Assembly (NCBI RefSeq): GCF_008087625.1
Contig: NZ_CP042997.1
Span: 7,440,001 to 7,504,000, forward strand
Direction of reading: 5' to 3'
Source of the DNA: Aquisphaera giovannonii
GTDB lineage: Bacteria; Planctomycetota; Planctomycetia; Isosphaerales; Isosphaeraceae
DNA length: 64,000 bases
The notes beneath the pieces are model-generated. The model was not told where the DNA came from and ran no database searches. It was given only the letters and a program-made list of their open reading frames with translations. Below are positions 1-64,000 of this stretch, one piece after another (the stretch's first letter is position 1; each line of letters starts with the position of its first letter). The position numbers and the translations under genes were made by a program.

Positions 1-1036
1 GCGGGAAGTCTCCGCGGGGATGGGTCGCCGCGAACGCCCGGAAGAAGTGGCCCGCCTTCGCCGACGCATAGGGGACGCGGCTGTACGCCAGCAGCGAGGC
101 GAAGACCGAGGCCATGGCCGTCCAGACGATCATCGCCGAGACCAGCCCCGCCGCGGCGCTTCCGTGGACCCGGAGCATCATGTCGGTGGCCGCGTGGTCG
201 GACTTCACGACCTCGCGGCACGGTACGACGCCCAGGATGCTGACGTTCATGGTCAAGTAGACGAGCGAGACCAGGACGACGGAGATCAGGATCGACCGGG
301 GGATCGTGCGGGCCGGCTCGGCCACCTCGTCGCCCAGGTAGCAGACCTGGTAGTACCCCAGGTAATCGTACATGGCGATCGCCAGCGCCGCGCCGAGCCC
401 AAGCGCATTCGCGCCGGTCGGCGACCAGGCATCGGGCGGGAAGTCGAAGGCGCGCGAGGCGTCGAAGTTCAGGAGGCCCGTGGCGATGACCCAGCCGACG
501 GTCGCGAGCATCCCGACCCACAGGACGACCATCAGGCGCCCGGCCATCTCGATCCGCCGGTACGCCAGCAGCGTGGCGAGCCCCATGACGCCGACTGCTG
601 CGACCTGACCCCACGCGACCCTCCCCGGCAGGCCCGGCAGGAAGTCGCCCCAGCTCCAGGCCGTCCCGAGCAGCGCGGGCGAGAAATAGCCCAGGTATTT
701 GGCCAGCCCGACGGCCCCGGAGGCGATCTCCAGGGGGCCGCTGAAGAAGAATTGCCACACGAACAGGAACTTCAGGAGCCGCCCGGCGCGGCCGTCCCCG
801 TATGCCGAGTCGTAGAAATGATACGTCCCCCCCGAGCCGGGGAAGGCGGCCGCGAGCTCGCACCAGACGAGGCCGTCGGCCAGCGCGACGGCCGCCCCGA
901 GCACCCAGCCGGCCATCGCCTGGGGGCCGTTCATGCTGGCGACCAGGAGCGGTATCGTGATGAACGGGCCGATGCCGACCATCGTGGACGTATTCAGGCT
1001 GACCGCCTCGAGCAGTCGCAGACGCCGCTGCAGCAT
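1..1036 (-). CDS. Amino acid permease, APC family (3' end outside window)
   Basis: About 345 residues are present; the C-terminus lies beyond position 1. The translation is a polytopic membrane protein beginning MLQRRLRLLEAVSLN and continuing with a Gly-rich first helix (VGIGPFITIPLL), as in APC-superfamily amino acid/polyamine permeases, whose helix 1 unwinds around a GxG substrate-binding motif. A loop reading GDEVAEPARTIPRSI matches the conserved 'E..P.r.iPrai' segment after helix 6 of this superfamily. The ATG at 1036 follows a strong ribosome site (GGAGGGAGG). The start lies only about 60 bases after the hslU stop on the same strand, so it may be read through from hslVU. It probably imports or exchanges an amino acid at the inner membrane. 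The substrate cannot be read from the sequence. Confidence 0.8.
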   Translation of the reverse strand, partial: MLQRRLRLLEAVSLNTSTMVGIGPFITIPLLVASMNGPQAMAGWVLGAAVALADGLVWCELAAAFPGSGGTYHFYDSAYGDGRAGRLLKFLFVWQFFFSGPLEIASGAVGLAKYLGYFSPALLGTAWSWGDFLPGLPGRVAWGQVAAVGVMGLATLLAYRRIEMAGRLMVVLWVGMLATVGWVIATGLLNFDASRAFDFPPDAWSPTGANALGLGAALAIAMYDYLGYYQVCYLGDEVAEPARTIPRSILISVVLVSLVYLTMNVSILGVVPCREVVKSDHAATDMMLRVHGSAAAGLVSAMIVWTAMASVFASLLAYSRVPYASAKAGHFFRAFAATHPRGDFP

Positions 1037-1095
1037 CGCGCGGGCCTCCCTCCGGCGGGGGTTTCCGTCCGGGCCACGGCCGACTCGGCTCCGGG

Positions 1096-2472
1096 TCAGA
1101 GGATATAGCGGCTGAGGTCCTCATCCTTCGCCAGCTCCTCGAGCCGGCCGCGGACGAGGTCCGCATCCACGACGACCCGCTTCTCCTCGCGGTCGGGGGC
1201 GTCGAAGCTGATCTCCTCCAGGATCCGCTCCAGGATCGTGTGGAGGCGGCGGGCGCCGATGTTCTGCGTCGTGCGGTTGACCTGGTAGGCCAGGTCGGCC
1301 ATCACTTCGATCGCCTCCTCGGTGAACTCGAGGGTGAGCCCTTCCGCCCCGAGCAGGGCCTCATACTGGCGGAGGAGCGACGCCCTGGGCTCCCGGAGGA
1401 TCCGGGCGAAGTCGTCCCGGGTCAGGTCGTGCATCTCGACGCGGATCGGGAATCGCCCCTGCAGCTCGGGCATCAGGTCGGAGGGCTTCGACCGGTGGAA
1501 CGCCCCGGCCGCGACGAACAGGACGTGATCGGTCTTCACGGGCCCGTACTTGGTATTGACCGAGGTCCCCTCGACGATCGGCAGCAGGTCCCGCTGCACT
1601 CCCTGGCGGGAGACGTCCGGACCTCGGCTGGCGCCCTCGTCGCCGGCGATCTTGTCGAGCTCGTCGATGAATACGATGCCGGATTCCTGGGCCAGAGCGA
1701 CGGCCGCCTGGTTGATCTTCTCCGCGTCGATGAGCTGGTCCACCTCCTGCTGGAGGAGGATCGGCCGGGCCTCGCGGACGGTCAGACGCCGGGACTGGGA
1801 CGACTTGGGCATGATCTTCTCGAACATGCCCTGGAGGTCCATCTCCATCTGCTCCATGTTCCCGGCGCCCAGGATCGAGATGGGGGCGACGTTCTTGGCG
1901 GGCAGGGTGACCTCGACCTCCCGGTCCTCCAACTCTCCGGCCTCCAGCCGCTGCCTCAGCTTGTCGCGCGACCGCTGGAACCGGTCCCCCGCCTCGCCCG
2001 CGGACCCTTCCTGATTCTCGTGCCCCCACCCCATCACCGGCTTGGGCGGTGGAAGCAGCAGGTCCAGCAGCCGCGTCTCGACACGCGCCTTCGCCTGCTC
2101 CTGGACCGCCTCGCGCTCCGAATTGCGGACGAGCACGATCGCGGCCTCGACCAGGTCTCGGATCAGGCTCTCCACGTCGCGGCCGTAATAGCCGACCTCT
2201 GTGTACTTGGTCGCTTCCGTCTTCACGAACGGCGCCCCGACCAGGATGGCGAGCCGCCGGGCGATCTCGGTCTTGCCCACTCCGGTCGGCCCGATGAGCA
2301 TGATGTTCTTGGGGGTGACCTGCGCACGCAGCTCGTCGGAGAGTTGCCTCCGCCGCCATCGGTTGCGGAGCGCCACGGCGACCGCCTTCTTGGCGTCCGC
2401 CTGCCCGACGATGTCGCGGTCGAGCTCGGACACGATCTGCCGCGGGGTCAACTCGGTCTCTCGCTGGGGCAC
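1096..2472 (-). CDS. hslU: HslU, ATPase/unfoldase subunit of the HslUV protease
   Basis: HslU is the AAA+ ring that recognises, unfolds and threads substrates into the HslV peptidase. The 458-residue product has full family length. Walker A GPTGVGKT is at residues 61-68, Walker B (VFIDELD) near 266-272, and the C-terminus ends DLSRYIL, the tail that docks into HslV. The intermediate domain (about 110-235) is rich in charged helices, as expected. The pore motif at about 94-97 reads GYYG, whereas the E. coli enzyme has GYVG. The start is GTG, preceded by a strong GGAGGT site. It lies downstream of hslV on the same strand, with 228 bases between. Confidence 0.96.
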   Translation of the reverse strand: MPQRETELTPRQIVSELDRDIVGQADAKKAVAVALRNRWRRRQLSDELRAQVTPKNIMLIGPTGVGKTEIARRLAILVGAPFVKTEATKYTEVGYYGRDVESLIRDLVEAAIVLVRNSEREAVQEQAKARVETRLLDLLLPPPKPVMGWGHENQEGSAGEAGDRFQRSRDKLRQRLEAGELEDREVEVTLPAKNVAPISILGAGNMEQMEMDLQGMFEKIMPKSSQSRRLTVREARPILLQQEVDQLIDAEKINQAAVALAQESGIVFIDELDKIAGDEGASRGPDVSRQGVQRDLLPIVEGTSVNTKYGPVKTDHVLFVAAGAFHRSKPSDLMPELQGRFPIRVEMHDLTRDDFARILREPRASLLRQYEALLGAEGLTLEFTEEAIEVMADLAYQVNRTTQNIGARRLHTILERILEEISFDAPDREEKRVVVDADLVRGRLEELAKDEDLSRYIL

Positions 2473-2700
2473 GACGCTACCTCCACGCCGAAGCGTTACG
2501 TCTCAGAAGGGTGTTCCCGCGGGCCCCGTCGCCTCGATCCTTCAGCAGAGAGGCCGCGATCGCAACCGCGATCATCATCGCGCCAATGGTCCTCAGGCGG
2601 GACGAGGCTGATGCCCCGGGGCGAATGTTGGGAGGGTGAAGCGGCACGACATTCTCGTCGGATGGCCCGGCAGGTGAGCGACGCGACGGCCGCGAAGCCC

Positions 2701-3243
2701 TCACGTAAGGCTCTCCAGCTCCTCCACCGTCAGGCTCGTGTTCGTATAGATGTCGATGCCGCCGGCTATCGCCAGGGATTCGCGGACGACGTCCGCGGCC
2801 GACAGGCCCGTATGCTTCAGCAGCGCCCGCGCCGAGGCGAGGGCGTACCCGCCGCCGGAGCCGGTGGCGAGGATGCCGTCCGTCGGCTGGATGACGTCGC
2901 CGGAGCCGCTCAGCATCAGGCTGTGCCGAGCATCGACGACGAGGAGGACCGCCTCCAGCCGACGCAGCGCCCGGTCCGTCCGCCAGGCCTTGGCCAGCTC
3001 GATCGCGGCCCGGGGGACGTTGTTGGGGAAGTCCTTCAGCTTCGCCTCGAACCGCTCCAGCAGCGCGAAGCCGTCCGCCGCCGAGCCCGCGAAGCCGACG
3101 ATGACCTGGCCGTCGAGGAGCTTCCGCACCTTCTGGGCGTCGGCCTTCATCACCTGGGTGCCCAGGGTGACCTGGCCGTCGCCGCCCATCGCCACCTTCC
3201 CGCCCCGCCTCACGGAGAGGATCGTCGTCGCGTGCCAGTCCAA
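2701..3243 (-). CDS. hslV: HslV, peptidase subunit of the HslUV protease
   Basis: HslV is the proteasome-beta-like N-terminal threonine protease of HslUV. The body (ATTILSVRR..., [33 protein letters not shown]) matches the family throughout. I place the start at the TTG at 3243 because GGGAGG sits 8 bases upstream. This gives 180 residues with a five-residue leader (MDWHA) before the catalytic Thr6. A TTG six codons upstream is also open but poorly placed relative to that site. The leader must be removed between Ala5 and Thr6 to free the catalytic threonine; E. coli HslV needs only Met removal. It precedes hslU on the same strand, the usual order. Confidence 0.95.
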
Positions 3244-3346
3244 GTCGTCCGCCTCCCTCAAGGTGCAGCGTCCCGTTGTCGCATCCTATCTTAACCAGAC
3301 AGGCAGCGGCCCGAGTATCGCCGACGGACTGCTCGGACGGCGAGCC

Positions 3347-4966
3347 TCAGCGCCGAATGACCGGGACGGCGGGCATCCGCCCCGCGGACAGCGACGTCGC
3401 GTCCATCGGGTGTCTTCCCGCTCGGAGCATCTCGCGTGCGGCGATCCGTTCCGGTGAGAACGTGTATGGGAAGGCCGCACGCTGATTCCTCAATCGGTAG
3501 GCCCGCACCTTCCTGAGCGGCTTGCCCATCCTTTCGACGGTGAACTCGCCGAGCGAGGAGGTCTCGGTGAACCATCGCTGGTAGAACGGGAGCGGGATCA
3601 TCTCGTCGTTGATGGCGAGCAGCACGGCGTCCCGGCCCACGAATTCGTTCGGCTTGCTCCAGAACGCGAATCCCCGGGGATCGTCGATGTTGTAGCAGAG
3701 CACGGGTCGCCTCAGATTTATGGCATGCGCGACCTGGGCACTCTGATACCAGTACCGTGTCACGAGGAACGCATCCGGATCGGAGAGCGCCCCAAGCTTC
3801 TCGAGCCCGGCCGCCACCTGATCCCAGCCGTAGAGGTCCCCGGTCGGGTCCGCCTGGGCCTTGAAGAGCCCCCACCGCGAGCCCTCGACACGCTGGAGCA
3901 TCCCGGTGCGATACTCGACCAACGTCAGCCCTAGGAGCACGACCGAGAAACCGGCCGCCATGCACAGCGATCGCCGCACCCGGGCTGGAGTCTTGGACCA
4001 ATGCTCGGCCCATTCCCGGCCCAGCGCCGGGAAGAGTGAGACCAGGCCGATCAATCCCCAGTGCGGCAGCACGGGCCGGAAGCACGCGACCATCGTGAAC
4101 GCGGCGAAGGGGAGCACCGCCAAGGCCAGGGCCAGGCGTTCGCCCTGGTTCTCCAGCCGCCACCAGCGGCGGAGATCGCGGACGAGTACGGCCATGAGCG
4201 GCAACCAGATCCAGGGGAGGAGATAGCCCGACTGGGCCAGCAGGGCGATCGCGAGGCAGTCCGGGCGTGGCGTGATTCCACCGACAGCCCTCCCCCCCTG
4301 GAAGACGAACGAGGCCCAGCCGTGGGTGGCGTTCCAGACCAGGACGGGGCTGAAGACGAGCAGGCCCACGACGATGGCCACGTACGGCCCGGGCCGAAGC
4401 AGCAACCTCCGCTTCGATGGCGTCAGGGCCAGGTAGAGCACGGCGCCGGCCGGGAGGAAGATCGCGTGATATTTGCTGAGCATGGCGCATCCCCACGTCA
4501 GGCCGACGCCCAACCACGGGATGGTACGCCGGTCGTCGTCGATCGCCGTCGAGAGGCGGTCCAGCGTGAGGAGCCAGAAGAACAGCAAGGGGCCGTCGGG
4601 GAGCGCGAACGTGGAGGCCGCCAATCCGTAATATGCGGTCAAGTTCAGGGCCATCGCGGCGAAGAAGCCGGCCCAGGGGCCGTGCCACCGTGCGGCAATC
4701 CGCGCCATGAGCCAGGTCGAGCCCGCGAACATGGCGATGAATCCGAGCCGTAGTGCCAGCGGTGAATACGTCTCGCCGGTCAAGAAAAGCCCGAGTTGCT
4801 CGGTCCAGGCGAGCATCGGCGGGTGGTCGTAGTAGCTGAGCGCGGGATGGGCGGCGTAGAGGAAATGGTACGCCTCATCGTTCCCGAGGCCGAGCAGGCC
4901 TGCCGCCAGGAGCCGAACCCCAGCCGAGATCACAATCAGCAAGACGAGCGCGCGTCGAGGCGTCAT
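3347..4966 (-). CDS. GT39/ArnT-like membrane glycosyltransferase
   Basis: A 539-residue polytopic membrane protein. Residues about 28-55 contain GNDEAYHFLYAA followed by LSYYDHPPMLAW. This is the signature periplasmic loop of the ArnT/PMT (GT39, GT-C fold) family, in which the Asp of the DEAY motif is the catalytic base and the donor is a polyprenyl-phosphate sugar. Ten or more hydrophobic helices follow, then a soluble C-terminal part from about residue 345 with no recognised motif. Its acceptor could be a lipid, cell-surface glycan or protein. The ATG at 4966 is preceded by AAGGA. It is upstream of hslV on the same strand, but the functions look unrelated. Confidence 0.85.
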   Translation of the reverse strand: MTPRRALVLLIVISAGVRLLAAGLLGLGNDEAYHFLYAAHPALSYYDHPPMLAWTEQLGLFLTGETYSPLALRLGFIAMFAGSTWLMARIAARWHGPWAGFFAAMALNLTAYYGLAASTFALPDGPLLFFWLLTLDRLSTAIDDDRRTIPWLGVGLTWGCAMLSKYHAIFLPAGAVLYLALTPSKRRLLLRPGPYVAIVVGLLVFSPVLVWNATHGWASFVFQGGRAVGGITPRPDCLAIALLAQSGYLLPWIWLPLMAVLVRDLRRWWRLENQGERLALALAVLPFAAFTMVACFRPVLPHWGLIGLVSLFPALGREWAEHWSKTPARVRRSLCMAAGFSVVLLGLTLVEYRTGMLQRVEGSRWGLFKAQADPTGDLYGWDQVAAGLEKLGALSDPDAFLVTRYWYQSAQVAHAINLRRPVLCYNIDDPRGFAFWSKPNEFVGRDAVLLAINDEMIPLPFYQRWFTETSSLGEFTVERMGKPLRKVRAYRLRNQRAAFPYTFSPERIAAREMLRAGRHPMDATSLSAGRMPAVPVIRR

Positions 4967-5155
4967 GGAGCATCCTTGCCCGAGGGAGCATGAGCGCGAT
5001 GAGAAGCGCTATCCCGTGGAGACCCTTTTAACCCACAAGGGCGAGGCCGGCGAGAGGAATCACGCGGCGAGAGATCGCACGGGCGATGTGCGGTTAACCC
5101 CATGGCATCGAGCGTCTGCGTCGACGCCCGTCATAGGGGCAGAATCCCGGAGCGC

Positions 5156-5356
5156 TTACTTAGCAGGTTCCACCTGCGAGGCCACGGGAGGCAATGGGCT
5201 GTCCGGCCCCGGAGTCGGCGGCGGCACCACGCTCTCCATCTGCTTGACGGCACACTGAGGGTGCACGCCGGATGAGGAATAGACGGGCTTATCGCAAATC
5301 GGACATCGCTTGCGCGGCGATTCGCCGAACGGGCCCGACGGGTAGTTGGTACTCAT
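5156..5356 (-). CDS. Small Cys-rich (zinc-finger-like) hypothetical protein
   Basis: A 66-residue protein starting MSTNYPSGPFGESPRK. It contains one CPIC...VHPQC cluster (Cys-x2-Cys, then His and Cys about 11-13 residues later), compatible with a single zinc-binding treble-clef or ribbon. A Pro-rich, low-complexity C-terminal tail follows. The reading frame stays open further upstream to 5521, but the ATG at 5356 has a GGAG site about 10 bases before it, and the upstream part reads as noise rich in Arg and Pro. It lies about 160 bases downstream of the RRM gene on the same strand. I do not recognise a named family, and function is unknown. Confidence 0.55.
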   Translation of the reverse strand: MSTNYPSGPFGESPRKRCPICDKPVYSSSGVHPQCAVKQMESVVPPPTPGPDSPLPPVASQVEPAK

Positions 5357-5517
5357 GCGATCATCGACTCCGATCCATCGCTGCATAAACAAGGGCGACC
5401 TGGCGGCGCCGGGAGGCGACACCAGGTCCACGTCGAATCGCAGGCGGGGAGAGCGGAACTCCCCGATCCATACTGAGGGGGCCCGCCGCCGCGGCGTCGA
5501 GCCCCTCCTTTGGTGGA

Positions 5518-5922
5518 TCAATAGCGGCCGCCGCCACCGCCGTAGCCGCCGCGGCCACCGCCGCCGCCACCGCCGTAGCCGCCGCGGCCACCGCCGCCGC
5601 CACCGCCGTAGCCGCCGCGGCCACCGCCGCCGCCACCGCCGTAGCCGCCACCACCGCCGCCGCCCGGACGGGGCTCACGCGGCTTGGCCTCATTGACCGT
5701 CAGGCGACGGCCGTCATACTCCTGATCATGAAGGCCCTGGATGGCCGCCTGGGCCTCCGCGTCGGTGTCCATCTCGACGAAGCCGAAGCCCTTGCTGCGG
5801 CCGGTGTCGCGATCCTGGATGACCTGGGCGCTCTGCACCGTCCCGAACTGGTTGAACCAGCTCTCGAGGTCCGAAGAGGTGACCGAGTACGGCAGATTGC
5901 CCACGTACAGTTTCTTCCCCAC
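5518..5922 (-). CDS. Glycine-rich RRM RNA-binding protein
   Basis: A 134-residue protein with one RNA-recognition motif. RNP2 is LYVGNL at residues 5-10 and RNP1 is KGFGFVEM at 44-51, both with the aromatic residues that stack on RNA. From about residue 86 the protein is a glycine tail made of an 11-residue unit (Gly-rich with one Arg-Gly-Gly-Tyr) repeated three times. This resembles the cyanobacterial cold-inducible Rbp proteins and plant glycine-rich RRM proteins, which act as RNA chaperones; that parallel is inference here. The start is GTG with GGAG nine bases upstream. Its upstream region (to the ubiE start) is long, so a regulated 5' leader is possible. Confidence 0.93.
   Translation of the reverse strand: MGKKLYVGNLPYSVTSSDLESWFNQFGTVQSAQVIQDRDTGRSKGFGFVEMDTDAEAQAAIQGLHDQEYDGRRLTVNEAKPREPRPGGGGGGGYGGGGGGGRGGYGGGGGGGRGGYGGGGGGGRGGYGGGGGRY
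5533..5649 (-). repeat. 33-bp in-frame tandem repeat encoding the Gly-rich tail
   Basis: The trinucleotide GTA of the Tyr codons recurs at 5542, 5575, 5608 and 5641, exactly 33 bases apart. The intervening GC-rich sequence is virtually identical. The unit is 11 codons, so copy-number changes keep the frame. It lies wholly within the RRM gene and is a likely site of slippage. Confidence 0.9.
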
Positions 5923-6392
5923 TGAAATCGTCTCCGTCTGGCGAAAGCATCAACCGGCCCCATTTCGCAACTTTCTGGGGGCCGGGCAGAAAGGGGCCAC
6001 GTCTGGCCCTTTAGGTGGGAAAGGCGACAGCGGAAAGCCGGAGACGCATCAACGAGGACCCGACGTGCTCACTCAGTCGTCAAACCAACCGACTGTAACT
6101 ATACCAAAATCGTCCCCGATGAGGAGAGAAAAACCTCGGAAAAACGCAAACATTCGGGTGCGAATCTGGGCGGCCTGAGGAACCCCGGCAAGGTCCCACC
6201 TTCGTCCGCCACTTCATACATGAATGTGTTTGGCGGAGCGGAAGATGTTTCGGGACCGCCGTCGATGCAACGAGGCCAGATACCCTTGCTCGGCCAAGGG
6301 TCGCGACCCACAATCAGGATAGGCCCTCCAGAGTTGCTCGCGCGAGGCCTCGCGGCGGGTGAAGTCCAGGATTGGGAAAGAAAGCCAACGTG
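5923..6392. other. Intergenic region between divergent RRM and ubiE genes
   Basis: About 470 bases with no convincing gene. A comparatively A/T-rich patch lies around 6085-6155. On the minus strand it contains TATAGT (6098-6103), which could be a -10 element for the RRM gene and would give a leader of roughly 170 bases. No good -35 partner is visible. Confidence 0.4.
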
Positions 6393-7175
6393 ATGTCGCA
6401 GCAGGTAGCCGGGGAGGGTCCGTCCAGGACTATGACCGACCCCGTTGACAAGTCCGACAGGCGCGTCCGCCGAATGTTCGCGTCGATCGCCCGGCGCTAC
6501 GACTTCCTGAATCACCTGCTGAGCATGAACATCGACCGCTCATGGCGGGCGTTCACCACGCGCACGGTGCCACCTCAGGCCGGCGTGCCGGTCCTGGACT
6601 GCTGCACCGGGACGGCGGACCTGGCCATCGCCTACGATCGCGCGGCGAAGGGCTCAGCCCCCATCGTCGGGACCGATTTCTGCCGGGAGATGCTCGTCGT
6701 CGGCCGCCAGAAGCTTACGAAGAAGGGGCTGGATGAGCGAGTGACGCTCGTCGAGGGCGACACCCAGCGGTTGCCCGTCCCCTCGAACACCTTCGGCGTC
6801 GTCTGCGTGGCCTTCGGGCTGAGGAACGTCCGCGACACAGCCCGCGGCATCGACGAGATGATTCGCGCCGCGAGGCCCGGCGGCAAGGTCGCAATCCTCG
6901 AATTCTCGAGGCCCAGGGGCCGGATCCTGGGCGGCCTGTACATGACCTTCTTCCGCCAGGTCCTCCCTCGCGTCGGCCAAACCGTCGCGCCGAATCAGGA
7001 TGACGCCTACCACTACCTTCCGAGCTCCGTTCTCGCCTTCCCCGACGGGCAGGACCTGCTCGACCTCCTGGGCTCGCGAGGCCTCGTCGATCTGACGATG
7101 CACCCGCTCACCTTCGGGATCGCGACGCTCTACGTCGGCACCAAGCCGCCGTCCGGGGTTGCGGACCTGACCTAA
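6393..7175 (+). CDS. menG: Demethylmenaquinone methyltransferase (UbiE/MenG)
   Basis: Catalyses the last step of menaquinone synthesis, SAM-dependent C-methylation of demethylmenaquinone. The protein shows the family's N-terminal VRRMFASIARRYDFLNHLLS block, the SAM-binding VLDCCTGTADLA loop at about 68-79, FGLRNVRD, and a C-terminal GGKVAILEFSRP segment. Start choice is open: ATG 6393 gives 260 residues, and ATG 6432 (MTDPVDKS) sits closer to the conserved domain; a TTG at 6372 is also in frame. The gene overlaps the convergent carboxylesterase stop by 4 bases. It belongs functionally with mqnP and mqnE, 3-5 kb downstream. Confidence 0.92.
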   Translation: MSQQVAGEGPSRTMTDPVDKSDRRVRRMFASIARRYDFLNHLLSMNIDRSWRAFTTRTVPPQAGVPVLDCCTGTADLAIAYDRAAKGSAPIVGTDFCREMLVVGRQKLTKKGLDERVTLVEGDTQRLPVPSNTFGVVCVAFGLRNVRDTARGIDEMIRAARPGGKVAILEFSRPRGRILGGLYMTFFRQVLPRVGQTVAPNQDDAYHYLPSSVLAFPDGQDLLDLLGSRGLVDLTMHPLTFGIATLYVGTKPPSGVADLT

Positions 7176-8728
7176 TTCTCCGCCCTCGCCCGCTCTCTTC
7201 GCCACGAGTAGTACGCGTCGAGCGCCTTCAATGCTCCGAGGTTGGGCACATCCTTCACTTCCGCTCCCGCCGAGAGGACCATCACGCGGGGGCTCGCCGT
7301 CGTGTAGGCCGGCCATTCGGGGAGTTCTGCGCCGTTCGGGTTGCCCGTCGCGGCGAAATTGACCCAGTATCGGCCCATCAACTCGGAGAGTTTCGCGTCC
7401 TCGGGCCGGTTCGGGGCGTGGAACAGGCCGGGGTTGCCGAACACGAAGCCGATTTCGGCCCCGTGCGTGGCTCCCCCGGGGGAGAGCGGCATGCGGTGGT
7501 CGAAGTAATAGAGGTAGGCCGGGTTCCGGCCCTTCTCGGCCTGGAGCCTCGCCCAGGTCCAGGTGTGCCATGCGAAGACCGAGTCCCGGAAGATGTTCCG
7601 GGCGGCCGAGAGCGCCTCGGCCGGCGTGCCGTGCGGGTAGGCCTTGAGGAGGCTCTCGGCGTGCTGGCCGAACGCGCCGCGGAACTGCGCGACGAGACGG
7701 TCGGCCGTGATGCCGTCCCGGATGAAAAGGGCCCCCTCGTCTGAGTTCGTGCCGACGAGGATGGGGGTGTCGTTGAACTTGCCCTGCCGATACGGCTCAT
7801 GCTGGTCACCGAGCAGCACGTCGCCGTCGAAGGTGGGCCACCAGAAGGCGGAGGCCTTCATCAGTTCCTTCGCAGGCAGGTCCCGGGCCGCGGCGATGTC
7901 CTTCGCCCCCACCGATTGGAGGTATTTCACCCCCTGGGCCTCCGCCACCCTGAGCGGCGGGACGTGCTGCCCACCCTCGTCGGCGAACTTCGGCGGTGCG
8001 AACGAGCCTCCGCTCTGCGAGATGGCGCGATCGAATAGGCCTCTCGCCCGCGGCGACGCCGAGAGCATGCTCACCGAGATTCCCCCGGCCGACTCGCCGA
8101 AGATCGTGACCCGCGACGGATCGCCCCCGAACGCGGCGATGTTGTCTCGGACCCACCGCAGTCCCGCGATTTGGTCCCGGAGCCCGAAGTTGGTGCCCTC
8201 CCCCTCGCGAGTCAGTTCCGGGTGGGCGAGGAAACCGAAGACGCCGACTCGGTACGCGACCGAGACCACCACGACCCCTCTCTTTGCCAGGTTGGTGCCA
8301 TCGTAGAGGGGTGTGGCGGTCGAACCCATCGAGAATGCGCCGCCGTAGATCCAGACCATCACCGGGAGCCTGTCGGCCTGCGACTTCGCGGGCGTCCAGA
8401 CATTGAGGTAGAGGCAGTCCTCGTCCAGCCTCGTCATCACGCCCATCATGAGGGCCATGGATGTCGCCTGCTGGGGCGAAGGCCCGAAGATCCGGGCCTT
8501 CCTGACGCCCGGCCACGCCTTCAACGGGCGTGGCGCCTTCCATCGCAGGGGTCCTACGGGCGGCTCGGCGAACGGGATCCCCTTGAAGACACGGACCCCT
8601 TGCCCGGCCGACGTGCCCTCCACGACACCCGCCGCGGTCCTCGCCCTGTTCTCCGCCAGCCCATCCGGGTCGAGGGTCTTTCCCAGGCAGGCCAGGCAGG
8701 CGAGACTCCATGCCAGACTCGGGAACAT
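7172..8728 (-). CDS. Secreted type-B carboxylesterase
   Basis: A 518-residue alpha/beta-hydrolase of the carboxylesterase/cholinesterase family. A hydrophobic N-terminus (MFPSLAWSLACLACLG) looks like a signal peptide, possibly with a lipobox-like Cys. Family blocks are present in order: FKGIPFAEPPVGPLRW (about 48-63), EDCLYLNVW (about 103-111), the oxyanion-hole YGGAF (about 128-132), the nucleophile elbow GESAGG with Ser213, the acid in TNSDEGALF, and the His in ATHGAEIGFVF. It hydrolyses carboxylic esters, probably in the periplasm; the substrate is unknown. ATG 8728 has a GGGGAG site. The gene is convergent with ubiE, and the two stops overlap by 4 bases. Confidence 0.93.
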   Translation of the reverse strand: MFPSLAWSLACLACLGKTLDPDGLAENRARTAAGVVEGTSAGQGVRVFKGIPFAEPPVGPLRWKAPRPLKAWPGVRKARIFGPSPQQATSMALMMGVMTRLDEDCLYLNVWTPAKSQADRLPVMVWIYGGAFSMGSTATPLYDGTNLAKRGVVVVSVAYRVGVFGFLAHPELTREGEGTNFGLRDQIAGLRWVRDNIAAFGGDPSRVTIFGESAGGISVSMLSASPRARGLFDRAISQSGGSFAPPKFADEGGQHVPPLRVAEAQGVKYLQSVGAKDIAAARDLPAKELMKASAFWWPTFDGDVLLGDQHEPYRQGKFNDTPILVGTNSDEGALFIRDGITADRLVAQFRGAFGQHAESLLKAYPHGTPAEALSAARNIFRDSVFAWHTWTWARLQAEKGRNPAYLYYFDHRMPLSPGGATHGAEIGFVFGNPGLFHAPNRPEDAKLSELMGRYWVNFAATGNPNGAELPEWPAYTTASPRVMVLSAGAEVKDVPNLGALKALDAYYSWRRERARAEN

Positions 8729-9243
8729 CAGGAACGTCTCCCCTCGGAACGCGTTGAGAATCCCTCACGAGCCCGCTATCGTAGGTCATCCATGATCGGG
8801 ATGCATCGCAATCGGGCCTCATGCCGAAGGGTGGATCGACGAGGTAGGAAAACCCAATGGCATACGATCTGGCAAGCGGACCTCCCGACCGAAGCGCCCA
8901 GCCATCCCGATGACCGGGACGCGAAGCGGGCCGGGCCGGTGGCGAAAGGACCCGGCTCGCCGGGCGGCGTTCGAGCTCAAGCGTCATCGGCATGCAAGGG
9001 GGCCTTGTTCGGGCGGCGCACCGGGATCGACATGTTCTACTGGATCTGCGACCTCCCGACGCCAACGCTCGCGACCTTGTCCTCAGCGTTTTTCAACGGC
9101 GAAAATCCCCGGCGAGTGTATCGCGGGCCGGGCGGTTGCTGCTCCGCTCGACCCCATACTGGCGATTCCGGATTCACGCCGGCCAGGCCGGGTGATCGCG
9201 TCCCCATCGACCTCTCCCTCAGCCGCGACCCCGGGACTGCCTC
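8729..9243. other. Gene-free region between carboxylesterase and SDR
   Basis: About 515 bases between divergent genes. Short open frames exist in several phases, but none has a convincing start, ribosome site or recognisable protein. Presumably it holds the promoters of both neighbours. I see no clear hairpin or repeat. Confidence 0.4.
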
Positions 9244-10164
9244 ATGGAAGAAAATCCTCCCGTCAACTCCCCATCGCGCGTTGCCGTCATCACGGGCGCC
9301 TCCTCCGGACTCGGGGCCGCGATCGCTCGTGAGCTTGCGACGACCGGGAGGGTCTCGGCCATCGCGCTGGTGGCCCGCCGCAGGGACCGGATGGAGGGAC
9401 TCGCGTCCGAGCTGACTGCCTCCCGTCGGGGGCGGCCGGTCGAGGTCGAGATCATCGAGGCAGACCTGGCCTTCGATGGAGCGCCCGCGGAGGTGGCGGG
9501 CCGGGCTATCGCGCGCTTCGGCGGGGTCGACCTGCTGGTCAATAACGCCGGCCTGGGCCTACCGACCCTCTTCGCCGACGCCGAGCCCGATCAGATCCGC
9601 CGCCAACTGGCGGTCAATCTGGGGGCTCCGTTGCTCCTGACGCGGCACCTGCTTCCTTCGCTGGTGCCCCGGCAGGGCACGATCATCAACATCGGCTCGG
9701 CCATCACATGCGTGGCGAATTCCGGACTCGGGGCCTACGGTGCGACGAAGGCGGCGCTCGCGTACTGGAACGACGCCCTCCGGCGTGAGCTCGGCTCACT
9801 CGGCGTGACCGTGTGCCTCGTCGAGCCCGGCCCGATCCGGACGGAGTTCTCCGCCGCGTTCGGACGCCTGACCCGGCCCGGCGACCGCCCCCATCCGGTC
9901 GTCACCACGCCGCAAGGCTGGATGATGGCCGACGAGGCCGACGTCGCCCGCCGCGTCGTCCGGCTGGTGGACCGCCCCCGGCGTCGCCTCTCGGTGCTCC
10001 GCCGGATGGTCTGGCCGTTCCGAGTGATGGGAGCCGCCTTCCGCGCCTTCCCGGCACTCGGTGATCTCGCGGTGTCGAGGGGTTTCCACGTGGATCACTC
10101 GATCAAGCCGCTCGTCTATAATGGTGGCGACGGCAAGCCCGCCGGCGACGCGGCGGCCCCCTGA
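9244..10164 (+). CDS. Short-chain dehydrogenase/reductase (SDR)
   Basis: A 306-residue classical SDR. The cofactor motif TGASSGLG is at 17-24 and NNAG at 100-103. The catalytic set is Ser152, Tyr165 and Lys169 (YxxxK). The basic ARRRDR stretch after beta-2 suggests NADP(H) preference. A C-terminal extension of about 60 residues beyond the Rossmann core contains a hydrophobic helix that may associate with membrane. It ends 26 bases before mqnP on the same strand, so it may be co-transcribed with the menaquinone genes, but nothing in the sequence ties it to that pathway. The substrate is unknown. Confidence 0.88.
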   Translation: MEENPPVNSPSRVAVITGASSGLGAAIARELATTGRVSAIALVARRRDRMEGLASELTASRRGRPVEVEIIEADLAFDGAPAEVAGRAIARFGGVDLLVNNAGLGLPTLFADAEPDQIRRQLAVNLGAPLLLTRHLLPSLVPRQGTIINIGSAITCVANSGLGAYGATKAALAYWNDALRRELGSLGVTVCLVEPGPIRTEFSAAFGRLTRPGDRPHPVVTTPQGWMMADEADVARRVVRLVDRPRRRLSVLRRMVWPFRVMGAAFRAFPALGDLAVSRGFHVDHSIKPLVYNGGDGKPAGDAAAP

Positions 10165-10190
10165 CTTCACCGAGGAACCGGCCCAAGCGC

Positions 10191-11078
10191 ATGAGCATCG
10201 CCGCCGCACGCGACTACCTCGATCTCGTCAAGTTCAGCCACACGGTCTTCGCCCTCCCCTTCGCCCTCTTCGGCGCGGCGCTCGCCGCGAGGACGCCCGA
10301 AGGCTGGCGGGGTCGGCCGCAAGATTGGCTCGGGATACTCCTATGCATGGCCGCCGCGCGATCCGCCGCCATGGCCTTCAATCGCCTGGCGGATCGCCAC
10401 TACGACGGCCTCAACCCGCGCACCGCGGGACGGCACCTCCCGGCCGGCAAGCTGTCGGTGCGTGCCGTAACCCTCTTCACCTTCCTGTGCTGCGCCGCCT
10501 TCGTGGCCTCGACGCTCCTTTTCCTGCCCAACCGCTGGCCGCTGGTCCTCTCGGTGCCCGTCCTGGCCTGGCTGCTGGCCTACTCGTACACGAAGCGGTT
10601 CACGAGCCTCGCCCACTTCTGGTTGGGCGCCTCCCTGAGCATGGCCCCGCTGGCCGCGTGGATCGCCCTCCGCGGCGATTTGGAGTGGCCGCCGGCCTGG
10701 CTGGCGGCTGCGGTCCTCTGCTGGGTCTCCGGCTTCGACATTCTTTACGCCTGCCAGGACGTCGACTTCGATCGGGAGATGGGCCTCAACAGCGTGCCGA
10801 GGCGGCTGGGCGTCCCCGGGGCCCTCCGGCTCGCGGCGGCCTGCCACGCCCTGATGATCGCCGCCCTGGTCGCCCTCGGCCTATCCTATCCGATGGGCGC
10901 ATTCTACTACGGCGGAGTGGCACTGGCGGCCTTGCTGCTGATCTACGAGCATGCCCTGGTCCGCCCGGAAGACCTCACTCGCGTCAACCTGGCGTTCTTC
11001 CACGTGAACGCCGTCATCAGCATGGGGTTGCTCGCCGTGGGCGTGGCTGACCTGTGGATCCACATCACCCCGGGTTGA
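10191..11078 (+). CDS. mqnP: UbiA-family prenyltransferase, probable MqnP
   Basis: A 295-residue membrane protein of the UbiA family with about eight or nine hydrophobic helices. The first Asp-rich motif reads NRLADRHYD (Asn64, Asp68, Asp72). The second reads DVDFDREMGLNSVP (about 190-203). Both bind the Mg-diphosphate of the polyprenyl donor. In genomes using the futalosine route, MqnP prenylates the naphthoic acid intermediate before decarboxylation and UbiE/MenG methylation. Assignment to menaquinone rather than ubiquinone or heme follows from the adjacent mqnE and nearby ubiE. The stop codon overlaps a candidate promoter for mqnE. Confidence 0.9.
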   Translation: MSIAAARDYLDLVKFSHTVFALPFALFGAALAARTPEGWRGRPQDWLGILLCMAAARSAAMAFNRLADRHYDGLNPRTAGRHLPAGKLSVRAVTLFTFLCCAAFVASTLLFLPNRWPLVLSVPVLAWLLAYSYTKRFTSLAHFWLGASLSMAPLAAWIALRGDLEWPPAWLAAAVLCWVSGFDILYACQDVDFDREMGLNSVPRRLGVPGALRLAAACHALMIAALVALGLSYPMGAFYYGGVALAALLLIYEHALVRPEDLTRVNLAFFHVNAVISMGLLAVGVADLWIHITPG

Positions 11079-11103
11079 TGGTTCGTTCAATCCTGCCTAA
11101 AAT
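11075..11103 (+). promoter_or_regulatory. Candidate sigma70-type promoter of mqnE
   Basis: TTGATG at 11075-11080 (overlapping the mqnP stop) and TAAAAT at 11098-11103 are separated by exactly 17 bases, a good match to the -35/-10 consensus. Transcription would start near 11110. A perfect 14-base palindrome follows at 11118-11131. Confidence 0.45.
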
Positions 11104-11117
11104 TCTGGAAAGTCGCT

Positions 11118-11131
11118 CCGCTCCGGAGCGG
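11118..11131. promoter_or_regulatory. 14-bp palindrome near the predicted mqnE transcription start
   Basis: CCGCTCCGGAGCGG is a perfect palindrome just after the predicted transcription start and 35 bases before the mqnE ATG. The position fits an operator for a dimeric repressor. No regulator in the window can be linked to it. Confidence 0.35.
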
Positions 11132-11165
11132 CCGCAAAATCGAGAGACGTCGCGGGGAGACGGTA

Positions 11166-12317
11166 ATGCCGACCGAAGCGAGCCGGCTGGGTGCGATCCG
11201 GGAGAAGGTCGAGGCGGGCCGGCGGCTCACCGTGGAGGATGGCCTAGCTCTGGAGGCGTCCGCCGACCTGTTCGCGATCGGCGAGATGGCGAATCTCGTC
11301 CGCGAGCGGAAGAACGGCAACCTCGCGTTCTACAACGTCAACACGCACATCAACCCGACCAACGTCTGCGTCTACACCTGCGACTTCTGCGCCTTCCGGG
11401 CCGACCTCGACGACCCGAGGGGCTACGTCATGGACCGCTCGCAGATCGTTGAGCGGGCTCGGCAGGCAAGCGAGCGGGGGGCGACGGAGCTCCACATCGT
11501 CGGCGGCCTGCACCACAAGCTGCCCTTCTCGTATTACGTGGACGTGGTCCGCTGGATCCGGGAGGCGGCGCCCGAGATCCACGTGAAGGCCTACACGGCG
11601 GTGGAGATCGAATTCTTCTCGAAGATCGCGCGGAAGCCCGTCGAGCAGATCATGCGGGAGTTGATCGACGCCGGCCTGGGCAGCCTCCCGGGCGGCGGGG
11701 CCGAGATCTTCCATCCCGAGGTCCGCGAGAAGATCTGCGGTGCGAAGGCCTCCACCGAGCGGTGGCTGGACGTACATCGGACGGCCCACCGCCTCGGCCT
11801 GCACTCGAACGCGACCATGCTCTACGGCCACATCGACGGCCCGATCCACCGCATCGATCACTTGGTTCGCCTCCGGGAATTGCAGGACGAGACGGGCGGC
11901 TTCCAGACGTTCATCCCGCTGGCATTCCATCCCGAGAATTCGGAGATGGATGACATCCCGAAGCCTTCCGGCGTGATGGACCTGAAGACCATGGCCATCA
12001 GCCGACTCATGCTGGACAATTTCCCCCACATCAAGGCCTACTGGGTCATGCTCGGGCTCAAGACCGCCCAGGTCGCCCTCTCCTTCGGCGCCGACGACAT
12101 CGACGGCACGGTCGTCCACGAGAAGATCTATCACGAGGCCGGCGCCGAGACCCCGCAGGAGATCACGACCGCGGAGATCCGCCGCCTGATCCAGGAGGCG
12201 GGGCGGGTCCCCATCGAGCGCGACACGCTCTATCGCGAGATCACCCGCGACGGTCGGTCCTGGCAGGCGGGCAGGAAGATCGATCCCTCCCGGTTGCTCC
12301 AGATCGTCCCGGCTTGA
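11166..12317 (+). CDS. mqnE: Aminofutalosine synthase MqnE (radical SAM)
   Basis: MqnE joins SAM to 3-[(1-carboxyvinyl)oxy]benzoate to form aminofutalosine, the second step of futalosine-dependent menaquinone synthesis. The 383-residue protein carries the radical-SAM Cys68-x3-Cys72-x2-Cys75 cluster (CVYTCDFC), the GGLHHKLPF substrate loop and LPGGGAEIF, which separate MqnE from the related cyclase MqnC. ATG 11166 follows a GGGGAG site 8 bases upstream. It lies 87 bases after mqnP and has its own candidate promoter. mqnA, mqnB, mqnC and mqnD are not in this window. Confidence 0.95.
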   Translation: MPTEASRLGAIREKVEAGRRLTVEDGLALEASADLFAIGEMANLVRERKNGNLAFYNVNTHINPTNVCVYTCDFCAFRADLDDPRGYVMDRSQIVERARQASERGATELHIVGGLHHKLPFSYYVDVVRWIREAAPEIHVKAYTAVEIEFFSKIARKPVEQIMRELIDAGLGSLPGGGAEIFHPEVREKICGAKASTERWLDVHRTAHRLGLHSNATMLYGHIDGPIHRIDHLVRLRELQDETGGFQTFIPLAFHPENSEMDDIPKPSGVMDLKTMAISRLMLDNFPHIKAYWVMLGLKTAQVALSFGADDIDGTVVHEKIYHEAGAETPQEITTAEIRRLIQEAGRVPIERDTLYREITRDGRSWQAGRKIDPSRLLQIVPA

Positions 12318-12913
12318 TGGACCTTCCGTGCATCCCCGAGGCGACTCTCCGGGCGATGCGCGGAATCCAAACGCACAGGTCCAATTTCGCCGGGATCGCC
12401 CGGGGATTCGCGGCCCCGTTCCATGGCCGGCGTGGCGACTTCACGTCACGACCACGCCGCCGATGCCTTGGCGATCCTCTCGGCGGCTTGGGCCTCGGCG
12501 ACTCCGGACGACCATCCGCGACGACGGCGTCATCGGAGGGATCGTGGCCACGGCATCTCCGCCGACTACCCGGCGACGGAGACTGCACGAGAAGGCCCAA
12601 TTCGCCGGTCGGTTGAACTGCCCGCCACACTCGATCTGATCCTGTGATGAGCCCGATGGAGGTCGCCCCGCTCTGGCCTTCGGGGCGGGGACGTCCCCCT
12701 TGGTTCGACCCATCGGGCCGAGTAGATTGGGACCGTCGCCCCAGCTGGGGAGGCCTCGCCGCAACGGCGAGCCGGGCGCGCCCGCCTGCTGGAGAGCGCT
12801 GCCTCTCCGCGAGGCAGGGATGATCGAAGATTGCCGTCCGGAGGAGACGGTCGAGGTGTCTCGGCGATGGAGCCGATCGTCCTCCCCATTCCCGAGTCAT
12901 CGAGGAGAGGGCC
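12318..12913. other. Gene-free region before the cytochrome operon
   Basis: About 596 bases. Small open frames on both strands lack plausible starts or composition of a real protein. A GC-rich imperfect hairpin (GCCCCG/CGGGGC) occurs near 12665-12690. It could attenuate or end transcription from mqnE, but it has no T tract. The region presumably contains the promoter of the cytochrome pair. Confidence 0.4.
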
Positions 12914-14266
12914 ATGTCGTTCCGGGGTGTCTTCATCGCCGTCGTGCTCAGCACGGCGCTCATCGTGTCGGCCTTCGTCCTCCAGATGAAGAGGCCCAGG
13001 ATCGAGGTGGACCGCGCGACTCCGGCGTTGGTGAAGGCGAGCGGCAAGTGCGCGGACTGCCACCGGCATGAGACCTCGGCCATCGTCCACGAATTCGACA
13101 TGTCGAAGCACAACGCGGCCGGGGTGAACTGCCTGGATTGCCACCAGCCTTCGAAGGGCCAGGAGCCGTTCGATCATAAGGGATTCACCATCACCAAGAA
13201 GCTCTCGGCCGCGAACTGCATCGGGTGCCACCCGGACCAGTACAGGCAATACCTCGAGAGCCGCCACGCGGCGCCCTCGTGGGCGGCAGTCGCCGGGAAG
13301 GAGGACTTCACGGCCGAGCAGGTGGCCTTCGCGGAGAAGCTTCACAAAGGCGCGGTGGACCGGCCGCCGCATGAGCTCGTGAAGGTGGAGGGCATGGCCG
13401 CCGTCAACAAGGGCTGCCGGCAGTGCCACGACATCGGCAAACCCAACAAGGTGGACGGCACGATCGGCAACTGCACGGCCTGTCACGCCCGGCACGTCTC
13501 GTCCGTTGCCCTCGCCCGCCTGCCCGAAACGTGCGGCCAGTGCCACATGGGGCCGGACCACTCGCAGCTCGAAATCTACCACGAGTCGAAGCACGGCGTG
13601 CTCTTCAACGCCCAGCGCAACAGGATGAACCTCGATGCCCCCCCCAGCAAGCTGACCACGGCGGACATGCCCGTCCCCACCTGCGCGACGTGTCACATGA
13701 GCGGCCTCGAGGGGACGGAGACCGACAAGGTCCGGACCACTCACAACCCGTCGGAGCGGCTCTCGTATTTCCTCTTCGCCGCCGTCTCCGACAAGCGCCC
13801 CCACGCCGAGGAGGGCGAGCGGAACATGCGTCAGGTCTGCACCAAGTGCCACACGAATCCCCGGATCCTCGCCTTCTACAAGGACGCCCAGAGGGTCGTG
13901 CTCAGCACCAACAAGATCGTCAACGAGGCCAAGGCGGTCGTCGACGGGCTCCGGAAGGACAAGCTTCTCACGGAGACGCCGTTCGACGAGGCGATCGAGT
14001 ACGTCTACTTCGACCTCTGGCATTACGGCGGGCGGACCGCGAAGCATGGCGCCTACATGGGCGGGGCGGATTTCGTCCAGTGGCACGGCTATTACGAGAT
14101 CGTCAGCAAGCTCGCCGAGTTGAAGCACCAGGCCGAGGACATCCGCAAAGGGCACAAGCCCCTGCCGGCGGGCGCGAAGTCCGAGGCCGCGAAGGCCGCC
14201 GGCCTCGACGCGATCACTCCGGCCCTGCCCGCGGGAGGCGTCCATGCGACGGCTGCTCCTCGCTGA
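12914..14266 (+). CDS. Octaheme c-type cytochrome, HAO-like family
   Basis: A 450-residue exported cytochrome with a hydrophobic N-terminal anchor/signal (about residues 6-24). It has exactly eight CxxCH heme sites, at about 46, 73, 102, 168, 187, 207, 257 and 309. Heme number, spacing and the C-terminal segment with HGAYMGG...WHGYYEI fit the hydroxylamine oxidoreductase/octaheme superfamily. That family includes oxidative HAO and reductive enzymes acting on nitrite or hydroxylamine. I could not establish whether the Tyr that cross-links heme P460 in oxidative HAO is present, so direction and substrate are open. The next gene starts 23 bases before this one ends, so the two are translationally coupled and probably form one complex. 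Confidence 0.88.
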   Translation: MSFRGVFIAVVLSTALIVSAFVLQMKRPRIEVDRATPALVKASGKCADCHRHETSAIVHEFDMSKHNAAGVNCLDCHQPSKGQEPFDHKGFTITKKLSAANCIGCHPDQYRQYLESRHAAPSWAAVAGKEDFTAEQVAFAEKLHKGAVDRPPHELVKVEGMAAVNKGCRQCHDIGKPNKVDGTIGNCTACHARHVSSVALARLPETCGQCHMGPDHSQLEIYHESKHGVLFNAQRNRMNLDAPPSKLTTADMPVPTCATCHMSGLEGTETDKVRTTHNPSERLSYFLFAAVSDKRPHAEEGERNMRQVCTKCHTNPRILAFYKDAQRVVLSTNKIVNEAKAVVDGLRKDKLLTETPFDEAIEYVYFDLWHYGGRTAKHGAYMGGADFVQWHGYYEIVSKLAELKHQAEDIRKGHKPLPAGAKSEAAKAAGLDAITPALPAGGVHATAAPR

Positions 14267-15134
14267 CGCCCTCCTGGCGAACCCGCTCCTCTGGGTCGAG
14301 CTGTTCCTGCTCTCGAATGTCGCCTTCATCGGCGTCGATATCGTCCTGGCGCACGCCACGAACAACTTCGAGCATCAGACCGAGTGGATCCCCGTCGCCT
14401 TCTCCATCGGCGGGACGGTCGTCCTGCTGCTCGGGATGGTCCTCGGCGGCATCCTCCCGGCCGTGCCGGGCGTGCCCGATGCGGTCCCCATCGCGCCGCA
14501 GAAGCAGGTGGCCCGGTGGCTCGGCTTGCTGGTCGGGCTCGGCTCGGTCGTGGTGGGCGTGGCGGGGTTGATCTTCCACCTGGAGGGGGATTTCTTCCAG
14601 GAGCAGCCGCTCAAGAATCTGGTCTACACGGCGCCCTTCATCGCGCCGCTTGCCTACGCGGGGATCGGGATGGTGATCATCCTGGACCGGATGGTGGACT
14701 CGCGGACCATGGAGTGGGCCCGCTGGCTGCTCCTCCTGGCGGCCGGCGGGTTCCTGGGCAACTTCGTCCTCAGCCTCGCGGATCACGCCCAGAACGGCTT
14801 CTTCTACCCGACGGAGTGGGTCGGCGTCGTGGCCGGGGCCATCGCCGCGAGCTTCCTGATCGCCGCGGTGATCGTACCGGAGAGCCGCTCGCTCCTGGTC
14901 ATGAACGCGGCCATCATGGTCATCCAGGTCGTCGTCGGCATCATGGGGTTCCTGCTCCACCTGAACGGGAATCTGCACGCCCCGGGGGCGACGCTGCGCG
15001 ACCGGTTCATCTTCGGCGCCCCGGTCTTCGCCCCCCTGCTCTTCGCGGACCTCGCTGGACTGGGCTTGCTGGGGCTCTGGGCGCAGTACCGAGTCCTGGA
15101 GCGTCCCCGGGAGACGGGGCGGGTGGTATGCTGA
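14244..15134 (+). CDS. Duplicated multi-pass membrane partner of the octaheme cytochrome
   Basis: A 296-residue protein of about eight transmembrane helices. The two halves are visibly related. HATNNF..QTEW (His37, Trp48) aligns with HAQNGFFYPTEW (His181, Trp192). FHLEGD (His112) aligns with LHLNGN (His239). TAPFIAPL (about 129-136) aligns with GAPVFAPL (about 258-265). Conserved His residues near helix ends could bind heme or act at a quinone site. There is no CxxCH, so this is not an NrfH/NapC-type quinol dehydrogenase. The overlap with the cytochrome gene suggests an electron-transfer or anchoring partner. I do not recognise a named family. Confidence 0.75.
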   Translation: MRRLLLADALLANPLLWVELFLLSNVAFIGVDIVLAHATNNFEHQTEWIPVAFSIGGTVVLLLGMVLGGILPAVPGVPDAVPIAPQKQVARWLGLLVGLGSVVVGVAGLIFHLEGDFFQEQPLKNLVYTAPFIAPLAYAGIGMVIILDRMVDSRTMEWARWLLLLAAGGFLGNFVLSLADHAQNGFFYPTEWVGVVAGAIAASFLIAAVIVPESRSLLVMNAAIMVIQVVVGIMGFLLHLNGNLHAPGATLRDRFIFGAPVFAPLLFADLAGLGLLGLWAQYRVLERPRETGRVVC

Positions 15135-15183
15135 GCCGACGAGGACTCGCGGTATCCATGCAGTCCGGCGCGGAGGGACGGAA

Positions 15184-17034
15184 ATGGCGGGGCGAGACTG
15201 GCTGCTGATCCAGGAACTGCTGGAGCGAGGCGAGGAGGAATTCGTCGATCGGCTCCGGGGCTTCCACGACGCGGAGGCATTGGCCGGTTTTGCCGAGCGA
15301 TGGTACTCCAATGCTTCGACACGCTCGCGCGAGCTCCTTCTGGCGTACCTTGACCGGCCTCTCAATGCCTATCGGCATGAGCCGCTCGTGAAGCGGCTCT
15401 TCAAGCTGGCGGAGAAAGCTCGTGACGACGAGGTCATGGCGCGATTCCTGGTCGCGTTCGATCGGTCGGTACGCCGGGTTGAGATGGACCGTGTCCGCAA
15501 CCGATATCGCAGCTTCAGGACCGAGGAGGAATTCGAGCGTCAGAAGGCCGCGTGGCAGGACGAGGGCGCCGATCACCTTTACGGGGGTATTTCCGCACGC
15601 ACCGCCTATCAGCCCGACGTCTATCAACTCCAGGGTGTGTGGCGGGAGCACGTCCTGGCGGTGCCGGCCGGCGGGACGATGCCCCGCGCCGAGTGGGGCA
15701 GAGCGGCCGTGCATCGCGGAAAGCTGGACCGCTTCCGCCTTTTTTCGGTCTCCACCCGGCGCTACCTCCGTCGCCGTGCCTGGCGTTATTTCCGACGGAT
15801 CGGGAAGACGGAATGGTCGCGATACGTCGCCGGCATCTCGGGGGCTCTTGCGATCTACGAGGACGCGGATGTGAACGACGGACTGGCGCTCCTCGACAAC
15901 TGGGGCCTGGTCCATGCCCTCTTCCATCACAGCGACGTGCTCCAGGCCAACCCGCGGGGCTGGCTCCCTCGCGAGGGCCGGTCGCTCTCGGAGTTGAAGC
16001 CGGCCCCGGCCTTCCCCGAGGCCTGGGAGAACGAATCGGGCAGGCTGCTCGACCTGCTGCGGCAGGCGCGATGCCGCCCGGTCCGCCGGTGGGCCATGGG
16101 GATGCTCGACCGAAATCCGGATGCGGTTCTGGCCCAGGGGCTCGAGGCGTTGATCGGTTTCCTGGACAGCCTCGACGCCAACGTCATCGCCTGGGCCGCC
16201 GGGATCCTCGAGCGGTCCGGCGCCGCCGCGGGCCTCGAGCCCGCCCAATGGCTGGCGCTCGCTCGCAAGGCCGGGCCCGACGCGTTGCCCGTCCTCGCGG
16301 GCCTGCTGCGTCGCTTCCTCGAGCCGTCGCGGCTGACGACGGACGAGGCCGCGGAGCTGGCGTCCAGCCATTCGCTGCCCGTGGCACGATATGGTTACGA
16401 CGCCCTCAACGCGAGGGCGATCACTCCGGGTGACATACCCGCGCTCTTGCCCGTCCTCGATGCGGCCTGCGGGCCGCTCAGGCCCGAGCTGCTGGACTGG
16501 CTGGGCACGACGCTCCGGGCCCTCGGATACGACGTCGATCGCATCCTGCTGCTGCTCGACAGCCGCCACGCCGATGCCCGCGCCGCGGGCCTGGCCTGGT
16601 TCCGCTCCGCGCCGGAGGCCGGCAACGATATCGAGCTCTGGAGGCGGCTGGCCGAGTCCCCGCACGACGACGTGAGGCTGGCACTCGCCCAGGTGCTGGA
16701 CCGGCACGCCGCGGAGGGCGGCGTTGACGGCCGGGCCACGGACATCAGCCGTGCACTCGACGCCGACCGCCTGCGATTCCTGTGGGCCGCGATCCTGCTG
16801 AACATCCACCGCGGCGGTCGTGCCAAGCCGGGGGTCGTCGAGCAGGTCGCGACGCGGCTCGGGAGACATCCGGGCGACGCGCCGCAGCTCCTCCCCCTGC
16901 TCGCGATCGCGCTGCGGTCGTTGAGGACCACGGAGCGGAATGCCGCGCTCGTCGCCGTGGTGAAACTGACCGAGAAATCGCCGGCCGCGGCGGCGGCCGT
17001 CGAGGCGGCTTTCCCCGAGTTGAAGTGGGGGTGA
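15184..17034 (+). CDS. ARM/HEAT-like repeat protein of a retron-type system
   Basis: A 616-residue, predominantly alpha-helical soluble protein with no signal peptide or membrane helix. The N-terminal about 200 residues are charged and Arg-rich. From about residue 250 it is a chain of paired helices of 30-40 residues (LDSLDANVIAWAAGILE, SPHDDVRLALAQVLDRHA), typical of ARM/HEAT solenoids. The ATG has a GGAGG-containing site. It is the first gene of a three-gene set with a SWIM protein and a retron reverse transcriptase. As I recall the retron classification, RT + ARM + WH-SWIM is the type XIII composition; I cannot check this here. Its role (sensor, scaffold or effector) is unknown. Confidence 0.8.
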   Translation: MAGRDWLLIQELLERGEEEFVDRLRGFHDAEALAGFAERWYSNASTRSRELLLAYLDRPLNAYRHEPLVKRLFKLAEKARDDEVMARFLVAFDRSVRRVEMDRVRNRYRSFRTEEEFERQKAAWQDEGADHLYGGISARTAYQPDVYQLQGVWREHVLAVPAGGTMPRAEWGRAAVHRGKLDRFRLFSVSTRRYLRRRAWRYFRRIGKTEWSRYVAGISGALAIYEDADVNDGLALLDNWGLVHALFHHSDVLQANPRGWLPREGRSLSELKPAPAFPEAWENESGRLLDLLRQARCRPVRRWAMGMLDRNPDAVLAQGLEALIGFLDSLDANVIAWAAGILERSGAAAGLEPAQWLALARKAGPDALPVLAGLLRRFLEPSRLTTDEAAELASSHSLPVARYGYDALNARAITPGDIPALLPVLDAACGPLRPELLDWLGTTLRALGYDVDRILLLLDSRHADARAAGLAWFRSAPEAGNDIELWRRLAESPHDDVRLALAQVLDRHAAEGGVDGRATDISRALDADRLRFLWAAILLNIHRGGRAKPGVVEQVATRLGRHPGDAPQLLPLLAIALRSLRTTERNAALVAVVKLTEKSPAAAAAVEAAFPELKWG

Positions 17035-17040
17035 GGCTGT

Positions 17041-17240
17041 GCGATAATCGCCGCCCTCGATCGATCCCGAGGGTGGCCGGGCCGGAGCCCGAGACCATCT
17101 TGCCGCGGCGATCCGCCGCGGTCGAACGTGACCCGGAGAATGCTTCCCCAGCGCCGTTGTTCTTTTCGGCAACAGGGGCTCCCTGCAGGCCGAGCTGAGT
17201 CGACAGGTCCCTGCCTGCAGGGAGCCCCTGTTGCCTTGGT
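17041..17240 (+). ncRNA. Candidate retron msr-msd non-coding RNA
   Basis: The 286-base gap between the ARM and SWIM genes is packed with hairpins. CCCTCG/CGAGGG pair at 17054-17059 and 17068-17073. CCGCGGCG/CGCCGCGG pair at 17103-17110 and 17114-17121 with a 3-base loop. A perfect 23-bp stem follows at 17168-17190 with 17213-17235. Two short stem-loops followed by one long hairpin is the layout of a retron msr-msd transcript. I could not find a convincing a1/a2 complementary pair or branching guanosine, so the ends are approximate. The long stem lacks a T tract, which argues against a simple terminator. Confidence 0.6.
17168..17235. repeat. Perfect 23-bp inverted repeat (putative msd stem)
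   Basis: The arms at 17168-17190 and 17213-17235 are exact reverse complements, beginning GGCAACAGGGGCTCCC. The 22-base loop runs from 17191 to 17212. It is intergenic, within the retron-like operon, and is the only perfect inverted repeat of this length I noticed in the window. Confidence 0.95.
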
Positions 17241-17320
17241 GAACGACGCTGGTCGGCGCCTCGAAGTCGGGGCCGGCCCGTCCTCCCCCGGGATCGAAGA
17301 GAATCGAGGGAATCGTCTCC

Positions 17321-19021
17321 ATGAAGCTGACCCTCGCCTACCGCGGCCAGAGCCGCGTCGCGACGAGCCCGGCAGGCCTGGCCGTGGCCCTCGCCCCCAA
17401 CCTCCGCCGCGATCGGGTGAGCTTCGACGCGAACCTCCGCGAGCCGGTCCTGTTCCGCGAGTACGCCGGGGCCCTGCACGACGTGGTCGTCAGCGATCTC
17501 CGCTACAAGCCCCGCGACAAAGCGGCCTACCGGGGTTTCGCCGCGGAGCGGGCACGTCGCGAGGCTTCCATTCGGCAGTCCGCGATCAAGCAGGCCAGGT
17601 CCGCGATCGAGGGCAACCTCCCCGAGCTGCTGGAGCCCATGCCGCCCGGCCTGGAGAGGCGGTTCCAGGGCCTTCGCGCGAAATACTGGAAGGCCCGGCA
17701 GCAATACTCCGACTACCTTTGCGCCCACGATCCGGAGCTCTGGCGGCTGCTCGTACCTTGCGACCCGGTCGTCACGGTGGCCGACGATTGCCTCTTCTTC
17801 GAGGGCTTCTCCGCGGACGAGAGCAGTTATGGCTGCCTGACGATCGACCGCCACGCGTTCGCCGACGAGCGCGACGTGGCGCGCGGCACGACGAACGTCG
17901 ATTACTCCTCGTCGCTCTACGAGCATTTCAATGCGATGCGGAGCTATCGCCAGACTCGGTTCCTCGTCGATCCGACGGGGTTCGAGGTCAGGAACGAAGG
18001 TGCCGCGGATTACCGCGAGGAAAAAATCGACCTGCCGCCGAGCTGGCTCCGGGGCTTCCTCCAGTTGCAGTCGGCGATGACACTCCCCTCGCGGCGTGTC
18101 CCTATCGGGCGGGAAGGGCTCTATAACATCCTCGCGTACCTGAAGCGTCACCACGCCTCCAAAAGCCCGCGGGCCCTCCGCTTCGAGCTGGAGCCCGGCC
18201 GGCCCCCGGCCGTGACGTTGGAGCCCTGGATGATCCGCGTCCAGGCCGGCGCGACCCCGTACGAAGGCCTCAACGCGGAGACGATCCGCGTGTGGGGCCG
18301 GGACCGGTTGCGGCTCCTCGCCCGGCTCTTGCCGGTGATGGACGCCGCCGAGGTCCACCTGCTCGGAACCGGCCTGCCCAGCTTCTGGAGCCTCCGCGCC
18401 GGGCCGCTCCGTTTCGTGCTTGGGCTATCCGGATGGACGGCCAACGACTGGTCGGGTGGCTCGGCGATCGACCAGATCGCGCCGCCGGTCGAGCCCAGGT
18501 CCGAGACGATCATTGGCCTGGCCAGGGCTTTCCAGTTGGAGCCGGCCGTTTCGCTGGACCGACTGCGGCAGCTCACCGGGGCGTCGGCCGGCGAAGTCGT
18601 CGCGGGACTGAATCGGCTCGCCATGCTCGGTCAGGTGATGCACGACCTGACGGCAAAAGTCTATCGATGGCGGCAGGTCATGCCGGTGACCCTCTCGGCC
18701 GAGGTCGTCGGGCCCGAGCATCCGGAGACCGAGGCGGCCCGACAGTTCGTGGCCGGGAGGCTGGTGAAGCTGAAGCGGAATGAATTACGTGGCGACGGGC
18801 TGCGCGTCCTGGAGGGCAAGGCTCCGGGCGCGGAGTGTTCCCTCGTCCTCGACCTCGACGGGAAGATCCTGCGCGGGAAATGCTCCTGCTCATATTTCTT
18901 CACCGGCGGCCTGAGGCGCGGGCCTTGCCGCCATCTCCAGGCCCTCCGCGCGGCCGCGACGGCCGCTTCATCGCCGAGGACTACGAACGACGCCTGGCTC
19001 GCCGCCCTCGGGGAGCGCTGA
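17321..19021 (+). CDS. SWIM zinc-finger protein of the retron-type system
   Basis: A 566-residue protein ending in a SWIM zinc finger, Cys521-x-Cys523-x12-Cys536-x-His538 (GKCSCS...PCRH). SWIM domains bind zinc and are used for nucleic-acid or protein contacts. Before it, about residues 400-450 (PPVEPRSETIIGLAR, RLRQLTGASAGEVVAGLNRLAMLGQV) resemble a winged helix, so the C-terminus reads as WH-SWIM. The first about 380 residues match nothing I know. The start is ATG 17321, with the candidate ncRNA directly upstream. The RT gene begins 7 bases after its stop, so the two are almost certainly co-translated. Confidence 0.82.
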   Translation: MKLTLAYRGQSRVATSPAGLAVALAPNLRRDRVSFDANLREPVLFREYAGALHDVVVSDLRYKPRDKAAYRGFAAERARREASIRQSAIKQARSAIEGNLPELLEPMPPGLERRFQGLRAKYWKARQQYSDYLCAHDPELWRLLVPCDPVVTVADDCLFFEGFSADESSYGCLTIDRHAFADERDVARGTTNVDYSSSLYEHFNAMRSYRQTRFLVDPTGFEVRNEGAADYREEKIDLPPSWLRGFLQLQSAMTLPSRRVPIGREGLYNILAYLKRHHASKSPRALRFELEPGRPPAVTLEPWMIRVQAGATPYEGLNAETIRVWGRDRLRLLARLLPVMDAAEVHLLGTGLPSFWSLRAGPLRFVLGLSGWTANDWSGGSAIDQIAPPVEPRSETIIGLARAFQLEPAVSLDRLRQLTGASAGEVVAGLNRLAMLGQVMHDLTAKVYRWRQVMPVTLSAEVVGPEHPETEAARQFVAGRLVKLKRNELRGDGLRVLEGKAPGAECSLVLDLDGKILRGKCSCSYFFTGGLRRGPCRHLQALRAAATAASSPRTTNDAWLAALGER

Positions 19022-19028
19022 GGATTCC

Positions 19029-20639
19029 ATGAACGTCTTCCGCCGCCTGTTCGGCTGGCTGCTCGGCCGCAGATTGAAGCCCGCGCCGTCGTTGCCGGCC
19101 TCACGCCCCGCCGCGCCTGGTTCGCCGCAATCGCCCATGACCGTCGCACCGACCCCGGCCGAGGTGGTCGCGAAGAAAGGCCGCTCATATGGCCTGGACG
19201 CGGGCGATTACCTGCCGATCAGTCGCGAGGAGATCAAGGAAGCCGCGAGAGGGCGTTCGCTGTTCGCTAACGCCTGGTTCGGCCGTCGCGACCGCATCCC
19301 TCCCGCGGACGACCCGCGTACGGCCACGATCGACCGGGCGATGGCCACGCAGGGCTTCCTCTCCCCGGAGGAACTCGCCGAGATCCACGCCGTCGGCGAG
19401 GAGATGGAGCGACTCCGACCGACCGCCGAACACGTCGGCCACCAGGCCGCCCTCGCCGGCGTGGCGGCGGTCGAGGCCGATCGCGCCGAGCGGGCGCGAA
19501 TCAAGGCTCAGAGAAAGGCTGAAGCCGCGGAACGCAAGCGGCTCCGCGCCGAGGCGATCGCCCTGCGAAGGCGAGAGGATATCGTGTTCCTGGGCCGCAA
19601 GGTCTCCGCCCGGCTCGGCGAGCGGGCCAGTCGAGTGGACGACCTCCAGCGAGCCGGGCTGCCCGTTTTGTCCACACCGGCCGAGCTGGCCCTCGCCATG
19701 CGCGTCTCGATCCCTCGGCTGCGATGGCTCGCCTTCCACGCCGAGGTCGCGACGCGGGTCCACTACGTGCAATTCCGCGTCCCCAAGAAGTCCGGCGGCG
19801 AGCGGGTCCTCAGCGCTCCGCGTTCATCGCTCCGCCGAGTGCAGCGGTGGATCCTCGACCAGGTCTTGAAGAACATCCCCGCCGGGCCGCACGCGCACGG
19901 CTTCGTCGCCGGGCGGAGCATCCTGACCAATGCTACGCCCCACGCCGGCAAGGCCGTGGTGGTGAACCTGGACCTGGAAGATTTCTTCCCGAGCATCGGC
20001 TTCCCACGCGTGCGGAAGGTTTTCGAGCAAGCCGGCTACTCCGGAGCCGTCTCGACGATCCTCGCCCTGCTCTGCACCGAATGCCCGCGGAAGACCGTGA
20101 CCTACCAAGGCGAGACCCTCCACGTCGCAACCGGCCCGCGCGGCCTCCCGCAGGGCGCCTGCACGAGCCCGGTACTGTCCAATCATGTCGCGATCCGGCT
20201 CGACCGCCGCCTCGCTGGCGTGGCGACGAAGCTGGGATTCGCCTACACGCGATACGCGGACGACCTGACGTTCTCCGGCCCGTCCGAGGTGGACGCGAAG
20301 GTCGGCTACCTGCTGGCGAAAGTCCGGCACATCGCGCAGGAAGAGGGTTTCGCGATCAACGCGAAGAAGACCCGCGTCCTGCGCCGCAACGCGCGTCAGG
20401 AAGTGACCGGCCTCGTCGTCAACGACCGCCCCGGCGTCCGCCGCGACGAGATCCGCCGCCTCCGCGCCATCCTCCACCGGGCCCGCACGGAAGGTCTCGC
20501 CAGCCAGAACCGCGAGGGCCGTCCCGACTTCCGGGCCTGGCTCCTCGGCAAGATTGCGTTCGTCCGCATGGCCCGGCCCGAGGTCGGCGAACGCCTCCTC
20601 GCCGAGTTCCACGAGATCGATCGCGGCAGATCCGCGTGA
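19029..20639 (+). CDS. Retron-type reverse transcriptase
   Basis: A 536-residue reverse transcriptase. RT blocks in order: PKKSGGERVL (motif 1), LDLEDFFPSI (motif A), LPQGACTSP (motif B) and YTRYADDLTFSG (catalytic YADD at about 409-412). The retron-specific motifs are both present: NAxxH as NATPH (301-305) and VTG (459-461). No maturase, endonuclease or protease domain is attached. A 200-residue basic, Ala/Arg-rich N-terminal extension is unusual for a retron RT of typically 300-400 residues. It would make msDNA from the adjacent ncRNA. Retrons of known function are anti-phage toxin-antitoxin systems, so defence is the likely role. The WD40 kinase is convergent 17 bases downstream. Confidence 0.92.
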   Translation: MNVFRRLFGWLLGRRLKPAPSLPASRPAAPGSPQSPMTVAPTPAEVVAKKGRSYGLDAGDYLPISREEIKEAARGRSLFANAWFGRRDRIPPADDPRTATIDRAMATQGFLSPEELAEIHAVGEEMERLRPTAEHVGHQAALAGVAAVEADRAERARIKAQRKAEAAERKRLRAEAIALRRREDIVFLGRKVSARLGERASRVDDLQRAGLPVLSTPAELALAMRVSIPRLRWLAFHAEVATRVHYVQFRVPKKSGGERVLSAPRSSLRRVQRWILDQVLKNIPAGPHAHGFVAGRSILTNATPHAGKAVVVNLDLEDFFPSIGFPRVRKVFEQAGYSGAVSTILALLCTECPRKTVTYQGETLHVATGPRGLPQGACTSPVLSNHVAIRLDRRLAGVATKLGFAYTRYADDLTFSGPSEVDAKVGYLLAKVRHIAQEEGFAINAKKTRVLRRNARQEVTGLVVNDRPGVRRDEIRRLRAILHRARTEGLASQNREGRPDFRAWLLGKIAFVRMARPEVGERLLAEFHEIDRGRSA

Positions 20640-20656
20640 TCGTCGCCCTCCGGGCC

Positions 20657-23600
20657 CTATTCCGCCGATCCCGCACCCAGGCGACCTTGGCCAGCTCGCC
20701 ACAATCGGACCCGCCCGTCGTGCGAGCACGCGGCCAGGGACGACCCGTCCGGCGCGAACGCAACGGCGTTGACCCGGGCCTTCTGCCCGTCCAAAACCAG
20801 CATCTCCTGGCCCGTCGCCGCGTCCCAGACGCGGATCACGCCGGATCGGCCGCAGCTTGCGATGGAGCGGCCGTCGTGCGAATAGGCCAGGTTCAGCAGC
20901 AGGTCACGCGTAGGGCGGAACGTCACCCGGGCCGCCAGCGTTTCGGTGTCGCGGACCGTGACCGCCCCAGCCTCGTCGGCGATCGCCACGAATCTCCCGT
21001 CGGGTGAGACGGCGAGGCCCGCGAACGAGAAAGCCCCCCTCGCGGTGGCCAGGACGGACCCCGACTCGATGTCCCAGAGATGAGCGAGCCGGTCATTGCC
21101 GGTGGAGATCAGCCTCCGGCCGTCGGGCGTGAACGCAACCGATCGGACCGTGTCCGAATGGCCCGGCAACTCGCGGACACGGGCCCCGGTCCCCGGGTCG
21201 AACAGCCGAATCGTCCAATCGCGGCCCTTCTCCGCCGACAGGCCGCCCGCCGCGGCGACCGTCCTCCCGTCGGGTGAGAAGGCGACCGAACGGAGCCGAT
21301 CGGGGTGCCCATCGATGGCCTTGACCAGCCGACCGGTCGCGGCGTCCCAGATCCGCAGATTGCCCGCCGAAGCGAGGTGGCCGGTGGCGACTTGCCGACC
21401 ATCCGGCGAGAAGGCGATCGAGCTGACCGTCCCCTCTCCGCCATGCCATCCGAGCACCTCGCGCCCAGTTTCGGGTTCCCAAAGCTTGATCGTCCTTCGT
21501 TCGTCCGTGTCGTTGCTGCCGGTGGCCAGGAGTCGGCCGTCCGGAGAGTAGGCCGCGGCCCAGGCCTCGTCCGCGTGGCCGGCGGGCTGGGGCGATTCCG
21601 GCTCGGGCTCGAAGTTCCAGATCCGGGGAGCCATCCCGACCCCCGCCAGCATGGACCGATCGCCGGGCAGGAAGACGCAACGACTCGGGGTGTCCTCCCC
21701 CCAGCAAGGCAGTTCGCCCTTAAGGGCCCCGGTTTCCACGTCCCATACGCGAGTCGGCAACCGGGCCTCGTTCCGGCCTCGCGGGTAGGTGACCAGCAGC
21801 CCGCCACCCGTCGAGAATGTCAACTGGACCGGTCCCCGTCTCGCCCCAGGGGCATGCGGCTCCAGGGACCTCCTCCGGCCGTCGCGGAGATCCCACACGT
21901 GGACGACTTCCCCGGCCGTCACGGCCGCGAGCCGCTCACACGTCGGGTCGAATGCGAGCCCGTGGAGCGGCTCCGCGAACGCGAGCCGTGACGGTTCTCG
22001 GGCCTCGAGGGCCCCTCGAAGCAAGATTCCCGTGCCGTCCACGGACGTGGCCAGAATCCGGCCATCTGCGGAGAGGACATGCTCGTGACCGTGGACGGCA
22101 TCGGCGTACTCTCGGACCATCGTGCCGGTCTCTGCCTCGCGGATCTTCAGCCGGCCACCCTCGACGGTCGCCATGCATGCCGCGTCCGACGCACCGACGA
22201 ATCCCGCCAGGCCGTCCATGCTGACGAGCGGCGGGGCCGCTGCCAGTCCCGGCTCCAACTTCCAGATCCGGACGGAGACCCGGTCGTGATCATCGACCCA
22301 TTCCAGGGCGATCAGCCGATCCCCAGCCAGCAGGCGGACCCAGTCGCGCACCCGGTCGGCCGGCGGGGCGTCGGGCACGTGCCGTGTGGCGAACGGTCCC
22401 CCGGTGCTCGCGTCCCAGACGGCTATCTCGGGTCTCGCCCCGACTTCATCACGCCATCGTGTCGCCACGAGAAGACGGCCATCCGACGAGATCCGGGGCC
22501 CACGGTTCCGATATCCCAGCTCCTCGATCCGGAATCGGAGACGGCGGGCCGGTATGTCCCAGACGGTGATCGAGCCGGGGCCGTGGTGTGACGCCGCGGT
22601 CCGCCCGTCGAGGCTGGCGGATAGGAGAAGGTTCTCGCCGTCGCCGTCCGGCAGGTGCAGGAGCTCGCGGGTCGCCAGGTGGTCGAGCAGGCGGAAGGCG
22701 AATTCGGCCGAGGCGCCGTAACCGCTGCCCGGCCCGATCTCGTCGAGGAGATCCTGGGCGGTCTCGAAGTCGCGGGCCTCGACGGCCTGCTGGGCCAGGC
22801 GCAGCTGGGCCGCCACGTAATGGCGGTCGGCCAGGTAGCGATGGCGTTCGGCCGCCTCCGCGTTGCGGTCGGCCCGTTCCACCTCGGCCCGGAGCACGGT
22901 CGTATAGCGGAGCCCGGCGAGCCCGACGCCCGCCAACGCCAGGGCGAGCCCGCCGGCCGCCGCCGCCGTCATCGCGCGATGCCTCCAGAGCCACCGGCTG
23001 ACCCGCTCGGCGAGCCCGGGGCGTCGGGCCAGGATCGGCCGACCTTCGAGGAATCTGCCGAGGTCGTCGGCGAGCTCGGCGGCCGTCGCGTAGCGATGCT
23101 CAGGGGCCTTTTCCATGGCCTTCAGGATGATCGTCTCCAGGTCGGCCGGGATCGTGGCGTCGATCCGCGACGGCCGCACGGGCTGCTCATGCGCGATCCG
23201 CCGCAGCAGTTCGACCCGGTCGGTGCCGGGGAAGGCCGGGCGGAGCGTCAGTAACTCGTAGAACGTCACTCCCAGCGAGTAGATGTCCGCCCGCCCGTCC
23301 AGCGGGGCCCGCCGGCCGAGGGCCTGCTCAGGGCTCATGTAGCGGGGGGTGCCCGGCGCCTCCCCCGTGGCTGTCAGGTCCAGCCCGCCGCGGAACCGGG
23401 CGAGGCCGAAGTCGGCGACCCAGAGCGTGCCGCCGTCGTCCACGATCAGGTTCGAGGGCTTGATGTCGCGGTGCAGGATGTCCGCGGCATGCGCGTGGTC
23501 CAGGGCCTCGGCCGCCTGCTTCGCGAGGCGTGCGGCCTCGCGGACGAACCCGGGGCCACGAGCCGAGAGCGGCAGAGCCTCGGGCCGCGGGGTCGCCGGC

Positions 23601-24127
23601 AAGAGCTCCGTCTCGTCGGGATCGTCTCGCCGCAGCGAGCGGATCACGCGGGCCAGGTCCCTCCCGTCGATGAACCGCATGGCGTAATAGTGGCTACCTT
23701 CGGCGGAGCCGGTTGCGAAGACCGGGACGATGTTCGGATGGTTGAGGCTGGCCGCGGCCTGCGACTCCACCCGGAACCGGCGAAGTTGACGGTCGTCGAG
23801 CGCCGCGGCCTGCGGCAGGACCTTGAGCGCGACGCGGCGGCCGAGGGACTCCTGGATCGCCTCGTAGACCACGCCCATCCCGCCCCGGCTCACTTCGCGA
23901 ACCAGGCGGAAGTCGCCCAGGCGCCCGATCGCCGGCGGAATGCTCTCCGGCGCCGGGAGCCCGGACATCAGGCGCAGGGTGGGCAAGAGCCCGCGCAAGG
24001 CTTCCTCCTGCCCGGGGAAGTCCTCGGGACGGACCTCGTGCCCTCGACGCAGGCGGTCGCAGACCTCGAGCGCCACCTCGGCCCGCTCCAGCTCGCGAAG
24101 GTCGAAGTCCGGCTCCCGGTCGCTCAC
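20657..24127 (-). CDS. Ser/Thr protein kinase with transmembrane helix and WD40 repeats
   Basis: A 1,156-residue membrane kinase. The Hanks-type domain (about 70-360) has the Gly-rich loop SRGGMGVV (80-87), Lys102, HRDIKPSN (219-226), DFG (239-241) and APGTPRYMSPEQ. One transmembrane helix lies at about 387-408, followed by a coiled stretch and then WD40-like repeats from about 490 to the end (SPDGRLLATGS, GHSDTVRSVAFTPDGR and relatives). WD40 propellers usually bind proteins, so this part probably senses or scaffolds outside the membrane. It starts with GTG overlapping the ECF sigma stop by 4 bases (GTGA), so kinase and sigma factor are coupled. Such kinase-ECF pairs are common in planctomycetes. 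Confidence 0.94.
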   Translation of the reverse strand: MSDREPDFDLRELERAEVALEVCDRLRRGHEVRPEDFPGQEEALRGLLPTLRLMSGLPAPESIPPAIGRLGDFRLVREVSRGGMGVVYEAIQESLGRRVALKVLPQAAALDDRQLRRFRVESQAAASLNHPNIVPVFATGSAEGSHYYAMRFIDGRDLARVIRSLRRDDPDETELLPATPRPEALPLSARGPGFVREAARLAKQAAEALDHAHAADILHRDIKPSNLIVDDGGTLWVADFGLARFRGGLDLTATGEAPGTPRYMSPEQALGRRAPLDGRADIYSLGVTFYELLTLRPAFPGTDRVELLRRIAHEQPVRPSRIDATIPADLETIILKAMEKAPEHRYATAAELADDLGRFLEGRPILARRPGLAERVSRWLWRHRAMTAAAAGGLALALAGVGLAGLRYTTVLRAEVERADRNAEAAERHRYLADRHYVAAQLRLAQQAVEARDFETAQDLLDEIGPGSGYGASAEFAFRLLDHLATRELLHLPDGDGENLLLSASLDGRTAASHHGPGSITVWDIPARRLRFRIEELGYRNRGPRISSDGRLLVATRWRDEVGARPEIAVWDASTGGPFATRHVPDAPPADRVRDWVRLLAGDRLIALEWVDDHDRVSVRIWKLEPGLAAAPPLVSMDGLAGFVGASDAACMATVEGGRLKIREAETGTMVREYADAVHGHEHVLSADGRILATSVDGTGILLRGALEAREPSRLAFAEPLHGLAFDPTCERLAAVTAGEVVHVWDLRDGRRRSLEPHAPGARRGPVQLTFSTGGGLLVTYPRGRNEARLPTRVWDVETGALKGELPCWGEDTPSRCVFLPGDRSMLAGVGMAPRIWNFEPEPESPQPAGHADEAWAAAYSPDGRLLATGSNDTDERRTIKLWEPETGREVLGWHGGEGTVSSIAFSPDGRQVATGHLASAGNLRIWDAATGRLVKAIDGHPDRLRSVAFSPDGRTVAAAGGLSAEKGRDWTIRLFDPGTGARVRELPGHSDTVRSVAFTPDGRRLISTGNDRLAHLWDIESGSVLATARGAFSFAGLAVSPDGRFVAIADEAGAVTVRDTETLAARVTFRPTRDLLLNLAYSHDGRSIASCGRSGVIRVWDAATGQEMLVLDGQKARVNAVAFAPDGSSLAACSHDGRVRLWRAGQGRLGAGSAE

Positions 24128-24756
24128 GAGGAGGATCCCGGGGAGTACCGCTCCAGGACCTCCCGGATCCGCTCGATGGCCCTCAGGTGCCTCATCTTCA
24201 CGGCACTCTCCGAGATGTCCAGGATGGCGGCGATCTCCCCGACGGAGAGGTCCTCGATGTGCCGCATGACGAGGACCTCTCGGTCACGCGGCGCCAGCTC
24301 AGCCAGGGCGGAACGAACGCGGCGATGCTGCTCCTCGCGGACCATGGCCATACCCGGCGTCGTGTCCGCGGCCACCAGCCGGTCGGCGAGCAGCCAGGAG
24401 GACGCGTCGGCCTCCGCGCATTCCTCCCGGGCCACGTCCCGCCCCTGCCTGCGATGCAAGCGGTGCACGTCGGCGAGACGGTCCGCCGTCAGGCGATGGA
24501 GCCACGGGTAGAAGGCCAGCGGCCGATTGCGCTCGTAGTCCGCCAGCTTCCGCGCCGCGTCGAACATCGCCTCCTGGACCACGTCCGAAGCGTCCACCCG
24601 CGCGGCCACCCTGGAATCCAGCCGGAGCGCCACCATCCGCCTCAGCCTCCCCCGGTGCATCTCCAGCAGGCACCGAAGCGCCCCCTGGTCCCCGCCCGCG
24701 GCCGCGACCAGCAGACGCTCCGACTCGGCCGGGTCGTTGGGCGTCGTCGATTCCAT
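24124..24756 (-). CDS. ECF-family RNA polymerase sigma factor
   Basis: A 210-residue ECF sigma factor. Region 2 includes RVDASDVVQEAMFDAARKLADY (about 52-75) with PFYPWLHR-type residues for -10 recognition. Region 4 is LAELAPRDREVLVMRHIEDLSVGEIAAIL with a helix-turn-helix that reads the -35. I start at ATG 24756 (AGGGTGG site upstream); an in-frame ATG 21 codons earlier adds an unlikely leader. The gene is directly upstream of and overlaps the WD40 kinase. No anti-sigma gene follows, so the kinase may control the factor, by analogy with planctomycete ECF groups linked to kinases. Confidence 0.92.
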   Translation of the reverse strand: MESTTPNDPAESERLLVAAAGGDQGALRCLLEMHRGRLRRMVALRLDSRVAARVDASDVVQEAMFDAARKLADYERNRPLAFYPWLHRLTADRLADVHRLHRRQGRDVAREECAEADASSWLLADRLVAADTTPGMAMVREEQHRRVRSALAELAPRDREVLVMRHIEDLSVGEIAAILDISESAVKMRHLRAIERIREVLERYSPGSSS

Positions 24757-25301
24757 CGGCCACCCTGTCACCTGCATATCCCGCCGTTGAGCCAACGCCG
24801 TCACAGGGAATCTTGACATAGCACGAATCTGAAAACCAGGTCGATGCTTGAAGGCCGCGAGAGTTGGCTGTCCTGGCCCACGAGCAGCCCGCGACGTCGA
24901 GGTGACGCCTCGCGTTCAGGGACTCGTGTCCCGGCCCCATCCGGTTCCCGATGGGGTCGTCATGCATCAGTCGAAGGGAGATCGTTGGCTGCCCGGCGGA
25001 AGGACGACGCTCCCAACCGCCTCGCCCGGCATCCCCGCCGCCCGGACGGAACTGCAGCGTGACGGGCCCGTTCGATACATCCCCTTGTGCTGCAAGCAGA
25101 AACTGCATCTCTTCGGCATCGGCCCGGATCCGCGACACTCGACCCGAGCAAGGGATTTCGAGGCGAATCCGGCCGCACCGTGTCCCTCGCGAGGATGGAC
25201 CAAAAACCACGTCGGGCGTCGGGTGTATTAACCTCCGGTTGCGGGCGGGAAACGTAAGCTGATAGATTTGTGTTCTTCGATGTCCCGAAGGAATTGTCCA
25301 T
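24757..25301. other. Intergenic region between divergent ECF sigma gene and hisI
   Basis: About 545 bases with no credible gene. On the minus strand TGCTATGTC (24815-24823) resembles an extended -10 for the sigma gene. On the plus strand TTGCGG and TAGATT, 18 bases apart around 25239-25268, could serve hisI. Both are weak. Confidence 0.3.
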
Positions 25302-25787
25302 TTGTCCACACCGAAAGAACCCAACGTGGCCTCCGACGTGGAAACCCTGCCATTCCTCTCCACCCTGCGATGGGACGCGGACGGGCTCATCCCGGCCATC
25401 GTCTGCGACGCTCGCACCGGGGAAGTCCTTATGATGGCCTGGATGAACGAAGACGCGTTGCGCAAGACGGTCGAACTCGGCGTCACGCATTTCTATTCCC
25501 GATCCAGGAAGGCCCTCTGGCGGAAAGGCGAGACCTCCGGTCACTCCCAGGCCGTGGAGTCCATCCGCGTCGACTGCGACGCCGACGTGCTGCTGGTCAC
25601 GGTCCGCCAGGCCGGGGCGGCCTGCCACGAGGGCTACCGGACCTGCTTCTTCCGCGTCGTCAACGGCCGCGGCGAGCTGGATGTCACTGAGGCACCCGTC
25701 TTCGACGCCGCTGAAGTTTACGGCGAGGCGGCCGTCGCACGCGGCCACGCCCTGCCGGGGTCCGAGCAGGGCCGCCCCTCGGCGTGA
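25302..25787 (+). CDS. hisI: Phosphoribosyl-AMP cyclohydrolase (HisI)
   Basis: Opens the adenine ring of phosphoribosyl-AMP, the third step of histidine synthesis. The 161-residue product contains [29 protein letters not shown] and the metal-binding VDCDAD...[13 protein letters not shown] with the conserved Cys residues that bind zinc. It is a stand-alone cyclohydrolase without the HisE pyrophosphatase domain. The C-terminal about 30 residues are a non-conserved tail. The start is TTG at 25302, supported by GAAGGAA 8 bases upstream; a GTG at 25326 is the alternative. No other his gene is nearby. Confidence 0.95.
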
Positions 25788-25901
25788 AGGCCGAGGAGAC
25801 TATACCAGGCGATGGCGGCACGATCTTTCGCAGCGGGCCGAGACCGGCCGTCGGCCGGCCGCCCCGTCCCCCGATGACATCCACCCCACGAGGAGATACC
25901 G

Positions 25902-27059
25902 ATGCGTAAGCCCCGACTCATGACCCCCGGGCCGGCGATGGTCCCCGAGGACGTGCTCCTGGAGCTGGCCCGGCCGGTGATCCACCACCGCTCGGCCGAG
26001 GCCAAGGACGTGATCGTCGAGGTGACGGCGGGCCTGAAGGAAGTCTTCTGCACCAAGAACGACGTCATGATCCTGACCTCCTCCGGCACGGGAGCCATGG
26101 AGGCGACCGCGGTGAACACCGTCCCTCCGGGCGGGAAGGCGCTGGTGCTCAACGCCGGCTACTTCGCGGCGCGCTGGGCGAGCATCTGCAAGGCCTACGG
26201 CATCAACGCGGTCACCCTGGACACCGAGTGGGGGCAGCCGGTCGACCCGGACGCGGTGGCGAACGCACTCCGCCAGAACCCGGACACGGCCTGCGTGATG
26301 GGTACCCTGAGCGAGACGTCCACCGGCACCGGCCACCCCGTCGAGGCCATCGGCCGCGTGGTCGCCGACAGCCCGGCCGTCTTCGCCGTGGACGGCATCT
26401 CCGGCGTGGGCGCGATGGAATGCCGGACCGACGAGTGGGGAATCGACCTCCTGTGCGTCGGCTCACAGAAGGCGCTCATGCTGCCCCCGGGCCTTGCGTT
26501 CGTCGCCGTCAGCCCGAAGGCCTGGGAGAAGATCGACGCCTTCAACGCCCACAGCTTTTATTTCAACCTGAAGGCCGCGCGGAAGAAGGCGGCGGACTTC
26601 GACACGCCGTACACGCCGGCCCACACGCTGATCCTGGCGCTCCGCGCCGCGCTCCGGCGGCTCCGCGAGGAGGGCATGGAGGCGGTCTGGGAGCGCCATC
26701 GCAGGATGAGCGAGGCCTGCCAGGCCGGCGTCGTCGCGCTCGGGCTGGAGCTGTTCAGCAGCCGGCCCGCGGAGGGGCTGACCGCGTTCCGCGTCCCGGC
26801 CGGGATGAAGGACTCGGACATCCGCAACAAGCTGGCCGAGCGGTTCGGCATCACAACGGTGGGCGGCCAGGACAAGCTCAAGGGGAAGATCGTCCGCATC
26901 GGACACATGGGCTACACCGACGAGATGGACGTGATCGGGACGCTGGCCGCGCTGGAGATGACCCTCGCCGAGCTCGGCCGGGACGTCGAGCCCGGCCGAG
27001 CCGTCACCGCCGCCCAGCAGGTCCTCATCGGGGCTCGGTCCGCCGCGGGCGTGGGATGA
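25902..27059 (+). CDS. Class V aminotransferase (alanine-glyoxylate/serine-pyruvate type)
   Basis: A 385-residue PLP-dependent aminotransferase. MTPGPAMVPE at the N-terminus, SSGTGAMEA (phosphate-binding), VDGISGVGAMECRTDEWGIDL and the Schiff-base Lys190 in VGSQKALMLPPG are typical of the AGXT/SPT branch of class V. It is followed 106 bases later by serA on the same strand, and no serC-like gene is nearby. In several lineages an aminotransferase of this type next to serA supplies the phosphoserine aminotransferase step, so that is my preferred role; alanine-glyoxylate or serine-glyoxylate transamination is the alternative. ATG 25902 has an AGGAGA site. Confidence 0.9.
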   Translation: MRKPRLMTPGPAMVPEDVLLELARPVIHHRSAEAKDVIVEVTAGLKEVFCTKNDVMILTSSGTGAMEATAVNTVPPGGKALVLNAGYFAARWASICKAYGINAVTLDTEWGQPVDPDAVANALRQNPDTACVMGTLSETSTGTGHPVEAIGRVVADSPAVFAVDGISGVGAMECRTDEWGIDLLCVGSQKALMLPPGLAFVAVSPKAWEKIDAFNAHSFYFNLKAARKKAADFDTPYTPAHTLILALRAALRRLREEGMEAVWERHRRMSEACQAGVVALGLELFSSRPAEGLTAFRVPAGMKDSDIRNKLAERFGITTVGGQDKLKGKIVRIGHMGYTDEMDVIGTLAALEMTLAELGRDVEPGRAVTAAQQVLIGARSAAGVG

Positions 27060-27165
27060 ACCCGGGCCGGCTCGAGCCGTGTACGGCCCCGCGGCGCCGG
27101 GTGCCCGGCGCCGCCTCTCCGGGGCGGGTGGAATGGGAAGCGAACAGCAAGAGGGAGCCTCGATC

Positions 27166-28797
27166 GTGTCGCATCGCGTGCTGGTGACGGACAAGCTGGC
27201 GGAGGAGGGCCTGGCCATCCTCAAGGCCGAGCCCGGGGTGGAGGTCGTCGTCGACACCAAGCTCGCCAAGGACCCGGCGGCGCTCAAGGAGGCCCTCCGG
27301 GAGGCCGACGGGATCGCGATCCGGTCCGGCACCCAGTTGACGGCCGATGTGCTGGAGGGCCAGCCGCGGTTGAAGGCGATCGTCCGCGCGGGCGTCGGCG
27401 TGGACAACATCGACGTCCCGGCCGCCACCAGGCAGGGCATCGTGGTCATGAACACCCCCGGCGGGAACACCACGTCCACCGCCGAGCACACCATGGCCCT
27501 GATGCTCTCGCTGGCCCGGAACGTCCCCCGGGCTAACGACAGCCTGAAGTCCGGCAAGTGGGACCGCAACGCCTTCACCGGCTCCGAGCTCGAGGGCAAG
27601 ACGCTCGGCGTCGTCGGCCTCGGCCGGGTGGGCCTCGCCGTGGCCCGTCGCGCGCAGGGCTTCGGCATGACGGTCATCGGTTACGACCCGTTGCTCTCCG
27701 CGGAGAAGGCGCAGGAGCACGGGATCGAGAGCCTGAGGCTGGAGGAGATCTGGCCCCGGGCCGACTTCATCACCGTCCACACCCCCCTCACGCCCGAGAC
27801 GCGGGACATCATCGGCGCGAAGGCCCTCGCGGCGATGAAGCCCACCGTCCGGATCATCAACTGCGCCCGCGGCGGCCTGGTCGACGAGGCCGCGCTCGTC
27901 GAGGCTCTCAACGCCGGCAAGGTTGCCGGGGCCGCCATCGACGTCTTCGATCCCGAGCCGCCCCCGGGCGACCTGCCGGTCATCAAGCACCCGAAGGTCG
28001 TGGTCACGCCCCACCTCGGCGCCTCCACGGAGGAGGCGCAGGTGTCGGTCGCCGTCGAGGCCGCGCAACTGCTCTGCAACTTCCTCAAGCGTGGGCAGGT
28101 GAAGTTCGCCGTCAACATGCCGGCCCTGGACCGGGCCGAGCTCCAGGACGTGAAGCTCTACCTGGACATGGCATGGCGCCTGGGCATGCTCCACGCGCAG
28201 ATGGACCGGGGCTCGATCCGGAACGCCCGGCTGATCTACCGCGGCGAGGTGGCCGCCAAGAACACGAAGCTGATCACCGCCAGCTTCGCCGCCGGCCTGA
28301 TGGAGTCGTCCCTGGACGAGCCCGTCAACCTCGTGAACGCCATGTCCCTGGCCCGGTCGCGGGGCATCGAGATCGAGGAGAGCTCCGCCGAGGCCCCCGG
28401 CGACTTCGGGACGATGGTGCAGACCGAGGTGACCACCGAGCGAAAGACGTACGTCGCCGCCGGCACGCTCTTCGGCAAGCAGTTCATCCGACTCGTCCGG
28501 CTGGGCTCCTACCTGCTCGACGCCCACATGGACGGCACGCTCCTGGTCTTCACGCACCACGACCGCCCGGGGCTGATCGGCTTCATCGGCCGGACCATGG
28601 GCGACCACGGCGTGAATATCGCACAGATGAACGTCGGCCGAGAGGCCCCCGGCGGCGAGGCCATCGGCGTCGTCAACCTCGACAGCGTGCCGCCGCCGGA
28701 GGCCCTCTCCGCGCTCGGAGAAAACCCCAACGTCCTCAGCTCGAGTGTCATCAAGCTGCCGGAGCGGGGCGCGTTGCCTCCCTGGCTCCAGCTTTGA
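27166..28797 (+). CDS. serA: D-3-phosphoglycerate dehydrogenase (SerA)
   Basis: First enzyme of serine synthesis, oxidising 3-phosphoglycerate with NAD. The product is the long (543-residue) form: substrate/NAD domains with GLGRVG (151-156) and catalytic Arg235, Glu264 and His283, then the intervening allosteric (ASB) domain and a C-terminal ACT domain (about 470-543: TLLVFTHHDRPGLIGFIGR). ACT domains in this family usually mediate serine feedback inhibition. I choose GTG 27166 because GAGGGAG precedes it and the protein then begins SHRVLVTDKLAEEG. An ATG at 27133 is in frame. It lies downstream of the aminotransferase, making a two-gene serine unit. Confidence 0.95.
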   Translation: MSHRVLVTDKLAEEGLAILKAEPGVEVVVDTKLAKDPAALKEALREADGIAIRSGTQLTADVLEGQPRLKAIVRAGVGVDNIDVPAATRQGIVVMNTPGGNTTSTAEHTMALMLSLARNVPRANDSLKSGKWDRNAFTGSELEGKTLGVVGLGRVGLAVARRAQGFGMTVIGYDPLLSAEKAQEHGIESLRLEEIWPRADFITVHTPLTPETRDIIGAKALAAMKPTVRIINCARGGLVDEAALVEALNAGKVAGAAIDVFDPEPPPGDLPVIKHPKVVVTPHLGASTEEAQVSVAVEAAQLLCNFLKRGQVKFAVNMPALDRAELQDVKLYLDMAWRLGMLHAQMDRGSIRNARLIYRGEVAAKNTKLITASFAAGLMESSLDEPVNLVNAMSLARSRGIEIEESSAEAPGDFGTMVQTEVTTERKTYVAAGTLFGKQFIRLVRLGSYLLDAHMDGTLLVFTHHDRPGLIGFIGRTMGDHGVNIAQMNVGREAPGGEAIGVVNLDSVPPPEALSALGENPNVLSSSVIKLPERGALPPWLQL

Positions 28798-28831
28798 TCG
28801 GGGCGGTCAGCCGCCCGGGAGTAAGCCGACG

Positions 28832-29305
28832 ATGGACCTCCGACAGATCATGCCCACGAGGCACGCTCTCACGCTCTACGACGAGTTCAAGGCGTTCGCG
28901 TTCAAGGGGAACGTGATCGATCTCGCCGTGGGCGTGATCATCGGCGGGGCATTTTCGAACATCACCAAGTCGCTCGTGGACAATGTGATCATGCCGATAC
29001 TGAGCGTGATCCACCCCGGGGGGCGGCACTACGAGCATTGGGCGATCGTCCTGAGGGGCCAGGAGATACGCTACGGCCGGTTCCTGGGCGACGTCGTCAA
29101 CTTCCTGGTCGTCTCGGCGGCGCTCTTCTTCTTCATCGTCAAGCTGCTGGGCTGGATCATGAGGGAGAAGAAGATCGAGGAGGCCGCCCCTCCCCCGCCG
29201 ACGAGGGAGCAGGAAATCCTCATGGAGATCCGCGACCTGCTCAAGCAGGGCGTGGACCGGTCGAGGGCGAACGCCGTCGACCCGGACGCGCCCGCGTCTC
29301 CGTGA
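28832..29305 (+). CDS. mscL: Large-conductance mechanosensitive channel MscL
   Basis: A 157-residue membrane protein that opens under membrane tension to release solutes on osmotic downshock. It shows the family N-terminus and TM1 (EFKAFAFKGNVIDLAVGVIIGGAFSNITKSLVDNVIMP), the periplasmic loop, TM2 (VVNFLVVSAALFFFIVKLLGW) and the C-terminal bundle segment (PTREQEILMEIRDLLKQ). The start is ATG 28832, 34 bases after serA. The convergent MgtC-like gene ends 15 bases away. Confidence 0.95.
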   Translation: MDLRQIMPTRHALTLYDEFKAFAFKGNVIDLAVGVIIGGAFSNITKSLVDNVIMPILSVIHPGGRHYEHWAIVLRGQEIRYGRFLGDVVNFLVVSAALFFFIVKLLGWIMREKKIEEAAPPPPTREQEILMEIRDLLKQGVDRSRANAVDPDAPASP

Positions 29306-29320
29306 GGCCATCGCCGGCCG

Positions 29321-30028
29321 TCATGAGCGGACGCCGAGGTCCGTGACGCGTGTGACCGTGACGCGGCGGGTCTCCGGGATGTCCTGGAGTGCGGTGACGG
29401 CGGCGTCCTCGAGGTCGCGACGAGGCAGCCGCACCATGATCGTGAAGCTGGATCGGGAGCTGCTCCGATCGAGGACATACTCCGTGTCCACGACCCGGGC
29501 GCCCAGCACGGTCAGGGCCTGCTCGATCCGGGCCCGGCCGGCGATCCCGCCGCCGTCGGCCTCGACCTGGAGTCGCAGGTAGATTTCCTTCTTGATGCGT
29601 TCCTCGACCTTCCTGAGGACAACCAGCGCAAAGATCGAGCCGCCGGAGGTCAGCAGCCCCAGCGTGAACATCCCGGCGCCGCAGCACATGCCGATGGTGG
29701 CGACCAGCCACAGGCTTGCGGCCGTCGTCAGCCCCTTCGTGCGGATGCCGTCGTGGAGGATCGCCCCGCCGCCGAGGAAGCCGATGCCGACGACGACGTT
29801 CGACGCGATCCGGCTGACGTCAACGTGGACGAGGCTCCCGGCCTCGTAGTGTTGATAGAAGACGAATTGGGTGGAGAGGATCATGATCGTCGCGGACGAG
29901 AGGGCCACCAGCAGGTGAGTCCTCAGCCCGGCCGCCTGCTCCCGAAGCTCGCGCTCGAGGCCGATCGCCCCGCCCAGCAGGATCGAGATGGCGAGGCGGA
30001 GGACCAATTCCTGGGCGCTGATGGGCAT
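29321..30028 (-). CDS. MgtC/SapB family membrane protein
   Basis: A 235-residue protein with the MgtC N-terminal membrane domain: AISILLGGAIGLERELREQAAGLRTH, then IGFLGGGAIL and GLTTAASLWLVATIGMCCGAG. These blocks define the MgtC/SapB family of about five helices. The soluble C-terminal domain (about 150-235) has an ACT-like alpha/beta pattern (RLPRRDLEDAAVTALQDIP). MgtC of Salmonella modulates F-ATPase and Mg2+ homeostasis, but most family members have no assigned function. It is convergent with mscL and downstream of the aldehyde dehydrogenase gene on the same strand. Confidence 0.9.
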   Translation of the reverse strand: MPISAQELVLRLAISILLGGAIGLERELREQAAGLRTHLLVALSSATIMILSTQFVFYQHYEAGSLVHVDVSRIASNVVVGIGFLGGGAILHDGIRTKGLTTAASLWLVATIGMCCGAGMFTLGLLTSGGSIFALVVLRKVEERIKKEIYLRLQVEADGGGIAGRARIEQALTVLGARVVDTEYVLDRSSSRSSFTIMVRLPRRDLEDAAVTALQDIPETRRVTVTRVTDLGVRS

Positions 30029-30137
30029 GGTCGGGGCGATCGAGTCGGGATTTGGCCCGGCGTCGGGCGATCGCCCGGACCGCCTCGACCGCGGGCGCGG
30101 TTCGTCGCGGTCCGGACGCGAGATGGGGAGCCTTCCG

Positions 30138-31613
30138 TCAGCCGAGCGAGACGGTGACGGTCTTGTGCTCGAGGTAGTTGTCCAGGGCCTTCTCGCCGAG
30201 CTCGCGGCCGATGCCGCTGGTCTTGAAGCCGCCGAAGGGGGCCGCGGCGTCGAAGACGTCGTAGCAGTTCACCCAGACCGTCCCCGCGCGGATGTGCTGG
30301 GCGACGGCGTGGGCCCGGGCGATGTCCCGCGTCCAGACGGCCGCGGCCAGGCCGTAGTCCGTCGAGTTGGCGCGGTGGAGCACCTCGTCCATGTCCTTGA
30401 ACTTGAGGACCTGCATGACCGGCCCGAAGATCTCGTCGGTGGCGATCGCCATGTCGTCCTTCACGTCGGCGAAGACCGTCGGCTTGATGAAATACCCCTT
30501 GCTGCCGAACCGCTCGCCGCCGGTCACGCAGCGGGCGCCCTGCTCCTTGCCCTTGCCGATGTAGTGGAGGATCTTGTTGAACTGCGCCTCGTCGATCTGC
30601 GGCCCCTGCTCCGTCTTGCTGTCGAAGGGGTCGCCGAGGGTCCGCTTCCCCGCCCGATCGGCGAGCCGCTCCACCATCTGGTCGTAGACCTTGTCCTGCA
30701 CCAGGAGCCGGCTCCCGGCGCAGCAGCACTGGCCCTGGTTCAGGAAGAGGCCTAGCATCGCACCCTCCACCGCGGCGTCCAGGTCCGCGTCGGCGAAGAC
30801 GATGTTCGGGCTCTTCCCGCCGAGCTCCAGCGTCACGCGCTTCATCGAGTCGGCCGCATTCTTCATGATGAGCTTGCCGGTGCTGGTCTCGCCCGTGAAG
30901 GCGATCTTGTCCACGCCCTTGTGCGCGACCAGCGGCGCCCCGGCGGTCTCGCCGAAGCCCGGGACGATGTTGATGACGCCCGCCGGGAATCCGGCCTCCA
31001 TGGCGAGCTCGCCCATCCGGAGCGCGGTGAGCGGCGTCTGCTCGGCCGGCTTCAGGACGATCGTGCAGCCGGCGGCGAGCGCGGGGCCCCACTTCCAGGC
31101 CACCATCAGCATGGGGAAGTTCCAGGGGATGATCTGCCCCACGACGCCCACGGGTTCCTTCCGCGAGTAGCAGAAGTAGTTGCCGCGGATCGGGATCGTC
31201 TGGCCGTGGATCTTGTCGGCCCACCCGGCATAGTAACGGAGGCAATCGACGACCAGGGGCAGGTCGCCGTTGCGGCTCTCGGCGATCGGCTTCCCGTTGT
31301 CCAGCGTCTCCAGCTCGGCCAGCTCGTCGATGTTCGCCTCGACGAGGTCCGCGAGCTTGCCGAGCAGCCGGCCGCGATCGCGGGCGTCCATCTTCCGCCA
31401 GAGCCCCTCGTCGAAAGCCTTCCGGGCCGCCTTCACGGCGAGGTCGATGTCGGCCGCGTTGCCCTCGGCGACCTGGGCGATGACTTCCTCGGTGGCCGGG
31501 TTGACCGTCGCGAACGTCTTGCCGCTCTGGCTGTCGCGGAACGTGCCGTCGATCAGGAGCTTCGTCTGATGCGAGTGCGCCGCCTTCTTCCTCGGCTTCG
31601 TCACGGTGGCCAT
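30138..31613 (-). CDS. NAD(P)-dependent aldehyde dehydrogenase
   Basis: A 491-residue class 1/2-type aldehyde dehydrogenase. The cofactor loop FTGETSTGK (about 239-247), catalytic base Glu263 in [11 protein letters not shown], and nucleophile Cys297 in [11 protein letters not shown] are all present, with the PWNFP motif at about 163-167. The three consecutive Cys match mitochondrial ALDH2. It oxidises an aldehyde to the acid; substrate cannot be told from sequence. ATG 31613 follows AAAGGA. The N-terminal 12 residues are a basic leader. It lies downstream of the dihydrouridine synthase on the same strand, 218 bases apart. Confidence 0.95.
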
Positions 31614-31831
31614 GCGGGGCCGTCCTTTCGTTCGTGGATGCACGTCGCGGAGAGGTCGCACGATCTCCGCCCGGGCGGGCGGGCCACGACAGGGGAGATA
31701 CCTGGCATCTTACGAGGCGGATCGGGCCGCTTCAAGCGACGGGGCGGCCGGCCGCCGGGCCGTGGCCGGGCCGCGGTCTTCTCGACGCGAGGGCCCGGAA
31801 CAACCTAGAATTTGACGTTCGAGCGGAGGCC

Positions 31832-32932
31832 TCACCATTTATCAATGGGTCCGGAGGGGACCGGAATGTGGGCCTCGAAGTGGCCGGGGAGGGCGCCCGA
31901 GGGGCCGGCCTCGCGGATCATGGCGACGGTCTCGTCGAAGCGGACGCTGCTGGAGAGGTTGATGAGCCGGAGGTAGAACGGCTTGGGCATCCGGGTGAAG
32001 TGGTAATACCACTTGAGGATCTTGCGGAATTGCAGGCAGGCGTAGAACTCTCCACGGCGCTCGAGGAGGCCGTGGAAGTGTTCGGCCATGAAGTCCACCC
32101 GCTCGTCGAAGCTCGGCTCCGCCTCGGGATGGCCGGTCCGCACCCAGGCGTCGAGCTGGCGGAAAAAGAACGGATTGGCGAGCGCCCCGCGGCCGATCGA
32201 GATCGCCGCACACCCCGTCTCCACGAACATGCCGGCGGCGTCGGCGATCGTCCGCACGTCGCCGTTGGCGACGACCGGCATGGACTTCACGGCCTCCACC
32301 ACGGCGCGGATGCCGGCCCGGTTCACCTTGCCGCCGAACCCCTGCTGACGCGTCCTACCATGGATGATCACGGCCGCGGCGCCCGCCTCTTCGAAGCGGC
32401 GGGCCAGCAGCGGCGCCGTCAGCGACTCGTCGTCCCAGCCGAGCCGCATCTTCACCGTCACGGGGATCTTCACGGCGCGGACCATGGACGCGACGAGTTC
32501 GGTCGCCCGGTCCGCCTCGTTCATGAGCGCGGAGCCCCCGCCGGTCCGGACGACCTTCCGCACCGGGCACCCCATGTTGATGTCCACGGCGGTGGCCCCC
32601 TGCGCCTCGACCCACCTGGCGGCGCGCTCCATCTCGTCCACGACGTGGCCGTAGAGCTGGACGGACAGCGGCCGGTCCTCGTCGCAGGTCTCGGCCAGTT
32701 CCAGGGCCCTCCGGGTCTTCTCGAGGAGCGAGCGGGCATTCACCAGGTCCGTGGTCGCATGGCCGAGCCCACCCAGCGCCCGCACGGCCATCCGGAAGGC
32801 CAGGCTCGTGTAGCCGGCCATCGGCGCCAGGAAGAAGCGCGAGCCGATCGGGACGCCGCCGATCCGGAGCGGTGCGGTGATCCCCGAGGGCACGGGGGGA
32901 TACAATGACTCCACGCGGTCGGTGTCCGGCAA
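31832..32932 (-). CDS. tRNA-dihydrouridine synthase (DusB-like)
   Basis: A 366-residue FMN enzyme that reduces uridine to dihydrouridine in tRNA. It shows LAPMAGYTSLAFR at the N-terminus, the catalytic-Cys loop DINMGCPVRKVVRTGGGSALM, the FMN contacts VKMRLGWDD and IIHGRTRQQGF, and the phosphate-binding ANGDV...ISIGRGALANPFFF. The C-terminal helical tRNA-binding domain (about 270-340) is present. The start is TTG 32932, with an AGGAGAGGA site upstream; no ATG precedes the conserved barrel. It is divergent from the THUMP-like methyltransferase, 33 bases apart. Confidence 0.93.
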   Translation of the reverse strand: MPDTDRVESLYPPVPSGITAPLRIGGVPIGSRFFLAPMAGYTSLAFRMAVRALGGLGHATTDLVNARSLLEKTRRALELAETCDEDRPLSVQLYGHVVDEMERAARWVEAQGATAVDINMGCPVRKVVRTGGGSALMNEADRATELVASMVRAVKIPVTVKMRLGWDDESLTAPLLARRFEEAGAAAVIIHGRTRQQGFGGKVNRAGIRAVVEAVKSMPVVANGDVRTIADAAGMFVETGCAAISIGRGALANPFFFRQLDAWVRTGHPEAEPSFDERVDFMAEHFHGLLERRGEFYACLQFRKILKWYYHFTRMPKPFYLRLINLSSSVRFDETVAMIREAGPSGALPGHFEAHIPVPSGPIDKW

Positions 32933-32965
32933 AGTTCCTCTCCTCCCTCGTGCTGCGGATCGGGC

Positions 32966-34195
32966 ATGGCATTATACGCAAGCGGGCCGCCCGGCTCGAC
33001 CTCGGTTCAGGCCGACGCCGAGCATTGGATCCTGACGACGGAGGCCGGACGCGACGTCCTCCAGGCGGTGAGCTGTGGCCGGATCACGCCCGCGGAGGTC
33101 GATCGCCTGAGGAAGCGGGCGCCGGCCGAGGCCGTGGCCGCAGCGATTCGGATCGCCACGGCCAGGGAGAAGGGCCGCGCGAAGTTCGCGGACGCGGATC
33201 GGCTCTGGCTGGATCCGGTCGGCCTGGAGCAGGCCACGTCGGAGGCCGTCGCACGGCACAAGGCCCGCCGCTTCGGCGGCGTGCTGGCGGTGGACCTCTG
33301 CTCGGGCCTCGGCGGCGACGCCCTCGCACTCGCGGCGCGAGGCCCGGTCCTTGCCGTGGACCTGTCGCACGATCGCTGCCGACGCCTCGCCTGGAATGCC
33401 GAGCAACTCGGGATATCCGAGCGTATCCTCGTCTGCCGATCCCGAGCGGAGTCATTCTCAATCCCGGCCGGCGCCTGGGTCCACGTCGACCCTGACCGCC
33501 GTGCCGCCGGAGTCGGACGCGCCCGCAAGGTGGCGGGGTATGTGCCCTCGCTGGACTTCCTTCACGGCCTGAGCGAGACCGCGAAGGCCGGTGCCATCAA
33601 GCTGGGCCCGGCCAGCGACTTTGCGGCGGCCTTCCCGGCCCAGGACGTCGAGATCGAGTTGATCAGCCTGGACGGCGAATGCAAGGAGGCGACCGTCTGG
33701 TACGGGGAGGCCCGGACCTGCCGCCTCCGGGCGACGCGCCTGCCCGAAAACGTGACCTGGACCGATCGTGACGGCAGCCCGGACATCACACTCAGGGTAC
33801 CCGTGAACGAGGTCGCGACGTTCGTTTTCGACCCCGATCCTTCGCTGTCGCGTTCCGGCTTGCTGGATGGCTTCGCGGAGGCCCATGGACTGGCGAGGAT
33901 CGCGGAGGGCGTGGATTACTTGACCGCGGATCGTGTGGTCGATAGCCCATTCCTGGCCGCGTTCGAGGTCCGGAGCGTCCATCCGATGGACCTGAAACGC
34001 TTGAAGGGAGTCGTCGCGAGGGAGGGCCTCGGCCCGCTCGAGATCAAGGTCCGTGGCATCGACCTGACTCCCGAGTCCTTGCGAGCCCGGTTGCGACCGC
34101 CCGGTCCGTCTCCCGCAACCTTGATCGTGGCGGGAGGTCCCGGCAAGGCCCGGGCCGTCCTCGCTCGCCGACTCCCACGCGCGGCGCCGTGCTGA
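32966..34195 (+). CDS. Class I SAM methyltransferase with THUMP-like C-terminal domain
   Basis: A 409-residue protein. A helical N-terminal region (about 15-105) precedes a Rossmann methyltransferase core with motif I VDLCSGLGGDALALA (109-123), VDLSHDR and a WVHVDPDRR catalytic-loop segment (about 156-164). The C-terminal part (about 330-405, MDLKRLKGVVAREGLGPLEIKVRGIDL) fits the THUMP-like domain of a poorly studied bacterial methyltransferase family. THUMP domains bind structured RNA, so a tRNA/rRNA substrate is plausible. It shares a 33-base divergent promoter region with the dus gene, which also suggests RNA modification. Confidence 0.8.
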   Translation: MALYASGPPGSTSVQADAEHWILTTEAGRDVLQAVSCGRITPAEVDRLRKRAPAEAVAAAIRIATAREKGRAKFADADRLWLDPVGLEQATSEAVARHKARRFGGVLAVDLCSGLGGDALALAARGPVLAVDLSHDRCRRLAWNAEQLGISERILVCRSRAESFSIPAGAWVHVDPDRRAAGVGRARKVAGYVPSLDFLHGLSETAKAGAIKLGPASDFAAAFPAQDVEIELISLDGECKEATVWYGEARTCRLRATRLPENVTWTDRDGSPDITLRVPVNEVATFVFDPDPSLSRSGLLDGFAEAHGLARIAEGVDYLTADRVVDSPFLAAFEVRSVHPMDLKRLKGVVAREGLGPLEIKVRGIDLTPESLRARLRPPGPSPATLIVAGGPGKARAVLARRLPRAAPC

Positions 34196-34292
34196 GCACC
34201 GGGCGCACTCCAGTCGATCGGCATCCATGGAGATTGACGAATACCAATCACTGGTCTACGATTGCGGCTCGAGCCATGAAAGGACGCGACTC

Positions 34293-35273
34293 ATGGACGA
34301 GCTGTACGTCGTGGGAGCGGGCGGCATAGGCTGCGCGGTGGCCTATGCGCTAATCGCCGCCGGCATCGCCCCCGCGATCGTCGAGTCCGACCCCCGCAAG
34401 ATTGCCGCCGGCGCGAAGGGGCACTTGCGAGTGGCGGGATCTCTTCCGCGTCCCGCCCGGTTCGTCGCCTTCGGCGCGTGGCAGCCCTCGGCGAGATCCA
34501 CCATTTTGCTCTGCACCAAGTGCTACGACAACGCCCAGGTCCTCGCCAGGGTCCCGGCCGGCGCGACCCTCGTCCCCATCCAGAACGGTTTCGACCCCGG
34601 CTTGACGACGCTGAGCCATGAATTCGAAGGCGTCGCCTCTTTCGTCTCCGAATGCGACCGGGATCGCCCCTGGACGCGGATCACGAGGCCCGGCGACTTG
34701 CACCTCGGCCGGCGCCAATCAACGGGGCGGAGAGAGACGCGACCCCAGGTGTTCGACGCCCTCAGACGCAGCGGGCTCTTCCGGACGATCGAGGTCCGCG
34801 ACATCGAGCCCTTCAAGCATGCGAAGCTGATGTACAACGCAGCCATATCGCCGATCGCCGCGACCGGGGGAGTGGACAACGGGCGATTGCTTTCCGATCC
34901 GTCGGCGCGACGCCTCTTCTTCGACCTGCTGGGGGAGAATTTCCGAATCCTGTCCGCGGCCGGGATTGAGCTCGGCCGGGTAGGCCCGCTGCGGCCCGAA
35001 ACGGTGGCACGCATCCTCCGTCGCCGCTGGCTGGCGACCGCGATGGGCCGATTCTTCGAGCCGTCGCTCCGCGGGACGTACTGCTCGATGGCCGGGGACA
35101 TCGAGCGGGGACGGACCGAGGTCGAAAACTACAACGGCCATCTCATCCGCCTGGCACGGAGTGCTGGCGTCCCCTGCCCGCTCAACGAGGCCGCGTTCGA
35201 TCTGGTACGCTCCATGACGGCCCGCGGCCAAAGGCCCTCGACCGCGGCCTGGCGATTGTTGGCCGCGGCCTGA
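34293..35273 (+). CDS. Ketopantoate reductase-like (ApbA/PanE family) protein
   Basis: A 326-residue protein starting with the dinucleotide motif GAGGIG (8-13). The NxGxD-like IQNGFDP (about 92-98) and a helical C-terminal domain with KLMYNAAISPIAA contain the Lys/Asn positions used by ketopantoate reductases. It may reduce 2-dehydropantoate with NADPH for coenzyme A synthesis. Sequence match to biosynthetic PanE is only general, and many family members have other substrates. ATG 34293 follows AAAGGA. It sits 97 bases downstream of the methyltransferase gene with no obvious link. Confidence 0.75.
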   Translation: MDELYVVGAGGIGCAVAYALIAAGIAPAIVESDPRKIAAGAKGHLRVAGSLPRPARFVAFGAWQPSARSTILLCTKCYDNAQVLARVPAGATLVPIQNGFDPGLTTLSHEFEGVASFVSECDRDRPWTRITRPGDLHLGRRQSTGRRETRPQVFDALRRSGLFRTIEVRDIEPFKHAKLMYNAAISPIAATGGVDNGRLLSDPSARRLFFDLLGENFRILSAAGIELGRVGPLRPETVARILRRRWLATAMGRFFEPSLRGTYCSMAGDIERGRTEVENYNGHLIRLARSAGVPCPLNEAAFDLVRSMTARGQRPSTAAWRLLAAA

Positions 35274-35373
35274 AGGCGTCCTCGACCTGGCGGGCCGGGT
35301 CATGCGTGTGACTGCGCCGCCCCGTGATCGGATGACCCTCATTCGGGACGGAGGACGCGTGGGACGGAATCGC

Positions 35374-38300
35374 TCACGCGCCCGGCGTAGGCCCGACTTC
35401 CTCCGTCATGCTCGCGGCCGAAGGATGGTCCTCCGGGCGGCCGTTCCCCTCGCCATGAGCGACCCGGTCGCCATCGACCCCCGCGGCCGACTCGGCCGGG
35501 ACGGGGCGTGACCGGAACTGCTCGGTGACCTGGTCGAGCCACGTCGGATCGGGCAGGCCGTAAGGGCGGAACTTCTCGAGTTTGTTCTCCTCCTCGCTGA
35601 AGAAGAGGGCACGGTTGGGGCCCAGTTTCCCGGCGGCGGGCGAATCGATGAGCGAGCTGCTGTCATTCGCGCTCATCTGGAAGAGGACGCGGAGTTCGAA
35701 CTCGCGAAGTCCCGTCCGGTCGAACGTGCGGTTCAGGTTGTTCACGCTGTCGCACCAGACCACCGTGTGCACCCCGACAGCCGGGCCATCCTTGAGGATG
35801 GTGCCGAAGGACTTGGAGGGCGACGCCGACTTGTCCTCGCCGAAGCTCGACGAGAACCCGTAGTCGTCGTCGCCCTTGCGGAGGTCCCGGAAGCGCTGGA
35901 TGTCGTAGATGAAGAGGTAGATGGGCGACAGGCCCTCGGCGTCCACGTCGCGGCGGCGCTCGATCTCCGCGGCGACCTCCCCCATCACGGCAGGCAGCTC
36001 TCGGGCCGAGACGTTCTTGGCGTCGTGCGGCAAGAGCTGCGCGAGCTTGCCGAGCCGGCCGGAGAGCGAGGAATCGACGGGACTGCCGTCCAGGAGGTAG
36101 AACTTGATGCCGTCCTTGCGGCGGGGCGGGTGCTGGGCCGCGATGCTGACGGCGGCCATCAGGAACATGGCGAGGGCGGCCTCGTCCGCCTGGCCGATGA
36201 TCAGCAGGTTGCTCCCGCTCTGGGGCCGGAAGACCACGGCGGTCGGGTCCTTGATGGCGATCGCATCCCCGAGCCAGGCGGACTCGTAGCGTGGGGGCTC
36301 GGGCCAGGTCGCTGCGTCGAGGAGCGGGTTGAGGAGCGGGTTCTTGCTGGCGATGGCCGGCAGGTTGCCTTCGAAGACGATGGGCGTCGCGGGGCGTCGG
36401 TGACGCGCCTTGGCGAGCCGCTGGATTTGCTCGAGGTAGGCCTCCCGCTGGTCGTCGGAGAGCCAGACGACCTGGAAGAGGTTGTTGCCCTCGATCAGGC
36501 CGTTGGCGTCGTTGTAGATGGCCTCGCCCGGGCGGGTGAGGAGCCGGGCGGCCGTGTTGTCCTCGGAGAGGATCAGGTGCGCGTCCGCCTCCGAGCACTG
36601 GAGCGCCACGCGCACCGCCATCTGGCCGAGCGTCGCGCGGGCCAGCGAGTAGGCCCCGCCGAGGGTCTGGGATCCCAGGATCACGTGCATGCCGAAGGCC
36701 CGCCCCTGCCGGACCAGGCGGTCGAGCAGCAGGGAGACTTCCTGGGAGATCTTGTCGTCCTCGACGAAGAACTCCTGGAACTCGTCCACGATGAACAGGA
36801 TGCGCGGCATCGGGATGTCGGAGCGGGCGTCGCGGAAGCCCCGGATGTCCTGCACGCCGGTGTCGCGGAACAGGTCGCCGCGCCGCTTCAGCTCGAGGTC
36901 CAGGCGCTGGAGCACGCTCAGGCCGAACTCGCGTTCGCTCTCCACGGCGATGACCTTCGCGTGCGGCAGCTCGAGCGACGCGTAGACCTTGAACTCGACG
37001 CCCTTCTTGAAGTCGATCAGGTACAGTTCGACGTCATCCGGGCTGTACCGCAGCGCGGCGTTGGTGATCAGGGCGTGGAGCAGGGTGGACTTGCCCGAGC
37101 CGGTCTTGCCGGCGATGAGGGCGTGCTGGCTGGTCCCCTTGCCCAGGGCCATGGATTGGAGCTTCGTCGCGCCGGCCCGGCCGAGGGGCACGTCCACGCC
37201 GCCCCGGCTATCCGAAGCCCAGTAGGCCTCCGGCGGCGGGGCGATGAAGTCGAACGGTACCTCGACGCGGTTGGCGTCGCGGGCCTTCTCGCCGACGACG
37301 TGAAGGATCTGCGAGAACGTTCCCGGGTCGGGGGGGGCGTCGAGCTGGAGCGGGAACCGACCGAAGTTCGAATCCCTCCAACCCAGCTTCCCATCCTTCC
37401 AGCTCACGTTCACGCAGTTGGCCTCCACCTCCTTCATGTTGCAGCCGGCGGGCACCTGGGCCCGCGGGTCCATCGAGATGAGGGCGTACACACCGCAGCG
37501 TGCGCCCGTGCTCACGATGCTGGCCAGCCGCCTCGCGGCCGACTCGTTGAACGCGGCGGGGAAGTTCGCCGCGACCAGGACGCGGAACGGCTCGGCGACT
37601 TCCCCCGCGTAGGCGTTGTACTCCTCGATCGTCTCGAACTCGTTCCGAAGATATTTCTGGATCACGTTCTCCATGTGCTGCTGGAGGTCCGTGAGCCGCT
37701 GCTCGATGTGCGGCGTCTCGGTCCAGATCCGGCTGGTCACCAGGAGCTCGTGGTAGTCCGCCAGGTGCATGAACGCCGCGAAGTTCTCGCCGAGGCCGAC
37801 GGGGTCGAAGATCGTGAACCGGACCTTGCCCGGCGGGACCGAGGTGAGGAACCTCAGCATCAGGGCCTGGAGCAGGCGGACGGACTCGTACTTGCCCGAG
37901 TCCGGGGCCTTGATGAGCACCGACGATCGGATCGGGAACGGGATGAACGCGGGGAGCTCCAGGTGCGTCGGCCCCGCGTCCTTGAGCCTAGGGTCTGTGG
38001 GCACGCCCCTGGGGAAGTCGGAGAGGTCGATCGTGAAGCGTCCGAACGGCAGCGCGGGGGGCACCTCCTTCGGGGGCGTCCATTCCGCGACCGGGACCTT
38101 CTCCCAGTCCATGAATCGCCGCTTCGATTCTTCGTTCACCTCGCCGGCCAGGCGGCCGGCCGCGGCAAGGCCGTCGCTCCACTTGCGGACCAGGTTGGCC
38201 CACGCCTCTTCGTAGAGACGGGTCGTCTCCGCCTTCGCCTTCCGGAATGCGTCCTGGAGCTGGGCCGAGTCGGCCTCGTAGGCCTCGTCCATCGCCTTGA

Positions 38301-39462
38301 GCCGCGGCGGGTAGTGGCCGTCGGCCGCCTTCATGTCCGCGTCGCGCTTCGCCGCGACGGCGTCGAGCCGTGCCGGGAACGAGGTATCGGCGTCGGCCTT
38401 CTCGCGCTGGTACCGCGCCTCGGCGTCCTGGCTGCGCTGCTGGGCGGTGGCTCGGGACTTGTTGACGTCGCGCTCCCGGTTCTCCTCCGCCTCGCGCATC
38501 TTCCGCTCGTAGTCGTTCTTCACCCACTCCTTCGTCTGCTCGAGGAGGCGTCCTGCGTCGTCGACCGCGTGCTGGAGCGCGAAGTAGTGCCTGGCCAGCC
38601 GGGGACGCACCACCTTCTTCAGGCCGATGTAGGAGCCGATGCCCGCAACCAACGCCGCCGCCACGCCGACGACGCCGCCCACGATCCAGCCCGCCTGGAG
38701 CCCGAGCCCGACGCCAGCGAGGATGCCCAGGAGGAGGAAGGGCCAGAAGAAGTTCTGCGGCCGGAGGAAGCTCGCGAGTCCCATCTTCTCGACCGTCAGC
38801 AGCTCCTCGTCGGCGGCCTTGATGGCGTCCTGGAGCGTCGTCAGCTTGGTCGACTCGCCGGGATCGGTGGCGTTGACGTCCGCCGCCCCCGGGGCCGTTG
38901 AAGGCCCGCCCGCGGCGATCCCCGATGCCGAGGCTGGCGGGGTGGCCGCCGGAGGCTCCGGCCCCGCGAGCTTACGATAGCGATCCAGGATCGGGATCGC
39001 GGCGCCCTGCACGGCCTCGAAGTCGGCGCGCGATTGCGCCAGGGCTTCCTCGTCCGCCTTGCGGGTCTTCTTGGCCCCGTCCCGGGCCGCCTCGTACATC
39101 GCCAGGGCCTGCCAGCCGGACTCTTCCATGGCCTTCTTGGCGCGGGCCCGCTCGTTCTTCAGTCGTGACTCGATGGCGGCGAGGGCCTGCTCGTACTCGG
39201 CCTTGATCGCCTGGGTCTCCCGGTCCGCGGCCTTGCCGATCCCATCCCGGGCCTTATTGTACTGCGCCTCGAGTTCGGACCGCTCCGCCTTGTAGCGCGA
39301 GGTCCGCTTCTGGGCGGAGGCGCGATACTCCTGCTCCTCACGCTCCCGCCGGCGCTGGAAGACCTGCTCGGTCTCGGACTCCTCCTTGGACCTGGCGGCG
39401 ATCAGCGCCTCCAGGCCATTGAGGGCGTCGATCTCTTTCCGGACGAGAGGTGACTCGGGCAT
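35374..39462 (-). CDS. FtsK/SpoIIIE-type ATPase, EccC-like, of a T7SS-like module
   Basis: A 1,362-residue membrane ATPase. Residues about 1-160 are highly charged coiled coil. Two transmembrane helices lie at about 233-275 (FFWPFLLLGILAGVGLGL...GVVGVAAALVAGIG), followed by a second long coiled coil. Three FtsK-like domains follow. The first has a degenerate P-loop (KAPDSGKYES, about 515). The second is intact, with GKTGSGKS near 787 and Walker B LFIVDEFQEFF near 890. The third is degenerate (IIGQADEAALA, near 1085). A multi-domain FtsK ATPase with WXG100 genes in the same operon is the hallmark of type VII (ESX/Ess) secretion. It differs from EccC/EssC in its coiled-coil N-terminus. It is last in the four-gene operon. 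Confidence 0.88.
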   Translation of the reverse strand: MPESPLVRKEIDALNGLEALIAARSKEESETEQVFQRRREREEQEYRASAQKRTSRYKAERSELEAQYNKARDGIGKAADRETQAIKAEYEQALAAIESRLKNERARAKKAMEESGWQALAMYEAARDGAKKTRKADEEALAQSRADFEAVQGAAIPILDRYRKLAGPEPPAATPPASASGIAAGGPSTAPGAADVNATDPGESTKLTTLQDAIKAADEELLTVEKMGLASFLRPQNFFWPFLLLGILAGVGLGLQAGWIVGGVVGVAAALVAGIGSYIGLKKVVRPRLARHYFALQHAVDDAGRLLEQTKEWVKNDYERKMREAEENRERDVNKSRATAQQRSQDAEARYQREKADADTSFPARLDAVAAKRDADMKAADGHYPPRLKAMDEAYEADSAQLQDAFRKAKAETTRLYEEAWANLVRKWSDGLAAAGRLAGEVNEESKRRFMDWEKVPVAEWTPPKEVPPALPFGRFTIDLSDFPRGVPTDPRLKDAGPTHLELPAFIPFPIRSSVLIKAPDSGKYESVRLLQALMLRFLTSVPPGKVRFTIFDPVGLGENFAAFMHLADYHELLVTSRIWTETPHIEQRLTDLQQHMENVIQKYLRNEFETIEEYNAYAGEVAEPFRVLVAANFPAAFNESAARRLASIVSTGARCGVYALISMDPRAQVPAGCNMKEVEANCVNVSWKDGKLGWRDSNFGRFPLQLDAPPDPGTFSQILHVVGEKARDANRVEVPFDFIAPPPEAYWASDSRGGVDVPLGRAGATKLQSMALGKGTSQHALIAGKTGSGKSTLLHALITNAALRYSPDDVELYLIDFKKGVEFKVYASLELPHAKVIAVESEREFGLSVLQRLDLELKRRGDLFRDTGVQDIRGFRDARSDIPMPRILFIVDEFQEFFVEDDKISQEVSLLLDRLVRQGRAFGMHVILGSQTLGGAYSLARATLGQMAVRVALQCSEADAHLILSEDNTAARLLTRPGEAIYNDANGLIEGNNLFQVVWLSDDQREAYLEQIQRLAKARHRRPATPIVFEGNLPAIASKNPLLNPLLDAATWPEPPRYESAWLGDAIAIKDPTAVVFRPQSGSNLLIIGQADEAALAMFLMAAVSIAAQHPPRRKDGIKFYLLDGSPVDSSLSGRLGKLAQLLPHDAKNVSARELPAVMGEVAAEIERRRDVDAEGLSPIYLFIYDIQRFRDLRKGDDDYGFSSSFGEDKSASPSKSFGTILKDGPAVGVHTVVWCDSVNNLNRTFDRTGLREFELRVLFQMSANDSSSLIDSPAAGKLGPNRALFFSEEENKLEKFRPYGLPDPTWLDQVTEQFRSRPVPAESAAGVDGDRVAHGEGNGRPEDHPSAASMTEEVGPTPGA

Positions 39463-39503
39463 GGTCGCGGTGTCCCGCTATTTGATTGTCGAAGCGTCGC
39501 GGC

Positions 39504-39719
39504 TCAGTCGTTCTCCTGGCACTGCCGGCGGATCTTGCCGAGCGCCTCGGAGAGCTTGTCCATGCCGACGATCGTGCTGCGGACGAGGTGGTCGATGGGC
39601 TCGAGGTGGTTCTTCTCGAAGTCACGCGCGACCTGGTCGGCCCACGATTCCTTCGTGATGTCCCACTTCTCGCGGAGGTCCTTCAGGGCGTGCTGCAGCC
39701 GTGCCGAATGGGCGCTCAT
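39504..39719 (-). CDS. Short WXG100-like helical protein
   Basis: A 71-residue all-helical protein with KWDITKESWADQVARDF (Trp19, Trp26) in the middle and amphipathic helices on both sides. Size and the central Trp turn recall a shortened WXG100 substrate, but a strict WxG motif is absent. It overlaps the preceding coiled-coil gene by 4 bases (ATGA) and precedes the FtsK-like ATPase by 41 bases. Its position strongly suggests it is a component or substrate of the secretion module. Confidence 0.75.
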   Translation of the reverse strand: MSAHSARLQHALKDLREKWDITKESWADQVARDFEKNHLEPIDHLVRSTIVGMDKLSEALGKIRRQCQEND

Positions 39720-40423
39720 GGTCGGTCCCCCGGGGCTGATGTGGCGGCCCCTCCACCCGATAACGCAGCCGATCCGTCGGTCCGTACCACGCCCGCTCCG
39801 GAATTCGCGGCGACCTCGTCGGCTTCGCCCGCACCGGCCCCTGCCGCCCCCTCGGGGCTCGCGTCCGCCCCCGCGGGGCGGGCGGCGCCGGCGTTCGGCG
39901 AGGACGATCCGCCGTGGTCGTCGAGCCGGGGCGTCGAAGGGGCCTGGGTGGCGAGGTAGGCCTCGAGCGAGAGGACCATGCGCTCGAGCGTCGAGAGCGA
40001 GCGGTCGACGCCGCCGGAGAGGTGATCGGCCAGCGGCGTGGCATGCGAGACATACTCGGCGGCGGCGTGCTGGAAGAACGGGATGAGCTTCTTGACGATC
40101 TCCACTTTCTCCTCGGCGACCCGCAACTTCCTCTGGGCCTCGCGAAGGTTCTCCTTCTGCTCGGTGTCGGAGACGGCGTCGCTGCCCTGCTGCGAGAGCT
40201 TGCGGCGATGGAGCTCCGTCCGGGCCTCCATCATCTTCTCGTGGCGGCGCTTGACCTGCATCTGCCAGTAGCCGAGCTGGTCCCTCTCCAGCCAGTCGCG
40301 CATCCGCTTCAGCTCCATGTCCACGCCGCCGAGGGCGTTCCGCGCCTCCTCGACGAAGTTGATGAGCGAGACGCGGAAATCCTTGAGCGCCTGGACGGAG
40401 AGGACCTTGGCGGAATCGGCCAT
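39716..40423 (-). CDS. Coiled-coil protein of the T7SS-like module
   Basis: A 235-residue protein. Residues about 1-160 are long amphipathic helices rich in Glu/Lys/Arg (RRHEKMMEARTELHRRKL, REAQRKLRVAEEKVEIVKK). The C-terminal about 70 residues are a low-complexity Ala/Pro/Gly tail. There is no signal peptide or membrane helix. I choose ATG 40423 with AGGTG upstream; a GTG three codons earlier is in frame. It is sandwiched between the WXG100 gene and the short WXG-like gene, so it may be a chaperone, a longer helical substrate, or a structural adaptor. I do not recognise a named family. Confidence 0.75.
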   Translation of the reverse strand: MADSAKVLSVQALKDFRVSLINFVEEARNALGGVDMELKRMRDWLERDQLGYWQMQVKRRHEKMMEARTELHRRKLSQQGSDAVSDTEQKENLREAQRKLRVAEEKVEIVKKLIPFFQHAAAEYVSHATPLADHLSGGVDRSLSTLERMVLSLEAYLATQAPSTPRLDDHGGSSSPNAGAARPAGADASPEGAAGAGAGEADEVAANSGAGVVRTDGSAALSGGGAATSAPGDRP

Positions 40424-40467
40424 GGCGGGCACCTGGACGGTGAGGATGACGAAGCGTGAAGGCTGGG

Positions 40468-40740
40468 TCAGCGCTGCTGGAGGTATTCGTCGGCGCGATC
40501 GGCCTTCCGGAGGAGGAACGGGATGTGCTGGTTGGTGGTGTCCACGAACCGCTTCATCACCTGCATGGTCTGCTCGAATTCCTCCACGAACTTGTCGTGC
40601 TCCCGATCCCTCCAGCTCTGGCCGAGGCCGGAAACCTGGCCGTGCAGGACGCCGAGCTGATTCATGAGGTCGTTGTTGAACTGCTTGAGACGCGCGGCGA
40701 ACCGGCGGATTTCATCCGGGTTCACGATGGCCTGTGCCAT
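40468..40740 (-). CDS. WXG100 family protein
   Basis: A 90-residue helical-hairpin protein starting MAQAIVNPDEIRRFAARL. The two helices are joined at SWRDREHDKF around Trp43, where WRD replaces the strict WxG, a frequent variation in the WXG100 (ESAT-6/CFP-10) superfamily. Length and heptad pattern fit. WXG100 proteins are small substrates and activators of type VII secretion ATPases. It is the first gene of the operon ending with the FtsK-like ATPase. A C-terminal YxxxD/E-like export signal is not obvious, although ADEYLQQR contains a late Tyr. Confidence 0.85.
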   Translation of the reverse strand: MAQAIVNPDEIRRFAARLKQFNNDLMNQLGVLHGQVSGLGQSWRDREHDKFVEEFEQTMQVMKRFVDTTNQHIPFLLRKADRADEYLQQR

Positions 40741-41041
40741 GCCACACCCCTTTTCGACGAGGAGGACCGGTCGGATACGCGCCCTCGCGCCGGAGCCCCC
40801 GCCCCAGGAGCCGTCGCCAAGGCCCGGCTGCGATGATTTGACAACTCTTATGCTATACGTGGAGAATCCGGGTGTAAAGCAGCGGAGCGAAGCGGCCGTC
40901 CGGATCGCGGGTAAGCGGTTCGCGGCGTACGCCTCGATGCCTGCCGCAACCGCCAGCGGGCCCGACGACGTCCCGCCCGCCTCGGCCGATTTCCGCGAGG
41001 CCGCCTCGATCGCATTACCTCACCGGGGCCAGGGACCCAAT
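40741..41041. other. Divergent promoter region between WXG100 operon and sixA
   Basis: About 300 bases. On the plus strand TGCTATACG (40851-40859) is a good extended -10 that could serve sixA. TTGACA at 40838 is too close to act as its -35. No convincing promoter for the WXG100 operon is visible. Confidence 0.35.
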
Positions 41042-41542
41042 ATGCAGACGCTCTACCTCCTCCGTCACGGCATCGCGGTGCCCCACGGTACTCCCGGGAT
41101 CGCCGACGACGACCGGCCCCTCACCTCCAAGGGGGAGCACCGCACGAGGCAGGTCGGGCGCGGCCTGTCCGCTTGCGGGCTGGCGATCGACCGAATCGTC
41201 TCCAGCCCCCTGCCGCGGGCGCTGCGAACGGCCGAGCTCGTCGCGCACGAGCTCGGGCTCCCCCAGCAGGTGGAAGTGAACGAGGCCCTCACCGCCGGCC
41301 GCTCGGCGCAGGAGATACGCGACTGGCTGCGGGATCGTTCCGAGGAGCATCTCCTGCTCGTCGGCCACAATCCGGCGATCAGCGAGCTCGTCGGGCTGCT
41401 GATAGTCGGCGAGCCCCACAGGCTCTCCTTCGAACTGAAGAAGGCCGCCGTGGCGGCGATCTTCCGCGGTCCCGATCCCGCGTCTCGCTACGAGTTGCTC
41501 TGGACGGCGCCGCCCCGGCTGCTTCGCCGACTCGGTCGTTAG
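41042..41542 (+). CDS. sixA: Phosphohistidine phosphatase SixA-like
   Basis: A 166-residue histidine-phosphatase superfamily protein. The catalytic LRHGIA motif is at residues 7-12, SSPLPRALRTAE supplies the second Arg, and VGHNPAISEL supplies the second catalytic His. Length and motifs match SixA, which removes phosphate from phosphohistidine on phosphotransfer domains or PTS proteins. ATG 41042 immediately precedes the conserved strand. The frame extends upstream for over 100 codons, but that part is low-complexity noise. It is divergent from the WXG100 operon. Confidence 0.9.
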   Translation: MQTLYLLRHGIAVPHGTPGIADDDRPLTSKGEHRTRQVGRGLSACGLAIDRIVSSPLPRALRTAELVAHELGLPQQVEVNEALTAGRSAQEIRDWLRDRSEEHLLLVGHNPAISELVGLLIVGEPHRLSFELKKAAVAAIFRGPDPASRYELLWTAPPRLLRRLGR

Positions 41543-41816
41543 GCCGATCCACCGATCGACGGCGAAGCGTGAATCGAGGCTGAAAATACGGCTCCCCCGC
41601 TCGCCGGACGGAGCCGGGCTCCGGGCTCACTCGGCGAGTGCTACGGTCGAACAGCCCGTCGAGCGTAACCGAGTCGAGGTCGTCGGTCGGGCGGAGCTTC
41701 TCGCCCCGGTCGACGACGATCTCGTCGGTCGTGAATGTCCGCTTGGACATTCCGTCGAGCGGCACGGCCGCCGGGAGGACGGGCCCTCCCTGAACTCGGT
41801 CGGTTCTGAGCCGAAA

Positions 41817-42566
41817 TCAACTGCGGCGGGTGCTCCAGCGGATGCTCCGAAGCAGGATCTCCTTGTAGCTGGGGCATGCCCATGCCTTGGCGTCGTGCCC
41901 GGCCTGGAAGTAGACGATCCGGCTCTTGCCGAATTCGTTCGTCCAGGCGAATGGCCCGGTGTCCCTCGCATGGTTGGCCGCGAGCAGGACATGGCACTTC
42001 GGAGAGACGTAGAAATTGCCATAAGCCTCGTCGTTGATGACAAAGTCTTCGAGGCCCCTCGTGATCGGATGATCCTTGTCGACGACCCGGATCGGGATCT
42101 GCTGATCGTGGTCGTAGGTGGACGGGCCGTAGGACTTGCCATCGATCGTCGCCTTCCCGCCCAGCCAGCGACCGCCGCGGACCTCCGCATACTCGGTCCA
42201 GTCCGGCTCCGCCGCGAGGTTGTGGTGGAGCAGGACGACCCCGATGCCGCGGTCAAGGAGCGACAGGAAGGCCTGCTGCTGCTCCGGGGCGATCTTGTTG
42301 TTCATGTCGTAACAGACGATCGCGTCATATTCCTTCTCCAATCCCGGCTTGAGGAGCCGGGCCGAATCCGGCAGCGGGGCCTTCATGTAGGTGACGCCAG
42401 GCAGGGCGTCCCACATCGCGAAGAACTCTTTCTCCTGGAACTCGTGGCCGCCGTACGTCAGCAGGACCTTGAGCGGTTTGGCCGGGGTTGCCTGTTGCTG
42501 AGCGATGGCGAGGGAGGGCACCCCGGCGACCAGCAGGACGAGGCCTGCGCGGACGCACGTTTTCAT
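41817..42566 (-). CDS. Secreted ThuA-domain protein
   Basis: A 249-residue protein with a signal peptide (MKTCVRAGLVLLVAGVPSLAIAQQ). It is followed by a ThuA (trehalose-utilisation-like, glutamine-amidotransferase-fold) domain: VLLTYGGHEFQEKEF, AIVCYDM, GIGVVLLHHNLA, YDHDQQIPIRV, and a late GHDAKAW segment. ThuA-domain proteins are abundant in planctomycetes beside sugar-processing enzymes, but the biochemical role is unknown. ATG 42566 has GGGGAG upstream; an upstream in-frame start would spoil the signal peptide. It is probably periplasmic. Confidence 0.88.
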   Translation of the reverse strand: MKTCVRAGLVLLVAGVPSLAIAQQQATPAKPLKVLLTYGGHEFQEKEFFAMWDALPGVTYMKAPLPDSARLLKPGLEKEYDAIVCYDMNNKIAPEQQQAFLSLLDRGIGVVLLHHNLAAEPDWTEYAEVRGGRWLGGKATIDGKSYGPSTYDHDQQIPIRVVDKDHPITRGLEDFVINDEAYGNFYVSPKCHVLLAANHARDTGPFAWTNEFGKSRIVYFQAGHDAKAWACPSYKEILLRSIRWSTRRS

Positions 42567-43008
42567 CACGGAACTCCCCGAGTGGCAATGGCGGTACGGC
42601 GACGCGAGTCTGTTCATGGTGCTTTCAACCTCTTACGTGGCCAGGGCCGTGCATCGAGCGACGTCGCGGGATGCGGGTCGTCATCGGTGTTCCCCCTATC
42701 CCTGTGATTTTGCCTGGCACGGCGATCCCCGCTGGCTCAGGCGTCAGCATCGCGCGCCCCGTAGCGGGGCTCAACCCTGCGGCGACTCGGTGCGATTCCC
42801 CGTCCAGCCTCGTATCATGACCGTACGAGATACCCCTTTCGCGACGCGCCTGAGTCAATGAGCCCCGTCGTCGAACGAATCATCTTCGACGGAGTCGTTC
42901 GCATTCGTCGACCCAACGCGCCGTGGCCGGCGGACATTCGCGACCCAGCCTCATGCGGCCAGGGGTCCTGCCTCTTCTGATTAGCCCGCTCAAGAAAGGT
43001 TCCGTGCG
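42567..43008. other. Gene-free region upstream of the 178-residue protein
   Basis: About 440 bases between divergent genes. Frames on both strands are short and lack good starts. I see no clear promoter, repeat or RNA structure. Confidence 0.4.
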
Positions 43009-43545
43009 ATGAACCCCGGTCCGCGTGGCCTCCCTGCAAGCGAGGTCCTGAACATCTGGACGAAAATCGTCTGCCGGGTCGTCGACTACGGGTTCGGCGT
43101 CGAGTACGGCCGACTGGAGCCGCCGCGGAAGGGGATCTTCGATGGCCTGAAGTTGACCATAGAGCCGTCCGTGGACCTGGAGATGCAGTGCTTTCTTCTA
43201 CTCCACCTCTTCGGGCATTCGGTGCAATGGGTCGCGCCGTCGTACCGGCCTGAGATCCTTGGATTGGACCTGGACCCGCTCGACGACTTCCTCGTCGCGT
43301 TGCGCGCCTACGAAGGGAACGCGGCCCGGTTCGGACTTCAGGTCCTCCACGAGGCTGGGATCACCCACCTGGACGCCTGGTTCGCCGACTTCGCGGAGAC
43401 CGACTGGAAGTACGTCGAGCGCTACTATCGCGAAGGCGCCATCCCCGCCTGGGAAGACTGCATCGTCCGAAACGCCCGCCCGATCCAGCCACTGGCGGTC
43501 CCACCTCTGGAGCCGCGGCTCGTGGACAAACGATTCGCGTTCTGA
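43009..43545 (+). CDS. Hypothetical protein resembling a degenerate ImmA/IrrE-type peptidase
   Basis: A 178-residue soluble protein. Residues about 25-80 follow the ImmA/IrrE pattern: a YG..YGRLEP entry, a strand KLTIEPSVDLEMQC, then a helix FLLLHLFGHSVQW. In the zinc peptidases this helix carries HExxH; here it reads His-Leu-Phe-Gly-His, so both His are kept but the catalytic Glu is replaced by Leu. It may bind metal without hydrolysis, or belong to an unrelated fold. The C-terminal half (ALRAYEGNAARFG, YVERYYREGAIPAW) is helical and charged. ATG 43009 has AAGAAAGG upstream. Function is unknown. Confidence 0.7.
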   Translation: MNPGPRGLPASEVLNIWTKIVCRVVDYGFGVEYGRLEPPRKGIFDGLKLTIEPSVDLEMQCFLLLHLFGHSVQWVAPSYRPEILGLDLDPLDDFLVALRAYEGNAARFGLQVLHEAGITHLDAWFADFAETDWKYVERYYREGAIPAWEDCIVRNARPIQPLAVPPLEPRLVDKRFAF

Positions 43546-43932
43546 TCTCTGCGGGAGACCCCGCATGTGATCGATGCGACCGGCACGGCATGGCCGAACA
43601 CCGTCCGACGGGCTGCCTGCGACGGGCCGGAAAGTCGACTACGGTACCTGGCTCGCGGACCTTGGCAGCATCGAACCACCGGGCGATCTTACCCTGAGCA
43701 GTGCAGCCCGGGGCCCGCCGATTCACCACCTCCCACAAGCAGGTGTACACGCCGCATCTTGCCTCGGACTGGACCGGGGCATCGCCCTCGAATCGATACC
43801 GGGGCTCGGCGGGGCCGGACATGCTTAGCGGGTAGATTCGAGGATCAAGACCGTCTATCCTGCGGTCCGAGCCGGCACCGAACCGAGCCTCTGCCTCGTC
43901 AACGAGACTTCCAGGTTGAAAGGTCCCTCTCC
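43546..43932. other. Gene-free region upstream of the GH172 gene
   Basis: About 390 bases. The GH172 frame stays open through most of it, but the codons give no plausible protein and the signal peptide begins only at 43933. I see no clear promoter. Confidence 0.4.
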
Positions 43933-45150
43933 ATGAATCGACAGCGTGTGATTCCGCTGGTCCGCATCCTCCTCGTATCATCCGCACTGCTTGCTGGGGT
44001 GTCGACGGCCAGGGCCCAGGGCGACTCCCGGCCCTTCAATGGGCTGGACACTCATCTCGGCAACCTGTCGCGGCTCTCGGACGCGAAGAGCCGGTCCATC
44101 AGCCCGGAGAACTTCCGGGGGGAGAAGGGCAAGGCCGGCATGGCCACCGAGGGGACCGGCAAGAACGCCTCCCGCGAACTCGGGCAGACTTGGAAGGTCT
44201 CCCCGTCCGTTCGGATTCCCGCCAAGAGCACGTTCACGATCGCGGATATCGATGGCCCGGGCGCGATCCAGCAGATCTGGATGACCCCGGCCCCGATCGA
44301 CAAGACTCGGCAATACATCCTCCGGTTCTACTGGGACGGCGAGGACGAGCCGTCGGTCGAGGTCCCGATGGCGGACTTCTTCTGCTGCGGCTGGGGCAAA
44401 TACTGCCAGATCAACTCCCTGCCCGTCTGCGTGAACCCCGGCAGCGCGTTCAACTCCTACTGGTCGATGCCCTTCCGCAAGAAGGCGAAGATCACGATGG
44501 AGAACCTCGACGCCAAGGACATGGTGCTCTACTACCAGGTCAACTACACGCTGACCGAGGTCCCGGCCGACGCGGCGTACTTCCACGCGCAGTTCCGCCG
44601 GATCCACAAGCTGGAGCCCAAGACGAATTACACGATCCTGGAGGGCGTGAAGGGCAAGGGACATTACGTGGGGACCTATCTCGCGTGGGAGGTCAGGAGC
44701 CCCGGGTGGTGGGGCGAGGGGGAGATCAAGTTCTTCATGGATGGCGATAGCCAGTTCCCCACCATCTGCGGCACCGGGACGGAGGACTACTTCTGCGGCT
44801 CTTACAACTTCGAGAATCAGGAGTCGCACAAGTACCAGACGTTCAGCACGCCGTACACGGGGCTCCCGCAGGTCCTGCCGCCGGACATCATCTACGTACC
44901 CGGCCAGCGCTTCGGTCTCTATCGCTGGCACATCGCCGATCCGATCCGGTTCGAGCAGGAGCTCAAGGTCACCATCCAGGCCCTCGGCTGGCAGTCGGGC
45001 GGGCGCTACCTCCCGCTGGAGGACGACATCGCCTCGGTCGCCTTCTGGTATCAGACCGAGCCACACGGCAAGTTTCCCCCGCTCCCGGATAGCGAAGGCC
45101 TGTCCGTCAAGCCCCAGGTCGTCGCCAAGCCCGACGCGGCGAAGAAATGA
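43933..45150 (+). CDS. Secreted DUF2961/GH172 family protein
   Basis: A 405-residue protein with a signal peptide (MNRQRVIPLVRILLVSSALLAGVSTARAQ). It is followed by the DUF2961 double-jelly-roll fold, now glycoside hydrolase family 172. Characterised members act on difructose dianhydride I or arabinofuranosides and work as trimers. Visible blocks are DIDGPGAIQQIWMTP, YWDGEDEPSVEVPMADFFCCGWG, and the acidic GTGTEDYFCGSYNF loop containing a catalytic Glu. Length is typical for the core. Substrate in planctomycetes is not known. ATG 43933 starts the signal peptide cleanly. Confidence 0.88.
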   Translation: MNRQRVIPLVRILLVSSALLAGVSTARAQGDSRPFNGLDTHLGNLSRLSDAKSRSISPENFRGEKGKAGMATEGTGKNASRELGQTWKVSPSVRIPAKSTFTIADIDGPGAIQQIWMTPAPIDKTRQYILRFYWDGEDEPSVEVPMADFFCCGWGKYCQINSLPVCVNPGSAFNSYWSMPFRKKAKITMENLDAKDMVLYYQVNYTLTEVPADAAYFHAQFRRIHKLEPKTNYTILEGVKGKGHYVGTYLAWEVRSPGWWGEGEIKFFMDGDSQFPTICGTGTEDYFCGSYNFENQESHKYQTFSTPYTGLPQVLPPDIIYVPGQRFGLYRWHIADPIRFEQELKVTIQALGWQSGGRYLPLEDDIASVAFWYQTEPHGKFPPLPDSEGLSVKPQVVAKPDAAKK

Positions 45151-45224
45151 ACCCGGCCGGCGCGGGGCGTCCGCCTGACGGGGGCGGATCCAGATCGAAT
45201 CCCCTGTCGGTCGGGCGGCCCGCC

Positions 45225-45233
45225 TGGTATATC
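45225..45233 (+). promoter_or_regulatory. Candidate extended -10 promoter of the pfa-ole operon
   Basis: TGGTATATC is a TGn-TATATC extended -10 placed 60 bases before the pfaD start. A -35 is not evident. It is the best promoter-like sequence in the 142-base gap that opens the lipid operon. Confidence 0.35.
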
Positions 45234-45292
45234 TGGCATGGACGCGCCTGCCCGGCCGCGGGCGGACGATCCGCGCCAGTTGGAGTTTTCTC

Positions 45293-46888
45293 GTGAAGTG
45301 GTCGTCTGACGGGTTCCGCGACGCGCTCGAACGAGCGCTCGACGCGGTCGCGGAGCCGTTCCTGGTCCTCGAACCGGCCGAGGGCCGAGAACCCGGCGCG
45401 GAGTGCGTGCGGCCCGGCACGCCATTCGGACCGTCCCGGGTCGAGGAAGACTCGTCTCGGATTCGGGCCTTCGTGCCGGCTATGCCGCTGGACAGCCTCG
45501 GCGATCCCTCGTTCCGCGAGGCCCACGGGACGCGCTACGCCTTCATGGCGGGCGCGATGGCCAACGGGATCGCGTCGGTGGAGCTGGTTGAGGCGATGGC
45601 GCGCGGAGGCATGCTCGGGATCTTCGGCGCCGCGGGTCTGACGATCGACCAGGTGGACCGGGCGATCGACCGACTCTCCGGAAGCCTGGGCGAGTCGCAG
45701 CCCTTCGGGTTCAACCTCATCCACAGCCCCCACGAGCCTGCACTAGAGGAGGCGGTCGTCGACCTCTACCTGCGGCGGAAGGTGCGGCTGGTGGAGGCGT
45801 CGGCATTCCTCGGCCTGACCTTACCGGTTGTCCGCTACCGTGTCGCGGGCATCCACGCCGACGCGAGCGGGCGGATCGTCGCGGCGAATCGGATCATCGC
45901 CAAGGTCTCCCGCGTCGAGGTTGCCGCGAGGTTCCTCTCGCCTCCGCCGGAGAAGATGCTCGCGGAGTTGGTCAGCCGGGGGGAGATCAACGCCGAGCAG
46001 GCGGCGATGGCCTCGCGGCTGCCGCTCGCGGACGACCTGACGGCCGAGGCCGATTCGGGCGGGCACACCGACAACCGGCCGGCGATCGTGCTGATCCCGA
46101 CCATGATTGCCCTGCGGGACCGGATCGCCTCCGAGCGAGGATACGCCCGGCCGCCTCGCGTGGGCGCGGCGGGCGGGATCTCCACCCCCTGGTCGGCGGC
46201 CGCGGCGCTGGCGATGGGGGCGGCGTACCTGGTCACGGGCTCGGTGAACCAGGCCTGCCAGGAGGCCGGGACTTCGGACGCCGTCCGCAGGATGCTCGCG
46301 GAGGCTCAGCAGGCCGACATCGCGATGGCCCCGGCCGCGGATATGTTCGAGATGGGGGTGAAGGTGCAGGTCCTGAAGCGCGGGACCATGTTCCCCATGC
46401 GGGCCGCGAAGCTCTACGAAATTTACCGCAACCACTCGGGCCTCGACGACATCCCCCCCGCCGAGCGGGCCGTCCTGGAGAAGACCATCTTCCGGCTGCC
46501 TCTGGATGAGGTTTGGGAGCAAACGAAGGCGTTCTTCCGCCGCCGGGACCCGGCCCAGGCGGAGCGCGGCGAGCGCGAGTCGAAGCACCGGATGGCCCTC
46601 GTGTTCCGCTGGTATCTCGGCCAGTCGTCGCGGTGGGCCAATGCGGGCGAGCCGTCCCGGACGGTGGACTATCAGGTCTGGTGCGGCCCGGCGATGGCCG
46701 CCTTCAACGACTGGGTGCGGGGTTCATTCCTCGAGGCGCCGGAGGCCCGGCGGGCCGTCATCGTGGCCCGGAGCATCCTCCACGGGGCGGCGGTGCTCGG
46801 CCGTGCGCGGGCGCTCGAGGCGCAGGGCGTCCGCCTCCCGGCGGGCTTGCCGCGGCTGGCCCCCAGGGCGCGCGGTGACATTGAGTAG
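45293..46888 (+). CDS. pfaD: PfaD-type enoyl reductase (Pfa1)
   Basis: A 531-residue trans-acting enoyl reductase of the PfaD/PUFA-synthase family, an FMN-binding TIM barrel related to 2-nitropropane dioxygenase. Family blocks: YAFMAGAMANGIAS near 83, GGMLGIFGAAGLT, PFGFNLIHSP near 140, VGAAGGISTPWSAAAALAMGAAYLVTGSVNQA near 290-320, and MAPAADMFEMGVKVQVLKRGTMFPMRAAKLYEIY near 345-380. It saturates selected double bonds during chain extension on the Pfa megasynthases. It starts with GTG behind a GGAG site. It is first of the pfa genes, as pfa1 is in myxobacteria. Confidence 0.93.
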   Translation: MKWSSDGFRDALERALDAVAEPFLVLEPAEGREPGAECVRPGTPFGPSRVEEDSSRIRAFVPAMPLDSLGDPSFREAHGTRYAFMAGAMANGIASVELVEAMARGGMLGIFGAAGLTIDQVDRAIDRLSGSLGESQPFGFNLIHSPHEPALEEAVVDLYLRRKVRLVEASAFLGLTLPVVRYRVAGIHADASGRIVAANRIIAKVSRVEVAARFLSPPPEKMLAELVSRGEINAEQAAMASRLPLADDLTAEADSGGHTDNRPAIVLIPTMIALRDRIASERGYARPPRVGAAGGISTPWSAAAALAMGAAYLVTGSVNQACQEAGTSDAVRRMLAEAQQADIAMAPAADMFEMGVKVQVLKRGTMFPMRAAKLYEIYRNHSGLDDIPPAERAVLEKTIFRLPLDEVWEQTKAFFRRRDPAQAERGERESKHRMALVFRWYLGQSSRWANAGEPSRTVDYQVWCGPAMAAFNDWVRGSFLEAPEARRAVIVARSILHGAAVLGRARALEAQGVRLPAGLPRLAPRARGDIE

Positions 46889-46987
46889 ACGGGGCGGACT
46901 GCTTACCATGGGGGTTCTTCCGCGGACCGCCGTCGCCCCCCGGATGCCTTACCCCGATCGCCCGCGCCGTTGGAAAGGGCTAGTGAA

Positions 46988-49900
46988 TTGACTCAGGCCG
47001 AATCCCCGCAACCAGTTCCGGTGGCCATCATCGGAATGGGCTGCCTGTTCCCGAAGGCCGACGACCTGGAGCACTTCTGGTCCAACATCCGCGGGCGGCT
47101 CGACGCCATCACCGAGGTACCCCCCACACATTGGCGGCCGGAGGACTACTGGGACGCGGATCCGAAGGCGGCGGACCGCACCTACGCGCGGAGGGGCGGA
47201 TTCCTGACGCCCGTGGACTTCCCCCTGCTCGACTTCGGGATGAACCCCCACGCTCTGGAGGCGACCGACACCACCCAGCTCCTCGGCCTGCTCGTCGCCC
47301 GCCGGGCGCTCGAGGACGCGGGCTATGGGGCGGGCCGGCCGCTCGACCGGGACAGGGTGAGCGTGATCCTGGGCGTGACCGGCACTTTGGAGCTCGTCAT
47401 CCCCCTGGGCGCCCGGCTCGGCCACCCGATCTGGCGGCGGGCGTTGCGGGACGCCGGGGTGGACGAGGCGACGGCGGGGGAGGTCGTCCGGCGGATCTCG
47501 GGCTCCTACCCGGACTGGCAGGAGAACTCGTTCCCGGGCCTCCTGGGGAACGTCGCGGCCGGCCGGATCGCCAACAAGCTGGACCTGGGCGGCACGAACT
47601 GCGTCGTGGACGCCGCCTGCGCCAGCTCCCTGGGCGCCGTCAACCTCGCCCTCCTGGAGCTGGCCTCCGGCCGGTGCGACGTCGCCCTGTCGGGCGGGCT
47701 GGACACCTTTAATGATATTTTCATGTACATGTGCTTCAGCAAGACGCCGGCGCTGTCGCCGACGGGCGACGCCCGGCCGTTCGACGCGGCGTCGGACGGC
47801 ACGATCCTGGGCGAGGGCCTGGGGATCCTCGTGCTGAAGCGGCTCGAGGACGCCAGGAGGGATGGTGACCGGATCTACGCGGTGATCCGCTCCATGGGGA
47901 CCTCCAGCGATGGCAAGGGGCAGGCCGTCTACGCGCCGAGTGCCGCCGGGCAGGTGAAGGCCCTGAAGCAGGCGTACGAGCTGGCGGGAATCTCGCCGGC
48001 GTCGATCGAGCTGGTCGAGGCGCACGGCACGGGCACGAAGGTCGGCGACGCCATCGAGCTGGAGGCACTGGAGCAGGTCTTCCGGGGCGCCCGTGATACG
48101 GGCAGCTGGTGCGCTCTCGGCTCGGTGAAGTCCCAGGTGGGCCACACGAAGGCGGCCGCCGGGGCGGCGGGGCTCATCAAGGCGGCCATGGCCCTGCACC
48201 GCAAGGTCCTCCCCCCGACGATCAAGGTTAAGCAGCCGATCGGCCCCCTGGCATCGGGCAGTTCGCCGTTCTACCTGAACGCGGAGCCCCGGCCCTGGCT
48301 CGCCGCGAAGGATGGGGAGCCTCGTCGCGCGGCGGTCAGCGCCTTCGGCTTCGGCGGCAGCAACTACCACTGCGTGCTCGAGGAGGCCGATCCCGCGCCG
48401 GCCGACATCGACTGGGGCGGGGACGTCCAGATCCTGGCCTACTCGGCCGGGGACGCGGGATCGCTCGTCGCCGGCCTCCCCCGATGGTCAGGAGACGTCC
48501 CCTGGGGCGAGGTCCGCGCCGAGGGGGCCCGTTCGCGCGGGAGCTTCCGCGTGGAAGATCCGCACCGAGTCGTCCTCGTCGCGACCCGCGGGGGCACGAG
48601 CCCGTCGCGGCTCGTCGAGGTCGCGGCGACCGGACTGAACGAGCGTGGCCGTCGCTCCGCCTCGAGCCTCGTGCCTTCTCGCGAGGTGTACTACGGCAGG
48701 GGGCCGGCCCCCGGGGGCATCGCGGTCCTGTTTCCCGGCCAGGGGGCCCAGTACGTCGGCATGTTCCGCGACCTGGCCTGCCGGTTCCCGAATATGCAGG
48801 ACTCGCTCGCTCTCTGGGACCGCATGTCGGGCGGCGTCGGCCCGCGCATCGCCGATGCGATCTACCCCCCGTCCGCCTTCCACGACGATGTTCGACGCGC
48901 CCAGCAGGAGGCCCTCCGGGACACGCGGTTGGCCCAGCCGGCGATCGGTGCGGTCTCGGCGGGCCTGCTCCACATCCTGCAGGACTTCGGCCTCAGCCCG
49001 TCGTTCGCAGCGGGGCACAGCTTCGGAGAGCTCACCGCGCTCCACGCGTCCGGCCGGATCGACATGGAGGCGCTCGCGAAGCTCTCGTGGCGGCGCGGGG
49101 CGCTCATGGCGGACTGTGCCGATCAGAGCGACCCCGGTTCGATGCTCGCGGTCCTGGCCCCCGCCGAGGAAGTTGCCGGGCTGATCCGCAGGCACGGGCT
49201 GGATGTCGTGATCGCCAATCGGAACGCCCCGAGGCAGTGTGTCCTCTCCGGGTCCGGGACCGAAATCGATCGAGCGGCCCGTTTGTGCGACGAGGCCCGG
49301 CTGACTGCGCGCCGGCTGGCGGTGTCCGCGGCCTTCCATAGCGGTTTCGTGGCCCGCGCCGAGGGCGTGTTCCGCGAGGACCTAGCGTCGGTGCCGTTCA
49401 CGCCGGCGACGATGCCGGTCTTCGCGAACTCCACCGGCCGGCCGTACCCCGACGGCGCCGAGGAGTCGCGCGAGCTCCTGGCTGGGCAGCTCTCTCGCCC
49501 CGTGGAGTTCGTCGAGCTGATCCGGGCGATGCATCGCGAAGGGGCGCGGGCCTTCCTGGAGGTCGGGCCCGACGCCAAGCTGACGGGACTGGTCCGGATG
49601 ATCCTCGAGGAGGAGGACCACCTCGCCATCGCGACGGATCAGGGCCGCGGCGATGGGCCGCATGGCAATCTCGTGGACCTGGCCGCGGCGCTCGCCAACC
49701 TGGCGGCGATCGGCTATCCTCTCACGCTCACCGCATGGGACGGCGGGTACGAACCCCCGGCGTCCTCGACGTCTCGCCGAGGGCCGACCGTGAAGGTCTG
49801 CGGGGCGAATCCCATGCCCCGGATCGATACCCCGGCCCCGATGTCGAGGACGATTCCCGCGGCGCCAGCCCCCAAGCCCTTGCCCACCCCGGAGGCGAAA

Positions 49901-52900
49901 GCCCCCGAGCCGATCATGCAGCCTCAATCACCGCATCCTTCCCCGGGGACCAACGGACACGCGGGCGCGGATCTCCCGTTCGGTCGCCCCGTGCCGGCAC
50001 CTCGAGCGGCCTCGACCGGCCCCGCCGGCATGCCAGTCGCCGCGCTCCCCGCGGCCTTGCCGGGCACGCAACCCGTCGCATCGAGCCTCGCCGAGGCGAT
50101 CCGGCAGACTCAGGACAGCCTCATCGGCCTGCAGCGACTGGCCGAGCAGACGGCCACTCTCCATCGTCAGTTCCTGGAAGGCCAGGCCGAGTCGCAGAAA
50201 GCGTTCCAGTCTCTCTTCGAGCACCAGCAGAGGCTGACACTCGCGGCATTGCACGGTGTACCCGCCGCCCCCCCCGCCGACCGTTCCACGGAACCGGCAT
50301 CCGTACCGGTCGTCGCCGAAAGATTCGCCCGCGAGGCCGCTCCACCGGCAATCAAGCCTGCCCCAACGGTCAGGCCGCTGCCTTCGAGTAACGGGCATCG
50401 CGCTGATGTCCTCCCGGCCCCATCCATCGCGGCTACAGTCGTGCCCGACCCCGTCCTCGCACCGCCTGTCTCGGCGGGCATCGCGGGCGTGCTGGTGGAG
50501 GTGGTGTCGGAGAAGACGGGCTACCCGGCCGAGATGCTCGAGCTGACGATGCAGCTCGACGCGGACCTCGGGATCGATTCGATCAAGCGGGTGGAGATCC
50601 TCTCGGCCTTGCAGGACCGCCTGCCCGGCTCCCCGGCGGTGGGCCCGGAGCACCTGGGCGAGCTCCGGACCCTGGGCCAGATCGCCGAGTTCCTCGGCGA
50701 GGCCGGCGGCGAGTCGGCCGGTCCGCCGGCCAAGCCGTCGCCGACCGCGCAGCCGGTCGCCGCAGCGGGCGTCGCGGCCGTGCTGGTGGAGGTGGTGTCG
50801 GAGAAGACCGGCTACCCGGCCGAGATGCTCGATCTGACGATGCAGCTGGACGCGGACCTCGGGATCGATTCGATCAAGCGGGTGGAGATCCTCTCGGCCT
50901 TGCAGGACCGCCTGCCCGGCTCCCCGGCGGTGGGCCCGGAGCACCTGGGCGAGCTGCGCACCCTGGGCCAGATCGTCGAGTTCCTCGGCGGGGCCGACGG
51001 CGAGTCGGCAGGTCCGCCGGCCAAGCCGTCGCCGACCGCGCAGCCGGTCGCCGCGGCGGGCGTCGCGGGCGTGCTGGTGGAGGTGGTGTCGGAGAAGACC
51101 GGCTACCCGGCCGAGATGCTCGAGCTGACGATGCAGCTGGACGCGGACCTCGGGATCGACTCGATCAAGCGGGTGGAGATCCTCTCGGCCTTGCAGGACC
51201 GCCTGCCCGGCTCCCCGGCGGTGGGCCCGGAGCACCTGGGCGAGCTGCGCACCCTGGGCCAGATCGCCGAGTTCCTCGGCGGGGCCGGCGGCGAGTCGGC
51301 CGGTCCGCCGCCCGGGCCGGCGCCGACCGCGCAGCCCGCCATCAACCCGACGCATGCGGCTCCTCCCGTGCACGAGGCCGCCCTCGATCTGCTCGCCCCT
51401 CGGGCCGTCCCGCTGGGAGACATGGCTCGTGAGACAGCGAATCTCTCCGACGGAGCCGAGATCTGGGTCACCGACGACGGCTCCTACCTGGCGTCCTCTC
51501 TGGCGGCCGGGCTCTCGGAGCGAGGATTCGCGGCCAGGGTCGTCCGGGTAGACGGTGGCGGGATCGCCGATGTCCAACCCGAACTGGGGGGGCTGGTGGT
51601 GCTTTCCCCGGCGGCGGGGGCGACACCCGACTTCATCAGGAACGCGTTCCGACTGATCCAGCAGGCCGGGCCCGGACTGCGGGCCGCCGCGGTCCGGGGA
51701 GGGGCCGTCCTGGTCGGCGTCACGCGGCTCGACGGCGAGTTCGCCCTGGGGGGGCTCGACGCGGGCGGTGATCCGGGTTCCGGGGCTCTCGCCGGCCTCG
51801 TCAAGACGGCCCAGTCGGAATGGCCCGAGGTGTCTTGCAAGGTCATCGACCTGGGGGAAGGCGCGAGCCTTCGCGACGACCCCACGGGGCGTCTGATCGA
51901 GGAGTTCCTTCGTCGCGGCCCGCTCGAGGTGGGGCTCGGAGCGGCGGGCACATCGCGGATCGACCTTGTTCCGCTGGAAGAGAAGCCCCCCCGCGGCGGG
52001 AGCACGGCCGTCAATCCCGGGGACGTGGTGGTCATCAGCGGCGGTGCGCGCGGGATCACGGCGGAGGTCGCGGTCGAGCTCGCCTCTTCCCTGCGTCCCA
52101 GGATCGTTCTCCTGGGCCGCACGCCCGAGCCCGAGCCCGAGCCGGAGTGGCTGGCTTCCTGCCATACCGAGGAGGACGTCCGCCGCTCGCTGCGGTCCCA
52201 CTCCTCCCGCGACGGCACGCCCCAGGCGCTCGCGAGCAAGGCTCGCCGATTGCTGGCCGGTCGCGAAGTCCGCGCGACTCTCGAGCGGATCCGGGCCGCG
52301 GGATCCGAGGTCCGCTATCACCGCGTGGACGTCCGCGACCGGGCCGCCGTCGCCGAGTGCCTCCGCCGCATCCAGGCCGAGTGGGGGCCGGTGCGAGGCC
52401 TCATCCACGGGGCGGGCGTCCTGGCAGATCGGCGGATCGAGGACCAGACCGCGACGCAATTCGCCGACGTCTTCGACACCAAGGCCGAGGGCTTGAATGC
52501 GCTGGTGGACTCCCTCGAAGTCGACTCGTTGCGATTCCTGGCCGCATTCTCGTCCTCCACGGCGCGGTTCGGCCGCCGGGGGCAGGTCGCGTATGCCGCG
52601 GCGAATGAGTGGCTGAACAAGTGGTGCCAACGTGCGGCGAGCCGGTTGCGAGACTGCCGGGTCGTCGCGTTCAACTGGGGGCCATGGGCCGGCGGCATGG
52701 TCACCGAGTCGCTCCGCTCGGTGTTCGAGCACGAGGGCCTGGGCCTGATCCCGCTGCGGGCCGGCGCCCGGCTGCTCGTGGAGGAGATCCAGGCCGGGGC
52801 GGGGCGGCCCGTCGAGATCGTCGTGCTCGCCCGGCCCGGCGCGGTCGAGGAATCGACAGGGCCGGCCGCCGGGAACGATCACAATGGCCATGCCCATGAA

Positions 52901-53824
52901 AACGGCCACCGGCCGAACGGCCTGCCGGCCAAGGGGCGATCCGGCGAGGGCATGCTCGACACCGTCTTCGAGCGGAAGATCGACGAGCGTTCGATCCCCG
53001 TGATCCGCTCCCACGTGATCGACGGCCACGCCGTGCTGCCCATGGCCCTGATCATGGAATGGCTAGCCGAGGGGGCCTTGCACCGCAACCCGGGCCTGGC
53101 GGTCTCCGGAGTCGATGAGCTCAAGCTGCTCAAGGGGATCATCCTGCAGGACCACAGGCCGGCCGTGGTCTCCATCCGAGCCGGGAAGAAGGAGAGGCGG
53201 GGAGACTCGCTCGTCGTCCCCGTCGAGATGCACGGCTCGCTCGACTCGGGCCGGAACGTGATCCACGCGAAGGCGTCGGTCGTTCTCGCCGACTCGCACC
53301 CGCGGGGCGAGGCACGCCTGGCCGAGCCGACCCTGCGGCCGCTGGACCTGCGCGAGGACGAGGTGTACCACAAGCTCCTCTTCCACGGGCCGGCCATGCA
53401 GGCGCTCCGGCGGCTGGAGGGGGGCGACGACCGATGCCTGGCCGCCCAGGTCGCCACGTCTCCCGCGCCTTCGGCCTGGATGGAGCGGCCGCTCCGTCAA
53501 ACCTGGCTGACCGACCCCCTCGCCGTGGACGCGGCATTCCAACTCGTCGTCCTCTGGACCCGCCAGCACCTGGGCGCGAATTCGCTGCCGACGAGCGTGG
53601 GGGCCTACCGCCAGTTCCGGCGCAGCTTCCCGCGAGACGGCGTCCGCGTCCTGGTTGCCGTCAGGGAGGCGAGTCGCCATCGGGCCGTGGCGGACATCGA
53701 GTTCACCGACGCGGACGGCGGGCTCGTCGCCCGCATCGACGCTTACGAATGCGTCGTGGACGCCTCCCTGAACCAGGCGTTTCGCCGCAACCGGCTTCCC
53801 CAGCTCGAGGTGGCGTCGAGTTGA
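46988..53824 (+). CDS. pfaA: PfaA-like PUFA/polyketide megasynthase, KS-AT-ACPx3-KR-DH (Pfa2)
   Basis: A 2,278-residue iterative synthase. Domains: ketosynthase (about 10-440, Cys211 in DAACASS, EAHGTGT, GHTKAAAG); malonyl-type acyltransferase (about 575-890, Ser678 in GHSFGE); a Pro/Ala linker and short helix; three acyl carrier domains with DSI serines at about 1198, 1295 and 1392; ketoreductase (about 1680-1890, GGARGI, Tyr in VAYAAANEWLN); and a polyketide-type dehydratase (about 2000-2278, HVIDGHAVLP). This is the PfaA order. The start is TTG 46988 behind GGAAAGG; TTG 46970 is also in frame. Three carriers is few compared with marine PfaA (usually five to nine). Confidence 0.94.
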   Translation: MTQAESPQPVPVAIIGMGCLFPKADDLEHFWSNIRGRLDAITEVPPTHWRPEDYWDADPKAADRTYARRGGFLTPVDFPLLDFGMNPHALEATDTTQLLGLLVARRALEDAGYGAGRPLDRDRVSVILGVTGTLELVIPLGARLGHPIWRRALRDAGVDEATAGEVVRRISGSYPDWQENSFPGLLGNVAAGRIANKLDLGGTNCVVDAACASSLGAVNLALLELASGRCDVALSGGLDTFNDIFMYMCFSKTPALSPTGDARPFDAASDGTILGEGLGILVLKRLEDARRDGDRIYAVIRSMGTSSDGKGQAVYAPSAAGQVKALKQAYELAGISPASIELVEAHGTGTKVGDAIELEALEQVFRGARDTGSWCALGSVKSQVGHTKAAAGAAGLIKAAMALHRKVLPPTIKVKQPIGPLASGSSPFYLNAEPRPWLAAKDGEPRRAAVSAFGFGGSNYHCVLEEADPAPADIDWGGDVQILAYSAGDAGSLVAGLPRWSGDVPWGEVRAEGARSRGSFRVEDPHRVVLVATRGGTSPSRLVEVAATGLNERGRRSASSLVPSREVYYGRGPAPGGIAVLFPGQGAQYVGMFRDLACRFPNMQDSLALWDRMSGGVGPRIADAIYPPSAFHDDVRRAQQEALRDTRLAQPAIGAVSAGLLHILQDFGLSPSFAAGHSFGELTALHASGRIDMEALAKLSWRRGALMADCADQSDPGSMLAVLAPAEEVAGLIRRHGLDVVIANRNAPRQCVLSGSGTEIDRAARLCDEARLTARRLAVSAAFHSGFVARAEGVFREDLASVPFTPATMPVFANSTGRPYPDGAEESRELLAGQLSRPVEFVELIRAMHREGARAFLEVGPDAKLTGLVRMILEEEDHLAIATDQGRGDGPHGNLVDLAAALANLAAIGYPLTLTAWDGGYEPPASSTSRRGPTVKVCGANPMPRIDTPAPMSRTIPAAPAPKPLPTPEAKAPEPIMQPQSPHPSPGTNGHAGADLPFGRPVPAPRAASTGPAGMPVAALPAALPGTQPVASSLAEAIRQTQDSLIGLQRLAEQTATLHRQFLEGQAESQKAFQSLFEHQQRLTLAALHGVPAAPPADRSTEPASVPVVAERFAREAAPPAIKPAPTVRPLPSSNGHRADVLPAPSIAATVVPDPVLAPPVSAGIAGVLVEVVSEKTGYPAEMLELTMQLDADLGIDSIKRVEILSALQDRLPGSPAVGPEHLGELRTLGQIAEFLGEAGGESAGPPAKPSPTAQPVAAAGVAAVLVEVVSEKTGYPAEMLDLTMQLDADLGIDSIKRVEILSALQDRLPGSPAVGPEHLGELRTLGQIVEFLGGADGESAGPPAKPSPTAQPVAAAGVAGVLVEVVSEKTGYPAEMLELTMQLDADLGIDSIKRVEILSALQDRLPGSPAVGPEHLGELRTLGQIAEFLGGAGGESAGPPPGPAPTAQPAINPTHAAPPVHEAALDLLAPRAVPLGDMARETANLSDGAEIWVTDDGSYLASSLAAGLSERGFAARVVRVDGGGIADVQPELGGLVVLSPAAGATPDFIRNAFRLIQQAGPGLRAAAVRGGAVLVGVTRLDGEFALGGLDAGGDPGSGALAGLVKTAQSEWPEVSCKVIDLGEGASLRDDPTGRLIEEFLRRGPLEVGLGAAGTSRIDLVPLEEKPPRGGSTAVNPGDVVVISGGARGITAEVAVELASSLRPRIVLLGRTPEPEPEPEWLASCHTEEDVRRSLRSHSSRDGTPQALASKARRLLAGREVRATLERIRAAGSEVRYHRVDVRDRAAVAECLRRIQAEWGPVRGLIHGAGVLADRRIEDQTATQFADVFDTKAEGLNALVDSLEVDSLRFLAAFSSSTARFGRRGQVAYAAANEWLNKWCQRAASRLRDCRVVAFNWGPWAGGMVTESLRSVFEHEGLGLIPLRAGARLLVEEIQAGAGRPVEIVVLARPGAVEESTGPAAGNDHNGHAHENGHRPNGLPAKGRSGEGMLDTVFERKIDERSIPVIRSHVIDGHAVLPMALIMEWLAEGALHRNPGLAVSGVDELKLLKGIILQDHRPAVVSIRAGKKERRGDSLVVPVEMHGSLDSGRNVIHAKASVVLADSHPRGEARLAEPTLRPLDLREDEVYHKLLFHGPAMQALRRLEGGDDRCLAAQVATSPAPSAWMERPLRQTWLTDPLAVDAAFQLVVLWTRQHLGANSLPTSVGAYRQFRRSFPRDGVRVLVAVREASRHRAVADIEFTDADGGLVARIDAYECVVDASLNQAFRRNRLPQLEVASS
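50489..51320 (+). repeat. Three near-identical 291-bp repeats encoding the tandem ACPs
   Basis: The string GTGCTGGTGGAGGTGGTG begins at 50489, 50780 and 51071, exactly 291 bases (97 codons) apart. The units differ by only a few bases, in both carrier domain and linker. This points to recent duplication or ongoing gene conversion. Confidence 0.93.
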
Positions 53825-56800
53825 ACGCCCCACAGCAGCCCCGCGTCCCTCGCCCGATGGCGGTCGATCGTTCCCGAGCACCCGTCGCGATTGTCGCCTA
53901 CGCAGGATTCCTCCCGGGAGGCGGCGATCTCGACGACTTCTGGGGCCGGGTCGTCTCCGGGATCGACGCGACGTCCGAGATACCGGACGGCCGATGGCTG
54001 ATCCCGCCAGCCGACGTCTACGACCCGAGCATTGCGCGGCCCGACCGGGTTTACTCGACACGCGGGGGCTTCGTGCCGGACATCCCGGCGGACGCCGAGG
54101 GCCTGGACGTCGATCCGGCGTATCTCGACCGGCTGGATCCCGGCGTTCGGCTCGCACTCGTCGCCGGCCGGGACGCCTGGCGTGCGGCCCGGACATCCGG
54201 CCTGGATAGGAAGAAAGTCGGAGTCATCCTGGGCCACATCGTCCTCCCGACCGAAGGCTCGTCGGCCTACTCCCGGGAGGTTCTCGGACGTCGACTGGAG
54301 CGGACGCTCGGGATCGGTGGCCACGACGACGAGGAGCCGTCGATCGAGCCGTGGAATGCCTTCCCGGCCTCGCTGCCGGCCGCGTTGCTGGCCCGCGCGC
54401 TGGGGCTGGGGGGCGAGGCGTACACGCTCGACGCGGCGTGTGCCTCTTCGCTGTTCGCGACCAAGCTCGCCGTCGATGCATTGCAGTCGGGCCGGGTCGA
54501 CGCCATGATCACGGGCGGGCACTCGCGCCCGGATCCGCTGTACACCCAGATGGGTTTCTCCCAGCTCAAGGCGCTCTCTTCGAGGGGGAAGCCGGCGCCC
54601 TTCGATGCGTCGGGCGACGGCCTCGTGGTCGGCGAGGGCACAGGCCTCTTCGTCCTCAAGAGGCTGTCGGACGCCCTCCGCGACGGCGACCGGATTCATG
54701 GCCTAATCCGAGGTACTGGCGTCTCCAACGACGTCCATGGCGACTTGCTCGCGCCGAGCTCCGAGGGCCAGCTCCGGGCCATGCGATCGGCCTACGAGCA
54801 GGCCGGCTGGTCTCCTTCGGACGTGGACCTGATCGAATGCCACGCGACCGGGACGCCCGTTGGCGACGCGGTCGAGCTGGAGAGCCTGCGGGCGCTGTGG
54901 GACGGGCAAAGAGCGCCCGCCGGTCGGTGCGTGATCGGGTCGGTGAAGTCCAACGTCGGCCACATGCTGACCGCCGCGGGGGCCGCGGGACTGATCAAGC
55001 TCCTGCTGGCGCTCGAGCACCAGACGCTTCCGCCGACCGCCAATCAACTCGAGCCGAACCCTCGGCTCAAGCTGGAAGGAAGCCCATTCCGGGTCCTGAA
55101 CCGGGCGGAGCGATGGGAGCGACGAGGTCCGTCGGTGCCCCGACGCGCCGCGATCAGCGGATTCGGGTTCGGCGGGACCAATGCGCATCTTCTGATCGAA
55201 GAATGGCTTCCGTCCTCTTTCGGTCCGGGCGGGGAGCCGCCCGGAGGGGCCGGCTCCCACTTCCTGCAAGAGGACGAGCCGGCGTCATTGAGAGCCCCGG
55301 ACGGAGTCGGCTTCCGCCCGCCCCGACCGGATGACGATGCGTGCCCGGTCGCGATCGTCGGCATCTCAGCCCAGTTCGGCGAGGTAGCCGGCCTGCGAGC
55401 ATTCCAGGAGCACGTTCTCAACGGCGGGACGCCCGGCACGACCGCCCGTTCGCTCGATGGCTTCTCGGTGCGTGTCGGCCAGTTTCGGATCCCGCCTCGC
55501 GAACTGGAGGAGATGCTTCCCCAGCAATCGCTGATGTTGAAAGTTGCGGCCGACGCCATTGCGGACGCGCGACGCCCGCCCGAGGCCGGGCCGCGGACGG
55601 GCGTGGTGATCGGCCTGTCGCTGGATCAGAACACCAACAACTACCAGCTCCGCTGGTGGCTGCCGGGTAAGGTGCGAGAGTGGAATGAGAGGCTCGGCCT
55701 GGGCCTGTCGCCGCCCGACCTCGATGCCTGGGCCGAGGAGCTCCGGGATGTCGTCAGCCCCGCCCTGAATGCGAACCGGACGATGGGCTCGCTCGGGGGA
55801 CTCGTCGCGAGCCGTATCGCGCGGGAATTCCGGTTCGGAGGCCCCAGCTTTTCCGTCTCCGCCGACGAGGCGTCCGGCACTCGGGCGATGAAGCTGGCCG
55901 CGGGGTGGCTCGCCGCCGGAGAGCTCGACGCGGTGGTCATCGGTGCGGTGGACCTGCCCGGCGACCCGCGCGCGGCCCGCGCGGCCGGGAGTGTCGGCTC
56001 GATGCACGATCCCGGCGAGGGGGCCGTGGCCCTCGTCCTGAAGCGACTCGCCGATGCCAGGCGCGACGGAGACCGCGTGTACGCCGTCGTCGGCGAGGAG
56101 AACGGTGCGGAGCCCGGACTGACGCTCTCCGGCGACTCGAACCGCCTCCTCGGCTGGACCGGGGCCGCGGCCGGGCTAGCCGCCGCGGTCGAAGCCGCGA
56201 TCTGCCTCTATCAGGAAGTCCTGCCGGCCACGGCGGACGAACCCCCGAGGTATTGGCTGCGGAACCGCTCGGAGGGGCCGCGACGCGCGGCGGCCGAGGT
56301 CCGCGCGCTCGACGGGAGACGCGACCGGATCGTCCTCGAATCGGTCGAACAGGCGGGATGCGCGGAAGCGACCTGCGAGGCCGAACGTCGGCTGCCGCTG
56401 GGGCGACGGGCCGCCGTCCCCTCCTGGAACGCGATCGCGAGGCGATCGGGAGAGGGCCGACTGCCGGTCGCATTCGTGTATCCGGGCCTCGGCAACGTCT
56501 TTCCGGGCATGGGCCGCGACATCGCCACCCTCTGGCCGGAAGTGCTGCGGTCCCTGGACGCCCGAAACGATCGGCTCCGCGACCAGTTCCTCCCCGAGAT
56601 CTGGTGGCGCGGCGATGCGTCTCCCCTGCCGAGCTTCGCCGACCACCGGGCTCCGATCCTGGGCCAGGTGACCGCCGGGAGCCTGATGACGGAGGTCTTA
56701 CTCGGGCTGGGCATCTCGCCGTCGGCGGCGATCGGATACAGCATGGGGGAGTCGACGGCCCTGGTCTCGCTGGGGGCCTGGGTCGACCGCGACGAGATGA

Positions 56801-59800
56801 CGCGACGGCTCGTCGAATCGCCCCTGTTCGCGACCGAGCTCGCCGGCCCGTGCGAGGCGGCCCGCCGCACCTGGGGACTCTCGCCGAATGAGCGCGTGGA
56901 GTGGGTCGCCGGGATCGTCCCGCGAGGGCCGACCGAGGTCGAGGCGGCGATCCGAGCACACCCGCGGGTCTACCTCCTGATCAAGAACGCGGCGGATGAG
57001 TCGGTGATCGGCGGCCAGAGTGATGCGGTCCGGGGCCTCGTCGAGGCGCTCGGGTGTCCCTTCGTGGAGTTGCCGATCGTCAGCACGGTCCACTGCGAGG
57101 TCGCCCGTTGCGTGGAGCCGGAGTACCGCGCGCTGCACGACCTGCCCACGCGGACGCCGGACGGAATCACCTTCTACCGCGGGGTCTCGGGAGAGCCCTA
57201 CCGCCCGGATCGGACGACCGCCGCGGAGGCCATCACGGCGCAGGCGACGGGAGCGATCGACTTCCCGGCCGTCATCGAGCGGGCCTACGCGGACGGCATC
57301 CGCGTCTTCCTCGAGATGGGGCCGGGGGCTTCATGCACGAGGCTGATCGAAAAGATCCTCGGCAATCGTCCGCACCTCGCCGTGCCGACGTGCCTGCCGA
57401 ACCGCGATGGCTTGGCGACGGTCCGGGAGGCACTGAAGCGGCTCGCGGGCTTTGGCATACCGGTTGATCCCGACCTCCTCCGAGAGGACGACGGCCCCTC
57501 AAAGGGCGGGACCGTCGGACCCGCTAGGGAGATCCGGTCGATAACGATCAGGACCCGCTACGGGCCGTATCCGCCGCTCGGGATACCCCGCGCCCGGCCC
57601 GCGGTCGCGTCGCTCCCGTCCCCCGACCCCATCTCCCCTGCCCCGGCGATCCCGACGATGACGCACGATGTAAGGCCGGCCCCCCATCCGCTCACGGCTT
57701 CGCTACTCGCCGCGGAAGCCGCTCGTGTCGAGGCGCATGGCACCTACCTAGGGACCGCCCGTGGCTGGGAGAAGCTGCTCGAAGGCAGCCTGAGCCTCCA
57801 ATTCCGGCTGATCGCCCTGGCGGGACGCGAAGCACCCGCGGGCGCGGGCACGTCCGCCCTCGCGGTCGCCGAGCCGCCGCCCGCCGCCCAAGCCGGACCG
57901 CCCCGCGCGCTGGATCGTGATCAGTGCCTCGAGTTCGCGATCGGGTCGATCGCCCGCGTGCTCGGCCCGGACTTCGCGCCGGCGGACGACCATCCGACGC
58001 GAGTCAGGCTGCCGGACGAGCCGCTCATGCTCGTGGACCGGATCGTTGCCATCGAGGGGCAGCCGCTGTCCATGGGCCCGGGACGGGTGGTCACCGAGCA
58101 CGACGTGCTCCACGCGGGGTGGTATCTCGACGCCAATCGCATCCCGCCCTGCATCGCCATCGAGGCCGGTCAGGCGGACCTGTTCCTCTCGGGATATCTC
58201 GGGATCGACTTCGAGACACGCGGCCTGGCGGTGTACCGACTGCTGGACGCCACCGTGACGTTCCATCGCGGGCTGCCGACGCCGGGTGCCGTGATCCGCT
58301 ACGACATCCGCATCACCCGCTTCTTCCGCCAGGGTGAGACGCACCTCTTCCGCTTCGAGTTCGACGGCACCGTGGACGGTCAGCCCCTGCTGACGATGCG
58401 TGACGGATGCGCGGGTTTCTTCTCCGAGGCGGAGTTGTACGCCGGCAAGGGGATCGTGCCCAGGCCGCTGGACGCGAGGCCCAGGCCCGGGATCCGCCCG
58501 GCGGACTGGACCGACCTCGTCCCCATGGCGCCGATGGCGCTCGACGAGTCGCGGGTGGAGGCGCTCCGGCGCGGAGACCTCGGCGCCGCGTTCGGTCCGC
58601 CGTTCGATGCGATCCCGCCCGCCGAGGTCCTGCCGCTCCCGGGCGGCCGGATGACGCTCGTGCATCGCGTCGAGGCCCTCGACCCGACCGGCGGCCGCTT
58701 CGGCCTGGGGATCATCCGCGGCGAGGCCGACATCCACCCCGGCGACTGGTTCATGGTCTGCCATTTCGTGGATGACAGGGTCATGCCGGGCACGCTCATG
58801 TACGAGTGCTGCCTCCACACGCTCCGCATCTTCCTGATGCGACTGGGATGGGTCGGCAACGGGGACGACGCGGCCTTCGAGCCGATCCCGGGCGTCGCCA
58901 GCCGGCTCCGCTGCCGGGGCCAGGTCACCGAGTCCACCCGGAAGGTCACGTACGAGGTCTCGGTCAAGGAGCTGGGCTACGGCCCGGAGCCGTACGCGGT
59001 CGCGGACGCGCTGATGTACGCCGACGGCCGGCCCATCGTCGAGGTGAGCGACATGACGCTCCGGCTGACGGGGGCGAGCCGAGAGGGACTGGAGCGGATG
59101 TGGACCGCGACACGGTCGAGATCCGGCACCCCCGGCCCCAGGCCGGCCGCGCCATATCACGACAATGCGGCCATCCTGGCCTTCTCGACGGGCAAGCCCT
59201 CCGCGGCCTTCGGCGAGCGTTATCGGCCCTTCGACGAGGATCGGTTCATCGCCAGGCTGCCCGCCCCGCCCTATCAATTCCTGGATCGGATCGTTGCGTT
59301 CCGGGGCGAGCCCTTCACGATGGCTGCGGGGACCTCGGCCGTCGGGGAGTATGACGTCCCGCCCGACGCCTGGTATTTCGAGGCCGACCGGCAGCCCCGC
59401 CTCCCCTACGCCGTGCTCCTCGAGGCGGCGCTCCAGACGTGCGGCTGGACATCCGCGGCGATGGGCTCCGCGTTGGCGAGCCCGGAGCCGCTCAAGTACC
59501 GCAACCTCGGCGGGAATGCCCGGCAGCATCGCACGCTCGACCGCTCGTCCGGCACGATCCGGACCGACGTGGCGGTGACGAAGGTGACGAAATCGGCCGG
59601 GATGATCCTGCAGCACTTCGACTTCGCGGTGCGGCAGGGCGAACATCTCGTCTTCGATGGCTCCACCTATTTCGGCTTCTTCCATCCGGATGCGCTCGCG
59701 GAGCAGGCGGGCGTCCGGGAGGCGACCCGATACGAGTTGACCGGGGAGGAGCGGGCCGGGAGCCGCTCGTTCCCCTTGCCGGATCAGGCACCTTTCCCGG

Positions 59801-60231
59801 ATCGCCGCTGGCGGATGGTGGACCGAATCGAGGCGTTCGCCGTGCGAGGCGGCCCGCACGGGCTGGGCGTCATCGAGGGGCGGGTCCGGGTCGATCCGTC
59901 GGCCTGGTTCTTCGCGGCGCACTTCCTCGGCGACCCCGTCTGGCCGGGTTCATTGGGGTTGGAATCCCTCCTCCAACTCCTTAAAGTCGTCTCGTCGGAC
60001 CGGTGGGGTGCCCGGGAGGATGACACGTTCGATTCTCCGGCGCTTGGGACGGAGCACCGCTGGGTCTACCGCGGGCAGGTCCTGCCCACGAACGGCGAGG
60101 TCTCCACCCAGGCCGTGATCACGCACCTCGACGACGAGCGGCGGACGATCCGGGCCGATGGAATCCTCTCCGTGGATGGGAAGATCATCTACCAGATGAA
60201 CGATTTCGCCCTGCACCTGTGCCGCCGCTAG
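53821..60231 (+). CDS. pfaC: PfaC-like megasynthase with acyltransferase, KS-CLF-AT-DH-DH (Pfa3)
   Basis: A 2,136-residue synthase subunit. Domains: ketosynthase (about 20-460, Cys207 in DAACASS, HATGTPVGD); chain-length-factor-like KS (about 505-830) in which SADEAS replaces the Cys motif, Glu683 at the Cys site; acyltransferase (about 880-1215, Ser974 in GYSMGES); then four hot-dog folds forming two FabA-like dehydratases (about 1400-1750 and 1813-2136), with HFVDDRVMPG near 1648 and HFLGDPVWPG near 2034. The order matches myxobacterial Pfa3, but the C-terminal acylglycerolphosphate acyltransferase is missing. TTG 53821 overlaps the pfaA stop and has GAGGTGG upstream; ATG 53857 is the alternative. 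Confidence 0.93.
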   Translation: MNAPQQPRVPRPMAVDRSRAPVAIVAYAGFLPGGGDLDDFWGRVVSGIDATSEIPDGRWLIPPADVYDPSIARPDRVYSTRGGFVPDIPADAEGLDVDPAYLDRLDPGVRLALVAGRDAWRAARTSGLDRKKVGVILGHIVLPTEGSSAYSREVLGRRLERTLGIGGHDDEEPSIEPWNAFPASLPAALLARALGLGGEAYTLDAACASSLFATKLAVDALQSGRVDAMITGGHSRPDPLYTQMGFSQLKALSSRGKPAPFDASGDGLVVGEGTGLFVLKRLSDALRDGDRIHGLIRGTGVSNDVHGDLLAPSSEGQLRAMRSAYEQAGWSPSDVDLIECHATGTPVGDAVELESLRALWDGQRAPAGRCVIGSVKSNVGHMLTAAGAAGLIKLLLALEHQTLPPTANQLEPNPRLKLEGSPFRVLNRAERWERRGPSVPRRAAISGFGFGGTNAHLLIEEWLPSSFGPGGEPPGGAGSHFLQEDEPASLRAPDGVGFRPPRPDDDACPVAIVGISAQFGEVAGLRAFQEHVLNGGTPGTTARSLDGFSVRVGQFRIPPRELEEMLPQQSLMLKVAADAIADARRPPEAGPRTGVVIGLSLDQNTNNYQLRWWLPGKVREWNERLGLGLSPPDLDAWAEELRDVVSPALNANRTMGSLGGLVASRIAREFRFGGPSFSVSADEASGTRAMKLAAGWLAAGELDAVVIGAVDLPGDPRAARAAGSVGSMHDPGEGAVALVLKRLADARRDGDRVYAVVGEENGAEPGLTLSGDSNRLLGWTGAAAGLAAAVEAAICLYQEVLPATADEPPRYWLRNRSEGPRRAAAEVRALDGRRDRIVLESVEQAGCAEATCEAERRLPLGRRAAVPSWNAIARRSGEGRLPVAFVYPGLGNVFPGMGRDIATLWPEVLRSLDARNDRLRDQFLPEIWWRGDASPLPSFADHRAPILGQVTAGSLMTEVLLGLGISPSAAIGYSMGESTALVSLGAWVDRDEMTRRLVESPLFATELAGPCEAARRTWGLSPNERVEWVAGIVPRGPTEVEAAIRAHPRVYLLIKNAADESVIGGQSDAVRGLVEALGCPFVELPIVSTVHCEVARCVEPEYRALHDLPTRTPDGITFYRGVSGEPYRPDRTTAAEAITAQATGAIDFPAVIERAYADGIRVFLEMGPGASCTRLIEKILGNRPHLAVPTCLPNRDGLATVREALKRLAGFGIPVDPDLLREDDGPSKGGTVGPAREIRSITIRTRYGPYPPLGIPRARPAVASLPSPDPISPAPAIPTMTHDVRPAPHPLTASLLAAEAARVEAHGTYLGTARGWEKLLEGSLSLQFRLIALAGREAPAGAGTSALAVAEPPPAAQAGPPRALDRDQCLEFAIGSIARVLGPDFAPADDHPTRVRLPDEPLMLVDRIVAIEGQPLSMGPGRVVTEHDVLHAGWYLDANRIPPCIAIEAGQADLFLSGYLGIDFETRGLAVYRLLDATVTFHRGLPTPGAVIRYDIRITRFFRQGETHLFRFEFDGTVDGQPLLTMRDGCAGFFSEAELYAGKGIVPRPLDARPRPGIRPADWTDLVPMAPMALDESRVEALRRGDLGAAFGPPFDAIPPAEVLPLPGGRMTLVHRVEALDPTGGRFGLGIIRGEADIHPGDWFMVCHFVDDRVMPGTLMYECCLHTLRIFLMRLGWVGNGDDAAFEPIPGVASRLRCRGQVTESTRKVTYEVSVKELGYGPEPYAVADALMYADGRPIVEVSDMTLRLTGASREGLERMWTATRSRSGTPGPRPAAPYHDNAAILAFSTGKPSAAFGERYRPFDEDRFIARLPAPPYQFLDRIVAFRGEPFTMAAGTSAVGEYDVPPDAWYFEADRQPRLPYAVLLEAALQTCGWTSAAMGSALASPEPLKYRNLGGNARQHRTLDRSSGTIRTDVAVTKVTKSAGMILQHFDFAVRQGEHLVFDGSTYFGFFHPDALAEQAGVREATRYELTGEERAGSRSFPLPDQAPFPDRRWRMVDRIEAFAVRGGPHGLGVIEGRVRVDPSAWFFAAHFLGDPVWPGSLGLESLLQLLKVVSSDRWGAREDDTFDSPALGTEHRWVYRGQVLPTNGEVSTQAVITHLDDERRTIRADGILSVDGKIIYQMNDFALHLCRR

Positions 60232-60279
60232 GTCGGGGGCCGCGGGCGAAGCTCTCCGAAGTGGGATCGAAGCGGGTCG

Positions 60280-61332
60280 ATGAATTACTCGAAGGTCTAC
60301 CTGGAAGCGCTGGGGTACGAGATCGCCCCGGTCGTCGTCTCCTCGGCGGAGCTGGAAGACCGGCTCGCGACGGTCTACAAGAGCCTGCATCTCCAACCCG
60401 GTCAGCTCGAGGCCTTGACCGGCATCGTCGAGCGACGATGGTGGGAGGAAGGTTTCCGACTCTCCGAGGGAGCGGCCCAGGCGGCTCGTCGCGCCCTGGA
60501 GCAGGCGGAGATTCGCCCCGAGGAGGTGGACGCCCTGATCTACGGGGGAGTCTGCCGGGAGTACTTCGAACCGGCGACCGCCTGCCACGTCGCGTCGAGG
60601 CTGGGCATAGGCCCGGACGCGACGGTCTACGACCTCAGCAACGCCTGCCTGGGCGTCCTCAATGGCATCATCGAGATCGCCAACCGGATCGAGCTCGGCC
60701 AGATCCGCGCGGGGCTCGTGGTCTCGTGCGAGTCGGCCCGAGAGATCAACGAGATCATGATCGAGCGGATGCGGCAGGACCCGAGCATGGAGTATTTCAA
60801 GTACTCCCTCGCCACGCTCACGGGCGGCTCCGGGGCCGTGGCCGTCCTGCTGACCGACGGGTCGTTCTCCGGGTCACGCCGGCGGAGGCTGCTGGGCGGC
60901 GTGACCCAGACGGCGCCGCAGTTCCACAACCTCTGCCGATGGGGCATCGAGGCGTTGAAGCCATTGACCTCGCACCAATTCCTCCAGTTCACCTCGACGG
61001 ATTCCTCGGCCGTCCTGACGCACGGCGTTGAGCTCGGCATCCGGACCTGGCAGGCGTTCCTCCGCAAGCTCGGCTGGGTCCGGGATCGCATCGACCGGGT
61101 CATCTGCCACCAGGTGGGGGCCTCGCATCGCGACACGATACTCCGCTCGCTCGGGATCGGGATCGAGAAGGATTTCTCGACCTTCCCCTACCTGGGCAAC
61201 ATGGGCACCGTCTCGCTGCCGCTGACCGCGGCGCTCGCCGAGGACCGCGAGGTGGTGCGATCCGGCGACCGGGTCGCGTTCCTGGGGATCGGCAGCGGGC
61301 TCAACTGCCTGATGCTGGGGGTGGAATGGTGA
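60280..61332 (+). CDS. oleA: OleA-like thiolase/KASIII-family head-to-head condensing enzyme
   Basis: A 350-residue FabH/thiolase-fold enzyme. Catalytic Cys123 sits in SNACLGVLNG, His277 in CHQVGASH and Asn307 in YLGNMGTVS. The opening MNYSKVYLEALGYEIAP and the VCREYFEPATA block match OleA rather than ordinary FabH. OleA joins two acyl-CoAs by a non-decarboxylative Claisen reaction to a beta-keto acid that becomes a long-chain olefin. It starts 48 bases after pfaC and its stop overlaps oleB, so the Ole genes are in the same operon as the Pfa synthase. A chain-releasing or starter KASIII is the alternative role. Confidence 0.88.
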   Translation: MNYSKVYLEALGYEIAPVVVSSAELEDRLATVYKSLHLQPGQLEALTGIVERRWWEEGFRLSEGAAQAARRALEQAEIRPEEVDALIYGGVCREYFEPATACHVASRLGIGPDATVYDLSNACLGVLNGIIEIANRIELGQIRAGLVVSCESAREINEIMIERMRQDPSMEYFKYSLATLTGGSGAVAVLLTDGSFSGSRRRRLLGGVTQTAPQFHNLCRWGIEALKPLTSHQFLQFTSTDSSAVLTHGVELGIRTWQAFLRKLGWVRDRIDRVICHQVGASHRDTILRSLGIGIEKDFSTFPYLGNMGTVSLPLTAALAEDREVVRSGDRVAFLGIGSGLNCLMLGVEW

Positions 61333-62267
61333 CCGTGGGTCGGCGCCCGTTCGAGGCTCGGTCCGCCGCCTTGAAGGAATTCCTGGACCGGCACCCCGGC
61401 GTCGACTTCGACCGCGACGGGGTGAGGCTCCACTACCTCGACGAGGGCGATGGGCCGCCGGTGGTCATGGTCCACGGCAACCCGAGCTGGTCGTTCTACT
61501 ATCGCCGACTCGCCGAGTCCCTGAGCCCGTCGCATCGGGTGATCGTGCCCGATCAGATCGGCTGCGGCCTGTCGGACAAGCCGGACGATTCGAGGTATGC
61601 CTACACCCTCCAGAGCCGAGTCGACGACCTGGATCGGCTCCTGTCCTCCCTCGGGATCGGCCAGCAGGTCTCGCTCGTCGTCCACGATTGGGGGGGGATG
61701 ATCGGGATGGCCTATGCGGCGCGTCATCCCGAGCGGATCGCGAACCTGGTCGTCATGAACACGGCCGCGTTCCACATGCCCAGGGCCAAGGCGTTCCCCC
61801 TGGCCTTGCGGATCTGCCGGGACACTCCCATGGGCGCCTGGGCCGTTCGAGGGCTGAACGCCTTCGCGAGGGGGACGGCCCGGATCGGCTGCAAGCGGAA
61901 TCCGCTCGCCAGCGACGTCCGCGTCGCCTACGCCGCCCCCTACGACACCTGGGCCAATCGGATCGCCATACACCGGTTCGTCCAGGATATCCCCCTCCGG
62001 CCGGGGGACAGATCCTACGACCTGGTGAGCTGGGTGCAGGACCGCCTGCATTCGCTTGCGGACGTCCCGATGCTGATCGCCTGGGGGCTGAAGGACTTCG
62101 TGTTCGACCGCCCTTTCCTGGACGAGTGGATTCGGCGATTCCCCCGCGCGAAGGTCTTGCCGTTCCCCGAAGCCGGGCATTACGTGCTGGAGGACGAGGC
62201 GGATGCGCTCATCCCGGCGATCCGCGACTTCCTCGGCGACGCCACGCCGGGGCCTCGGGATCGCTGA
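61326..62267 (+). CDS. oleB: OleB-like alpha/beta hydrolase (beta-lactone decarboxylase)
   Basis: A 313-residue alpha/beta hydrolase of the haloalkane-dehalogenase group. VHGNPSWSFYYR forms the oxyanion region (about 50-61), nucleophile Asp121 lies in VHDWGG, and His285 lies in AGHYVLEDE. OleB proteins resemble haloalkane dehalogenases but decarboxylate the beta-lactone made by OleC to a cis-olefin. Placement between oleA and oleC makes that role far more likely than dehalogenation. The ATG overlaps the oleA stop by 7 bases, indicating translational coupling. Confidence 0.87.
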   Translation: MVTVGRRPFEARSAALKEFLDRHPGVDFDRDGVRLHYLDEGDGPPVVMVHGNPSWSFYYRRLAESLSPSHRVIVPDQIGCGLSDKPDDSRYAYTLQSRVDDLDRLLSSLGIGQQVSLVVHDWGGMIGMAYAARHPERIANLVVMNTAAFHMPRAKAFPLALRICRDTPMGAWAVRGLNAFARGTARIGCKRNPLASDVRVAYAAPYDTWANRIAIHRFVQDIPLRPGDRSYDLVSWVQDRLHSLADVPMLIAWGLKDFVFDRPFLDEWIRRFPRAKVLPFPEAGHYVLEDEADALIPAIRDFLGDATPGPRDR

Positions 62268-62441
62268 GAAGGAGGGTTGCGGGGCGACGCCGGGGCCGTC
62301 GGGACGCCGGGGGGCGTCCCGCCCGACTTTCCCGCCGCATATCGGTTTCGTATCTTGATTCATCGATCGCGAGCCTCGTCCCCGGCCGCTCGCGATACGG
62401 ACCGCCCCGGCGCGGGAGCCCGATGCCGATGGAGGCCATTC

Positions 62442-64000
62442 GTGGCGACGACCGTTGAAGAGCCACCGAACATCGCCCGGCACCTGCGTCTCATGGCGAT
62501 GCGCCAGCCTCACCGGCACGCCGTCGTGGTGCCGGAGGGCCGGTCGCCCGGCGGTCGCCCGCGATACGCCCACATGACCTACCGCCAGCTCGACGCCGAA
62601 GCGGACGCCATCGCTCACGGGTTGGCGGTCGCCGGCGTGGTACGCGGCTCGAGGGCCGCGGTCATGGTCAGGCCGGGGCTGGACTTCTTCGCCCTCACAT
62701 TCGCCGCATTCCGCGCGGGCGTTACCCCGATCCTCATCGATCCCGGCATGGGCTTGAAGAGCCTGGGGCGGTGCATGGACGAGGCGGAGCCGGAGTTCTT
62801 CTTCGGCGTCCCGAAGGCCGTCGCGGTGCGAAGGGCACTCGGATGGGGACGCGAGACCATTCGCGAGGTGTTCGTCGTCGCCCCCCGGTGGCGATGGACG
62901 GGACACCGGACGCTCGACGAGATCCGGCGCCTCGGCAAGCAGAGGATGGCCCACCGTCGAGCCGACGAGCCTGTCCCTGCGCCGGAGGCCGACCCGCACG
63001 CACCGGCGGCCATCCTCTTCACGAGCGGCAGCACGGGCCCGCCCAAGGGCGCGGTGTATACTCACTCGATCTTCGAAGCCCAGGTCGAGATGTTCCGGCG
63101 GGCTTACGAAATCGAGCCGGGCGAAATCGACCTCTGCACGTTCCCCCTGTTCGCCCTCTTCGCCCCGGCGCTCGGGATGACGGCCATCGTTCCGGAGATG
63201 GACTTCACCCGCCCGGCCCGGGTCGATCCGGACCGGCTGCTGGAGACGATCGACGACTTCGGCCCGACCAACCTCTTCGGGTCGCCGGCCCTGCTCCGTC
63301 GCGTGGGGCCGGCGGCCGCGGGGCGAGGGGTCCGGCTCACCACGCTGAAGCGTGCCATCACGGCCGGCGCGCCGGCCTCGCCGCGCGTGCTGGAGGTCTT
63401 CGAGGCCCTGCTGTCGCCTCCCGCCGAGGTCTTCACCCCGTATGGCGCCACCGAGGCCATGCCGGTTGCCTCCATCGGGAGCCGGGAGATCCTGGGCACG
63501 ACACGCGTGCTGACCGAGAAGGGCGAGGGGATCTGCGTCGGCAAGCCCTTCCCGGGGATCGATGTGCGGATCATCCGGATCACCGACGAGCCGATCCCGA
63601 CGTGGTCCGAAGACCTCGAACTCCCGGACGGGGAGCCGGGCGAGATCGCCGTCGCCGGACCGATCGCGACCCGCGAGTATTTCCGCCGCCCCGACGCCAC
63701 GAGGCTCGCGAAGATTGCCGACCCGACTCGCAACTCCTTCTTCCACAGGATGGGGGACATCGGGTATCGGGACGGCTCGGGGCGGCTCTGGTTCTGCGGC
63801 CGCAAGTCGCAGCGCGTCGTGACGGCCGACACGACCCTGTTCACGATCTGCTGCGAGGGCGTCTTCGGCGCGCATCCCGACGTCACCCGCGCCGCCCTCG
63901 TCGGCGTGCGACGACGGGCGCTGACCGTGCCCGTGATGTGTGTGGAACCCGCCAGCCCTCTGGACCGGCCGGGCCGGGACAGGCTGCGTGGCGAATTGCT
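62442..64000 (+). CDS. oleC: OleC-like AMP-dependent beta-lactone synthetase (3' end outside window)
   Basis: About 519 residues of an ANL-superfamily enzyme. The ATP loop FTSGSTGPPKG begins at about 193. YGATEAMP is the A5-type motif, MGDIGYRDGSGRLWF precedes the hinge Asp region, and CGRKSQRVVTADTTLFTICCEGVF is the block typical of OleC. OleC activates the beta-hydroxy acid with ATP and closes it to a beta-lactone. The start is GTG 62442 with a perfect GGAGG seven bases upstream. The 174-base gap after oleB is the longest in the operon. The last codons run off the window, and an oleD reductase would be expected just downstream. Confidence 0.88.
   Translation, partial: MATTVEEPPNIARHLRLMAMRQPHRHAVVVPEGRSPGGRPRYAHMTYRQLDAEADAIAHGLAVAGVVRGSRAAVMVRPGLDFFALTFAAFRAGVTPILIDPGMGLKSLGRCMDEAEPEFFFGVPKAVAVRRALGWGRETIREVFVVAPRWRWTGHRTLDEIRRLGKQRMAHRRADEPVPAPEADPHAPAAILFTSGSTGPPKGAVYTHSIFEAQVEMFRRAYEIEPGEIDLCTFPLFALFAPALGMTAIVPEMDFTRPARVDPDRLLETIDDFGPTNLFGSPALLRRVGPAAAGRGVRLTTLKRAITAGAPASPRVLEVFEALLSPPAEVFTPYGATEAMPVASIGSREILGTTRVLTEKGEGICVGKPFPGIDVRIIRITDEPIPTWSEDLELPDGEPGEIAVAGPIATREYFRRPDATRLAKIADPTRNSFFHRMGDIGYRDGSGRLWFCGRKSQRVVTADTTLFTICCEGVFGAHPDVTRAALVGVRRRALTVPVMCVEPASPLDRPGRDRLRGEL

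Follow-up and report, generated by a model that had tools for sequence, protein, structure and literature searches.

What does a membrane protein of no known family do when its gene overlaps that of an octaheme cytochrome? Nitrogen-cycle multiheme reductases are grouped according to their hemes, though it is the way in which they draw electrons from the membrane that decides what a cell can do with them. The question is raised by positions 12914-15134 of a 64,000-nucleotide stretch of Aquisphaera giovannonii DNA (the window; contig NZ_CP042997.1), where two genes lie on the + strand with an overlap of 23 nt, the octaheme cytochrome gene first and the membrane-protein gene, whose product we call MEM, second (Table 1). 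An RBS-like GAGGAG is found upstream of the octaheme gene. The host genome is of 10.5 Mb and is near that of Aquisphaera insulae, whose membrane protein is 82% identical. A first-pass annotation had already described the two genes as overlapping, as they are, and suggested that MEM could be a new quinone-linked or heme-bearing anchor for an HAO-like octaheme enzyme of the nitrogen cycle.

Table 1. Positions of the features discussed in the text (window positions unless a locus is named)
Feature	Position	Strand	Remarks
HAO/IhOCC-type octaheme cytochrome c, 450 aa	12914..14266	+	N-terminal TM anchor at about residues 3-26, then periplasmic octaheme domain; PF13447 E 5.5e-27; 4qo5 E 6.4e-48; AlphaFold2 pLDDT 85
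Heme 4 motif, C168-x-x-C171-H172	13415..13429	+	Fourth CxxCH; aligned to HAO structures; predicted catalytic high-spin heme (HAO order), role by homology
D215-H216	13556..13561	+	Aligned with the HAO active-site Asp-His pair; invariant in 45/45 relatives
H391	14084..14086	+	Aligned with the P460 cross-link Tyr of oxidative HAO/HDH; His in 79/79; Tyr column in anammox sequences
Duplicated 8-TM membrane protein (MEM), 296 aa, proposed diheme-b/quinol module	14244..15134	+	AlphaFold2 pLDDT 91.9; no Pfam, NCBIfam or PDB match
MEM unit 1, residues 10-151, with H37 and H112	14271..14696	+	Half versus half, hhalign E 1e-14
MEM unit 2, residues 154-292, with H181 and H239	14703..15119	+	Half versus half, hhalign E 1e-14
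MEM homologues in GMC clusters, annotated hypothetical protein	L152:5374-6318(-); L153:4806-5759(+); L154:5460-6395(-); L151:5427-6380(-); L156-L160		

The octaheme cytochrome

The first-pass annotation counted eight CxxCH sites in the cytochrome, and all of them (C46, C73, C102, C168, C187, C207, C257 and C309) are invariant in 45 aligned relatives. The protein matches PF13447 in Pfam, and a PDB search with a profile of the 45 relatives gives IhOCC (4qo5) as its closest solved relative, followed by HAOs at about 1e-27 and then by anammox HAO-like proteins. The AlphaFold2 model agrees with this order: VIA aligns it to 4qo5 with Z 25.4 and rmsd 2.6 over 350 residues at 29% identity, and to HAO structures with Z 19.7-21.4 over 327-331 residues; the scores for NrfA and ONR are far lower (Z 7-9). 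The CxxCK active-site motif of ONR and NrfA does not occur in the cytochrome, where all eight motifs are CxxCH, and its match to PF02335 falls below the cut-off of that family (20.4 vs 24.1). The cytochrome itself is thus of a known type. IhOCC of Ignicoccus hospitalis is likewise a membrane-associated octaheme protein of HAO type, from which the window cytochrome differs in being shorter, in having its own hydrophobic N-terminal membrane anchor and in having a dedicated membrane partner.

The D215-H216 pair aligns with the DH of the HAO chains. The P460 cross-link Tyr, which the first-pass annotation proposed to look for by alignment with HAO and reductive octaheme proteins, is missing. Its column holds His391 when the cytochrome is aligned by MAFFT with anammox HAO/HDH types, or Gln389 in a pairwise HMMER alignment, and among 79 relatives of the cytochrome both residues are invariant and never Tyr. 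A His at this site is associated with reductive octaheme enzymes, the Tyr being present in oxidative HAO/HDH (PMC12758564). The missing Tyr thus argues for the reductive type and against an oxidative HAO, and the cytochrome is likely to be a reductive octaheme enzyme in which the catalytic Asp-His is kept. Of the HAO-like nitrogen-cycle enzyme first suggested, the HAO-type fold and the Asp-His stand, and the assignment shifts from HAO to a probable reductase.

Compared with HAO, HAOr and HDH of Nitrosomonas and anammox bacteria, the window cytochrome has the eight hemes, the HAO fold (Z about 20) and the active-site Asp-His in common, whereas it lacks the P460 Tyr of oxidative HAO/HDH. HAOr is also without this Tyr, but its gene is accompanied by that of another redox partner, kustc0457 (PMC12485887).

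The membrane protein and its wider family

MEM is very hydrophobic and has no CxxCH. The first-pass annotation read it as a repeat of two four-helix units with matching His (37/181 and 112/239) and with TEW and AP..APL motifs in both halves, and every part of this description is retained. The AlphaFold2 model of the 296 residues consists of eight long helices arranged 4+4, the alignments of the two halves are homologous by hhalign (prob 98.4; Table 1), both motifs recur in both halves, and the four His correspond between the units and are invariant in 84 homologues. The motif HxxNxF(x3-5)E occurs twice in 81 of these 84, and GxxGxxxH at least twice in 80. Each odd-numbered helix (1, 3, 5, 7) carries one conserved His near its periplasmic end. 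The mean number of Lys+Arg per connection is 3.1, 2.0, 1.5, 1.4 and 1.2 for the inside parts and 0.6, 1.1, 0.4 and 0.9 for the outside loops; as every inside part exceeds any outside loop, the N and C ends are placed inside and the four His on the periplasmic side.

No Pfam or NCBIfam family scored above noise, either with MEM alone or via 60 relatives, and neither MEM nor its profile matched a PDB sequence. Two weak hits were rejected: a calcium sensor, which was the sole PDB sequence row for MEM (E 0.44, as expected by chance), and a RegB match in NCBIfam (E 0.0043, far below the cut-off). Foldseek with the MEM model against the PDB gave no significant match (best E 0.36). The tetraheme c motifs of NrfH/NapC/CymA are absent from MEM, and these families were not matched in Pfam or NCBIfam. 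The cytochrome b pattern of two His per ligand helix (HX13-14H) does not occur either, since MEM has one conserved His per odd-numbered helix. The early judgement that the partner is neither NrfH/NapC nor a recognisable cytochrome is consequently upheld, and MEM has not fallen into a known unrelated family. A search of open full-text papers yielded no earlier description of the pair. As far as the searched libraries and the open literature show, MEM would represent an undescribed family.

Distant homologues of MEM were found by a search of Acidobacteriota. One type is stand-alone, and another belongs to a conserved gene cluster for a TPP enzyme, an enolase-superfamily enzyme, the MEM homologue, gluconate-2-dehydrogenase subunit 3 and a GMC oxidoreductase. 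The cluster type is found in Granulicella, Burkholderia, Caballeronia, Komagataeibacter, Lichenicola and Nitrobacter, and in Deinococcus as a single four-helix unit. The GMC-linked type aligns with the family of the window MEM by hhalign with prob 99.0 and E 7e-18 over 238 columns; its own profile has no match among PDB sequences. Clusters with GMC and subunit 3 genes and a MEM homologue were found at 10 loci, nine of which are without any multiheme ORF; the only such ORF lies on the opposite strand, at the margin of the Nitrobacter locus, and in none of the 10 is a cytochrome c subunit gene located beside the GMC/subunit 3 genes. The characterised gluconate/2-ketogluconate dehydrogenases consist of a GMC flavoprotein, a small subunit and a triheme cytochrome c as third subunit (PMC9692623). 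The families of the flavoprotein and the small subunit are common to both systems; the clusters found here differ in carrying a MEM homologue and no adjoining cytochrome c subunit gene. The association of the MEM family with a second class of enzymes is new.

In an alignment of 25 members from the three subfamilies, the first His, the G and H of GxxxH and the P, A and P of PxxAP are invariant in each unit (25/25), as is P50, and the H, GxxxH and PxxAP of each MEM unit are on the periplasmic side. A superfamily can be defined by internal duplication with H, GxxxH and PxxAP in both units, and the window MEM has all of these. The Deinococcus protein (Deinococcus sp. D7000, L155:4971-5444(+)) is an unduplicated unit of 157 aa, and its gene adjoins a long one of 865 aa annotated as gluconate-2-dehydrogenase subunit 3. 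The third, stand-alone branch (L149:5233-6240(-) and L150:5161-6165(-)) has as its gene neighbours an Rce1-like protease and an RND-type transporter of large size.

Pairing and the proposed quinol-dehydrogenase position

Whether MEM always accompanies octaheme genes was a point left by the first-pass annotation. At 80/80 MEM loci in the genome collection an octaheme gene is located directly upstream on the same strand, and nearly all of the pairs overlap or are within 10 nt. The 8 of 199 Planctomycetota genomes which have MEM are exactly the 8 with an octaheme of at least 532 bits, the next octaheme scoring 332. Both genes are present in the same 11 of 297 Acidobacteriota genomes, among which there is a divergent pair (L147, L148) with MEM at about 130 bits and the octaheme at about 450 bits. 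The pairing is thus conserved in the sampled genomes, and is far above chance. In a tree of 59 octahemes the MEM-linked ones form one clade (support 100/100). The hosts, MAGs and isolates by label, are Planctomycetota, Poribacteria, Acidobacteria, Verrucomicrobia, Marinimicrobia, Gemmatimonadetes, Zixibacteria, Deltaproteobacteria and others, so that by MAG labels the octaheme enzyme of the pair occurs in about ten bacterial phyla. Outside the pair only lineage-specific genes recur, for which reason we reject a generally conserved neighbourhood. It should be mentioned that the genome of locus L035 has a broken second MEM copy (G219, contig C39:7268-7599 (-)).

The next-nearest planctomycete octahemes adjoin genes for cytochrome b or NrfD-like proteins instead of MEM (L106-L109, L119-L127 and L111, L112, L116, L117). 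Cytochrome b and NrfD are established quinone-reacting membrane proteins, and it seems that the octahemes have exchanged quinone modules on more than one occasion. That MEM replaces the partner of the sister octahemes argues, by analogy, that it occupies the quinol-dehydrogenase slot and does the same job as cytochrome b and NrfD, the oxidation of quinol. MEM then probably feeds the octaheme enzyme electrons from the membrane.

Comparable arrangements exist. Rieske/cytochrome b complexes with octaheme subunits have been described in anammox bacteria (PMC12954380), and these, like the NrfD-linked octahemes found here, combine an octaheme HAO-like protein with a quinone-reacting membrane subunit. 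MEM belongs to a different, duplicated four-helix family with an hhalign prob below 1 to either protein, namely 0.1 for cytochrome b (5 sequences) and 0.3 with E 0.2 for the NrfD-like neighbours of the sister octahemes (only 3 sequences). NrfHA, NrfABCD and CymA (PMC12285233) pair a periplasmic multiheme reductase with a membrane quinol dehydrogenase, as we propose for this pair, but MEM has no heme c motifs and no profile relation to NrfD, and the octaheme is without CxxCK. In the gene pairs of Fe(II) oxidisers (PMC5566968) a periplasmic multiheme cytochrome is likewise followed by an uncharacterised inner-membrane protein with conserved His; that protein has five helices and two HX13H motifs, whereas MEM has eight helices and one His per odd-numbered helix.

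Proposed function and its alternatives

The explanation we prefer, at a probability of roughly one half, is that the pair forms a two-subunit redox enzyme of the inner membrane. MEM would consist of two fused four-helix units with both ends inside, each unit with a bis-His heme b close to the periplasmic face (H37/H112 in unit 1, H181/H239 in unit 2) and oxidising (mena)quinol there. The electrons would pass to the membrane-anchored octaheme cytochrome, at whose heme 4 a small nitrogen oxide would be reduced, be it nitrite, NO or hydroxylamine. As all proposed ligands are on the periplasmic side, the quinol oxidation step would probably be electroneutral, like that of NrfHA. We infer the hemes from the two His and the neighbouring Gly of each bundle, a pattern which is kept regardless of the partner enzyme and is as expected of a bis-His heme b. 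Against the proposal of heme b, Foldseek matches the fold of MEM to no known b-type cytochrome. The anchor first suggested is supported by its place in the slot of quinol modules and by a His/Gly pattern preserved across partners; its heme and quinol roles stay predictions.

The substrate is suggested by the neighbours of the pair. In Verrucomicrobiota the pair lies beside a quinol-type NO reductase (qNOR), a NapH-like protein, a Crp/Fnr regulator and a YgbA-type gene (L063, L079, L083), or beside a hybrid cluster protein, Hcp (L062, L082, L096). A second copy at L146 shares a cluster with genes for NirK, DUF2249, DGC and Crp, at the planctomycete locus L020 an NO reductase is two genes away, and in the Acidobacteria locus L092 NnrS adjoins the pair. 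Such neighbours are seen at a minority of the loci, mostly in Verrucomicrobiota; at most loci, that of the window included, the pair is alone. NrfA proper was found in 0/28 host genomes and NirK above the cut-off in 2/28. NarG is above the cut-off in only 3/28, so that nitrite would need another source. The A. giovannonii genome encodes a 68%-identical NO reductase elsewhere and has no NirK or NarG over the cut-off and no full-length NrfA; some weak PF02335 rows in this genome were rejected as NrfA, as they cover short heme stretches of other multiheme proteins. Together, neighbours and host gene content favour nitrite, NO or hydroxylamine as the substrate. The pair occurs in Planctomycetota, Poribacteria, Acidobacteriota and Verrucomicrobiota, groups whose handling of nitrite and NO is poorly known and in whose sampled genomes NrfA and mostly NirK are missing.

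The same data leave some room for a reductase with another substrate, such as a sulfur oxyanion, a metal or an organic N-oxide; the N-oxide genes near the pair in Verrucomicrobiota would then be incidental. The physiological role of IhOCC, the nearest solved relative, is not settled (PMC4429474), most loci have no nitrogen genes beside the pair, and the hosts are mostly without NarG and NirK. We nevertheless think another substrate rather unlikely, since the Asp-His of an HAO-type active site is preserved, N-oxide neighbours of several kinds turn up repeatedly, and HAOr, a characterised relative without the Tyr, reduces nitrite (as cited in PMC12485887).

An unlikely explanation is also that MEM is a heme-free quinone-binding subunit like NrfD/PsrC, in which the His, Gly and PxxAP make up quinone sites from which a heme of the octaheme protein receives electrons directly. 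Eight TM helices in two four-helix bundles are the plan of NrfD/PsrC as well, and NrfD-like proteins fill the neighbouring gene slot in the sister octahemes. At the level of fold, Foldseek gave no confident PDB match for the MEM model, and the 50 VIA rows do not include NrfD/PsrC. However, the hhalign prob to NrfD is as low as given above, and Pfam has no NrfD match for MEM. Two invariant His per unit at matched depth, with a Gly four residues before one of them, fit a heme ligand pair better.

Binding of a non-heme metal (iron, copper or zinc) by the two His of each unit, as in a membrane version of a ferritin-like double bundle, appears improbable. It is suggested by the best structural neighbour of MEM, the soluble double four-helix protein 3dby, which we take to belong to the DUF2935 family and which stands out in VIA (Z 15.4, rmsd 3.9, 229 residues) with the other rows at background; in the octaheme-linked subfamily E47/E191 and D32/D180 are conserved as well. 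In Pfam, neither MEM nor the profile of its relatives matches DUF2935. Helical bundles, however, get middling Z values from their arrangement alone, and in the 25-member alignment the carboxylates are not kept in the GMC-linked or stand-alone subfamilies while the four His are.

It is very unlikely that MEM carries no electrons and is a mere anchor or a factor for assembly or heme handling. The family searches identify no cofactor in MEM, but the octaheme protein already has its own anchor, MEM is kept as strictly as the enzyme and takes the place of quinol modules, and its homologues stand in for the cytochrome subunit beside GMC dehydrogenases, enzymes for which heme assembly is not required. 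Operation in the oxidative direction, with hydroxylamine or a similar compound oxidised and quinone reduced, is highly unlikely: an HAO-type fold and a membrane partner suited to quinone chemistry either way would permit it, but the P460 Tyr of oxidative HAO/HDH is absent in all relatives (rule as in PMC12758564).

The relatives of MEM in the wider family appear to do the same electron feeding for unrelated sugar-type (GMC) dehydrogenases. We tentatively propose, with somewhat less than even confidence, an undescribed superfamily of four-helix units with two invariant His which would link the quinone pool to unrelated periplasmic enzymes, octahemes as well as GMC flavodehydrogenases without a cytochrome c subunit. 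If true, quinone-linked membrane modules would gain one more general class in addition to the cytochrome b, NrfD, NapC/NrfH and NarI/FdnI types. For the 'hypothetical protein' genes that adjoin GMC dehydrogenase genes in Burkholderia, Nitrobacter and acetic acid bacteria, the wider family also suggests a role that can be tested.

Some other features of the window should be recorded. Directly upstream of the pair there are two genes of the menaquinone (futalosine) pathway, a UbiA/MqnP-like prenyltransferase gene (10191-11078 (+)) and mqnE (11166-12317 (+)). A UbiA-type gene is also upstream in A. insulae (L018), but as this arrangement was not seen elsewhere, the two genes were rejected as operon context and are not used as evidence. 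Downstream follow a 616-aa protein with no family assigned (15184-17034), a protein with a SWIM-like zinc motif (17321-19021) and a reverse transcriptase with a YADD motif and a long N-terminal extension (19029-20639 (+)); in A. insulae (L018) the pair is followed by genes matching those of 15184-20639 in size and start. Further away the window encodes an FtsK/SpoIIIE-like ATPase with a long coiled N-terminal part (35374-39462 (-)) and two giant polyketide/PUFA-synthase-like proteins (46970-53824 and 53434-60231 (+)), the first of which has three nearly identical carrier-domain repeats.
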